A DNA stretch of 42,562 bases from a virus. The first letter of the stretch is position 1. Each line of letters opens with the position of its first letter. Both the position numbers and the translations under genes were made by a program. Location of the stretch: positions 1-42,562 of the IMG/VR virus record IMGVR_UViG_3300006749_000028; one strand, 5' to 3'. Under the pieces are notes generated by a model. It made no database searches, had not been told where the DNA came from, and worked only from the letters and a program-made list of their open reading frames with translations. Shown here piece by piece: positions 1-42,562 of the stretch.

Positions 1-17
1 CTTTAATAATTATTAAA

Positions 18-476
18 ATGAAATTCAAGAACTTAAGTTTTATCGACCACCCCGCCACAGATGGGGTAATTGCTCAAGTCATTGATGATTCGGGCAAAAA
101 AATATCTGTTGTTGCAGGCAAAGGTCTGTATAGCGATTCCAAACATGGACACCGAGAATCTGTTTCTCACCCTAACGATGCAATCTCTTTTGAGGTACTG
201 GTAGAAGGAGAGGATGATATAAGACCATATCAAAGCAGAGAAGACATTGATAAAATATTGTTAGAACATTTTAATGAAATCGAAGAAACAATGACTCCAA
301 AAGAATTGGCATGTAATTTACTTGAAGATATGGAGATGGTTTCAGCAGATGTTTCAAGGCAATACTATGCCGATGGTATTATAGGGTTTTCAAGTTTAAA
401 AGAAGATGAGCAAATTGAAGTATTGGAAACTCTGTTTAGACAAAAAACAATTACTTGGAAATTTAATTTTATTTAA
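18..476 (+). CDS. Hypothetical acidic early protein
   Basis: This 152-residue ORF starts at the first ATG of the window after an A/T-rich leader with no Shine-Dalgarno sequence. I do not recognise the family. The product is rich in Asp and Glu and looks soluble, with no signal peptide or membrane segment. The C-terminal half, from about residue 75, reads as amphipathic helices. It is the only gene before a strong terminator at 595-623, so it is probably transcribed separately from the replication operon. If the molecule is circular, its start lies about 30 bases from the divergent start at 42549. Confidence 0.7.
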   Translation: MKFKNLSFIDHPATDGVIAQVIDDSGKKISVVAGKGLYSDSKHGHRESVSHPNDAISFEVLVEGEDDIRPYQSREDIDKILLEHFNEIEETMTPKELACNLLEDMEMVSADVSRQYYADGIIGFSSLKEDEQIEVLETLFRQKTITWKFNFI

Positions 477-506
477 AAAACACTATGCCTAATCATGTAT
501 AAGGAT

Positions 507-530
507 GCAAGAATATTAATTTTTTCTTGC
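507..530. other. Small hairpin in the 477-679 intergenic gap
   Basis: A perfect 7-bp inverted repeat (GCAAGAA with TTCTTGC) encloses a 10-base A/T loop. No T-tract follows on the plus strand, so it is at best a weak terminator or an mRNA 3' end structure. The rest of the 203-base gap between the first gene and the 55-residue gene holds only the terminator at 595-623 and the promoter at 621-655. Confidence 0.35.
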
Positions 531-594
531 TCATATTAAAATCATTTACTATATTGTATTTTCATAAATAAGAATTTGGTTATATTAATTGGGG

Positions 595-623
595 AAAGGG
601 TAGCAGAAATGTTACCCTTTTTT
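595..623 (+). terminator. Rho-independent terminator after the first gene
   Basis: AAAGGGTAGC pairs with GTTACCCTTT as a 10-bp stem with one G-U pair, around the loop AGAAAT. The stem runs directly into a run of T. It separates the 152-residue gene from the replication operon. Its T-tract merges into the TTTG that serves as the -33 element of the next promoter. Confidence 0.85.
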
Positions 624-655
624 GTTGCTTATGTGTAAAACATGTGCTATCTTTG
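621..655 (+). promoter_or_regulatory. Bacteroidota-type promoter of the replication operon
   Basis: TTTG at 621-624 and TATCTTTG at 648-655 fit the Bacteroidota consensus (TTG or TTTG, a spacer of about 17-23, then TAnnTTTG) with a 23-base spacer. Transcription should start just after 655, leaving a leader of about 20 bases to the ATG at 680. This is the only promoter in the window where both elements are clear. It probably drives the genes from 680 to about 3283. Confidence 0.7.
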
Positions 656-679
656 TTATAACATAAAACATAAAACAAC

Positions 680-847
680 ATGGAAAATTATTTCGAGGAG
701 GAACTCTTCAATCGTTTTGCAGATGATGACTACCAAGCAAAACAATTTCTAATTCAAACACAACGCAAGTATGAACGCAAGCCCAACCCAAGGGATGTGT
801 TTTACATTGAATTTCACAACAACTTAAATAAAATATTTGGACTATGA
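680..847 (+). CDS. Small hypothetical protein, first gene of the replication operon
   Basis: This 55-codon ORF begins MENYFEEEL and ends NKIFGL. Its stop overlaps the ATG of the next gene in an ATGA arrangement at 844-847, which is typical of translationally coupled phage genes. It follows the best promoter in the window. The product is highly charged, with an acidic N-terminus and a basic middle around residues 29-35. I do not recognise a family. Support comes from the coupling, the codon use and the promoter placement rather than from homology. Confidence 0.6.
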   Translation: MENYFEEELFNRFADDDYQAKQFLIQTQRKYERKPNPRDVFYIEFHNNLNKIFGL

Positions 848-1164
848 ACAATCATATCTTTAGGTCATACGTTGATAATATTACTCAACAGTATGGCATA
901 ACAGAACAACAAATGTTTTCTGATGGCAAAAGCCAAAAGGATGTAGAACCAAGACATCTATTTTTTTACCTATGCAGTTTAAAAGAGATATCCATTGTAA
1001 ACATTCAAACGTTCTTGGGTGAGCGGGGGTATTCTTATCATCATGTAACTATTCGCAAGGGCATGGATAAAATAAACAGAAGGGTAGAAGAACATCCAGA
1101 GTATGATGTTCTGATTTCTAAAATGCAAAAGATTAGTTCTAAAGCATTACGCAACAATGTATAG
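844..1164 (+). CDS. DnaA domain IV-like DNA-binding protein
   Basis: This 106-residue protein resembles the C-terminal DNA-binding domain of bacterial DnaA without the AAA+ part. After a short lead, residues 35-45 (VEPRHLFFYLC) match the helix that in DnaA reads R-x-x-A-M-Y-L. A helix-turn-helix follows. HHVTIRKGMDKI at 66-77 occupies the place of the DnaA signature loop and helix (DHSTVLHAxRKI). DnaA domain IV recognises 9-base DnaA boxes, so an origin-binding or transcription role is inferred. It is coupled to the gene before by ATGA and overlaps the next by 8 bases. A second protein of the same type lies at 8245-8778. The assignment comes from motif pattern only. Confidence 0.6.
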   Translation: MNNHIFRSYVDNITQQYGITEQQMFSDGKSQKDVEPRHLFFYLCSLKEISIVNIQTFLGERGYSYHHVTIRKGMDKINRRVEEHPEYDVLISKMQKISSKALRNNV

Positions 1165-1552
1165 TGAACTCAATGAAGTTTTTGATACTGCATTGGATGA
1201 TAGAAAAACCATCAATGCCAACTCTGATGGTTATCAAGCAAGAATTGGTTACGGAGTAAAGATTGTAAATGAAAATGGATTAATAACAATTTACAATACC
1301 GCCAATGGTGGTGACTTTTACAGAGAGATAACCGATGATGAGTATGAAGTTTTTCTTCAAGAGGGTTGGTACTCGGGAGTATATAAAATGTGTATTGAAA
1401 AGTACAAAGGTATATTGCAAGAGATAGAAAGGAAGACAAAGAGAGAAATCAACGGCAGAAAAAACCTGAAATATTTAGACTACCTAAAAAAACACAAAGA
1501 AACAATTCTAAAAAAGTATTACAACATAACACAAAAACTTAGTAAATTATGA
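1157..1552 (+). CDS. Hypothetical protein with helical C-terminus
   Basis: A 131-residue protein that overlaps the genes on both sides by a few bases (its stop overlaps the ATG at 1549), so it belongs to the operon. Residues 25-75 look like a small beta-rich domain (VKIVNENGLITIYN, then REITDDEYEVF). From about residue 80 it is a Lys/Glu-rich helix, possibly a coiled coil. I do not recognise a characterised family. Its place between a DNA-binding protein and a recombination pair suggests DNA metabolism, which is inference only. Confidence 0.7.
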   Translation: MYSELNEVFDTALDDRKTINANSDGYQARIGYGVKIVNENGLITIYNTANGGDFYREITDDEYEVFLQEGWYSGVYKMCIEKYKGILQEIERKTKREINGRKNLKYLDYLKKHKETILKKYYNITQKLSKL

Positions 1553-2109
1553 AACAACTTAAAACTATTAAGGTACAAGGAGGCAAAGAATATGTCGAGG
1601 TACACACACGAGTGAACTATTTTCGTTCAGCAGAAGAATATAAAGGATGGGGAGAGAACTGCGATATCATAGAGAAGACAGACAAGTCTATACTGATGAA
1701 AGCAACCATAACAAATCCCGATGGACATGTTGTTGCAACTGGACATGCATATGAAGATAAAGATGCAAGCAGGATAAACCAACGTAACCATGTGGAGAAC
1801 TGCGAAACATCAGCAGTAGGCAGAGCCTTGGGATTCTTGGGTATTGGTAGCGATGGAAGGATAGCATCTTATGAAGAGGTAATTAATGCCAAGGCCAACG
1901 AGAAGGCAGATGAGATAAAAGAAGTTTTAACTGATGAGCCCAAGGAATATTATCTTGAATTAGATGGCGATGACTGGGATAGGGTGATGTCGTTTATGGC
2001 AAACAACAAAGACAAGATGTCTTTGGAACAAATGATTGAGAAGTTTAAAACCAAGTACAATGTAACTAAGGTAAAGAAGGAACTCAAGAAGGCATATGAA
2101 GGAAAGTAA
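1549..2109 (+). CDS. Putative single-strand annealing protein (ERF/Rad52-like)
   Basis: This 186-residue protein has an N-terminal domain (about residues 1-120) with the conserved stretch HVENCETSAVGRALGFLGIG. That pattern is seen in phage single-strand annealing or ssDNA-binding recombination proteins of the ERF/Rad52-like group. A charged helical C-terminal tail follows. Such proteins pair complementary single strands exposed by a partner exonuclease. A RecE/Cas4-like nuclease does follow at 2271, making a plausible two-component phage recombinase. The family call is by motif resemblance, and an unrelated ssDNA-binding role is possible. Confidence 0.5.
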   Translation: MKQLKTIKVQGGKEYVEVHTRVNYFRSAEEYKGWGENCDIIEKTDKSILMKATITNPDGHVVATGHAYEDKDASRINQRNHVENCETSAVGRALGFLGIGSDGRIASYEEVINAKANEKADEIKEVLTDEPKEYYLELDGDDWDRVMSFMANNKDKMSLEQMIEKFKTKYNVTKVKKELKKAYEGK

Positions 2110-2308
2110 ACTCATAGAACTAAAAAACAAAGTAGACTCTTTTACCCGAGTGATGCAGGAGGTAATAAACAAGATTGCATTGCTTGAGAACCTGCTGATA
2201 AATTTAACTACAGTAATCAAGAGATTAAAAGAGTATGAAGAAATAGCTAACCAACTTAAAAAAGAATCAGATGACCGACAAAAAAATGATAGAAAAGCTA
2301 AAGGATGA
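2096..2308 (+). CDS. Small coiled-coil hypothetical protein
   Basis: A 70-residue protein, almost entirely a charged helix with heptad-like hydrophobics from about residue 10 to 60, ending in a basic tail. It overlaps the gene before by 14 bases and the exonuclease gene after by 38 bases. It might be an accessory factor of the recombination pair, but I recognise no family. Confidence 0.55.
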   Translation: MKESKLIELKNKVDSFTRVMQEVINKIALLENLLINLTTVIKRLKEYEEIANQLKKESDDRQKNDRKAKG

Positions 2309-3035
2309 CAAACATTATTACGGTGACTTTGGAAAACAATTCTTATCCAACTCCGATATACAAAGTTTAGTTTTAGAACCAAGGCAGTTTCACGCACCAC
2401 AACCAGACAACAAAAACTTTGTTGATGGTAGATACTTTCATCAACTAATATTAGAACCCGAGAAGGTTAAAGATTTTAAGGTTTGTGATGTCTCCTCCAG
2501 GAACTCCAAAGCATACAAAGAATTTTTAAGTGACAACAACTTAGAGTATGCTATGTTAGAAAAAGAGACACACAACTTGAAGAACATGAGGGATTATATG
2601 TTAGGTAATCTACAATTCTCTGACTTTATTAACGACCCATCAGCAGAGTATGAAGTACCCGCAACAAAAGAAATAATGGGGGTAGGATGGAAAGGTAAGG
2701 CAGACATTGTAACTGACACACATGTGTTTGATATCAAAACATCTTCAGATGTATTTAAATTTCCAAGGAACTCTATCAACTATTTTTACCACACACAAGC
2801 ATACATATACCAAGAACTATTTCAAAAGCCAATGGTATTTCTTGTTGTAGGTAAAACCAAGAAGAGAGACAGAAACAATAAAGACTACTATGACCTTGGT
2901 GTGTTTCCTATGAAGGAAGAGACTATGGGATTAGCAGAACAAACAATCGAGAGGGCAGTCAATACATATAAGATGTGGTTTGCTCCCGATTCTAAAGAGA
3001 ATATAGAGAACTATATTATAAACACCCGTATTTAA
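2271..3035 (+). CDS. PD-(D/E)XK exonuclease, RecE/Cas4-like
   Basis: This 254-residue protein has the core of the RecB/RecE/Cas4-type nuclease fold. H57 lies in an early helix (FVDGRYFHQLI), D145 in GKADIV, and D154-x-K156 in FDIKTS. A helix with Q176 and Y178 (YHTQAYIY) forms the motif downstream of the active site. Spacing and length fit phage exonucleases that resect double-stranded ends for an annealing protein, here the neighbour at 1549. Translation may start at ATG 2271 or at an in-frame ATG at 2286; both overlap the preceding gene. Cellular role is cytoplasmic recombination or replication of concatemers, by family knowledge. Confidence 0.75.
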   Translation: MTDKKMIEKLKDDKHYYGDFGKQFLSNSDIQSLVLEPRQFHAPQPDNKNFVDGRYFHQLILEPEKVKDFKVCDVSSRNSKAYKEFLSDNNLEYAMLEKETHNLKNMRDYMLGNLQFSDFINDPSAEYEVPATKEIMGVGWKGKADIVTDTHVFDIKTSSDVFKFPRNSINYFYHTQAYIYQELFQKPMVFLVVGKTKKRDRNNKDYYDLGVFPMKEETMGLAEQTIERAVNTYKMWFAPDSKENIENYIINTRI

Positions 3036-3052
3036 TTTTAAAACTATTTATT

Positions 3053-3283
3053 ATGTCACAAGACACCACAGAAGAAATCCAATTTATTGATGGCTTAATT
3101 GCTAAGAGAAGTGAAAACGCTAAAGATTTTCAAATTGTAAAACTATCATTTAAGGTAGATGAATTTCAAAAGTTCCTAACCAAAAATAATAAAAAGGGTT
3201 GGATGAACGTAGATGTAAAGAGAAGTAAGGCAGGAAAAATATATGCCAGTCTTGACACTTGGGAACCTAATAGTGATTTTTAA
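3053..3283 (+). CDS. Small conserved phage protein of unknown function
   Basis: This 76-residue protein is the last gene before a terminator. It is hydrophilic with alternating strand-like segments (FQIVKLSFKVDEF, WMNVDVKRS, IYASLDTW). Its position directly after the exonuclease and before the candidate origin suggests a DNA-metabolism accessory role. I know of no characterised function. The A/T-rich leader without Shine-Dalgarno matches the other starts. Confidence 0.65.
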   Translation: MSQDTTEEIQFIDGLIAKRSENAKDFQIVKLSFKVDEFQKFLTKNNKKGWMNVDVKRSKAGKIYASLDTWEPNSDF

Positions 3284-3304
3284 TATTACTGTTAGCCTTT
3301 ATAG

Positions 3305-3331
3305 AGGGGAGATAGCTACTCCCCTTTTTTT
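3305..3331 (+). terminator. Rho-independent terminator
   Basis: AGGGGAG (3305-3311) pairs perfectly with CTCCCCT (3319-3325) around a 7-base loop and is followed by seven T. It closes the transcription unit that begins at 680. It also insulates the candidate origin and primase gene. Confidence 0.85.
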
Positions 3332-3362
3332 GGCTCAAGTGCTATGACAAAGTTTAATTCTC

Positions 3363-3478
3363 CTTATATATATATATTTTTTTTTATTTATTATTTATTA
3401 TTCTTTATATATAAGAAATAAAACGACATTTCCGACAAGCCCCCATAAACACTAAAAATTATCGACATAAAATCGACA
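3363..3478. other. Candidate replication origin: AT-rich tract plus DnaA-box-like CGACA repeats
   Basis: About 60 bases of almost pure A/T (3364-3423) are followed by four same-orientation CGACA motifs, at 3424, 3433, 3463 and 3474. One lies in TTATCGACA (3459-3467), one base away from the DnaA box TTATCCACA. The last ends at the primase start codon. A further near-box, TTATCCACC, lies at 3698-3706 inside the primase gene. An unwinding tract beside DnaA-like sites, next to the primase-helicase and in a phage with two DnaA-IV-like proteins, suggests an origin. The DNA pattern is direct; the function is inferred. No complete promoter was recognised in the 194-base gap 3284-3477. Confidence 0.45.
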
Positions 3479-5886
3479 TGAAACAAGAGATAACTATATT
3501 TAAAAACATCAAAGATACAGACACACCTTTCTATAGGAAGGTGCATACTGTTTTAGAACGAATAAAAGATGGTAAGTCAAAAGACCTTATAACATCTATC
3601 CGAAGGGAAAAAAATAAGTCAGAAAGAAACGAACTCAAAAAGCAATTACCATCTATTTGTTTTAGTGGTAAGTTTTCAAAGAGAGAAGACAATAGCCTTA
3701 TCCACCATAGTGGACTAATATGTCTTGACTTTGATGGGTATTCAAAGCAGAAGGATTTAATTCAGCATAAAGAGAAGTTAATAAAAGACAAGTATACGTT
3801 TTGTGTATTTATATCTCCATCTGGAAATGGTCTTAAGGTGTTAGTAAGAATACCTAACGATGCAGAGAACCATGTAAACTACTTTAAATCCTTAGAAAAC
3901 TATTACAACTCCCCAAACTTTGACAAGACATGTAAAAACATAAGCAGGGTTTGTTATGAATCGTTTGACCCATTAATTTACATAAACGAGAACTCTGAAC
4001 TGTGGGAAAAAATTGAAGAGCCTGAGTACAGAGAGGTAACTGTAAACATGGACTCGCCAACCATACCGATTACAGATGAGAACAAGGTTGTAGATATATT
4101 AGTTAAGTGGTGGACAAAGAAATACCCAATGATTGAAGGTCAAAGAAACCACAACGTATACGTTTTAGCAATGGCATTTAATGACTATGGGATAAATAAA
4201 AACTTGGCACAGTACATATGCAATCAGTATGCGACCCGTGATTTTAATGAGCAAGAGATTACAACTACAATTAATTCTGCATATCAAAACACATCAAAGT
4301 TTAATACAAAGTATTACGAAGATGAGGAGGCAATAACTGAAATAAAGCAACAACTCAAAAGAGGAGTAAACAAGTCTGAAATAAGGAAACAACTACTTAG
4401 GGCAGACTTAGAAGAGGATGTTATTGATTCAGTTTTGCATAGGGCTGATGAAGAAAACAAGCAGATGAAGTTTTGGACTAAGACTGATAAGGGTGTAGTT
4501 AAAATAATTCATTTGATATTTAAAGAGTTTTTAGAAGACAATGGATTCTACAAGTATTGTCCAGAGGGTGGTAAGAATTATGTTTTTGTTAGGGTTACTA
4601 ATAACCTTATAGACCACACAAGCGAGAAAGAAATAAAAGATTTTATTCTGGAGCATCTTAAACCACAAGAGGATTTGTCTGTATACAATTACTTTGCAGA
4701 CCAGACTCGCTTTTTTAGAGAAGAGTTTCTTACTCTTTTAGGTACTATAGACATTCTATTTATAGAAGACACCAAAGACACAAGCTATCTATACTATAAC
4801 AATTGTGCGGTCAGGATTACCAAGGATGAGGTAAAGACAATTGATTATCTTGACCTTGGAGGCTATGTATGGAAAGACCATGTGATTGACAGAAACTTTA
4901 ATAATGAAGAACTTAAAGAATGTGACTATAGCAAGTTTATAACAAACATATGCAATAAAGAAGAGACTCGTGTTGTATCAATGCGTTCTACTATAGGATT
5001 TTTAATGCATGGTCATAAGAATTTGTCTTACTGCCCTGCCGTTATACTTAATGATGAAGTAATATCAGACAATCCAGAGGGCGGAACTGGGAAAGGCATA
5101 TTCAAAAACGCATTGTCAAAGATGAAGAAGTTGGTTACAATTGATGGAAAGTCTTTTACGTTTGAAAAGTCATTTGCATATCAATTAGTTTCAGCCGACA
5201 CACAGATACTTTGTTTTGATGATGTAAAAAAATATTTTGATTTTGAGAGATTGTTTAGTGTAGTTACAGAGGGGTTGACATTGGAAAAGAAAAATAAAGA
5301 TGCCATACTCATTCCATTCTCTAAGTCTCCTAAGATAGTTATAACAACAAACTATGCCCTAAAGGGTGCAGGAAACTCTTTTGCAAGAAGGAAGTGGGAG
5401 TTAGAATTATTTCAACATTATAAAAAGAACTGGACACCACAAGATGAATTTGGAAAGCTTTTGTTTGATGATTGGGATACAGAGGAGTGGAGTAGCTTTG
5501 ACAACTACATGATATCTTGCCTACAACTATTCTTAAAAAATGGGTTGGTTGAAAGCACATTCGTAAACCTAAAGATAAGACAGCTATCTGCGGAAACTTG
5601 CCATGATTTTATAGAGTGGTGTGGACTAATTAAAGACACGATGCCCAATAGACATCTAAATGAAGAGGGCAAGATATATAAACAAGAACTGTATCAAGAC
5701 TTTGTGCATGAGTACCCAGACTACTCTCCAAGGGCACGATACTCTGTATCTCGGACAAGGTTTTACAAGTGGCTCGTGGCATATTGTTTGTTTAAACACA
5801 ACGTTGCTCCAGAGGAAGGCAGAGATAGTGCAGGAAGGTGGATGATTATAAAAAAACCCGTTGTTCAGGAAGAGATGCCCTTTTGA
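3478..5886 (+). CDS. Primase-helicase: BT4734/VirE-N domain, PriCT-like domain, SF3/D5-like helicase
   Basis: This 802-residue protein combines priming and unwinding. The N-terminal domain (about 1-175) is of the BT4734/VirE_N archaeo-eukaryotic primase type: LICLDFDG (80-87) gives the acidic pair, then SPSGNGLK (113-120) and YESFDP (160-164). Residues about 195-275 resemble the primase C-terminal linker domain. The helicase has Walker A NPEGGTGKG (532-540), Walker B ILCFDDV (577-583), sensor VITTN (621-625) and arginines 637-638. It should load at the origin and synthesise primers. Since no DNA polymerase is seen in the window, the primase domain might also extend DNA, which is speculative. 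It starts just after the candidate origin. Confidence 0.85.
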   Translation: MKQEITIFKNIKDTDTPFYRKVHTVLERIKDGKSKDLITSIRREKNKSERNELKKQLPSICFSGKFSKREDNSLIHHSGLICLDFDGYSKQKDLIQHKEKLIKDKYTFCVFISPSGNGLKVLVRIPNDAENHVNYFKSLENYYNSPNFDKTCKNISRVCYESFDPLIYINENSELWEKIEEPEYREVTVNMDSPTIPITDENKVVDILVKWWTKKYPMIEGQRNHNVYVLAMAFNDYGINKNLAQYICNQYATRDFNEQEITTTINSAYQNTSKFNTKYYEDEEAITEIKQQLKRGVNKSEIRKQLLRADLEEDVIDSVLHRADEENKQMKFWTKTDKGVVKIIHLIFKEFLEDNGFYKYCPEGGKNYVFVRVTNNLIDHTSEKEIKDFILEHLKPQEDLSVYNYFADQTRFFREEFLTLLGTIDILFIEDTKDTSYLYYNNCAVRITKDEVKTIDYLDLGGYVWKDHVIDRNFNNEELKECDYSKFITNICNKEETRVVSMRSTIGFLMHGHKNLSYCPAVILNDEVISDNPEGGTGKGIFKNALSKMKKLVTIDGKSFTFEKSFAYQLVSADTQILCFDDVKKYFDFERLFSVVTEGLTLEKKNKDAILIPFSKSPKIVITTNYALKGAGNSFARRKWELELFQHYKKNWTPQDEFGKLLFDDWDTEEWSSFDNYMISCLQLFLKNGLVESTFVNLKIRQLSAETCHDFIEWCGLIKDTMPNRHLNEEGKIYKQELYQDFVHEYPDYSPRARYSVSRTRFYKWLVAYCLFKHNVAPEEGRDSAGRWMIIKKPVVQEEMPF

Positions 5887-5906
5887 AATTAAATGTAAAC
5901 ATAGCT

Positions 5907-6146
5907 ATGGAAAACTCCTATAAGTTAATTATAGACAAACTTTCATTGGATGATTTCAATGATATAAAGGGTTGTTATTTTATTCATAACCCATATAAAG
6001 AAGTGCAGGAATCTACCCTTAATGAAATGCTACTGTATTACAAACAAAAAAAAGAGTGGAACAAGTGCTTGAAAATTTATACACTTAAATCTAAATTAAA
6101 ATTCAGTTATGAACTACAGAGATTATCAAACAAGTATTATAAATAA
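5907..6146 (+). CDS. Hypothetical protein
   Basis: A 79-residue ORF from ATG 5907. The frame is open upstream to a GTG at 5838, but that would overlap the primase gene, so the ATG 21 bases after the primase stop is preferred. It overlaps the following helicase gene by 38 bases. Sequence features are a conserved-looking CYFIHNP stretch and a C-terminal helix rich in Lys, Tyr and Leu. I do not recognise a family. Confidence 0.6.
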   Translation: MENSYKLIIDKLSLDDFNDIKGCYFIHNPYKEVQESTLNEMLLYYKQKKEWNKCLKIYTLKSKLKFSYELQRLSNKYYK

Positions 6147-7344
6147 ATCGGTAAAGGTTCTAAAACAACATGGGTTTGTTTATCTCGCTATGGAGGTGAG
6201 GACTGGCAAAACGCTTACTGCTTTAGGTATTGCCAGTATGTTCTCAGAGACAAAAAATGTTTTGTTTGTTACCAAAAAGAAAGCGATTTCATCTATTGAC
6301 AGAGACTACGCTTTATTAAAACCATCTTACTACCTCCACACCATAAACTATGAGAGTCTCCATAAGATACCCTCAGAACTTAAATGGGACTTTATAGTGC
6401 TCGATGAGGCCCATTCCTTAGGGGCTTTTCCAAAGCCCAGTAAAAGGGCTAAGGAGGCAAGGATGCTTATAATTAAAAACAAAGCAAAGGTTATTCTTTT
6501 GTCTGGGACACCAACACCTGAGTCATACAGTCAAATGTATCATCAAGTTTATGGCATACCTAACAACCCTTTTAAGGAGTATAAGTCTTTCTATAGGTTT
6601 TGTGATAAGTATGTGGATGTTAAAGAACGAATTATAAATTCGCTTCGCATTAGGGACTACTCCAGAGGAAGCAAAGCTATTTTAGACGAGATGAAACCAT
6701 ACACTATTAGCTACTCTCAAAAGGAAGCGGGCTTTAAAGTGGATACTGTTGAGAAGGTTTTATATGTAAAGATGTTGAAGCAAACATATAGAATTGCTAC
6801 AGACCTTAAAAGCAATCTTGTTGTAGAGGGAAAAGATGAAGTCATCCTTGCGGATACTCCAGTAAAGCTTATGAGTAAACTGCACCAAATATATTCTGGA
6901 ACAGTAAAATTTGAAGGCGGTGGGTCTGCGGTAATAGATTCTTCAAAAGCGGAGTTTATACGCCACCAATTTAAAAATATGAAGGTGGGTATATTTTATA
7001 AGTTTAAAGAGGAACTGAAGGCTTTAAAATCGATTTACGGGGATGACCTAACTACTGAGTTAAGTGTCTTTGACGACACAAATAAAAGTATTGCTCTTCA
7101 GATAGTAAGTGGAAGAGAAGGCATAAGTTTAAAAAAAGCGGAGTGCTTGATATATTATAACATAGACTTTAGTGCTACAAGTTACTGGCAAAGCAGAGAT
7201 AGAATGACAACAAAAGATTCTGTTCAAAACGATGTGTACTGGATATTCTCTAAAGGAGGAATAGAAGACAAGATTTATCAGGCGGTCACCAAAAAGAAAG
7301 ACTATACCCTATCTCATTTTAAAAAAGATTTATTAAGCCTATAG
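6109..7344 (+). CDS. SNF2-like superfamily 2 helicase
   Basis: A 411-residue ATPase with the motifs of superfamily 2 in order: Walker A EVRTGKT (29-35), DEAH (99-102), SGTP (132-135), a motif V-like GREGIS (335-340) and motif VI QSRDRM (361-366). The compact size and the SNF2-like C-terminal lobe fit phage helicases found beside primase genes and VRR-type nucleases. It probably remodels forks or branched DNA, with the two nucleases just downstream as partners. The helicase call is strong; the specific substrate is not visible. The next gene starts one base after its stop. Confidence 0.85.
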   Translation: MNYRDYQTSIINKSVKVLKQHGFVYLAMEVRTGKTLTALGIASMFSETKNVLFVTKKKAISSIDRDYALLKPSYYLHTINYESLHKIPSELKWDFIVLDEAHSLGAFPKPSKRAKEARMLIIKNKAKVILLSGTPTPESYSQMYHQVYGIPNNPFKEYKSFYRFCDKYVDVKERIINSLRIRDYSRGSKAILDEMKPYTISYSQKEAGFKVDTVEKVLYVKMLKQTYRIATDLKSNLVVEGKDEVILADTPVKLMSKLHQIYSGTVKFEGGGSAVIDSSKAEFIRHQFKNMKVGIFYKFKEELKALKSIYGDDLTTELSVFDDTNKSIALQIVSGREGISLKKAECLIYYNIDFSATSYWQSRDRMTTKDSVQNDVYWIFSKGGIEDKIYQAVTKKKDYTLSHFKKDLLSL

Positions 7345-7725
7345 ATGGGACTGATAAAAAATAGTAATAAAGCCAAGCAAGGGATAGACTTTACTGGAGT
7401 CAAGTGGGGGAAGATTCACCCATCTGATGTTGATTTTGTCTTAGAGTTTAACAATAAAGTATTAATTTTAGGGGAGGTAAAATATAAGGGTAGCGAACTT
7501 ACAATTGGCCAGAGGCTTATGTTGGAGAGAATGGCCGACAGTTGGCACACGGGTTTTAGTTTTGTTATCTTTGTACACCATACTCATGACGATGATGCCA
7601 CAGACATCCCGCTTGAAAAATGCGAGGTTTATAAGATATACCACAATAAGGAGTGGCATTTGTTAGGAGGTATGCTGATAGATAAAATTAATCAAATAAG
7701 AAAAGTGTTTAACCTTGATGACTGA
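7345..7725 (+). CDS. Small PD-(D/E)XK nuclease-like protein
   Basis: A 126-residue protein with a minimal nuclease signature: D28-x-D30 in HPSDVDFVLEF, then E44-x-K46 in LILGEVKYKG, then Q56-R57 in a following helix (IGQRLMLERM). That order of Asp, E-x-K and helix is the PD-(D/E)XK core. The product would be a cytoplasmic metal-dependent DNase, perhaps acting on structures opened by the upstream helicase. It abuts the helicase gene exactly and overlaps the VRR-NUC gene by 8 bases, suggesting coupled expression. No specific family was identified. Confidence 0.65.
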   Translation: MGLIKNSNKAKQGIDFTGVKWGKIHPSDVDFVLEFNNKVLILGEVKYKGSELTIGQRLMLERMADSWHTGFSFVIFVHHTHDDDATDIPLEKCEVYKIYHNKEWHLLGGMLIDKINQIRKVFNLDD

Positions 7726-7957
7726 ACAACAAATTCAATCAAAAAGAATAAAAGAATTAGAGGCTGAAGGCTACTATGTAATCAAATTAATTAAAACAAA
7801 CAAGAATGGTATTCCAGATTTAATAGCGATACCGCCCAACTCGAATGTAATATTTAGTGAGATTAAAACAAAAAAAGGAAAAACATCTGCTCTTCAAGAG
7901 TACAGATTAAAAGAATTAAAAAACTATGGATTTATTACAGAAGTATTCAGCGGCTGA
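7718..7957 (+). CDS. VRR-NUC domain nuclease
   Basis: A 79-residue stand-alone VRR-NUC domain: GIPDL with D34, FSEIKTKKG with E48 and K50, and Q60 in the next helix (SALQEYRLKEL). Family members are PD-(D/E)XK nucleases. Short phage versions usually lie next to SNF2-type helicases and are thought to act on branched DNA, possibly as Holliday-junction resolvases. The ATG at 7718 is preferred over an in-frame TTG at 7715. It overlaps the preceding stop and the following start. Confidence 0.8.
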   Translation: MTEQQIQSKRIKELEAEGYYVIKLIKTNKNGIPDLIAIPPNSNVIFSEIKTKKGKTSALQEYRLKELKNYGFITEVFSG

Positions 7958-8276
7958 GTTATTTTATGAACTTGATGAAACATTTATATTACAGATAGAG
8001 GAATCATTAACTGTTAAACAGTCGGGGGATTTAATTGTAGACATAGAACTGTTAGTGCCTAAACTAAAAAAAGTAAATCACAAGTCACAACTGTTGGCGG
8101 GTGTTCTACAGACTGGAGGCGAACCAATATACTATGCTATGCGATTTATTAACGAAGAAAGGCATAGCCCATATTTTTTTCAATTCATAATTATAGATAC
8201 AGACCAATACTTAGATTTTTACAACCAAAAAAAAGCAATAAAAAATGGATATAGAGACGATAAAAGAAACTCTTAA
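7926..8276 (+). CDS. Hypothetical protein
   Basis: A 116-residue ORF overlapping both neighbours by 32 bases. The sequence is mixed alpha/beta (ELFYELDETFILQIEE, then DLIVDIELLVPKLKK) with no recognised motif, membrane segment or signal. The overlaps and uniform codon use support a real gene. Function unknown. Confidence 0.65.
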   Translation: MDLLQKYSAAELFYELDETFILQIEESLTVKQSGDLIVDIELLVPKLKKVNHKSQLLAGVLQTGGEPIYYAMRFINEERHSPYFFQFIIIDTDQYLDFYNQKKAIKNGYRDDKRNS

Positions 8277-8778
8277 GAAACACGACAACTATGATGTTGA
8301 TGACCCCGCTAAGAACGTATCTCAAAAGAGGGAGAATGTAGAAAGCAGGGCTATGTATTTTAAAATGTGTCAGGATTTAAACAAAATGGGGCTTACTGCT
8401 ATAGGAAACAGTCTGTCACCTAAAAAAAACCACGCTACCGTTCTTCATGGTATAAGAACAATGAATGACTTGATAAAAATTGATAAGAGTTATAGGGCAA
8501 GATATAAAGGACTAAAGGCTCGAGCAAAATATTATGAAGAAGTTAGGGAAAGAAATAAGGCTCTTTCTTTCGATGAATGTCTTGTAAGAATAGCAGACTT
8601 GGAGACTAAATTAAAAGAAATAGAAAAAGAAAATATTTATTTTATTGATGAAATATCTGACCTTAGAGACCACAATGAAATCGTAAAGGAACATTTGATG
8701 TATCACAAAAGAAAGCTACACGCAAAAGGGTTTGACACTAACCACATGAAAGTATTTAATCTGCTAAAGTACAGATAG
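8245..8778 (+). CDS. DnaA domain IV-like protein with coiled-coil tail
   Basis: This 177-residue protein has a DnaA-type DNA-binding domain at about 25-90. ESRAMYFKMCQDL (33-45) matches the R-x-x-A-M-Y-L helix. TAIGNSLSPKKNHATVLHGI (51-70) matches the DnaA signature, where the H-[AS]-T-V-[LI]-H core contacts DnaA boxes. From about 95 on it is a charged coiled coil, suggesting oligomerisation. There is no AAA+ ATPase domain. It could bind the box-like sites near 3459, compete with host DnaA, or regulate transcription. Similarity to DnaA domain IV is clear by eye; the role is inferred. The smaller relative at 844 shares only the domain type. Confidence 0.75.
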   Translation: MDIETIKETLKKHDNYDVDDPAKNVSQKRENVESRAMYFKMCQDLNKMGLTAIGNSLSPKKNHATVLHGIRTMNDLIKIDKSYRARYKGLKARAKYYEEVRERNKALSFDECLVRIADLETKLKEIEKENIYFIDEISDLRDHNEIVKEHLMYHKRKLHAKGFDTNHMKVFNLLKYR

Positions 8779-8815
8779 TTAAAAAAAATTCATAACTTAG
8801 TATAAAATATCTTAT

Positions 8816-9046
8816 ATGAATTATGAAATAAAAGATATAGATAAGATAGTTGAGTACAAGACTTGGACTACTAAAAAAAAGGTTGACACGCTGTTAGAGA
8901 TTGATGCCAACATGTACTGTGAGTTAGGACTTGGAACTCCTCTGTCTGAAAAAAGAAATGTAAAAAGAAACTCTAGAAAAATCTATTACGCCATCAAAAA
9001 AGTAGATTCTGAACTAGGCTCTAAGCTTATTCAGTCTATGGATTAA
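8816..9046 (+). CDS. Small conserved phage protein, unknown function
   Basis: A 76-residue, mostly helical, basic protein (LLEIDANMYCELG, then RKIYYAIKKVDSELG). A TAACTTAG sequence at 8793-8800 is one base off TAnnTTTG, so a weak promoter is possible in the 37-base gap upstream. I recall similar small proteins in Bacteroidota phages but no function. Confidence 0.6.
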   Translation: MNYEIKDIDKIVEYKTWTTKKKVDTLLEIDANMYCELGLGTPLSEKRNVKRNSRKIYYAIKKVDSELGSKLIQSMD

Positions 9047-9052
9047 AAGGCG

Positions 9053-9235
9053 ATGAAAAAAATAGAAACAAAGAGAGTTCAGAATGTCAACTTTATTATG
9101 GATGACATTCACAATTCTTCCAACAACATCTATGAACACCTCATAGATGAGGACTACCCCTCGCTAAAAACTGAATTAGTTACTCTAATAAAAAAGCTGA
9201 AAGGCTTAATAGACTCCCTTCAGGATGAGTTATAA
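9053..9235 (+). CDS. Small helical hypothetical protein
   Basis: A 60-residue helical protein with a Leu/Lys heptad pattern in its second half (LVTLIKKLKGLIDSL). It lies 6 bases after the gene before and overlaps the phosphoesterase start by 11 bases. No family recognised. Confidence 0.55.
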   Translation: MKKIETKRVQNVNFIMDDIHNSSNNIYEHLIDEDYPSLKTELVTLIKKLKGLIDSLQDEL

Positions 9236-9944
9236 CACAATAAGGCCAAGACTACACGGAAACAAGCGGGTAGCCTTTGAACATCTTACGTCTGTAGAAA
9301 AAAGAATACTGGTAGTCGGAGACCTCCACGAACCTTTCACGCACCCAGACTATTTAGATTTTTGCAAAGAAGTATACGCTAAGTACCTGCTAAACAAGGT
9401 CGTATTCATAGGAGACATCATAGACTCACACGGGTGGAGCTATCACGAGTCAGACCCCGATGGCCTTTCTCCTGGTGATGAGCTTAGCCTGGCAGTTAAG
9501 AAGGTGTCTAAGTGGTATAAAGCCTTTCCAAAGGCTGATGTGTGCATTGGAAACCACGACAGACTTGCTTCTAGAAAAATATTTTCAGCTGGAGTTCCGC
9601 GTAAATGGCTTCGTTCATACAACGAAATACTACACACCCCTAAGTGGAAGTGGGTAGAGAACGTTACTTATGATGACGTTCTATACGAACATGGGGAAGG
9701 AGGACAAGCACAAGCCAAGGCAAAGAACAACATGATGTCAAGTGTTTGTGGACACACGCATACCGAAGCTTACGTCAAGTGGTTTGTAGGTAAACGATTC
9801 AGATGCTTTGCAATGCAAACGGGTTGCGGGATAGACATCAAGTCCTATGCTGCGGCATATGCTAAAAACTTTAAGCGTCAGGCTCTCGGCTGCGGTGTAG
9901 TTTTAGGAGGCCACACGGCTTTTAATTGTATGATGGATTTATAA
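9225..9944 (+). CDS. Calcineurin-like metallophosphoesterase
   Basis: A 239-residue protein with all five metallophosphoesterase motifs: GDLHEP (32-37, D33 and H35), GDIID (63-67, D64), GNHD (109-112), H156 in YEHGEGG, and GHTH (176-179). These bind a dinuclear metal centre. Substrate cannot be read from sequence; phage relatives are proposed phosphodiesterases acting on nucleic acid or nucleotides. It is coupled to the next gene by a TAATG overlap. GC content seems slightly higher here than in the flanking small genes, which may mean separate acquisition. Confidence 0.85.
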   Translation: MSYNTIRPRLHGNKRVAFEHLTSVEKRILVVGDLHEPFTHPDYLDFCKEVYAKYLLNKVVFIGDIIDSHGWSYHESDPDGLSPGDELSLAVKKVSKWYKAFPKADVCIGNHDRLASRKIFSAGVPRKWLRSYNEILHTPKWKWVENVTYDDVLYEHGEGGQAQAKAKNNMMSSVCGHTHTEAYVKWFVGKRFRCFAMQTGCGIDIKSYAAAYAKNFKRQALGCGVVLGGHTAFNCMMDL

Positions 9945-10330
9945 TGTTTGAAGTAGACCAACAACTATCTAAAAAAAAATGGGCAATAGACCTATACCTT
10001 AATATAAGAGGAGGGGACAAGTACCAGAAGCTTGGGCACAACGATGTGGACTTTAGAATAAAAGATGAAAACAATAATGTTATATCTTACGCTCAAGTAA
10101 AAGTGATAGATGCTCCACTAGCCAAGGCTTACCCGCTTACTGTGGATGCAAGAAAGATAATTAAACTCAGAGACAAAAGGATAAAAGGTGTTATTATCTG
10201 GGCGTGTATAGATGGTATTATATATTCAACCATAGAGGAGCTCCAAGGAGAGACGATGTGGGACAAGTCAAGCGGTGAGTTAATCTTGTCTTTTAACAAC
10301 AAAAAAAAGTTTAAATATGTTAGAGCCTAA
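9944..10330 (+). CDS. Nuclease-fold protein with D-QxK active site (Mrr/DUF4365-like)
   Basis: A 128-residue protein starting at ATG 9944; an upstream in-frame TTG at 9926 is rejected. HNDVDFRI (32-39) supplies D34/D36, and YAQVKV (49-54) supplies Q51-x-K53. This is the PD-QxK variant of the PD-(D/E)XK core known from Mrr and DUF4365-type proteins. The DVDF arrangement resembles the nuclease at 7345, so the two may be distant relatives. It could act on DNA or be a degenerate nuclease. The role is not deducible. Confidence 0.6.
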   Translation: MFEVDQQLSKKKWAIDLYLNIRGGDKYQKLGHNDVDFRIKDENNNVISYAQVKVIDAPLAKAYPLTVDARKIIKLRDKRIKGVIIWACIDGIIYSTIEELQGETMWDKSSGELILSFNNKKKFKYVRA

Positions 10331-10400
10331 ACAAGAGTTTGGATTAGTCATTTTACTCAACGCTATAATTATCTATATGATATTTAAAATTCTACTTTAG
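10317..10400 (+). CDS. Tiny single-membrane-segment peptide (candidate)
   Basis: A 27-codon ORF that starts within the end of the preceding gene and overlaps the last 17 bases of the opposite-strand giant gene. Residues 8-27 (FGLVILLNAIIIYMIFKILL) form one strongly hydrophobic segment after a short charged head. It could be a small membrane peptide, possibly lysis-related, since no holin is otherwise seen. It may equally be a chance ORF in an AT-rich convergent junction. No clear terminator hairpin was seen in this junction. Confidence 0.25.
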   Translation: MLEPKQEFGLVILLNAIIIYMIFKILL

Positions 10401-13400
10401 CTGGAGGTTTTGGCTTAGGTCTCTTTCTAGGTCTATATGATGGACTAATACCTAAAATGTCATACATATCATCTTCTTCAAAAGTGCCCAGACCTTCAAA
10501 AGAATTATACAAACCAACGAGCGGGTCTATTTGAGCTCCTAAACCTAATTCAATTAATGGTATTACCGCTCCTTCAGTACCCATAGTTTCGTAATATCTG
10601 TTAACCTTTCTGTAGATTGATATATAAGGATTGACAACTGATGAAGCATAGCTTCCGCTTTTACCTTCTGCTCGCGCTACTGTCATTTCTATAGCAGCGC
10701 CAATAAGCGGAACTTGATAAATCAAATTTGTGCCTAATAAAGCTTTATTTACCTCCCTTAAAACTTCTTCTTTGTCTTCATCATCACCTTTTATTAGCCT
10801 TGCTATGTTAGCCGTTAAAACAAACAGTGCATTGGCCACTCCTAAGTTTAAAGCAAATGCCCTTAAATCTTTTGCTTTTATTTGTTTAAATTTTCCTGCT
10901 TTGGCTTTACTCATAATTGCAGCTTGCGCAGTAGCCACCTTGTTTATTTGCAAAAAAAGCATGCTTCCAAACATTGTAAATGCTCTAGTCAACTCACTTT
11001 TACTTCGTTGCAGAGGAATTTTATCAGTGTTTCTCCGACTTTGTTGAGTTGCATTATAATCGTTAAAAGCTTTTAACGCTTCTTTTTTACTCATTCCATT
11101 CTTAATATTCCTGTTGTAATTCACCATGTATCCCATCACACCAATAACATCTCCTAAGACAGTAGGAGCTGCTCCAGCAGTTCTAAAGGCTTGCCTAGCT
11201 TTACTTATTAAAGGAGAGTTTTTAGGGAGCGCCTTAAATTTAGCTCCAGATTCCAGTCCAACCACATCTCCACCTAGTCCTTTTTCTATTCTGTCCCTAA
11301 AGGTTGCAGATAATTTATAAGCTTTTTTTATTTGTTTGGGGAGCGTGGCTATAACTACTGATAAATCTGCTAAGAACCCTAGTGTGTCTAAAACAGGGGT
11401 ACTCTTACCTGGTCTAAACTGATAACTTTCAAAAGCATTTATAATCGAAGTTGATTGTTTTGCTATTTGAATTATTCTAAAAGCTAAAGCAAAAGATGTA
11501 AACTTTGTGTTTAATGTGCTAATAATTGTATTAGGCAGATTAGAATATCCATAATCAGGATTTACCTCAGAATTAATAGACTGCTTTATTAGGTTTCTAA
11601 GGCCTGTAACGTATAGAAGAGATTGAACTCCTTCTGCATTAAATATAGCATTCATCTGCCTTACTCCTTTAGCATAAGATTTAAATCTCTCCATAGAGTC
11701 AATGTGGTTATCTAAAACAGAAGTAAAAGTATCTCCTTCGTCAATAACAATTTTACTTTTTAAATCTGTTCTTGCTTTTAAAGCAGGAGAGTTTTCAGCT
11801 CCAAATATTGCATTAAAATTTCCGTCTTCAAGAAGCTTGCTATCAAGCTTAGTTTTTGTCCTGGTAGGAAAATAATTTTCTACATAACCTAAGTTTGTAA
11901 AATTTAAACTTGAATAAACATCGTTTACAGACTCAAAATAAGATGTGCTTAAATATTCAACTACATTGTCCGCAAAAGCGGTGAGCTCTGGCCCAAGTTC
12001 TTTCTCAATTCTACTTAGTATTTTATCATTGAATCCATCTGTTTTTAACTTTTCTCTTTGAACTTCATTTAAACTTAAAGCATAAATTCTTAATAGTTCG
12101 TTAGCGGAAAAAGTTCTTTTTCTTTTCTTGCCATTTACTGTTCTTTCTATTACAATTGGCCCTTTAAAAAGCTTTTGAGATATTTCTTTATATCCCTTTG
12201 TTATCCCTGGTATGCTGTTCGCTAAATCGTTCAGTATGTCTTTTTGATTGTATATACCTCTCAAAGCGTTTTCACTCATCACATTTAATTTATCATAAAT
12301 GTTTTTGTAAAAAAAGCCTTCTTGATACTTATCTAATATTTTAGTAAAGCTTCCTAAATGAGCAAGTTTTTTTCTAAAGTAATCATATATAACAGGAACT
12401 CCTGTAAACTGATAATACTTACTCATTTTTTTAATACCATCCCATATTTTGAATTTTCTAAACGACTCCCAGACCTCTCTTTGTTCTTCGTCTATAACTT
12501 CTTTTTCTTTAAAAACTACATTACCCTTACTATCTGTTTCTGTAAGAACTTCGTAGTTAGAAGCTATCGCTTCGTTTGCTTCATCTTTTATTTTGCGGTT
12601 TTCTTCTGCAACTAATTGCCTGTCCTGTTTTAGTTTTGAAATAGATTCTTTTGTTATTTGATTTAAAGTTTCTTCTAGTTGCTGAACATCTTCCAAAGAC
12701 ATATTATTTATTTCAGAAAATAAAGTTCTTGCTAATATGTAATCTATTAATTTCGTTTCTTGTGTTGATAATTTTTCTCCCCTAGTATCTTTTTCAAACA
12801 CACTATCTATCACTTGGTCAGTGTTTTGCTCGGAATCTATTTTATTAGCGAGTTCATCTATAGAAGTTTGCACTTGCTCTGATTGGTTTAGCAAAATGTT
12901 TTCTAATATTTCTACTGCACTTTTGAAAAACTGCTGACCTCTAGCATCCAAGCTTTGTGCTTTAGCTTTTCTAGATATGCCAATTTTTGCTTTGGATTTC
13001 TTTTTTGCAGAGCTTAATATTCTTTTAATCAAAGACTTTTTAAGCTGAACTCTTTTATTTTCTACATTTTTTAAAACTTTTTCTACTGCTGCGGGCAAAT
13101 CTTGTTTAGACTTTACGTTTGAAATTATAGCAATATTTCTGGCTATGTCGGCTTGAGTATATGTTTTAGAAACTGGTAATGCGTTTCTAACAAAATTTTT
13201 AAGCTCTATTTGAGCTTTTCTCAAATCGGCTATTCCCTTTTTATACCCTCTAACTGCTTTTTTTATTTTACTTATTTCTAGTTGCACAGTTCTATTTGCC
13301 CTTGTGCCTACAGATTTATCTAAAGCTAAAACTAATTCATTTTGAGATATTTCAGGAAGTGCTTGATACACTTCAGTCTCTTGCAATAATTCTAAAGCCT

Positions 13401-16400
13401 TTGCCCTTATCTCTGCTTTAGTTCTTTCTGCCTGCTCGGTAAATGTTTTAAGTTTGGATTGGAGGTCTCTAAACAGCCTTAAACCCTCCTGAGCGCCCTG
13501 CTCTATGTTTTGAAAAGCAGAAGGCAGCACCTCATCTTTAAGAAGCGCCAGCTCCATAGCTGGGTTTATATCTGCTGCTTTGAATCCTCTGCCTCTAAGA
13601 ACTGAACGTATAGCTGGGTCACTAAAGCCCTGGTCTCTACCAGCTCTTATGATTCCCTCTATAGTCAGGTCTTGTCCTTCTATTGTGGATATTCTTCTTC
13701 TTGTAGTAGTTTTAAAAGGATTAAACTTTCTGCCGTTACGAGTTAAAAACAATCCCCCACCTCTTCCAAACTGGTCAGTCCTTGCTCTTTGAGCTCCTAA
13801 ACCAAAGGGCTCTACGGCCCTGCGTAGCTGTGAGAGGTTAGCTGTCTTTGGAATAAAACCTTGGTTATCCATATTGTACTGCTGAGCCACCTGTTCTACT
13901 GTTGCTTTTCTTTGTCTGGGGGCTGCTGCTATTTCTCTTATACCTGAACCATAAGGCGCTACAGCTTGAGATTTTTCAGAAGCTTCAAGTTCTCTCTGAT
14001 ATTTATCTACCATTTCTTGTGGCATAATATCAAAAGCATTGACTTTTTGGTCTGGAACTCCTATTACTTCACCTAAAACTTCGTTTGCGTATGTGGAGTG
14101 TTGAGACCCCTCTCGAGCTGACGTTGGTTTTATAACCACCATAACGTCATTAAGACCAAAGTTATTGTCTTTATAAAAGCTATCTCTAAGTTCGTTTACA
14201 TCTACAAAGCCATTTAAAGACTTAACCAACTTATGGAACTCAGTGTTTGTCGTGCCTTCTTGCTGTCTTAATGCTATTAAAAACTTTTTTCTGTCAGGAC
14301 TGTTACGCATTTCTTCCCAGCTATTAAACTTATTTAGCGCATCTTTAATTCCTTTAGTTGGGTTTGTTGCTAAAGCATCAGCTTTGAATGTAACATAGTC
14401 TCCAAGTCTTTGAGTAAATACGTCATATACTTTTTTATTAAAAAGTAAACTCTTTTGTGGCGAACCGCTTATTATAAATAAATAATCAGCTGCATCTATG
14501 TTTTTTTGTATTGACTTTACTGACTTAGAGCTTGCCCATACAGCATCACCTTCAAATGCAAAACTTGGGCCTGCATCTAACTGCACTCCTTCAAACTCTC
14601 CTAGACCTAATTGGTCAGCAACCCAAAACCAAACCTTCTCTCCTTTAGAATTTATATCCTTAATTAAGGAAAGGATGTCTACGCTTTTATCTGGGGTTAC
14701 CAAAGACAGCCCATAGGAATCGTTAAATTTAACTTTCCTTTGCCTGGGCTTAGGAACTCTTATTTCTGTAGGATTGCCTACGGGATTTGTTCCGTCTTCT
14801 AATATCTCTACGTCTACTTCTGTTATTTCTTCACCCGTCTTTACTTTCTTGGCTAAAGTCTGAAGTAATTTTACTACATCATTTTCAGTATCAAATGTGC
14901 TCTCAATATCTCTTAAGCCAAATGTCCTGGCTAATGTTTTTAAGAATGTTTTAATAAAGTTTTGTGCAGGCTGTTCTAAGTTTGTATAATCTCTTGCCAA
15001 TATACCCATGAGCTCAGCAAGGCGCTCTTCATTTTGAACTTCAGGAGCTCCTTCATACTTAGCAACAAAAGTTTCTATCTCCTGCTGTACTTTTTGAGGC
15101 ACATTACCATTTAGTTTTTTAACCAATAAGTCTGCTTGTCGAGTGGCTTTCTTGTCCGTCTTAACTTTGTTCAGAAACACCGCATGGAATACCTCGTGTG
15201 GTACAGTTATTTCTGTGGCCTTGGATAAGTCTACATGGATTACGTTTTCAGATGGATTAAACTCTGCTTCAGCCTGAGCGTCACTAACAAAGTTTTGAAA
15301 GTCTGTAGCAGAATCGTGTAGCACTATTCTTGTATTAGGCAAAAGCTTAGAAATAGCTTTAGCCGCTGTAGTTGCTATAGCAAGGACAGATTGTTCCCTG
15401 TTAAGCTGCTCAGTAGTCTTGTCTGCCACCGCCTCTTTTCTGTTAACCACTAAATTGTCTGATACTTTTTCTGTGGTCTCCTCTATAGTTTCACCAAAGA
15501 ACCTATCAATTGTTCCAGGGACTTCTTCTGTTACCTGCTCCTCTGTAACCTGCTCCTCTGTAACCTGTTCTGTCTCTGGTATACCTAATGAATACTGAAG
15601 GTCTTTGACTTCTTCTACGTCAACTTCTTCCTCAATCTCTGTGTCCTCAACACTGAGTTCTTCTTCTTGGGGTGTAGTCTCTCGGGCAGCTTCGTCGGTG
15701 ACGATGTCTCCTGCTCCCACATCTTCGCCATCTCTGGTTTGTTCCTGTACATCCACCTTCTCTGAGCTTGGCTCCTGAACGGCATCTTTATCTGTTTTAA
15801 TTGTTTCTGTAATAGTGCTTAAGCTTGCTAGCTGTTTATTAATCTCATCAACTCTTGTTTGTTGCGCTACAGTTAAACTAGGGTCGCCAACCTCCTCTAT
15901 AGTTTGAGTAAGAGCTTCTTTTTCTTTTAATAAATTAGTTGCTTGTATTTTTTGCTCTTGATTAAGATTGGTTTTATCTAATTTTACTTGAATTATTGAG
16001 GTGTCAAAAAAGTTTTTTTGTATTCTATCCGCCTCTTGTTGTGTCATTTCCCCTTTGTTAACTCTTCTTTTAAGCTCATTAACAAGAATAGCATCTGCTC
16101 GTTTAGTTTTAGCTAAATCAAACTGAACCTCATTGGTTTCAGCTGATTCAAAAACCTGAACTATATCAGAAAATTCAGTGGGTTTTATTTTTTTGTTAAT
16201 CTTTGTTTTTGCTAAAGCTTCGTTTACAGCTTTAAATCCTTTTGCAGCATTAATAGGTGCTCCATAAACACCACCCGACCCAAACCCTATTAGAAATGCA
16301 TCTGCGACACCCTCAAATACAGGCCTGCCGTCTATTAAGTTTTGTGTTATTTGTGTAGCAACCTCTTCTATACCCTCTCCTAGGGAGGATGTAACAGCGC

Positions 16401-17586
16401 CATATTTCTTTATAGCGGTCTCGTACATTCCAATTAATCCATCTTTAAAAGTTTTTCGACCCTGCTCGACTCCCTGTCTAAGTAAAACATCTTTATATAC
16501 TCTACCTAATGCTCCCTGGCTAATTGTGGTAAAAACCATCTCTGCTCCTGCCATTCCTACAGCTTTAAGCATATTTACAGCATTACTTTGTTCAGGAAAC
16601 TTTTCTTTCTGCGCTCTTAGCTCTGGGCCAGTCAAAACTGTGGTTGCTCCTCCAGCTAAAGGGACAAGACCAACTCCTGATGCTGAAGCAAGCATTATAC
16701 CTATGCTTGTTGGGGCGCTTCCTGCTATTCCCTCTCCTAACAAAGTAAAGCCTTCGTCTATGTTCCCCTCTGAAAAGTTATCAAATACACCTCCTTCTAT
16801 GCCTCTGCCTTCTTTAAAAAGCTCTGCTTGTTTTCCTCTATATTCTTGTTCTTTAATAAGAGATTCTAACACTGTATCTACTCCTATAGCTTTTTCAAAA
16901 GCCTCAAGATTGGTTTCAGGCAGACCTAAAGCTTTATTAATTGGGTCGGATACCAAGGCCGCTGCCTCATATATAACCGTGGGAATACTTGCTATACCCT
17001 CCATTATGCGAGCCTCATCTCTCTTTAAAGCATTAACCCATAAGTCTGTTACACTAGACCTGTTCACATCAACTTTTTTTGTTTTTGCTTGAGCTAAAAC
17101 CTGGTCTTTAGTTAAATTATATGTGGAGGCTATATTGTCAATATACTTTTGCCCCTCTGGGTTTAATTCTTGATAATTAAAAGTGGGTAGTTCGATGGCT
17201 AAATCTAAGATTTCCATCTTCAAATTAGGACTTACATAGTCCGATTCAACCGTTAAATCTTCACTTGTAACAGATGCACTTTGAGGTGTCTGCTCAACTT
17301 TAACGCTTTCAGGAAGCGGAGGGGGTGTAGTAGGCTCCAATAAACCACTTTCCAATAGTGATTCCGTATCGTCTTTTTTTTTTACATCTTGTGCAGAAAA
17401 TAGCTCAGGAAACAAGGGATTAATTGTTGCATAATCATAATTTTTTTGAATTGCAGTTTCCGCATAATCTTTTAACACCTGAAGATTTATGTCAGCCAGC
17501 TCTGGAAACTTTGGCATTATCACATCCCAATTGTAGTTGTCCGCTTGGGCCGTAGCTAAAAAGTCTTTTAAAAGTTGCTCATCCAT
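10384..17586 (-). CDS. Giant internal virion (ejection) protein with HExxH metallopeptidase motif, gp16-like
   Basis: This 2400-residue protein is the last gene of the virion arm. The N-terminus has two copies of a ~26-residue repeat (residues 5-30 and 37-62, each ending FPEL). A Gly/Ala-rich hydrophobic stretch lies at about 275-320. Residues about 600-700 are acidic low-complexity sequence with a VTEEQ repeat. A zinc-peptidase motif HEVFH (797-801) is followed by EERLAELMG (853-861) as a possible third ligand. Long helical regions and a C-terminus with several hydrophobic segments follow. Size, location and the preceding gp13-gp15-like genes suggest a T7 gp16-type protein, ejected to bridge the envelope. 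The peptidase could open cell-wall or periplasmic protein barriers. It is not RNA polymerase-like by eye. Confidence 0.8.
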   Translation of the reverse strand: MDEQLLKDFLATAQADNYNWDVIMPKFPELADINLQVLKDYAETAIQKNYDYATINPLFPELFSAQDVKKKDDTESLLESGLLEPTTPPPLPESVKVEQTPQSASVTSEDLTVESDYVSPNLKMEILDLAIELPTFNYQELNPEGQKYIDNIASTYNLTKDQVLAQAKTKKVDVNRSSVTDLWVNALKRDEARIMEGIASIPTVIYEAAALVSDPINKALGLPETNLEAFEKAIGVDTVLESLIKEQEYRGKQAELFKEGRGIEGGVFDNFSEGNIDEGFTLLGEGIAGSAPTSIGIMLASASGVGLVPLAGGATTVLTGPELRAQKEKFPEQSNAVNMLKAVGMAGAEMVFTTISQGALGRVYKDVLLRQGVEQGRKTFKDGLIGMYETAIKKYGAVTSSLGEGIEEVATQITQNLIDGRPVFEGVADAFLIGFGSGGVYGAPINAAKGFKAVNEALAKTKINKKIKPTEFSDIVQVFESAETNEVQFDLAKTKRADAILVNELKRRVNKGEMTQQEADRIQKNFFDTSIIQVKLDKTNLNQEQKIQATNLLKEKEALTQTIEEVGDPSLTVAQQTRVDEINKQLASLSTITETIKTDKDAVQEPSSEKVDVQEQTRDGEDVGAGDIVTDEAARETTPQEEELSVEDTEIEEEVDVEEVKDLQYSLGIPETEQVTEEQVTEEQVTEEVPGTIDRFFGETIEETTEKVSDNLVVNRKEAVADKTTEQLNREQSVLAIATTAAKAISKLLPNTRIVLHDSATDFQNFVSDAQAEAEFNPSENVIHVDLSKATEITVPHEVFHAVFLNKVKTDKKATRQADLLVKKLNGNVPQKVQQEIETFVAKYEGAPEVQNEERLAELMGILARDYTNLEQPAQNFIKTFLKTLARTFGLRDIESTFDTENDVVKLLQTLAKKVKTGEEITEVDVEILEDGTNPVGNPTEIRVPKPRQRKVKFNDSYGLSLVTPDKSVDILSLIKDINSKGEKVWFWVADQLGLGEFEGVQLDAGPSFAFEGDAVWASSKSVKSIQKNIDAADYLFIISGSPQKSLLFNKKVYDVFTQRLGDYVTFKADALATNPTKGIKDALNKFNSWEEMRNSPDRKKFLIALRQQEGTTNTEFHKLVKSLNGFVDVNELRDSFYKDNNFGLNDVMVVIKPTSAREGSQHSTYANEVLGEVIGVPDQKVNAFDIMPQEMVDKYQRELEASEKSQAVAPYGSGIREIAAAPRQRKATVEQVAQQYNMDNQGFIPKTANLSQLRRAVEPFGLGAQRARTDQFGRGGGLFLTRNGRKFNPFKTTTRRRISTIEGQDLTIEGIIRAGRDQGFSDPAIRSVLRGRGFKAADINPAMELALLKDEVLPSAFQNIEQGAQEGLRLFRDLQSKLKTFTEQAERTKAEIRAKALELLQETEVYQALPEISQNELVLALDKSVGTRANRTVQLEISKIKKAVRGYKKGIADLRKAQIELKNFVRNALPVSKTYTQADIARNIAIISNVKSKQDLPAAVEKVLKNVENKRVQLKKSLIKRILSSAKKKSKAKIGISRKAKAQSLDARGQQFFKSAVEILENILLNQSEQVQTSIDELANKIDSEQNTDQVIDSVFEKDTRGEKLSTQETKLIDYILARTLFSEINNMSLEDVQQLEETLNQITKESISKLKQDRQLVAEENRKIKDEANEAIASNYEVLTETDSKGNVVFKEKEVIDEEQREVWESFRKFKIWDGIKKMSKYYQFTGVPVIYDYFRKKLAHLGSFTKILDKYQEGFFYKNIYDKLNVMSENALRGIYNQKDILNDLANSIPGITKGYKEISQKLFKGPIVIERTVNGKKRKRTFSANELLRIYALSLNEVQREKLKTDGFNDKILSRIEKELGPELTAFADNVVEYLSTSYFESVNDVYSSLNFTNLGYVENYFPTRTKTKLDSKLLEDGNFNAIFGAENSPALKARTDLKSKIVIDEGDTFTSVLDNHIDSMERFKSYAKGVRQMNAIFNAEGVQSLLYVTGLRNLIKQSINSEVNPDYGYSNLPNTIISTLNTKFTSFALAFRIIQIAKQSTSIINAFESYQFRPGKSTPVLDTLGFLADLSVVIATLPKQIKKAYKLSATFRDRIEKGLGGDVVGLESGAKFKALPKNSPLISKARQAFRTAGAAPTVLGDVIGVMGYMVNYNRNIKNGMSKKEALKAFNDYNATQQSRRNTDKIPLQRSKSELTRAFTMFGSMLFLQINKVATAQAAIMSKAKAGKFKQIKAKDLRAFALNLGVANALFVLTANIARLIKGDDEDKEEVLREVNKALLGTNLIYQVPLIGAAIEMTVARAEGKSGSYASSVVNPYISIYRKVNRYYETMGTEGAVIPLIELGLGAQIDPLVGLYNSFEGLGTFEEDDMYDILGISPSYRPRKRPKPKPPAKVEF
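15530..15574 (-). repeat. Three 15-bp tandem repeats inside the giant gene
   Basis: Three near-identical 15-base units (GTAACCTGCTCCTCT on the plus strand) encode the VTEEQ repeats in the acidic low-complexity linker. They lie in frame just upstream of the metallopeptidase domain and probably form a flexible spacer. Confidence 0.8.
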
Positions 17587-17596
17587 ATTTATTTTT

Positions 17597-19357
17597 TTAC
17601 CTAGCTTTGCCTCCAGTTATGGTCTGTACTGATTGGCCTTGACCTCCCCCTTGCGAGCCCGCCAATTTGTTTATCATTTCATCTTCTTGCAATCTTACAC
17701 CTTCTTGGAAAAAAGATAAATTGTTTACTAAAAACGATTTTAATTCTTCTAGAGCTTGTTCTGTTGATAAGTCTACTGTAGTTTGTATTTTGTTTCTGCC
17801 CTCACCGAAACTAATCTCTAGCCTATCGCGACCAGGAGCAGTCTGTTCAATTGTAAAATCTCCAAACGGCAAAAGAAAAGCTCGAACTTGAGACTCAGCT
17901 TCTTCTTCGTCTTTAGATAGTGGGATTATTTCAGTAAAATATTGAGTTATATAATCACTGAAGTTTTCTGTAAGAGTTCTCTGTTTAGGTATATTAAAAA
18001 CGCCTTTTTCTCCTTTTTCTTGTCTTCCTTTTGGTAAGCTATTTCTAGCTATTCTAATAGCTTCAGCAGAATTTACTGCTCCTCCAAGTTCAGAAGAAAT
18101 AGACTCTATAAACAAATCAAAATCTTCTCTTGGGTAAGAGGTCTTGTATCTTGCGCCTTTACCTTTTTGAGTTATAGTCCCGTCTTTGTCTATTTTTTCT
18201 ATGACAACTTCGTTATCTTGAACATCAATACCAACTATGTTTTGTTTTGGAGCTGAAGAGATTAAACTTCTGATGGCTGCTTCAATTTCTTTTTGGTTTC
18301 CATACCAAAGTTTGCTCATGTTAGTTATTAGTGATTGAATCTGCCCTTTTCTACGCAATTCTGTATCTGATGGAGTTTTTGGTAAAGCGGCTTCCTCACT
18401 TCTAGGTATCATTGATTCTAGCAAGTTATCAAACCTTGCCTTGGCTTCCTTTTTTTGCTCATCTGTATACTCAAAAGTACCATCGGGGTTCTCTAAAATT
18501 AATTTGTCGTTTTTAGCAGCTTCATCTTTATTGGTGGTGGTGTCATAGTCTCCTGAGTCAACCAGGAAAGATGCCATGTTGCTGCCCATAAGAGCAACAT
18601 CAATAGCCTCGTCTCTAGCTTCATTAAGCTTCGTTTGAGCTGCATCCCCTGCGCTGTCTAAAGCCAAGTATGCGCCTTTTATTGTCTTACCTAAACCATC
18701 TCTTTTTAATCGTTGACCAAGGGAGTCTACTATTGCTTGAGCGGTAGTTTGTGCATTAAAGTATTTAACATCAGCGGTAGACAAAAAGTCAACTACTGAA
18801 GAGTTTACAATATCGTTAGGGTCAGAGCTTGGGGCTCCGTTTGCATCTCTCTTTACAATGTTTGGTTCGCCTGTAGTTGGATTAACAACAAAAGCATGAG
18901 TTCGCATATCAAAAAGCTTTTCAACCTGAGCTTTTCTGTTAAGCGTAATCCTACTTAGAGTCTTGTCTTCTACGCCTTTTACAATCCTGTCATAGTCTGC
19001 GTTGTAGGTTTTAAAGCTATTAATCAGAGACGCTGTGCCTGTCGTTCTATTATTGTTATTTCTTAAAAAATCTTTTGTAGACAGAATACCATTCTCCCAA
19101 AGTCTTTTATCAAGCAGAGCTGTTTCAGTAAGTTGCTCCCTTGCGTTCATTACAAACTCATTAACCTGGGCATCCTTACCCATCTCCACATTACGAAGGA
19201 CATCGACTTCCTCTCGTGTCTTGGTATCGACATTTTTTTGAGCTTTTTCTCTTCTTTCTTCAAGAGCATTCAGTCCATCTATCACAGAAGTAGTTACAAC
19301 CGACCAGTCGACTCCTGGAGTTGCAAGACTTGGGTCAAATCCTATTTTTGTAGCCAT
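17597..19357 (-). CDS. Internal virion protein, gp15-like (putative)
   Basis: A 586-residue, predominantly helical protein with no signal peptide. Its N-terminal ~110 residues are charged helix (NALEERREKAQKNVDT). The C-terminal region ends in a Gly/Gln-rich tail (AGSQGGGQGQSVQ). No catalytic motif is visible. Its place between a gp14-like and a giant gp16-like gene matches the T7 order 14-15-16, where the middle protein forms the trans-periplasmic ejection tube. The assignment is by size, composition and synteny, not by recognised sequence similarity. Confidence 0.55.
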   Translation of the reverse strand: MATKIGFDPSLATPGVDWSVVTTSVIDGLNALEERREKAQKNVDTKTREEVDVLRNVEMGKDAQVNEFVMNAREQLTETALLDKRLWENGILSTKDFLRNNNNRTTGTASLINSFKTYNADYDRIVKGVEDKTLSRITLNRKAQVEKLFDMRTHAFVVNPTTGEPNIVKRDANGAPSSDPNDIVNSSVVDFLSTADVKYFNAQTTAQAIVDSLGQRLKRDGLGKTIKGAYLALDSAGDAAQTKLNEARDEAIDVALMGSNMASFLVDSGDYDTTTNKDEAAKNDKLILENPDGTFEYTDEQKKEAKARFDNLLESMIPRSEEAALPKTPSDTELRRKGQIQSLITNMSKLWYGNQKEIEAAIRSLISSAPKQNIVGIDVQDNEVVIEKIDKDGTITQKGKGARYKTSYPREDFDLFIESISSELGGAVNSAEAIRIARNSLPKGRQEKGEKGVFNIPKQRTLTENFSDYITQYFTEIIPLSKDEEEAESQVRAFLLPFGDFTIEQTAPGRDRLEISFGEGRNKIQTTVDLSTEQALEELKSFLVNNLSFFQEGVRLQEDEMINKLAGSQGGGQGQSVQTITGGKAR

Positions 19358-19363
19358 ATTTAT

Positions 19364-20188
19364 TTATCTAAAAAACCTACCTCCGCCTTTTTTTCTTCCC
19401 TGCTTAAACAAAGCTCTAGCGTCTGTTCTGTTCATTCCCTCAAAATAATCTAAAGGATTTCCTTCAAATGTAGGCTCCCCAAATTGGTCTATATACTGTT
19501 GCAGGCTTTCACCTGCCAATCCAAGTTTTTTCTGAGGAATTTCTAAAAATTCAGCTAAAGTAGTTCCGTCAGCAACCTCTCCTCTTTTTATTGCTCTTTC
19601 AAGTTGTGCAGTGGCTCTCTCTACATTCTTTGCTGCGTCACTTTTAGGGTTGTCGGGTTGCATGGCTAGAGCCTGCCCTCCTATAGAGGTCAAGCCTTTT
19701 ATTCCTTGCTCTAACGAAGCTACTCTTTGAGCTTCCGCCACTTGAGCTGCTTGAGTTTGCGCCTTCGTTTCTGCTAAAGCTAAACTAGCCATTTGCCTTG
19801 CACCTCGAGACTCTTCTTCAGCTGCCAACAAAGCTAAATCTTGCAATTCTTTTCCCATGTCTCCAGCTATCTGGCGTTGTCCAGCTATCTGGCTCTGAGC
19901 AACTCTTCCAGTTATAGCGGCTAATAACCTAGGGTCAGCCTCTGCTCCCGCTCCAACAAGCTGAGCGCCCGTGGATGTTAACGCCTCTCTAGCTCTTTCA
20001 TAGACTTCTTTTTGAATAGGCAACCCTTTATAGAATCTTTTTTCAAGCTGTTTTTTAGCTTCTTGACTAGCCTCTTCTGCTTCTCTTTCCGCTTTATCTC
20101 TTTGCTTAGCGGCTGTCGCTGACTGAACAAAACTTCCTGTTGTGCTTGCTATTGTTAGACCTAAGCCAATTGCTGTCGCTGCTCCCAT
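19364..20188 (-). CDS. Internal virion protein, gp14-like (putative)
   Basis: A 274-residue protein starting with a Gly/Ala-rich hydrophobic segment (MGAATAIGLGLTIASTTGSF) followed by a long Ala/Glu/Gln/Lys-rich helix (about 25-175). This is the look of T7 gp14-type ejection proteins that form the outer-membrane pore after release. A basic Gly-rich C-terminus (RKKGGGRFFR) could contact DNA or partner proteins. It lies one base after the GNAT-like gene and 6 bases before the gp15-like gene, in one transcription unit. Confidence 0.6.
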   Translation of the reverse strand: MGAATAIGLGLTIASTTGSFVQSATAAKQRDKAEREAEEASQEAKKQLEKRFYKGLPIQKEVYERAREALTSTGAQLVGAGAEADPRLLAAITGRVAQSQIAGQRQIAGDMGKELQDLALLAAEEESRGARQMASLALAETKAQTQAAQVAEAQRVASLEQGIKGLTSIGGQALAMQPDNPKSDAAKNVERATAQLERAIKRGEVADGTTLAEFLEIPQKKLGLAGESLQQYIDQFGEPTFEGNPLDYFEGMNRTDARALFKQGRKKGGGRFFR

Positions 20189-20189
20189 A

Positions 20190-20600
20190 CTATAATTTTT
20201 TTATCATTTCTTTTGTATACTGGTCTCCTGCTATATACCCCTCCTGCTCGTACACCCCTATTAGACCTTTGTGTTTAATTAGTGCGTAAGCAAAAACATT
20301 GTCTGCATTTTTAGCTATCTGTGTTAGTGTATGAATCAATAAAGATATAGCCTGTTGCCTGTTAGGTTTTTTCTTATAATCTTTATTAGATATAATCCAG
20401 TCTATCCAGGCTACTTTTGAATTTGTCATATATATAAATCCTGCGCATACAGGGGTTTTATCATCATATATTATTAAACCACCCTTGCCGTTGTCTGGAA
20501 GAAAATCTTTCAATGGAGGAACCCATTTCCAATCTTTCCACCAACCAACTAAAACCTCATCATAATGAGACTCATCAAGTGGGATTATATTAAAATTCAT
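20190..20600 (-). CDS. GNAT-fold protein in the T7 gp13 position
   Basis: A 136-residue protein with the GNAT acetyltransferase outline. There is a central strand pair (PVCAGFIYMTNSKVAWIDWI), then a helix with a possible acyl-CoA loop (NRQQAISLLIHTL), and a C-terminal YEQEGYI. The acyl-CoA loop lacks a perfect Q/R-x-x-G-x-A, so activity is uncertain. T7 internal protein gp13 occupies the same place ahead of gp14-gp16, and similar gp13-position proteins in podoviruses carry a GNAT-like fold. A structural or maturation role is therefore as likely as catalysis. A TATCTTTG sits only 7 bases before the ATG. Confidence 0.65.
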   Translation of the reverse strand: MNFNIIPLDESHYDEVLVGWWKDWKWVPPLKDFLPDNGKGGLIIYDDKTPVCAGFIYMTNSKVAWIDWIISNKDYKKKPNRQQAISLLIHTLTQIAKNADNVFAYALIKHKGLIGVYEQEGYIAGDQYTKEMIKKL

Positions 20601-20607
20601 TTAATTA

Positions 20608-20615
20608 CAAAGATA
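20608..20615 (-). promoter_or_regulatory. TAnnTTTG -7 element before the gp13-like gene
   Basis: TATCTTTG on the minus strand ends 7 bases before the ATG at 20600, so the transcript would have almost no leader. I found no TTTG at -33 spacing. It would drive the ejection-protein genes. Confidence 0.5.
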
Positions 20616-20621
20616 GTAATT

Positions 20622-22385
20622 TTAGGGATAGCTTTTCATTACTTCCGACTCAACAGCCAGTAGTTCAGTAGCCGTGGTGTCTGTATTGGTAAGAGTAAAC
20701 AAACAATAATGCCCCAACATCCCATGAGATTCCGCTTGCTGGTTTTTAATATATGCAATATAAGCGTCTTGAGCAGAAATTGTTACCGCGCCTTGAATGT
20801 TAGTGTTTATAACTATTGTGTTCAAAGCTTGACTTAAATCAACATTTATAGCTGTTATTTGACCACCAAATTGTATAGTAGTGTAGGGAGACAGCGCAAA
20901 GTAAATCATGTCTCCTACACTCACCTCACTGCCTATGGAGACGTATGGAGAAGTGGAAAAGCCAATCTGGGTTGTCCCTCCAGAGTCTGCAACAAAACTG
21001 CTTTTTCCAATACCATTAACAGACCTCATAGAATACTCTTGAGCGTCAGCTGGATTAGCTCCAGTCGCTCTTACAAAAGCAAACCATGCGCCTTCTTTTT
21101 TTTCAAACCAATTGCTGTCTATAGTGCCGCCACTTTGTATATCTGTAGATAGTGACGCGCTCCAAGAGCTATCGCTTTCTAAGTTAATTGTTTTAAATAT
21201 TTTATTCTCTAACGCACTGTCATTAAAGACTGACGATATTTGAGAGTTGTACTGTACATTATAATAATTATTTCTAAGCGGGTTAGTGTTGTGACTATAC
21301 AGTTGACCTCTTTTAAAAGAATAGAAGTAGTTGTTCATCCCAATCATCATATCGGGAAAGTAAGAATAGAACGAAGGCCAACCCTCGACTCCAGCGCTAT
21401 AACTTAATGTATATTGCTTTGTGGGGTCTTCTAAAGGAGGTATAATTGGAGGGCCAAGCGGGGGACATGCTTGTGCATTGTAGACCAAATTGTTTTGACC
21501 ACCCATATATCCATGATAAAAACACTCATAGCTTGTTGTCCCATAATCTCCGCTAACTACAAGGGTTACATCTCCATAAAAATACTCATAAGTGTTTCCG
21601 TCTAAAGCTTGTTTTGTTCCTGCGCTAAACTGGCCAGTGTAAGTTAAAAGAGTTGTTTTTCCTGTATTGTGAAAAGCAATAGGGTGTGTGGAAGGAACTG
21701 AAAGAAAAATAAATGTTCCTGTTGATGAACCGTAGACACCATAGTTGCCTCCAAAAATGTAAGAGTTTACTCCATTAATAGATTGAAAGGTAACTGTGTT
21801 AGATGATGCTAGGCAGTAATCAGGTATGGCTATGGGCGTAGGCGCTGGAACGGGTGCAGGTGAACCAGACGTAATTACATCGTATGTAACTGCGTTAGTT
21901 ATTGTTAATCCTGTAATTGTAACAGTTCCTTCTGAAAGCGGCTCATATGAGCTACCAAAACCATTGTCATCAAAAAATGGTGTAGATTGTTTAACGTAAG
22001 CCACACTCCATGTCCCTGAAGAACCATCATCTCCAGTGATTGTTCCTGACAAAGTTCCACTCCCAATATTGGTTTGGGATGAAGTTTTCATAAATGCAGC
22101 CGTGGTTATTCCCGTTGATGGTGTATAATAGAATCTAGCTAAAGATATGTTTGATTGCGCGCCAGAGCCATTAAGAGCAAAGCCTATAGTTCTTGCTATG
22201 CCACCGCTTCCTTCTGTATCATTATAGCACCCAAAACCTGGAAGATTAGTTGTTAGTGTGGTTGGTGTAAACCCTGTTCCCATGCTTGCAGAGCTAGGGC
22301 AATCAACAAGAGCTCCTTTATTATATCCTACCGCTGGGACACCCGATATGCTTGCAGTGCCAGCTGTAAACTTCCAGCCATTCAT
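20622..22385 (-). CDS. Tail fibre-like protein with cupredoxin-like domain
   Basis: A 587-residue Gly/Ser/Thr-rich beta protein, probably a fibre or tail appendage. Residues 1-170 look like a beta-rich lectin-like domain. A Pro-rich linker (PAPVPAPTPIAIP, 176-188) follows. Residues about 196-300 contain VPSTHPIAFHN (H234, H239) and SYECFYHGYMGG (C288, H291, M294). The latter has the C-x2-H-x2-M pattern of type-1 copper cupredoxins, with H234 as the candidate fourth ligand. A second Pro-rich hinge lies at about 308-320 before a C-terminal beta-rich region. Copper binding is inferred from motif spacing. It has its own -7-like promoter element and follows the glycosyltransferase gene. Confidence 0.65.
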   Translation of the reverse strand: MNGWKFTAGTASISGVPAVGYNKGALVDCPSSASMGTGFTPTTLTTNLPGFGCYNDTEGSGGIARTIGFALNGSGAQSNISLARFYYTPSTGITTAAFMKTSSQTNIGSGTLSGTITGDDGSSGTWSVAYVKQSTPFFDDNGFGSSYEPLSEGTVTITGLTITNAVTYDVITSGSPAPVPAPTPIAIPDYCLASSNTVTFQSINGVNSYIFGGNYGVYGSSTGTFIFLSVPSTHPIAFHNTGKTTLLTYTGQFSAGTKQALDGNTYEYFYGDVTLVVSGDYGTTSYECFYHGYMGGQNNLVYNAQACPPLGPPIIPPLEDPTKQYTLSYSAGVEGWPSFYSYFPDMMIGMNNYFYSFKRGQLYSHNTNPLRNNYYNVQYNSQISSVFNDSALENKIFKTINLESDSSWSASLSTDIQSGGTIDSNWFEKKEGAWFAFVRATGANPADAQEYSMRSVNGIGKSSFVADSGGTTQIGFSTSPYVSIGSEVSVGDMIYFALSPYTTIQFGGQITAINVDLSQALNTIVINTNIQGAVTISAQDAYIAYIKNQQAESHGMLGHYCLFTLTNTDTTATELLAVESEVMKSYP

Positions 22386-22401
22386 ATACTTTTATTTACT
22401 G

Positions 22402-22409
22402 CAAATTTA
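22402..22409 (-). promoter_or_regulatory. TAnnTTTG -7 element before the cupredoxin-like fibre gene
   Basis: TAAATTTG on the minus strand lies 16 bases before the ATG at 22385, in the only sizeable gap (40 bases) in this part of the operon. No matching -33 TTTG is visible. Confidence 0.45.
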
Positions 22410-22425
22410 CGAATTATAATTGATG

Positions 22426-23049
22426 TTAATTTTTTAAACCCCATGTGCTTGTTTGGTGGTGTTTGGTAAAACTTATTTCTGAAGAATTGTTAAACAAGTG
22501 CCCTGGAAGCACATTTACTACTACAGGGTTTTTTAAAACAAACTGCGAAAGAGCAATTGGCCCAACAGTTTTTCTAACTATTGTTCCAGGAATTTTTTCG
22601 TTAGGGGTATTGGGAAACTTTTTTATATCCTCAATGTGTTTTTTAACCAACTCTTTAGAAAACTTTAAAAACTGCTCCCATAAATTTTTATCGGAACCTA
22701 TCATCAAGCTGTTCTGAACATACTCGTCATCACAGCTTGCTCCTATAATATAGGTTTCGTTTTTTTTTAACTGATGCAAAAAAGGAGATTTTAACTCTAC
22801 ATCCATGTCGGAGTACATTCCGCCATACTTATAAAGAATTAAAGCCCTTACATAGTCAAGTTTAAATATTTTATCTACACTGTTTAACAGCTTATAAAAC
22901 TCATAATCATAGTTTTTTAAAAGATAATCTATTTCATTGTCATTCCATAGAATAATATTACTATAATATTTTTGCCAGCTCTTAAAACACTTATGCCACA
23001 ATATAGGCCATGAAGCTTTGTTGCTAGGCGCTATAAAATTAATGGTCAT
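22426..23049 (-). CDS. GT32-like glycosyltransferase (DXD sugar transferase)
   Basis: A 207-residue glycosyltransferase with the core of the DXD-containing sugar-binding family (Gly_transf_sug, GT32-like). LDYVRALILYKYGGMYSDMD (64-83) holds both the D-x-x-R helix and the metal/sugar-nucleotide-binding DMD. The enzyme should be cytoplasmic and transfer a sugar from a nucleotide donor. Its start overlaps the stop of the double oxygenase gene by 4 bases, so the two are co-translated. Placement between tail genes with Pro-rich linkers suggests the acceptor is a virion protein; modification of host surface glycan is the alternative. Confidence 0.8.
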   Translation of the reverse strand: MTINFIAPSNKASWPILWHKCFKSWQKYYSNIILWNDNEIDYLLKNYDYEFYKLLNSVDKIFKLDYVRALILYKYGGMYSDMDVELKSPFLHQLKKNETYIIGASCDDEYVQNSLMIGSDKNLWEQFLKFSKELVKKHIEDIKKFPNTPNEKIPGTIVRKTVGPIALSQFVLKNPVVVNVLPGHLFNNSSEISFTKHHQTSTWGLKN

Positions 23050-24221
23050 GTTAGTTGGTAATGTACAAATAAGTTCCTAAAATAATTGCCTTGAAAAGCT
23101 TCTACCCTTCCATGAGGACACACGGCTGATTCATACATAATCATATCTCCAGGCTCCGCATATACTTTATGCCAATAACCTGCGTGGTCTCGTATATCTA
23201 AGGCCCAGTCATCACCAAACTCTTTATGTTGACACCCACATCTTAAATCTTTATCCACTATTATAATTGAAGAAACATGGTGCGTTTCAACTCTGTCTGT
23301 ATGAGTTGTTAAAGTTGCGCCTTTTTTGTATGACCTTATACCATATATAAATGATGGTCTGACATTTCTGTTGGCAAACTCTTTGTGTAGAGGTAAAAGC
23401 TCTTGATGTACCATCGACCTAATAAAAGGAATCTTTTCAAAGTCGAGCATCTCGCTTTCCCCCGTGGGAATAATAGCTTTTATACCCTCCCAATTTTCTG
23501 TAACACCCTTTTCTTTTAGCATGGTGTAACAGTCTTGTATTAACGCCCATGCTGCTGGAGGACACTTAACAACTTTGAATCCCGACTCTGTAAGCTTAGG
23601 GACTTCAGAAGGGTTGGCATATACAGGAGGTTGCTTTTGTTGGTGAAAAGCCTCTATGTCTTTAGAGGGATTCCAATCCCTTTCTCTCCACCAAGAAGTA
23701 ATAATATACTTCTTGCCTTTTGTTATAGGCATGCCCTCGTGCATTGCATTGTCTTGAACTTGACCGTCAACCATGTTCTTCCAGCTCAACGCCATTCCTT
23801 GCTGTGGCTTTACTATTTTGTTTTGATTTACAAAATTTGTACCACCCCCTTCAAAATCATCATTAAGATATATCATCAAGGTTTCGGTTCTGTTGCCTGA
23901 AGCCAAACAATGTTTGTTATATGCAGGCCCTGAAAAAAAGTCTTGATGAGGTCTAAAATACTGCCCCTCTTCGTAAAGCTGTCCTTGTAAGTGTTCACCT
24001 TTAACGATGTCAATACCTAAAAAATCAGCTATTTTTTTTTGAAGTTGCTGTACTTTTTCTTCTGAATGATTAAGATTGCAGGTGCTTGAGGTTCGTGTTT
24101 CAGAGTAGCTGCTTATTTCATCTCCTCCTTCTACAACGGAGGATGGCGCATGATTCTTGTCAATCATGTCAATAAAATAAACACACTCTTCTTTTGTTAA
24201 AAAGTTTAGAGTTTCTTTCAT
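23046..24221 (-). CDS. Tandem 2OG-Fe(II) dioxygenase, prolyl 4-hydroxylase-like
   Basis: A 391-residue protein with two complete 2-oxoglutarate/Fe(II) oxygenase domains. Domain 1 (about 1-180) has H92-x-D94 in FRPHQDF, distal H161 in AMHEG and basic residues K169/K171 for 2OG, and resembles prolyl 4-hydroxylase. Domain 2 (about 215-391) has H307-x-D309 in THTDR, H370 in CPHGR and R382 for 2OG. Each triad looks intact, so both may be active, perhaps on different residues. Neighbours are the Pro-rich fibre gene upstream and a glycosyltransferase overlapping downstream. That context suggests hydroxylation of tail-protein prolines. Substrate is inferred; an amino-acid or glycan substrate is possible. 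Confidence 0.85.
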   Translation of the reverse strand: MKETLNFLTKEECVYFIDMIDKNHAPSSVVEGGDEISSYSETRTSSTCNLNHSEEKVQQLQKKIADFLGIDIVKGEHLQGQLYEEGQYFRPHQDFFSGPAYNKHCLASGNRTETLMIYLNDDFEGGGTNFVNQNKIVKPQQGMALSWKNMVDGQVQDNAMHEGMPITKGKKYIITSWWRERDWNPSKDIEAFHQQKQPPVYANPSEVPKLTESGFKVVKCPPAAWALIQDCYTMLKEKGVTENWEGIKAIIPTGESEMLDFEKIPFIRSMVHQELLPLHKEFANRNVRPSFIYGIRSYKKGATLTTHTDRVETHHVSSIIIVDKDLRCGCQHKEFGDDWALDIRDHAGYWHKVYAEPGDMIMYESAVCPHGRVEAFQGNYFRNLFVHYQLT

Positions 24222-24236
24222 TAGATTAAATTTTTA

Positions 24237-24244
24237 TAAAGATA
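24237..24244 (-). promoter_or_regulatory. Weak -7-like element before the oxygenase gene
   Basis: TATCTTTA on the minus strand, one base off TAnnTTTG, lies 15 bases before the ATG at 24221 in a 35-base gap. No -33 element was seen. Confidence 0.25.
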
Positions 24245-24256
24245 AATATATTTCAG

Positions 24257-25291
24257 TTAGGAAGCTAAACATTCAGCGCAATCAGAGAACCCGTCATCAT
24301 AAGAACTAAAGTTTCCTGTGTAAGATGTATAATTATATACCGTATAACAAACTCCCGCGTATTTAATCGTCATGCCTGGAGAAATATTTCCATCATCTAC
24401 AACTCTTAAATTAGCTCCTCCTCCGCTACAATAAAATAAATCATATGAACCTGTTGGAGCAGGTGGTGTCGGTGTTGGTGCGGTGTATGTTCCATCTATT
24501 TCAGTGGTGAAACTTGGATAATCTGGTGTAGCAGCGTTAACAAGATGAGTAAAGCCTCTTGATGTTCCAGGAGTTCCTCCTATGGTAACGCCAGTTAGCG
24601 ACCCTGTGTTTGCTGAAATGCTAACTGTTGTGTTATAATTGCTATCATACTGAACCGAAGCAGGAGTGGGAGTTACTGCAATTGTTAAAGCTGGGGCAGC
24701 AGGAGCTAAGCTTGAAGAAAGCGTTGCGGCTTGTGATACCCCAATTAAATTAGGGCTTATTACCGCTGTTAACGTTCCTGTAACTGTAGCTGGAGCACCA
24801 GGGAAATATCCTGATGCGGAGGCGGGAGTTACAGAGGCAATAACGTAAGCACTAGGCACAGTAAGGCTAGTTGCAAAGCTATATTGTTGTTGCCCAATAG
24901 TTCCTGAATCTTGTGCGCCATCTGCGGCTCCAGATAAACTATAAATTGATGATGGTGCTGGCGTTCCTCCGCTGGTAATATTAGTCGTCAATGCATAAGT
25001 AACTGTTGAGCTCCCTGGGGTAGGCGGAGTCGGTGGTGTAGGCGTTGGCCCTGGGGTAGGCGGAGTAGGCGGAGTAGGCGGAGTAGGCGGAGTAGGCGGA
25101 GTAGGTGGCACAGGAATAGGCGCAGAGCAAGACTGAGCCGCAAATAAAACTCCAGAAGTTTGCTGACGGACAATTGTCTGGTCAGAATACCATCCATTTG
25201 GAGCGATATTGGTTAAGTTTTGGTCTGTAAAAACCGTAGTTGCGTTTGCAAAACTTGCGCTATCGAAATAAAACGTTGCTTGTGTTGCCAT
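24257..25291 (-). CDS. Tail fibre protein with Pro-Thr-Pro linker and C-terminal Cys module
   Basis: A 344-residue structural protein. Residues 1-56 form a small module ending in a Cys (FYFDSASFANATTVF) that resembles one in the C-terminal part of the nozzle-like protein. A rigid linker of repeated Pro-Pro-Thr spans about 58-93. A beta-rich, Ig/BIG-like region covers about 95-280. The last ~60 residues form a Cys module (FYC, then YAGVCYTV, then CAEC) also found twice at the end of the nozzle-like protein. It lies between the nozzle gene and the oxygenase/glycosyltransferase genes. Likely a tail appendage; the receptor is unknown. Confidence 0.65.
   Translation of the reverse strand: MATQATFYFDSASFANATTVFTDQNLTNIAPNGWYSDQTIVRQQTSGVLFAAQSCSAPIPVPPTPPTPPTPPTPPTPPTPGPTPTPPTPPTPGSSTVTYALTTNITSGGTPAPSSIYSLSGAADGAQDSGTIGQQQYSFATSLTVPSAYVIASVTPASASGYFPGAPATVTGTLTAVISPNLIGVSQAATLSSSLAPAAPALTIAVTPTPASVQYDSNYNTTVSISANTGSLTGVTIGGTPGTSRGFTHLVNAATPDYPSFTTEIDGTYTAPTPTPPAPTGSYDLFYCSGGGANLRVVDDGNISPGMTIKYAGVCYTVYNYTSYTGNFSSYDDGFSDCAECLAS
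25056..25109 (-). repeat. 9-bp tandem repeat coding the Pro-Pro-Thr linker
   Basis: Five perfect copies of GTAGGCGGA (plus-strand reading, 25056-25100) are followed by a degenerate copy. In the fibre gene on the minus strand they encode consecutive Pro-Pro-Thr triplets. Such a short in-frame repeat can change copy number by slippage and so alter linker length. Confidence 0.9.
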
Positions 25292-25294
25292 AAT

Positions 25295-28200
25295 TTAAAG
25301 GTTATTATCTTCGTTACATTGGTCGCAATTCCCATAATATTTTGAAGGGACTACGGTTGCTCCGCCAGTAACTCCAATGTTTTTAGTTACTGTGTAACAG
25401 GCCCCATTATAAAAATATGCTTCTCCTACCGCTAATGTACCCCCTATGTCAATCCTTACGTCTGTAACACTTCCAAGGTTGTTACAGTTGGCTACCTCGT
25501 AATATTTAATGGTATCGTCACATTGAGTACATCCGCCATCAGCATAGTCATCAAACTCTGCCCACTCGCTAAAGCCATTACCTAAAACACTCGGTGCTGG
25601 AGAAAGCACCCTGTAACAGAACCCATTATACCCAATAACCTGGTCAGCGAAGAGTCTACCTGCATTAACCTCTTGAAGAGCTTGTAAGCCAGCGCTGCTT
25701 CCATCGCACAGCTGTAAGTCCCATGCTTCAATATTAGGATTAGGCCCAGGGTTAGTTGAACACACACCTGTGGTGTCGATATTTGAAACTGTTCCTGCAC
25801 TTGTAAATCTAAATATCGCTTGAGATATTCCGCTTCCAGTTGAAGGATTTCTTACTCCAAAATATTTATTCCCTCCATTAAACTCAGTTCCAGCCTGTAA
25901 GCCTGGGGTGGTGTAAAAAACAGTGCTATTTGCAAACACAGCATTTATACTTGCAGCGCTAGAGTATATTAATTGTCCAGTTAAAGGACAAGAAGAAGGG
26001 CTAGTCGGAGACCCCGAAGCCTCTATGTTCCATCCGTAAAAAATTGGTGTTGGTGGTGTGGGAGGTGTTGGTGGTGTAGGAACGGCAGCACATCCTGTAC
26101 ACGCATCATTAGCCGATGTTGTGGACTGACATAATACTCCAGCTGTTGGCTCCCTATAATCCCATATTAAATATAGGTTTTGCCCTGTGGTTGGCATACT
26201 AAATGTAGCAAAGTCTTGAGGAGGGTTAGCTTGTGACAATATTGGAACTGCGTCACTAGCAAGAGCTAAGAGTCTTGTTATGTCCGCACCATTGTTTTGA
26301 AAGAGCGTATCAGTTCTATAATATTTTAATTTATTTGCTGCATTAAAATTGTAATTGTCAAAGCTTTCTTTACGGCTTATAATAGAAACCACCGCGTTAG
26401 AGCCAGGAATTACACCGCCTCCTTCTCTTCCTGAAACCAGTGAGTATTGTGAAACTATAGGATTAGTGGTGCTCGTAGAAAACTCTACTCTTTCAGAGTG
26501 TAAGGGAGAGGTAAAGTTGCCTGAACTCCATCTATATTCGTTGGTTATAAACTTGCCTGCATCAGCATTGCTAGTCACAGCAATGTTATATATGTTTATA
26601 ATTTCTGATTGTGGACACTCAACATCAACTTGAATGGTATCAGAAGTGGGTGAATCAGTGGTAATTGTTATATCTACGGTAGTTGCGGTGACAGAGTTTT
26701 TGTTAAACGTTAGCACCCCGCTTTGATATACTGTTCCCGTAGAGTAAGTTGCGCCATCATAAACAGCGGTGATTACATACCCCGTTCCGCTTAATGCACT
26801 TTCACTAACCTGTTGGTTTGAATTTAGCTCAGTTGTAATAAGGTCACTTGATTCAGAAAGAATATCATCAGTCCCTTCAAAAGGTATTGTATACTTTATT
26901 TCTGTCTGGCCTAAAAATTCAGTGAGCTCTACGCAGTATTTGAAAGCCACATTAGGCTCTAAGGTTATGGATTTATTTATTCCACAGTTTACACACTCAG
27001 CCAATAAAGTGTCAGTAGAAAGAGTTGTTGCTAAAACATACTCATTCATATAAGGGTCATAACCCCCTAGTTTTTCTGTATCAAAAGCTTCTATGAATAA
27101 ATCTCTAAACCAACCCCTCATTCCATATTGAGATACAATCTCCAGCTGTTCATTTTGAGCGCTTGAGCCTATAAGGTTTAACACCACTCCCCTTTTAGCG
27201 TCAGTAAAATATTTGTTCTTGCCCCAAGCAGCAAAACTTTCTGGGTTTTTACTTATACCATACTCTTCTATTCTGGTTATTTGAGTTCCCAACACCTCTG
27301 GCACAGACGTAAGCGCTCCTCCACCAGAAGCATCGCTAAGAAGGTTTTTGCCTGCTAAAACATAAGATATTTTATCTTCTTGTAAAACTAAAACATCTGA
27401 CTTTCTAGAATGTAGCTTTTGAATAGAACCAAAGACTTCTTCTAAACTTTTAAAGTTTGCTAAGCCTAAATTAAATTCATTTAGTTTGTTTACGTTTGTT
27501 TCGTCATTATATACACCACTATAAGTAATGTCAGCTGTTCTGTGAGCTTCTTTGTATTCTTGAGTCGAGGTAGAGGTTGTTCTTTCTCCATAGTTTAATG
27601 TCTTGCCAACTATAGAATCTAAAATCTTGTAACTTTCAACTCCATTTCCAAAAGAATATACATTGGCAAATTCTGTATCTACAATCGCAGAGACAGTGTC
27701 TGTTTGATTTTGAATGTTACCTTGATGGTGTCCATCCTCGTCTATAGGAAAAGATAGATGGTTTTCATACCAAATATTTGGAGCAGCATCTTGAGGAATT
27801 GTTTCAAAAATTACAACTGATTCTGCTCTGTAAACTTGTATTTCTGCTGTTACAGTAGACCTTCTTTTATCTTTAGAAAAAATTCCGCCACACCTAACCG
27901 TTCCAGTTATTAACAAAAATAGCTGGTTGTTCGTTGTGTTTCTATAAAACCTGTAATAATTTGTTTCTACTGCCGTTGAAATGTCTTGAGCCCCAGAAAA
28001 AGAGCTTAAATTAGGAGGGCCTGCTTGTGACAATTCTGCTTCAGCTGTGTTTATAATAGGGCCGCCATTTCCCCCTACTTCTGTAATCGCATCGTTAAAT
28101 ACTGTAGCTACATTATCTCCATAAAACCAAGCTGACATATTATTGTAATCTGCCGAAGCCACCAGGTTTACATCTATCTGGTTTATTCTTCTTTCACAAG

Positions 28201-30589
28201 CACCATTTCCTTTTCCAGGCCCTAATCTTTCTTGTCTTATATTAATGGTAATTCTAGTTCCAGCAGGCACATCATAATCTAGGTATTGACTTGCATTAGC
28301 AGGGTCTACAACGTTCATAGGATAAGCCATAATGGGATAGTCTGGCGCTATGTCTGCCGCTACATACTCTGTCCCTGGGGCTACAATTGAATTGTCTGTT
28401 TTTTTTGTAGAAAAATTACTAGGGTTTAGTTTCATATAAGTCCCAGCAATGGCTTTTACTTCATTACCTCCATCATCTACTAAATCAGGTAAAAAATCTG
28501 AAGCTTGAGCTGTTTTTTCTAAAACAGATGTTTCTACACATCTTAATATTGGCCCTTGGCTGTCTGACTTTACAATAAGCCTGTCTCCCTCTTGTATTTT
28601 ATTTGCACTTTCTCCTTCTAATAAAAACCAAACAAAGTTAGTACCTGTTTGTTTGTAGTATATATTAGAATAAATAGTATCATAAGTGTCTTCAGAGGGC
28701 TTTATTACAAACTTATACCTTGTAGCCCAACTAGGAGCTAATTGCTGTATGGGTATTGTAGCCTGTATTTTATTTTGATTGACTGAGTTTGCACAAGGAA
28801 CTTGTACTGTGTTGCTTGGGCTAACCAAGGCTGTAGATGACCGACCATACTCATCCATGTATACCATGCCGATTTCATACCCTCTATTACTGTGTAAACT
28901 TAAAGTGTTGTTTGTCCCTTGATACTCTCCAGAACTAAAACTAATATTGTAATATTCATAAGCAGTGTTAGAGCCATCAACATACTTCATAGCTATCATA
29001 ACAAGCCCTATGGTGTTATTCGCTGGTTCTGCAATAATTGCAATAGGCTCTCCGTCTGCGGTAATGCCACTAGCTGTTTTTGTGTATGTTCCCAAAGTAG
29101 ATGGAAGGGCACAGTTTAGTTGGTCTGTTAATGTTGTACCATTACAAGCATTAGGAACGGTTTGTATATTTGTAGCTGTTCCTACTTTTTCAATAAAATC
29201 TGTGCTGGTAGCTAAAGCATATACATTAGGAAAAGATTGAGGTAAAATATATTCAAAAATTATTTCTACTTGACCAGTCTCAGCCCCAGGAGTATTGCTT
29301 GAAAAAGCTTCATGCTCTACTCTAAAATCTACTGAAATAACCGCACCTTTTACCAAGTTTATTCCAGATAAATCTAAATATATAACTGGGTTTACAACCG
29401 CTAGAGTTGAATCAATTGTGTATGTATGTGGGCCAGTTGGAGTGTCAATGCTTTCTACGTCTATTACCTCTGAATTTAAATTAGCAATGTATTCTAATTT
29501 AATAGGGTCATTAAACTTGTCTTTTAAGTCGTATCCGTCTTTGTAGTTTCCATACATAAGCCTATTGCCCATAACGGTTTGAGACTGCGCTACTTTAGGA
29601 ACGTTGTCATAAAGCCTTAGTATCTCAGACTCAGGTAAAAGCGTAAATATTTTACTGTCATCAAAAGTAAAAGTATAATTGTTAAAGTCAGCATACCCTA
29701 AATTACTTTTGTTAAAGGTCTCTATTACTTTTATATTAGACGTAGTCGACTCCTTAAATAGTAGCTGAATATCCTGAACTAAAGGCCCACCAGCGTTAAA
29801 TGTTATTATAACAGCGTTCTTGCTGTTTTTCATCCCTTCATTTAAAAAACTATTGAAGCTAAAATTAAAAGTTCCAGGGTCAAACGCATACTTGCTAAAC
29901 TGAGATGTTGCAGAGTATTCTCCATTAGAATACCTGTATCGATAAGCAAATGAAATAAATCGTTCCTCCAAAAAATTGTCTTGTTGTCCAGGCACATTTA
30001 AAAGCCGTATAGTAGGCGCTTCAACTGGAGGTCTTTTTATAACTAAAAGTTCTTCTGCTGTTATTTGGTCTATGTTGTTTACAGGTACATCATAGTTTTT
30101 GTTAATGTTTATAACCCTTGGAGGGTTTAAGTTGTCTGTAAAAAACAACAAGTCCTCTACCAAATTAATTCCCGTTATTAAACTATTAGAACTAAAATTA
30201 AGAGTGGTTTTAGTGTCACTACCATCGTTAATACTTATAACATGATAAGTCAGATTGCTAGTGTGAATATTATAAGAAACTATTAAATCTAGCTTTTGCG
30301 GAAGGCCTAAAGTAAAAGCAGGGTCATGCACAAACCAATATATTCTTTGGTTAGCTCCATCTTCAAAAGCACCAATACACCTTGCTGATAAGCTGGTGTC
30401 TGCTCCAGAATAAGAAAGCTGTGTTAATACAGTATTTCCTTTGGAGTTCTCTACAGAACCTATCTCAGTATCCTCTGTAGAACCCAGTCTTACATTTAGC
30501 GCGTCTATGTATTCGCCATTAGGAAGAAGCCTTTCATCAAGGCTCTTATTCATTCTTCCTTTAATAAAATTTCTCTGAAGGTTTGCCAT
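25295..30589 (-). CDS. Large tail nozzle / stabilisation protein with C-terminal adhesin modules
   Basis: A 1764-residue protein. Its start (ANLQRNFIKGRMNKSLDERL) followed by PNGEYIDALNVRLGS is the conserved opening of podovirus tail nozzle or stabilisation proteins (T7 gp12 / P22 gp10 type). A long beta-rich body follows. The last ~300 residues are add-on modules: a short Pro-Thr linker (PTPPTPPTPPTP, near residue 1505), a fibre-like module, then two tandem Cys modules (YNGFCYRV to CTQC; YNGACYTV to CDQC). It lies 1 base after the ring protein gene and 3 bases before the fibre gene. It should form the distal tail tube and carry receptor-contacting parts. The nozzle assignment rests on the N-terminus and gene order. 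Confidence 0.7.
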   Translation of the reverse strand: MANLQRNFIKGRMNKSLDERLLPNGEYIDALNVRLGSTEDTEIGSVENSKGNTVLTQLSYSGADTSLSARCIGAFEDGANQRIYWFVHDPAFTLGLPQKLDLIVSYNIHTSNLTYHVISINDGSDTKTTLNFSSNSLITGINLVEDLLFFTDNLNPPRVININKNYDVPVNNIDQITAEELLVIKRPPVEAPTIRLLNVPGQQDNFLEERFISFAYRYRYSNGEYSATSQFSKYAFDPGTFNFSFNSFLNEGMKNSKNAVIITFNAGGPLVQDIQLLFKESTTSNIKVIETFNKSNLGYADFNNYTFTFDDSKIFTLLPESEILRLYDNVPKVAQSQTVMGNRLMYGNYKDGYDLKDKFNDPIKLEYIANLNSEVIDVESIDTPTGPHTYTIDSTLAVVNPVIYLDLSGINLVKGAVISVDFRVEHEAFSSNTPGAETGQVEIIFEYILPQSFPNVYALATSTDFIEKVGTATNIQTVPNACNGTTLTDQLNCALPSTLGTYTKTASGITADGEPIAIIAEPANNTIGLVMIAMKYVDGSNTAYEYYNISFSSGEYQGTNNTLSLHSNRGYEIGMVYMDEYGRSSTALVSPSNTVQVPCANSVNQNKIQATIPIQQLAPSWATRYKFVIKPSEDTYDTIYSNIYYKQTGTNFVWFLLEGESANKIQEGDRLIVKSDSQGPILRCVETSVLEKTAQASDFLPDLVDDGGNEVKAIAGTYMKLNPSNFSTKKTDNSIVAPGTEYVAADIAPDYPIMAYPMNVVDPANASQYLDYDVPAGTRITINIRQERLGPGKGNGACERRINQIDVNLVASADYNNMSAWFYGDNVATVFNDAITEVGGNGGPIINTAEAELSQAGPPNLSSFSGAQDISTAVETNYYRFYRNTTNNQLFLLITGTVRCGGIFSKDKRRSTVTAEIQVYRAESVVIFETIPQDAAPNIWYENHLSFPIDEDGHHQGNIQNQTDTVSAIVDTEFANVYSFGNGVESYKILDSIVGKTLNYGERTTSTSTQEYKEAHRTADITYSGVYNDETNVNKLNEFNLGLANFKSLEEVFGSIQKLHSRKSDVLVLQEDKISYVLAGKNLLSDASGGGALTSVPEVLGTQITRIEEYGISKNPESFAAWGKNKYFTDAKRGVVLNLIGSSAQNEQLEIVSQYGMRGWFRDLFIEAFDTEKLGGYDPYMNEYVLATTLSTDTLLAECVNCGINKSITLEPNVAFKYCVELTEFLGQTEIKYTIPFEGTDDILSESSDLITTELNSNQQVSESALSGTGYVITAVYDGATYSTGTVYQSGVLTFNKNSVTATTVDITITTDSPTSDTIQVDVECPQSEIINIYNIAVTSNADAGKFITNEYRWSSGNFTSPLHSERVEFSTSTTNPIVSQYSLVSGREGGGVIPGSNAVVSIISRKESFDNYNFNAANKLKYYRTDTLFQNNGADITRLLALASDAVPILSQANPPQDFATFSMPTTGQNLYLIWDYREPTAGVLCQSTTSANDACTGCAAVPTPPTPPTPPTPIFYGWNIEASGSPTSPSSCPLTGQLIYSSAASINAVFANSTVFYTTPGLQAGTEFNGGNKYFGVRNPSTGSGISQAIFRFTSAGTVSNIDTTGVCSTNPGPNPNIEAWDLQLCDGSSAGLQALQEVNAGRLFADQVIGYNGFCYRVLSPAPSVLGNGFSEWAEFDDYADGGCTQCDDTIKYYEVANCNNLGSVTDVRIDIGGTLAVGEAYFYNGACYTVTKNIGVTGGATVVPSKYYGNCDQCNEDNNL

Positions 30590-30590
30590 T

Positions 30591-31508
30591 CTATTTAATC
30601 CACTTATTCTCTCCTCGCATATCCATTAATAATCTGCCAGGATGAATATTGCTTAATCTAATTTTTGCATTTCTCAATAAAGAAGACTTGTCTTTTCTTG
30701 CTCTATTAATAACATATTCTTGTACGTTAAATTTACTGTTTAATATAGCATACTTTATGTAAGCATATATATATTCTTCAAACAGCTTGTTTACTGAAAC
30801 TTTAGAATCATCTCCGTTTTCCATCCCGTCTGAAATATACTCTAAAACGCAATTTTCATTAAGCATTGTGGAATCAAAATTTATAACACCAGCCTGCTTA
30901 TCTATCCTAAAGGTTGGGTTTATATTTGCTGTTTCGGTATTTAAACCATAACGCGCCCCGATAGTATAATCAGCATACCAGTTTGCTTCAGTGTCTGGGG
31001 GAACTTGTTCATCACTATTCTCTTTGTTCAAGTATATACTTTTTTGTTGGCCATTCAACCTTTCAGTATCTAATGTAGAAGTGTCTGTTACAACAGTGCC
31101 ATCGGAATTAAAAGTGAGAGTTCCACCAGTTCCTTGCAAATAAGATTGAGCAGAGTTAACTTGAATGTTTTCATTGAGTGGTCTAAGCCACCCGTCTTTA
31201 TACAATGATAACCTAATCCAGTTTACATAATCACTAGGCAGGGTAAAAATTAAATTATCATAAACAGTAAGTTCTAAAGCTTTTACTTCTTTAAAAGCAT
31301 CATAGTTTAATTCCTGGATGCCTCTTTTTGCGTGAAACAATATCTTATATCTTTCTTCGTTATTTATCAAAGAGTGGTTTCCTTGATACATAAGCTCAAA
31401 ATTGTTTACAATATCCTCCAAAGAAACATATTGATATGACCCCCAATTAGTGTTTGTGGGAGCTACACCTGCATTATCATAGTATTGGTATTGAGATAAA
31501 TATGCCAT
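30591..31508 (-). CDS. Tail tube / connector ring protein (gp11- or gp4-like)
   Basis: A 305-residue protein conserved in Bacteroidota podoviruses. The N-terminal helical half (YVSLEDIVNNFELMY, then FHAKRGIQELNYDAFK) matches head-completion or tail-tube adaptor proteins that sit under the portal. The middle, PSDYVNWIRLSLY, is a typical beta element. The C-terminus is basic (RKDKSSLLRNAKIRL). Position between another connector candidate and the nozzle gene fits the portal-adaptor-nozzle assembly order. Exact T7 or P22 equivalence is uncertain. Confidence 0.6.
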   Translation of the reverse strand: MAYLSQYQYYDNAGVAPTNTNWGSYQYVSLEDIVNNFELMYQGNHSLINNEERYKILFHAKRGIQELNYDAFKEVKALELTVYDNLIFTLPSDYVNWIRLSLYKDGWLRPLNENIQVNSAQSYLQGTGGTLTFNSDGTVVTDTSTLDTERLNGQQKSIYLNKENSDEQVPPDTEANWYADYTIGARYGLNTETANINPTFRIDKQAGVINFDSTMLNENCVLEYISDGMENGDDSKVSVNKLFEEYIYAYIKYAILNSKFNVQEYVINRARKDKSSLLRNAKIRLSNIHPGRLLMDMRGENKWIK

Positions 31509-31509
31509 C

Positions 31510-32466
31510 TTATTGTTCTTGTGTTTCTTGTTGTTCTAATCCTTGGCCAAACTGAACTGTACTTATTTCTCTTATAGATAAACCAGCGTATTGTAATATT
31601 CTGGCCACTAAATTATTTACATCATCTTCAGGCAATTCAAAATCTTGAAAATCAGATTGTGACTGGTCAAATAATGGCTCTCCTCCCGACAGACTTATGT
31701 AAGTCCATTTAGGGTCTTTAGGATATCTTATGTATTGGGATGCCACCCTGCCTACACTATTTACCGTAGTGGGATACAACGTTAATGAGTTGCCCTCTAA
31801 AGTATATGCTGGAAAAGTTACGTTAGGTGTTGTTAACATAGACTTATTTAGCATAGTTATCTTACTATGAGTGACGGGCTCTGCTTCATTTTTTAAGTCT
31901 GATGGCCTGTATATTGCATATGTAAGAGGAGATGTATTTAATAGCGCTGGAGAGACCTCTAATTGAGTATTGCTTGTTATGTTAGTTACTGTCAAGTTAG
32001 AAACATTAGCTGCGTTAATTATTACCGAGACAATATCTCCTACCGCAACTCCATCTGTTTGAAAAGTACCAGATGAATCTATTAGCGCATTTGCTCCACT
32101 TACTCCAGTGGTAGTGCCTGATGAAATAACTTTACTGTATATTAATATTTTATTTAAAAGATAATAATCTGAGCCAGTAGTGGCAGAAGTGGGTACAGTA
32201 TATATATTAGTGCTTGCGTTAGCTAAAGTTCCTGTTACAGAAAACGTATCTATAACCTCTTCATATCCTTTTTTAATATCAGCATATCCAGTTCCTGAAA
32301 CTCTTGCGTTTTCCTTATTTATTTGACTATTATATGAAATAAAATATTCGTCAAAAATATCTAATTGTGCTTGTTTAGCAAAAAGATTAAAATCAGCTGG
32401 AGATATATACCCGTAATTATTCTTATTCAGTATCGCTAAAACTGTATTTCTAACAGCATTTATCAT
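31510..32466 (-). CDS. Connector/tail structural protein
   Basis: A 318-residue protein. The ATG at 32466 is preferred; a GTG directly before it (32469) is possible. The first ~60 residues are helical (NKNNYGYISPADFNLFAKQA), followed by beta-rich domains at about 80-250. The C-terminal helix ends in a Gln-rich tail. The family is frequent upstream of the ring protein gene in this phage type, so a connector or tail-ring role is inferred. A -7 element lies 15 bases upstream, just after a terminator, so it opens the tail transcription unit. Confidence 0.6.
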   Translation of the reverse strand: MINAVRNTVLAILNKNNYGYISPADFNLFAKQAQLDIFDEYFISYNSQINKENARVSGTGYADIKKGYEEVIDTFSVTGTLANASTNIYTVPTSATTGSDYYLLNKILIYSKVISSGTTTGVSGANALIDSSGTFQTDGVAVGDIVSVIINAANVSNLTVTNITSNTQLEVSPALLNTSPLTYAIYRPSDLKNEAEPVTHSKITMLNKSMLTTPNVTFPAYTLEGNSLTLYPTTVNSVGRVASQYIRYPKDPKWTYISLSGGEPLFDQSQSDFQDFELPEDDVNNLVARILQYAGLSIREISTVQFGQGLEQQETQEQ

Positions 32467-32481
32467 CACTTACTTTTTGTA

Positions 32482-32489
32482 CAAAGATA
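32482..32489 (-). promoter_or_regulatory. TAnnTTTG -7 element opening the tail unit
   Basis: TATCTTTG on the minus strand directly follows the T-tract of the terminator at 32493-32523 and precedes the start at 32466 by 15 bases. No -33 TTTG is visible. The terminator-then-promoter layout mirrors 595-655. Confidence 0.55.
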
Positions 32490-32492
32490 AGC

Positions 32493-32523
32493 AAAAAAAA
32501 AGAGGTCATTAAATTTGACCTCT
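32493..32523 (-). terminator. Rho-independent terminator after the decoration-like gene
   Basis: Read on the minus strand, AGAGGTCA pairs with TGACCTCT (8 bp, 7-base loop), followed by a run of T. It lies 25 bases past the stop at 32548. Confidence 0.9.
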
Positions 32524-32547
32524 CTTCAAAACCTTCTAAAAGATAGT

Positions 32548-32832
32548 TTAGATAGTAGCTACAGCTACGCTTGTAAACACTAATCCTCCATCTTTAGATA
32601 CTGGGGTAGTAACCTCAGTCCATTTAGACTGATTTGCAGTTACTATAGCAGCGTTAACATTTTCTCCAAAACCTGAAGTTAAACTTGTTCCAGTAACAGT
32701 AAATTTGTGGCTACCGCCTTTTAGAAAAATTGTTCCAGCAGTTGAACTTGTAGTTTCTGCATAAAGAATGTCATCAACAGCAAGATGAACGTTTCCATCA
32801 TTAGCTGTATCGAATGTAATATATTTTGCCAT
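32548..32832 (-). CDS. Small head decoration-like structural protein
   Basis: A 94-residue, Thr/Ala/Gly-rich, beta-type protein (MAKYITFDTANDGNVHLAVD, then GSHKFTVTGTSL). No membrane segment or catalytic motif is visible. It has its own -7 element and its own terminator, so it can be expressed as a monocistron at high level. That fits an abundant capsid decoration or fibre-cap protein. Similar small proteins occur downstream of capsid genes in marine phages. Decoration is inferred from size, composition and location. Confidence 0.55.
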   Translation of the reverse strand: MAKYITFDTANDGNVHLAVDDILYAETTSSTAGTIFLKGGSHKFTVTGTSLTSGFGENVNAAIVTANQSKWTEVTTPVSKDGGLVFTSVAVATI

Positions 32833-32861
32833 GTTAAAAAAATTATGGGTTAAACAAAGGA

Positions 32862-32869
32862 CAAAGGTA
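32862..32869 (-). promoter_or_regulatory. TAnnTTTG -7 element of the decoration-like gene
   Basis: TACCTTTG on the minus strand lies 29 bases before the ATG at 32832, in a 45-base gap. No clear -33 element was found. Confidence 0.5.
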
Positions 32870-32877
32870 CTAATTAT

Positions 32878-33630
32878 TTAGTAGTCATTTTCTAGCACTG
32901 CCTCTAGCATCTTTAAATGTTCCAATCCGTCATCACTCTGAAGATATGAAGAAACGATATAAAGAGGGTCTTCACCATAAGGAACGGTTAACATTTTTTT
33001 CTTGTTGTTTGTGGTATTAAACCAAACCTCTTTTCTTTTGTTTCTAAAACTCAATAAAGATTTGTCAAAAAACAACTTCACTTTTGATTGAAGTTTTAGC
33101 ATAGGGTCATTCACCATCTTCATAAATCCTGAAGGGTCTCTTTTAACGTATATCAAAATATCTCTACGAAGCTCTGCTGTAGTGACCCTTGAAGTATCAA
33201 TACCTAACAAAACTCTTCCAATGTTTTCTACTTGAGATATCGTAAGCTTGCGGGCTTCAATAAGCGCATCCACCTCTATATTAAATTGATTTACCTCTTC
33301 AGCTGCATCTTTCTCTTCGTTTACCTCAATAAATTTTTTTCCATTTAAAGGGTGATAGTGCAAAAACTCTTGTAACACTGGGTTGTTTTTGGGCACTCTT
33401 AAAAAACCGTCTTCAAAAATAACGGGCTCCATAATAACGTTTCCGTCTTGCTCATCTTCAAAAGGTGACTTTTGATTACGAGCGTACCTAAGAGTTCTGT
33501 TTGTTCCTTGGGACTCATCAAAATATAAAAGGGGGAATCTTCTAGAGTGTCTAGTTGGCAGCATAAAAGATAAAGGTGCTGCGTTTCTGGTAAGCTTGTA
33601 GACTTTGTCTACGAATGTTTTATTTTTCAT
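32878..33630 (-). CDS. Conserved structural-region protein, unknown function
   Basis: A 250-residue soluble protein. Residues 20-100 include RNAAPLSFMLPTRHSRRFPL, a YARNQKSPFEDEQDG segment and VPKNNPVLQEFL. A charged helix (about 105-150) and a basic C-terminal half follow. I recall related proteins next to capsid genes in Bacteroidota and marine phages, without an assigned role. A terminator separates it from the capsid gene upstream. Head completion or a minor head component is a guess. Confidence 0.55.
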   Translation of the reverse strand: MKNKTFVDKVYKLTRNAAPLSFMLPTRHSRRFPLLYFDESQGTNRTLRYARNQKSPFEDEQDGNVIMEPVIFEDGFLRVPKNNPVLQEFLHYHPLNGKKFIEVNEEKDAAEEVNQFNIEVDALIEARKLTISQVENIGRVLLGIDTSRVTTAELRRDILIYVKRDPSGFMKMVNDPMLKLQSKVKLFFDKSLLSFRNKRKEVWFNTTNNKKKMLTVPYGEDPLYIVSSYLQSDDGLEHLKMLEAVLENDY

Positions 33631-33651
33631 TATGTAAAATTAAATTAGATT

Positions 33652-33680
33652 TAAAAAAAAGGGAGGCTGTTACACCTCCC
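33652..33680 (-). terminator. Rho-independent terminator after the major capsid gene
   Basis: Read on the minus strand, GGGAGG pairs with CCTCCC (6 bp, 8-base loop), followed by eight T. It starts 10 bases past the capsid stop codon. Confidence 0.8.
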
Positions 33681-33690
33681 TAATGTAATA

Positions 33691-35112
33691 CTACTCTTGG
33701 AATAAGAAGAAGTTGTTTGCACCTAAAGTACATACAGCTCTCTCAGACAAGAAGTTGACCTCCATAGCATCTAAGCTTGAAGTAGCAGCTCCGCCAGCAG
33801 AACCTGTAATCCAGGTTTTGTAACGTCTGTCTTCAGTTTCAGAAGCTCTGTAACGAACATGAAGGAATGGTCTCTTAGCGTTTTTACCAAGGATTTGGTC
33901 ATAAACAGTAGTTGAACCAGCAGGCACTAATAGTCCGTTTACACGGCCTGAGTTAGCTCCAGTTGGTAGACCACCTCTCATTGTTGGGTCGTTTAGATAT
34001 TTCCAGTCAGACTTGTAAAAGTCATAACCTCTTCTAAATCCTGTAAATCCAAGGTTTAGAGCCATATCTTTATCGTTGTCAAATAGTCCATATGAAGTAC
34101 CACCAGCTCCGTAAGAGTTTTGGGCGGCCAACATATCATCTATGTCAAAGCTAAAGTCTCTGTCAACGAAAATTACATTTTCCTCGATAGAACCTTGCTT
34201 GTCTAGTCTTGAAATGATAGCATCAAAATCAGCTAATGTGGTTGGATTTCCTCCACCCCATACATTTCCTCTATTTTCTACTACATAGAAAATACCTTCA
34301 GAACCTTTGTTTCCTACATCTCCTGTAGCAGCAATTGCTCCTGAGTTAGCTTCAGCAGGAACTGCTTCAATCATTGCAGTTTCTAGATAGTCGTCAAAAC
34401 GCAATCTAGTTTCATGCTCAGACTTTAAATACCATAGGTATCCAGTAGCTCCATTTTCTGTAGTAACTTCTACCCATCCAATCTGGGCCATATCAGAACC
34501 ACTAACAGCATATTTATCTTTAATGATGATGGGAGAGTTAGAGAAGATAGTGTCATCAGCCTCTAAAGAACCTGACATTCCCACTGTTCCTTTCTTAAAC
34601 TCAGAACCATAAATAAATACTGTCCTTGTAAGTCCAGTACCACCAACTTGTCCGCCACCTTCGTAGTAAGCAACATCAAATGTTCCGTTAGCAGTGCTAA
34701 CAGCGGTAACGATACCTTTATTCATTCCTGAACCAGCGTTATCAGAGATAACAACTGTTTGTCCTACTCTTACTGCAATGCTTCCAGTGCCTGGTACAAG
34801 AGTATCATTTACTGTAATAGTTGCAGTGTCAGCAGCTGCTGCTGCTCCCGATGCACAATTGGTGTATTTAGTGTGTAATCTTCCTTGCTCAGCCCACTTG
34901 ATAAGGTCAGAGTTAGAAGGCATTTCAGCACCGACCATTCTTAGAAATCCAGAAATAGTACGATTGCCATATCTTTCAAATTCTTTTTCATAAGTATCAG
35001 GTAGATACTGATTCAAGAAATCAAAAGTAGTGATGTAATTTGAAGCCAAGGGGACTTGTTCCGCACTTGGTTGTAAAGCAAACCCTGGGGTTGCTTGAAC
35101 TGCTCCAGCCAT
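33691..35112 (-). CDS. Major capsid protein
   Basis: A 473-residue protein directly after the scaffold gene. The N-terminus (GAVQATPGFALQPSAEQVPL, then TTFDFLNQYLPDTYEKEFER) and the helical segment through residue ~85 fit HK97-fold capsid proteins of Bacteroidota podoviruses. Residues about 95-160 look like an inserted beta domain (GSIAVRVGQTVVISDNAG). Evidence is gene order (terminase, portal, scaffold, capsid), size, the terminator directly after it as for an abundantly expressed gene, and composition. Inter-gene spacing from scaffold is 10 bases. Confidence 0.8.
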   Translation of the reverse strand: MAGAVQATPGFALQPSAEQVPLASNYITTFDFLNQYLPDTYEKEFERYGNRTISGFLRMVGAEMPSNSDLIKWAEQGRLHTKYTNCASGAAAAADTATITVNDTLVPGTGSIAVRVGQTVVISDNAGSGMNKGIVTAVSTANGTFDVAYYEGGGQVGGTGLTRTVFIYGSEFKKGTVGMSGSLEADDTIFSNSPIIIKDKYAVSGSDMAQIGWVEVTTENGATGYLWYLKSEHETRLRFDDYLETAMIEAVPAEANSGAIAATGDVGNKGSEGIFYVVENRGNVWGGGNPTTLADFDAIISRLDKQGSIEENVIFVDRDFSFDIDDMLAAQNSYGAGGTSYGLFDNDKDMALNLGFTGFRRGYDFYKSDWKYLNDPTMRGGLPTGANSGRVNGLLVPAGSTTVYDQILGKNAKRPFLHVRYRASETEDRRYKTWITGSAGGAATSSLDAMEVNFLSERAVCTLGANNFFLFQE

Positions 35113-35122
35113 AATGTTAAAT

Positions 35123-36283
35123 TTATTTTTTTGTTATACTTCTTATTTTTAGGCCTCTGCCCGAATCAGAGCCGACTGACCTTATTTTCATCCCCCCTTT
35201 ATTAGTAGCCTCTGGAGCTCTACGCTCACTCATGTTTATGTTTTTAGTTTTGCGTAAAACATCTTCAGTGGCTTCTGATTTGCCTTGTTCGTAAAAGAAC
35301 TTAGCAAACTTATCAGGGTTCATTGCAATTGCTAAAGCTCGGTGATATCCAGGCGCATCTTTTACAAAACCTTTTTCATCCAAATACTTTGTTATAAAGT
35401 TCATGGGTGTTTCTTGATTTTTTTTGATTGCCTCTCTATCTCCAGGCGAGAACGTTATTGTTTTATCGTCAAGCACGAAATCAAAACCTTTGAAATCATT
35501 TGAAAACACTTCGTTAGTCTTTTTCAAAAACCAACTGCGTTTAAGTTCGCTCTCCTTTTCTTGAGACTTAGCAGATTCTAAGTATTGCCTATATTCAATT
35601 AATTCTTCATTAGCTTGAGAATCAACAGCCGAACTTGACTCAAGGGGCTGCTTATACAATTCTTTTTGCTCGTTAAAGAATTTCTTTGCTTTAGCAATAG
35701 TTCTTTTCTTTGCAAGTTTTACTTTTTTAATAACCGATTCTTCATCTATTTCTTCATCATAAGAATAATCATCCATTAATGAATCAATATCTTCAGGGTC
35801 TAAACCCTCTCCCTCAGTTACTGTTAAGTATTCTCTTAGCAAAGAGTCAGGATTCATAGAGTTAAAGTCTTTTTGCAAACGCACATAGTCTTCAATTCCT
35901 CTTCCTGTTTCTTTTTTATACTTAAAGTAAGCGGCAACATCTTCGGGCAACTCGTCTGTAGTTTCCCGTTCAGTCATTAATTCATCAAAAGAATTAATTT
36001 GCTTACCGTATCTTTCTCCAATATATGTAAGAACTTGGTCTTCCGAAAGCTCAGGTGTTGTCTCCTCAACTTCTTCTGTTTTTACTTCCTCTTCTTGTAC
36101 TTCAGGAGTGTCGTTAACAACACTCTCTTCTGGTGTGTCTAAATCTAAAGCGGTCTGTGTTGACTCGGTTTTTTCTTCAGATACATCCTCAAATTTTTGT
36201 TCGTGCTTTTCTAAAAGCTCTTGTTCAACTTCTTGAACAGATTTTTGTTCAGGCGTGTCTAACGCTCTTACTTTCAATTCCAT
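35123..36283 (-). CDS. Scaffolding protein
   Basis: A 386-residue, very acidic protein. The first ~95 residues are Glu/Thr-rich and disordered (VQEEEVKTEEVEETTPEL). Lys/Glu-rich helices follow at about 185-270, and the C-terminus is short and basic (MKIRSVGSDSGRGLKIRS). An acidic helical body with a basic capsid-binding tail, placed between portal and capsid genes, is the standard profile of a phage scaffold. No protease motif is visible. A TAACTTTG element 18 bases upstream suggests a dedicated promoter for scaffold plus capsid. Confidence 0.8.
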   Translation of the reverse strand: MELKVRALDTPEQKSVQEVEQELLEKHEQKFEDVSEEKTESTQTALDLDTPEESVVNDTPEVQEEEVKTEEVEETTPELSEDQVLTYIGERYGKQINSFDELMTERETTDELPEDVAAYFKYKKETGRGIEDYVRLQKDFNSMNPDSLLREYLTVTEGEGLDPEDIDSLMDDYSYDEEIDEESVIKKVKLAKKRTIAKAKKFFNEQKELYKQPLESSSAVDSQANEELIEYRQYLESAKSQEKESELKRSWFLKKTNEVFSNDFKGFDFVLDDKTITFSPGDREAIKKNQETPMNFITKYLDEKGFVKDAPGYHRALAIAMNPDKFAKFFYEQGKSEATEDVLRKTKNINMSERRAPEATNKGGMKIRSVGSDSGRGLKIRSITKK

Positions 36284-36301
36284 TAGATATAATTTAGATT
36301 A

Positions 36302-36309
36302 CAAAGTTA
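36302..36309 (-). promoter_or_regulatory. TAnnTTTG -7 element before scaffold and capsid genes
   Basis: TAACTTTG on the minus strand lies 18 bases before the ATG at 36283. A weak stem (AATGCA with TGCATT) sits just upstream, after the portal stop. No -33 TTTG is visible at the usual spacing. Confidence 0.5.
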
Positions 36310-36336
36310 TTAAAAATATAAATGCAGTTTTTTGCA

Positions 36337-38772
36337 TTACCTGGGCTCAAATTCAGCTAAATCAAAGCCATCTAGACTATCTTCATCTGACTCAAACCTT
36401 TGAGGTGGAAGATTGTTTTTCCGCTGAGATATTAATTTTGATTGTTCTGAGTTTTGCTGACTTATTCTATCGCTTTTAGCCTGCTCTCTAGCCCCTTCTC
36501 TCAAAGCTAAAGATTGTTCACTAATATCTCTAAGTTGAAGATTATAGTTAAACTCTTGTTGCATCAATTGAGCTTTAAGCGCTGCTTCATTTTTATTCTT
36601 CTCGATTTCAAACGCAACTTCAGCTTGTTTGACTTTCATTTTAGATTCGCCCTCAAGTTGTATTTTTTGAAGAGTTAACTGCGCAGCCATCTCTTGAGCT
36701 TTTAATTGCTGTTGCGCTGTCATGGTTTGTTTTTGCATAGCCATCTTTTCATCTCGCTCTTGCTTAGCAATTCTTTTTACTTTTAAAAGTTGGTTGGCAA
36801 GCTTTAAGTTTTTAATCTCTCTTATGTCTATAGCATCTTCTAGATTAATATCTCCTTTTGATAAAGCCATCTGAATGTTTTGTTCAAGCATAGCTTTTTG
36901 TTCTTCGTCAGGAGACAGCTCAATAAACACCCCAAAGTCATAAATATACAAGTCAGATATTTCCCCTAGTATACTTACATTGTATTTGCCTATCTTGTTT
37001 ATAAAGTCATCTTTAAAATCGGCATACTCTAGTATGTCTGCAATTCTATATGTTAAAGCTTCTGCTAAAGTTCTATAGATATAAAGACTTCCATCTAAAA
37101 TATGTCTAGTAGCGGTATTAGAGTTCAACGCTGCAAGCTTTTGAACACCAACTAAAGCGTTAGGGTCGGGCGTACTACCGTCTCTCGCTTCATTTAAGCC
37201 TGTTACAGAGCGTATCATGTCTAAGTAGTGGTTATAGTTGCCTATAAGCATTTGCGTCTTAGAAGCGCCTGAATTGCTTGTGAGTTGCTGTATAGGCACT
37301 TTACCTTGATTATACTCTCCTTCTTGAGTGTAACTTCTGCCCACGACACTACCAGTTTGAAAATACAAACGCAAAGCGTCTGAAGGGTCATAGGCCGCTC
37401 CAGTGCCTAGGTCTACCTCATTTAACCCATCTGCATCTATATATACCCCGTCAGGAACTGTTCTTGCAATCACCTGTTGCAGTTTTAAATGGGTTATTTG
37501 TATAAGGTCAGCAAAAGGTATCATTCTTCTTACTAAAGACTCAATAACTCCTTTATACATTCTAGGAGCTACAGCTACATAGTTTGGTAAAGCATGCTGA
37601 GAAGAAGACTTAGGTCTAACCATATTCTTGGCTAGCTCCCATTTTAAAAGTATATTGGTTCCCATAACCATTATCCCTTCATACCAAACATCAATTGTTT
37701 TTTCTATCTTTTCAAACTTACCTTCTTCCAGCATTTCATCTGGTGGATTAAAGGTGTCATCCTTTTCAATCATTTTAGAACCGCCACCTTCAAGAATCCT
37801 TTTCTTATAAACCATCTTTTGAGTGGTCTTATAATTAAAGTACATCAAAGTACATGTGTCTCTATAAAAAATATCATTTTCATAAAACTGAGCTACATTA
37901 TAATAATCAAACCAACTCTGAGAATATTTAGATATTTCATCTAAATCATCACGAGTTAAGCTTGGGTCTATTTTTAACAGTTCAGCAATAGGCAGTGTTT
38001 TTATTTCTCCCCAGTAAAAACAATCTTTAAAGTGTGGGTCTTCCGTATAACTGTAAACCACATTTGCTGGGTCTACATATGATATTTGTACACCAGCGCC
38101 TGGAAGAAACTCATGCTTAGCAACCGACATTCCAACAACAGTAGAGTCATAATCTAACTGCTTTCTAATATCATCATAATGATTCTCCGCAAACATTGTG
38201 TCTATAGCCTCTTCTTCTGCAATCTCTATAGCTGGCTTATAGTTTAAATTCATGTATAAACTCATCTCTTCATCTGAAGAGGGCAAGTCATCTGGATTCA
38301 TAGTAAAAGTTTGAATCCCTGTTTCTTCTTGCATCATTGTCAAAACATCTTTGGCGGCCATTTGACCTTCTATCATGTCTTGATACTTGCTACGTTTAGC
38401 TTGTGAAAGTGCGTCTTGAGCGTATGCTTTTACCTTAAACTCTCGGTCTTGCATGCCGTTTACTACAATGTCTACAAATTTAGGAAGGATAGGGACAGGA
38501 GTCCAGTCTAAGTTTAGATAAGATAGGTCTCCGTCTACCGCCAATTCGTTTTTGTATTTTGCTATGGATTGCTCTCCTCTAGCATAAAGACGAAGTCTGT
38601 GAAAATCTCGCCATTGATTATAATATCTACATTGATTCCCGTCTTTCTTAAACCACTCGTATTGTATTGCCTGGCCTATCTGAAGGCCAAACTCATCTGT
38701 TGCTTTTTCAGCGTCAGAAACAAACTGGCTTGGAAAATATGTAGATGATATGTTTATAGTAACATCTTTCAT
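36337..38772 (-). CDS. Portal protein
   Basis: An 811-residue protein directly downstream of the large terminase, with no gap between stop and start. Size and order match large podovirus portals (P22/N4-type). The core shows portal-like segments (YDSTVVGMSVAKHEF, YVDPANVVYSY, ARTVPDGVYIDADGL and MIRSVTGLNEARDG). From about 665 to 800 it is a Gln/Lys/Glu-rich coiled coil, compatible with a long barrel projecting into the capsid. It should form the dodecameric DNA gateway and terminase docking site. Confidence 0.85.
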   Translation of the reverse strand: MKDVTINISSTYFPSQFVSDAEKATDEFGLQIGQAIQYEWFKKDGNQCRYYNQWRDFHRLRLYARGEQSIAKYKNELAVDGDLSYLNLDWTPVPILPKFVDIVVNGMQDREFKVKAYAQDALSQAKRSKYQDMIEGQMAAKDVLTMMQEETGIQTFTMNPDDLPSSDEEMSLYMNLNYKPAIEIAEEEAIDTMFAENHYDDIRKQLDYDSTVVGMSVAKHEFLPGAGVQISYVDPANVVYSYTEDPHFKDCFYWGEIKTLPIAELLKIDPSLTRDDLDEISKYSQSWFDYYNVAQFYENDIFYRDTCTLMYFNYKTTQKMVYKKRILEGGGSKMIEKDDTFNPPDEMLEEGKFEKIEKTIDVWYEGIMVMGTNILLKWELAKNMVRPKSSSQHALPNYVAVAPRMYKGVIESLVRRMIPFADLIQITHLKLQQVIARTVPDGVYIDADGLNEVDLGTGAAYDPSDALRLYFQTGSVVGRSYTQEGEYNQGKVPIQQLTSNSGASKTQMLIGNYNHYLDMIRSVTGLNEARDGSTPDPNALVGVQKLAALNSNTATRHILDGSLYIYRTLAEALTYRIADILEYADFKDDFINKIGKYNVSILGEISDLYIYDFGVFIELSPDEEQKAMLEQNIQMALSKGDINLEDAIDIREIKNLKLANQLLKVKRIAKQERDEKMAMQKQTMTAQQQLKAQEMAAQLTLQKIQLEGESKMKVKQAEVAFEIEKNKNEAALKAQLMQQEFNYNLQLRDISEQSLALREGAREQAKSDRISQQNSEQSKLISQRKNNLPPQRFESDEDSLDGFDLAEFEPR

Positions 38773-40995
38773 CTATGTAATTAATTCACTTATTGTTCCT
38801 TTATTTGTATACCTTGCAAAGTTAAGGTTTATTTTTGATTGTTTTTTCTCTGGAAGGTACATGTGTTTTTGGTTTGCCATGATTGCCAAGCCTGAACTAA
38901 TAGATGCGTCAAACCGAGTTCTATTATTAATATCAAATTTTGCCCAATCCTCTAAAGTTCTTGTAAACATCATACTCCCCATCTCATCACTATCTCTAAA
39001 GCTACCCTCAAAATCTAAGCCCACATATTTTTCTATGTACGATTCAATAGCGGCTGCATGCGACTGCTTTACGTCTTCAGAGCTATTAGGGATTCCTCCT
39101 AACTCTTTTTCAGTTTTTGATAGCTTAGAGTAATGTTTGTCTGGTCTGTTCATGCAAAAGTGTCTATACCCTCTGTTTTTGAAATGATACAGCAGTCTAG
39201 GCTTGTTGTTTTCTATAAGTATTGGCATTCCATATAATACGCAGGCCATTAGTACTTCTTCAAAAAATATCTCAGCGGTTTGAGGCCTGGCTATATACTC
39301 TAGAAAAAACTCATTTGATGGAGCCTCCTCCATGCTAAATTTTGTCAAACCATGAAGCGCTCCATTAGAACCTCCACCGCCTACAGTTCCAGATATATCA
39401 TAGCTATCACATCCAAAAGCTCCCATATGTTCGTTGCCTGGATACTTATATCCGTTTCTTTCTAGAACTCTGTTTTGAACACCTTTTGCGGGAACCCAGC
39501 TTATTAAAAATCTACCACGAGTATCTGGCTTAAACACTACCTTGGTATCTTTAATCCCATTAAGCCATGACATATTACCCCTAGTAAGATGATGTTCTTT
39601 TATTAATGAATCATTAAAATCAATCTGCTGATATATTTTAGTTAAGTTAAATATAGAGGCCTTGCTCTCATCTCTAAAGGCGTGTGACTCTGTTCTGGGA
39701 AACTGCCTATAGTATTCATTAAGGGCATCTGCGTCAGACTTCAAAGATTCTACTTCTGCTTCCCAATAATCAATAGCACCATTTTCTATCCACTCGCCAT
39801 CTACACCCTTTACTTTGTCTGCGCTCTTACGCAATACAGGGTGACCATATAAATCTATAAAGCCTTCCATGTTATATTCCATTGGAATAAACAACGAGTA
39901 TAATCCACTTTTAGTTTGACCGTTGGCATTTCTTTTAGATATGTTTGAGTCTTCGTAAAGCTTTTTAAAATTTTTACCCCCCTTATCCAAAGAGTTGGAG
40001 GTTGAGCCCATTAAACATTTTCCTATTATCTTACTTCCCAACCTTAAACAAGTCTTAGTTACCCTCCAGTTGTTTAAGATGTTGTTTGGTTTAATCCATT
40101 TGCCACTTTCATCATGAACCAACAACAATAGCTTCTCACCATCATACGAGTTGTCATCTGTATTTTTCCAGTCAATGGTGGTATCGAGCCCAGATAATTC
40201 CTCGTTAACTGCCTCATACATATTCTTCTTGGTTATCTTGGATGCTGGAATCCTAAAAGCTAGTTCGGTTTTAGGTTTATCCATACCATCTTGGATGGGC
40301 TTAAAAAAGAATGGAAGTCTGTTAGATATTGGTACAACCTTGTCTGTAAACATTTTTTTAGAATCCGAGCCCGTCTTTGAAAGTATTCCTACTCTAGCAT
40401 CCTTAGCAAGTGTTCCTGTGTTTACACACTCTGAAGAGCCCATAAAAGAAAATCCAGAACGTCTTATTTTTAAATATATCATCCCAAAGCTTCTCTTGTC
40501 TGCCCTGCAAGCCTCCCAAAAGATAAAGAACAGTCTATTAGCCTCTCTAAAATCTGGATAACCTACATCTATAGTAGACCACTGAAGATACATGTAGTGA
40601 GAACCAGTCATGTAGGTAGGAACACCGTTGTTCATAAACCAATGCCCTTCTTCTCTTTTGTCAAACTCCGCCTCTATATAGTCAACCCATTTACTTTTAA
40701 AGCCAGCGGGCATTTCATTCCATTGAAATATAGAGTATACTTTAGAAAGCTCCTTGGGATATTCTTTTCGCTTCCAATACTGCTCAGCTTTAGATTTAGA
40801 GCGGGAGCTAACTTTTGCTGGCTGTTTCGGAAGACCAACGCGAAGGCCTGATATTTCAATAACCTCCCCGACCTGACCAGTCTTGGAAATAACTATAAAG
40901 TCATACTTTTCATTATATCCATATTCCCAGCTTTTGGCTCTGTTCTTGTTTAGCCTTACTGCGTTCGGTATATATTTATCTAAAATTTTATACAT
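38773..40995 (-). CDS. terL: Terminase large subunit
   Basis: A 740-residue packaging motor. The ATPase shows a deviant Walker A (KIRRSGFSFMGSSE, 176-189), Walker B LLLLVHDES (289-297, D294-E296 region) and a coupling motif LMGSTSN (328-334). The nuclease domain has an acidic strand in MGAFGCDSYDISG (near residue 525) and further acidic residues toward the C-terminus (SEDVKQSHAAAIESY). Longer than most terminases, with an extra ~90-residue N-terminus. It lies between a candidate small subunit and the portal gene, the normal packaging order. Confidence 0.9.
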   Translation of the reverse strand: MYKILDKYIPNAVRLNKNRAKSWEYGYNEKYDFIVISKTGQVGEVIEISGLRVGLPKQPAKVSSRSKSKAEQYWKRKEYPKELSKVYSIFQWNEMPAGFKSKWVDYIEAEFDKREEGHWFMNNGVPTYMTGSHYMYLQWSTIDVGYPDFREANRLFFIFWEACRADKRSFGMIYLKIRRSGFSFMGSSECVNTGTLAKDARVGILSKTGSDSKKMFTDKVVPISNRLPFFFKPIQDGMDKPKTELAFRIPASKITKKNMYEAVNEELSGLDTTIDWKNTDDNSYDGEKLLLLVHDESGKWIKPNNILNNWRVTKTCLRLGSKIIGKCLMGSTSNSLDKGGKNFKKLYEDSNISKRNANGQTKSGLYSLFIPMEYNMEGFIDLYGHPVLRKSADKVKGVDGEWIENGAIDYWEAEVESLKSDADALNEYYRQFPRTESHAFRDESKASIFNLTKIYQQIDFNDSLIKEHHLTRGNMSWLNGIKDTKVVFKPDTRGRFLISWVPAKGVQNRVLERNGYKYPGNEHMGAFGCDSYDISGTVGGGGSNGALHGLTKFSMEEAPSNEFFLEYIARPQTAEIFFEEVLMACVLYGMPILIENNKPRLLYHFKNRGYRHFCMNRPDKHYSKLSKTEKELGGIPNSSEDVKQSHAAAIESYIEKYVGLDFEGSFRDSDEMGSMMFTRTLEDWAKFDINNRTRFDASISSGLAIMANQKHMYLPEKKQSKINLNFARYTNKGTISELIT

Positions 40996-41277
40996 TTATT
41001 TAGACCTTCTTTCTGCAAATCCTTGCTTTGTTTCTACCTTAGAACTTCCTTGTTTTGAAAGTTGTAATGTCTCCTCTTCTCCGTCAATTCTGTTTAATAT
41101 ATCAAACGCGTCAAATATAGCTAGCTTTTTTGTTGCTGCTGCATTCTTTAGCCTATCAGCCGCAAGCTCATCTTCAGGGTCAGGTTTTATAATATCCTCT
41201 TTGGCCACTTTAATAAGTTGCTCTACTGCCCTTCGGCCAGCGTGTATAATTTTTTCTTTTAACAAATCTGATTTCAT
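40996..41277 (-). CDS. Candidate terminase small subunit
   Basis: A 93-residue, charged helical protein whose stop abuts the large terminase start. A conserved-looking core, DELAADRLKNAAATKKLAIF, is followed by a short basic C-terminal tail. Small size, helical nature and location directly before terL suggest the DNA-recognition subunit of the packaging motor. No helix-turn-helix is obvious, so the call is mostly positional. Its ATG overlaps the stop of the oxygenase gene before it. Confidence 0.45.
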   Translation of the reverse strand: MKSDLLKEKIIHAGRRAVEQLIKVAKEDIIKPDPEDELAADRLKNAAATKKLAIFDAFDILNRIDGEEETLQLSKQGSSKVETKQGFAERRSK

Positions 41278-41762
41278 GCTTTGGTTTTCATAAAAATTAC
41301 TTGCACCAATCTAGAATATTCCCCTTCTCCAAAGTTTTCAAATATATTTCTTGAGTGAGGAATTTTAGCATCAAACATAACCATTCTATTATAACCTGCA
41401 TACAAAGTACACATCGGCACATAATTATCTAGAAATTTATTATATTTATATAGAGTTGTCCCGTCTTCTAGAGGGTGATAGGAATTTAAATACAACAACA
41501 CTATTTTGTCTCCCATCATTTCATCTGTATGTATAAAATTAGGTTCTTCTTGATAAAGAGGAGACTGTCTCATAAAATTAAAGACCACTTCTTCTTCTGG
41601 AAAAAGTTCTTCAATTTTATATTGAAATTCATCCATCCCCCGTTTTTGTATTCCCTTAAATGTTACATCTCCATATAGAACATCTTCAAAAGTTCCTTTT
41701 AATGCATCAACAACATACTTATTAGGATTATCTAAAAAGTCATCAAAAATCATATTTATCAT
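41274..41762 (-). CDS. 2OG-Fe(II) oxygenase-like protein (DUF6445-type)
   Basis: A 162-residue protein with a minimal double-stranded beta-helix oxygenase signature: H78-x-D80 in FIHTDE, distal H136 in IPHSR, and R151 as candidate 2OG ligand in EYSRLVQV. The segment GDKIVLLYLN and DGTTLYKYN between them matches small oxygenases of the DUF6445 type. Substrate unknown. It overlaps both the GroES-like gene (upstream) and the candidate small terminase gene (downstream) by 4 bases, so it is expressed with packaging genes. With the double-domain enzyme at 23046, the phage carries three oxygenase domains. Confidence 0.7.
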   Translation of the reverse strand: MINMIFDDFLDNPNKYVVDALKGTFEDVLYGDVTFKGIQKRGMDEFQYKIEELFPEEEVVFNFMRQSPLYQEEPNFIHTDEMMGDKIVLLYLNSYHPLEDGTTLYKYNKFLDNYVPMCTLYAGYNRMVMFDAKIPHSRNIFENFGEGEYSRLVQVIFMKTKA

Positions 41763-42322
41763 AAAGCAACAGTAATATGATGGTCAAACATTCGGTACAA
41801 TTTCTCGCCATCTACTTCGAACTCATACTCTGTGTCGGGCTGAAATGTAACCAAATCTCCTTGGCTAATCCCGTAAGATTTTAACCTGGCATTAATATAC
41901 CTAATTTTCCCCATTAGGGGTTCTTCTGCAAAAGGCTTAAATATATATGACTCGCTTGCAGGAATAGGTTTTACAAAACAATACCTGTCATGACAATACC
42001 ACTGAGTATCTTTTTTGTACATAAAGTATTGAGTATCGTCAATAAAGAAAAGGTCATCTTTAAAATAACTCTTTCCACTTTTTTGCCTACCCTTCATGTC
42101 ATTGTAAAACTTAAACACATTGTGGTGTACTAAAAGAATATCTCCTGGAGATATGTCCCCAGTATAGTCTATAGGAGTAGAAACAACAATAGCCTCTCTA
42201 TTGGAAGCCATGTGGTTTTCTTCAGATGTGCTGGTTAAAAAGTCAATTCCTCCTATTTCTTTAGAGTTATTGTATCTTTTACCCTTAGTGGGTTTTACTA
42301 TAAAACAAAATGGAGACTTCAC
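41759..42322 (-). CDS. Tandem GroES-like co-chaperonin
   Basis: A 187-residue protein that reads as two consecutive GroES barrels. Barrel 1 (about 5-105) has CFIVKP, a mobile-loop-like IGGIDF (23-28), REAIVV, and ISPGDILLVHHNVF (57-70), aligning with the GroES VIVKR, GGI-hydrophobic loop, GEVLAVG and VKVGDIVIF. Barrel 2 (about 114-187) has CFVKPI, MGKIRYI, ISQGDLVTF (152-160) and a terminal YRMFDHHITVAL, like the GroES C-terminus, but lacks an obvious mobile loop. It would cap host GroEL to fold virion proteins, as T4 gp31 does. Translation appears to start at GTG 42322: an in-frame stop lies 9 bases upstream and the first ATG would delete barrel 1 strands. Confidence 0.65.
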   Translation of the reverse strand: MKSPFCFIVKPTKGKRYNNSKEIGGIDFLTSTSEENHMASNREAIVVSTPIDYTGDISPGDILLVHHNVFKFYNDMKGRQKSGKSYFKDDLFFIDDTQYFMYKKDTQWYCHDRYCFVKPIPASESYIFKPFAEEPLMGKIRYINARLKSYGISQGDLVTFQPDTEYEFEVDGEKLYRMFDHHITVAL

Positions 42323-42324
42323 TA

Positions 42325-42549
42325 TTAAAAATTAATATTATATTCAATTGAAATTGGCATTGTAGCGTTAAACTCTTTCCAAAGGTATACCTCTTCTTCT
42401 TTTTCTATCCAAATAAGAATAGAGTTTTTTTCTTGGTTATATTTTATTAAGTGTATTTTATGGCTTCCGCCTAATATTTCTTGTCCTACAATATAGTGCA
42501 TAGCTCCCGACTTGTAGTCTGGGCCTACTGATATTTTTCTAATATCCAT
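42325..42549 (-). CDS. Small conserved phage protein, unknown function
   Basis: A 74-residue beta-rich protein (MDIRKISVGPDYKSGAMHYI, then VYLWKEF, ending PISIEYNINF). I recall similar small proteins at the head of virion operons in Bacteroidota phages, without a function. It is the first gene of the minus-strand arm, two bases before the GroES-like gene. No promoter could be identified in the 13 bases left to the window end; it would lie at or beyond the end, or in the junction with base 1 if the molecule is circular. Confidence 0.7.
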   Translation of the reverse strand: MDIRKISVGPDYKSGAMHYIVGQEILGGSHKIHLIKYNQEKNSILIWIEKEEEVYLWKEFNATMPISIEYNINF

Positions 42550-42562
42550 TATTTCTTCATTA

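Follow-up and report, generated by a model that had tools for sequence, protein, structure and literature searches.

A candidate replication origin of phased iterons and an A/T tract, and its usual second copy, in a family of mostly uncultivated phages

The alpha protein of the satellite phage P4 is an SF3 helicase which binds iterons through its C-terminal domain, and two iteron-bearing cis sites, ori and crr, are present in that system. To our knowledge, the replication origin has been established for hardly any uncultivated phage. A passage in PMC9611036, citing Ziegelin 1993, describes P4 alpha as uniting origin recognition, helicase and primase in one protein. Two similar origins, oriL and oriR, are found about 13 kb apart in the Bacillus phage SPP1, one of them inside gene 38; both consist of direct repeats and an AT-rich unwinding element, and both are bound by gp38 (PMC6316719).

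The DNA analysed here, called the window throughout, is a virus record of 42,562 bases (IMGVR_UViG_3300006749_000028), a fragment whose complete relatives measure about 60 kb. It carries an element which is likely, judged from its sequence, to be one of two origin sites of a widespread phage family, namely a PICI/P4-type arrangement of iterons and an A/T tract that would be read by the adjacent primase-helicase. A literature search, confined to openly available papers, brought up no account of this element in these phages.

Layout of the element and its neighbouring genes

Directly 5' of the element lies a small gene for a putatively SSB-like protein (positions 3053–3283, plus strand). Relatives of this reading frame occur in 144 of the 155 genomes whose upstream sequence extends to 1 kb or more, and they mostly end in an acidic, SSB-like [D/E][L/V/I]PF tail; the window copy ends in NSDF, and searches of Pfam and PHROG gave no SSB match for its product. 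A terminator-like hairpin followed by a T run (3303–3327, plus strand) forms the end of this upstream transcription unit. The A/T tract, proposed as the DNA unwinding element, comes next at 3363–3423, is 95% A/T and has no strand assigned. Within it, 3364–3402 form an uninterrupted run of 39 A/T bases, the next longest in the window having 22. The tract, which begins with CTATATATAT, recurs in relatives and at the second site described below.

Four CGACA motifs, all on the plus strand, follow the tract at 3424, 3433, 3463 and 3474. Given one such motif, the probability of three further same-strand copies within 55 bp is about 1e-6, and this is the only 60-bp stretch in the whole window with four. 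The motifs lie within four boxes on the plus strand: box 1 (ACGACAT, 3423–3429), box 2 (CCGACAA, 3432–3438) 9 bp past box 1, box 3 (TCGACAT, 3462–3468) 30 bp past box 2, and box 4 (TCGACAT, 3473–3479) 11 bp past box 3, with a strandless spacer (3439–3461) between the two pairs. The tract of about 60 bases, the four motifs after it and their place between a terminator and the primase-helicase start had all been described in the initial annotation of the window, and these descriptions hold, the hairpin standing before the cluster, the reading frame beginning at 3478 and the motifs being clustered beyond chance. The window copy has no clear inverted box left of the A/T tract, and the motif AATCAnnnAGTTA is not present in its spacer. 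Rfam gave no match in positions 3000–4000 of the window, and megablast of positions 1–12000 against phage records gave none. One match to the pattern of paired boxes at 24158 of the window is located inside a late gene and was taken as chance. The longest reading frame of the window, with 2400 residues, is on the minus strand at 10384–17586.

The primase-helicase gene (3478–5886, plus strand) starts inside box 4, which overlaps its start codon, and encodes 802 residues with an AEP-type BT4734-like_N domain and an SF3-like DUF5906 helicase; the protein is the proposed initiator. Its C-terminal domain, residues 696–802 (5563–5883, plus strand), is predicted to be a winged helix with a mean pLDDT of 86 and, on the basis of this model and of covariation, is proposed to recognise the boxes. 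The full-length model was unusable (pLDDT 45) and the domain was modelled alone. A fold search with it returned generic winged helices only, with a best Z of about 6 and with RFX1 (1dp7) among them at 5.6; nothing reached Z 8 and P4 alpha was not among the matches listed, nor was a sequence match to P4 alpha found. The primase-helicase ends in EEMPF (5860–5886), like the C-terminal tip of SSB, an ending which some relatives share and many do not.

Two phage proteins resembling domain IV of DnaA, also noted in the initial annotation, are real. D1 (844–1164, plus strand) matches Bac_DnaA_C with an E value of 1.4e-6 and 28.7 bits and D2 (8245–8778, plus strand) with 8.7e-6 and 26.1 bits, both below the cut-off of 31.5 bits, and the corresponding proteins of the relative MW202828 score above the curated cut-off. 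D1 and D2 are paralogous and lie on either side of the primase-helicase gene.

The array in relatives and its second copy

Relatives of the primase-helicase are encoded by 556 IMG/VR stretches, from which 80 loci were fetched as a first set; three more scans brought the full set to 173 unique primases. Upstream of the gene in the first set (11.6 kb) TCGACA was found 115 times on the plus strand and 0 times on the minus strand, a 53-fold enrichment over the flanks. The box spacings are rigid, 9 followed by 30 or 41, then 11 and often 11 again, and the family consensus of the box is AAAT[C/T]GACAT. Conservation in relatives had been put forward as a check of the origin, and most of them indeed have the array ahead of the primase-helicase gene; in some the gene-proximal array is missing. 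Boxes on both sides of the tract hold for the family, with inverted boxes on the left and the array on the right: left of the tract TGTCGA occurs 32 times and TCGACA twice, and an inverted left box is present in 84 of 112 arrays, a forward one in 28. The spacer motif AATCAnnnAGTTA is shared by many relatives and second sites (e.g. L009, 5937–5978). More distant relatives (L373, L374 and L375, 44–47% identity) have upstream repeats of different sequence (TTGGACA; GTGTTG), and one of them (L374, about 46% identity) keeps the spacer motif and has 9-bp paired boxes of the sequence TTGGACA, suggestive of a wider co-diversification; the different repeats hint at further iteron codes. The cultured relatives Flavobacterium elemo and Maribacter Panino, which have a related N-terminal primase domain, carry no such array upstream.

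The initial annotation had called the element an origin with DnaA-box-like sites. The call of a candidate origin is supported because the element is conserved, duplicated, centred on an A/T tract and flanked by the SSB-like and primase-helicase genes; the DnaA boxes were not borne out. The boxes could be variant DnaA boxes bound by the two DnaA-domain-IV-like phage proteins or by host DnaA, as no locus of the first set is without a match to the DnaA_C-like family and TTATCGACA (3459) is, as had been annotated, one change from a DnaA box. Sites with one mismatch to TTATCCACA, however, number 12 in the window where chance predicts 13. The annotated TTATCCACC at 3698 exists, but its location is within the primase gene, and none of the 172 other relatives has it at that place. 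The first 81 sequences contain no TCCACA in their upstream regions, TTWTNCACA was found just 3 times in 173 upstream regions of 320 bp, the position weights of the family box reveal no preference for the 5' TT of the DnaA box, and the array does not show the TTATNCACA boxes of an oriC-like origin. With canonical boxes absent and TTATCCACA-like sites at chance level, the DnaA-box reading was rejected.

When the pattern of paired boxes was applied to whole records, unexpected extra matches appeared 8–13 kb upstream of the gene, and these turned out to be a second full copy with inverted boxes, AT tract, right-hand array and spacer motif. For the whole-record search a sequence-only model was trained on primase-proximal arrays alone and a match was defined by an E value of at most 1e-3. 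With this array model two copies were found in 32 of the 38 records of relatives that are 55 kb or longer, 6.5–14.1 kb apart (distances across record ends assume circular genomes), and in all 32 the copies have the same orientation as each other. A few records of at least 55 kb, mostly of a divergent clade, gave one match or none, perhaps as a consequence of training the model on other lineages. The window fragment holds one copy, and a second site would fall outside its 42.6 kb.

The second copy is flanked by minus-strand genes near the divergence of early and late genes and is therefore not an early-gene promoter in the same orientation. This bears on the possibility that the array is a transcription operator by which the primase-helicase or another regulator controls the early replication operon, with the AT tract as a promoter up-element. 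In the window the last box lies over the primase start codon, in relatives the arrays abut the gene, and iteron proteins often autoregulate, all of which would suit an operator. The second full copy, however, lies between minus-strand genes in an orientation that is fixed to the genome and not to a downstream gene, and both AT tract and inverted left boxes are preserved in it. Since an operator alone leaves this paired, genome-oriented layout unexplained, it is regarded as unlikely. Within the origin reading the gene-proximal copy may autoregulate primase-helicase expression as well, because its last box overlaps the start codon. Two copies in fixed orientation could also fit a binding site used in packaging, partition, recombination or the like, but the element sits between replication genes, has an AT tract of the melting type and has a box sequence which tracks the winged helix of the primase-helicase, so that such a role appears very improbable.

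Some relatives (L055 and L080, for example) have lost the gene-proximal copy and kept the second one. Because of this retention and of its location at the divergence, the second copy is probably the primary one of the two putative origins. GC skew had been suggested as a check of the origin, and in 11 of 11 genomes that are complete or nearly so the detrended GC skew does reach its minimum at a distance of 0.3–1.2 kb from the second copy; the minimum coincides with the early/late divergence, and because skew follows the direction of transcription here, its position at the second site is weak evidence. The second array of MW202828 (L093) adjoins phage GroES/GroEL genes (40671–42561) and is found just upstream of groEL, and in one other genome (L085) a tRNA-Arg(TCT) gene at 1663–1735 is located directly past the second array.

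Covariation of the boxes with the winged helix

The relatives split into a G type with TCGACA or TTGACA boxes and an A type with TCAACA or TTAACA boxes, the GC content of the two classes being close (36.6% vs 38.7%). An association scan was carried out over all alignment columns of the primase-helicase, the SSB-like protein, D1 and D2, with genomes collapsed at 86% identity. The six strongest columns were all in the C-terminal domain of the primase-helicase, among them lysine 735 (p 7e-13; codon at 5680–5682, plus strand), which best tracks G vs A in the box core, and arginine 787 (p 6e-8; codon at 5836–5838, plus strand), the second-best residue, located in the predicted wing. Lysine is present at position 735 in 97 of 101 G-type and in 1 of 37 A-type genomes (138 relatives). 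The single A-type genome with this lysine, L082, is G-type at its second site, and its proximal array is degraded. Two relatives lacking a proximal array have at their second site the boxes which residue 735 predicts, TCGACA in L055 with lysine 735 and TTAACA/TCAACA in L080 with leucine 735.

A tree-aware test used a tree built from residues 1–690 of the primase-helicase only. Likelihood ratios of dependent vs independent evolution were 53 for lysine 735, 37 for arginine 787, 30 for tyrosine 763, 29 for leucine 766 and 22 for tyrosine 734; they rank first to fifth among the 289 variable columns of the primase, for which the median is 5.0, and all five residues are within the winged helix. In the predicted model the top covarying residues occupy the start of the second helix, the recognition helix and the wing. 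The best value among 154 columns of the SSB-like protein, D1 and D2 was 13.5. When well-supported branches only were considered, 7 independent contrasts remained, of which 4 agreed, 0 opposed and 3 showed no difference (p 0.125). The box classes of the two sites of a genome correlate weakly (rho 0.39, p 0.06, n = 24, mostly G-type), and in the three clear A-type genomes the class agrees at both sites.

D2 as the reader of the boxes was a candidate tried and rejected: a first look linked a change from aspartate to histidine at the position of E. coli DnaA D433 with the A type, and in the larger set this position fell far below the primase winged helix in both the association scan and the tree-aware test. 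Histidine is found there in many A-type genomes, which would speak for the DnaA-like proteins, but the likelihood ratio is 9.6 as compared to 53 for lysine 735. Together with the upstream regions devoid of TCCACA and the box without the 5' TT, this makes recognition of the boxes by a DnaA-type protein quite improbable. Binding by the winged helix of the primase-helicase is the reading preferred here, and the covariation of lysine 735 and arginine 787 with the box sequence lends indirect support to iteron binding by the C-terminal domain.

Proposed mechanism and comparison with known systems

On either side of the tract, the TCGACAT iterons with their phasing of 9 and 11 bp would be bound by the C-terminal winged helix of the primase-helicase. 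Once bound, the SF3-like helicase would assemble on the A/T tract and melt it, the AEP-type primase domain of the same protein would prime synthesis and the SSB-like protein would cover the opened strands. The second copy would act as the main origin with the same box code. A broader proposal, put forward with evenly divided confidence, is that of a large, mostly uncultivated family of phages of about 60 kb in which a single fused primase-helicase would read a matched pair of origins about 10 kb apart. Winged helix and iterons would have co-diversified repeatedly, with lysine 735 and arginine 787 as marks of a G-reading code and their loss as the mark of an A-reading one, and sister lineages would carry mutually incompatible origins.

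The hosts are probably Bacteroidota, as indicated by several metagenome bins assigned to Bacteroidota and by remote relatives among cultured Flavobacterium phages. Contigs of the family were also found in bins labelled Aliivibrio and Pacearchaeota (L362, L364, L367, L371 and L372) and are probably misbinned. From the letters of the DNA alone it has become possible to propose a site, its usual second site, a probable initiator and the residues setting its specificity. Both initiator–origin co-evolution and dual-origin use within one phage thus become directly testable, and a small primase-helicase/iteron replicon is on offer which may work in Bacteroidota.

A primase and SF3 helicase as putative initiator next to the origin, characteristic of PICI and P4-type replicons, is found here as BT4734-like_N plus DUF5906 in one reading frame. 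The Pri-Rep-ori replicons of PICIs (SaPI, EcCICFT073; PMC6092414) belong to satellites, whereas here the element is part of the phages' own genomes of about 60 kb, usually has a second copy, and has different iterons in a fixed phasing of 9 and 11 bp. The differences to P4 alpha are the AEP-type BT4734-like primase domain, an AT tract of its own in each copy and the distance of about 10 kb between the copies. As in SPP1, two copies of the same repeat and AT-rich element are present per genome, here in 32 of the 38 records of at least 55 kb; SPP1 employs gp38, a separate loader and a DnaB-type helicase, in contrast to the fused AEP/SF3 primase-helicase found here. Short directional boxes beside an AT-rich unwinding element are reminiscent of the DnaA boxes of bacterial oriC, but the sequence of the boxes is different and covaries with the primase-helicase and not with the DnaA-like proteins. 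The element is thus best read as combining PICI/P4-type anatomy, SPP1-type duplication and an iteron code of its own in phages of about 60 kb.
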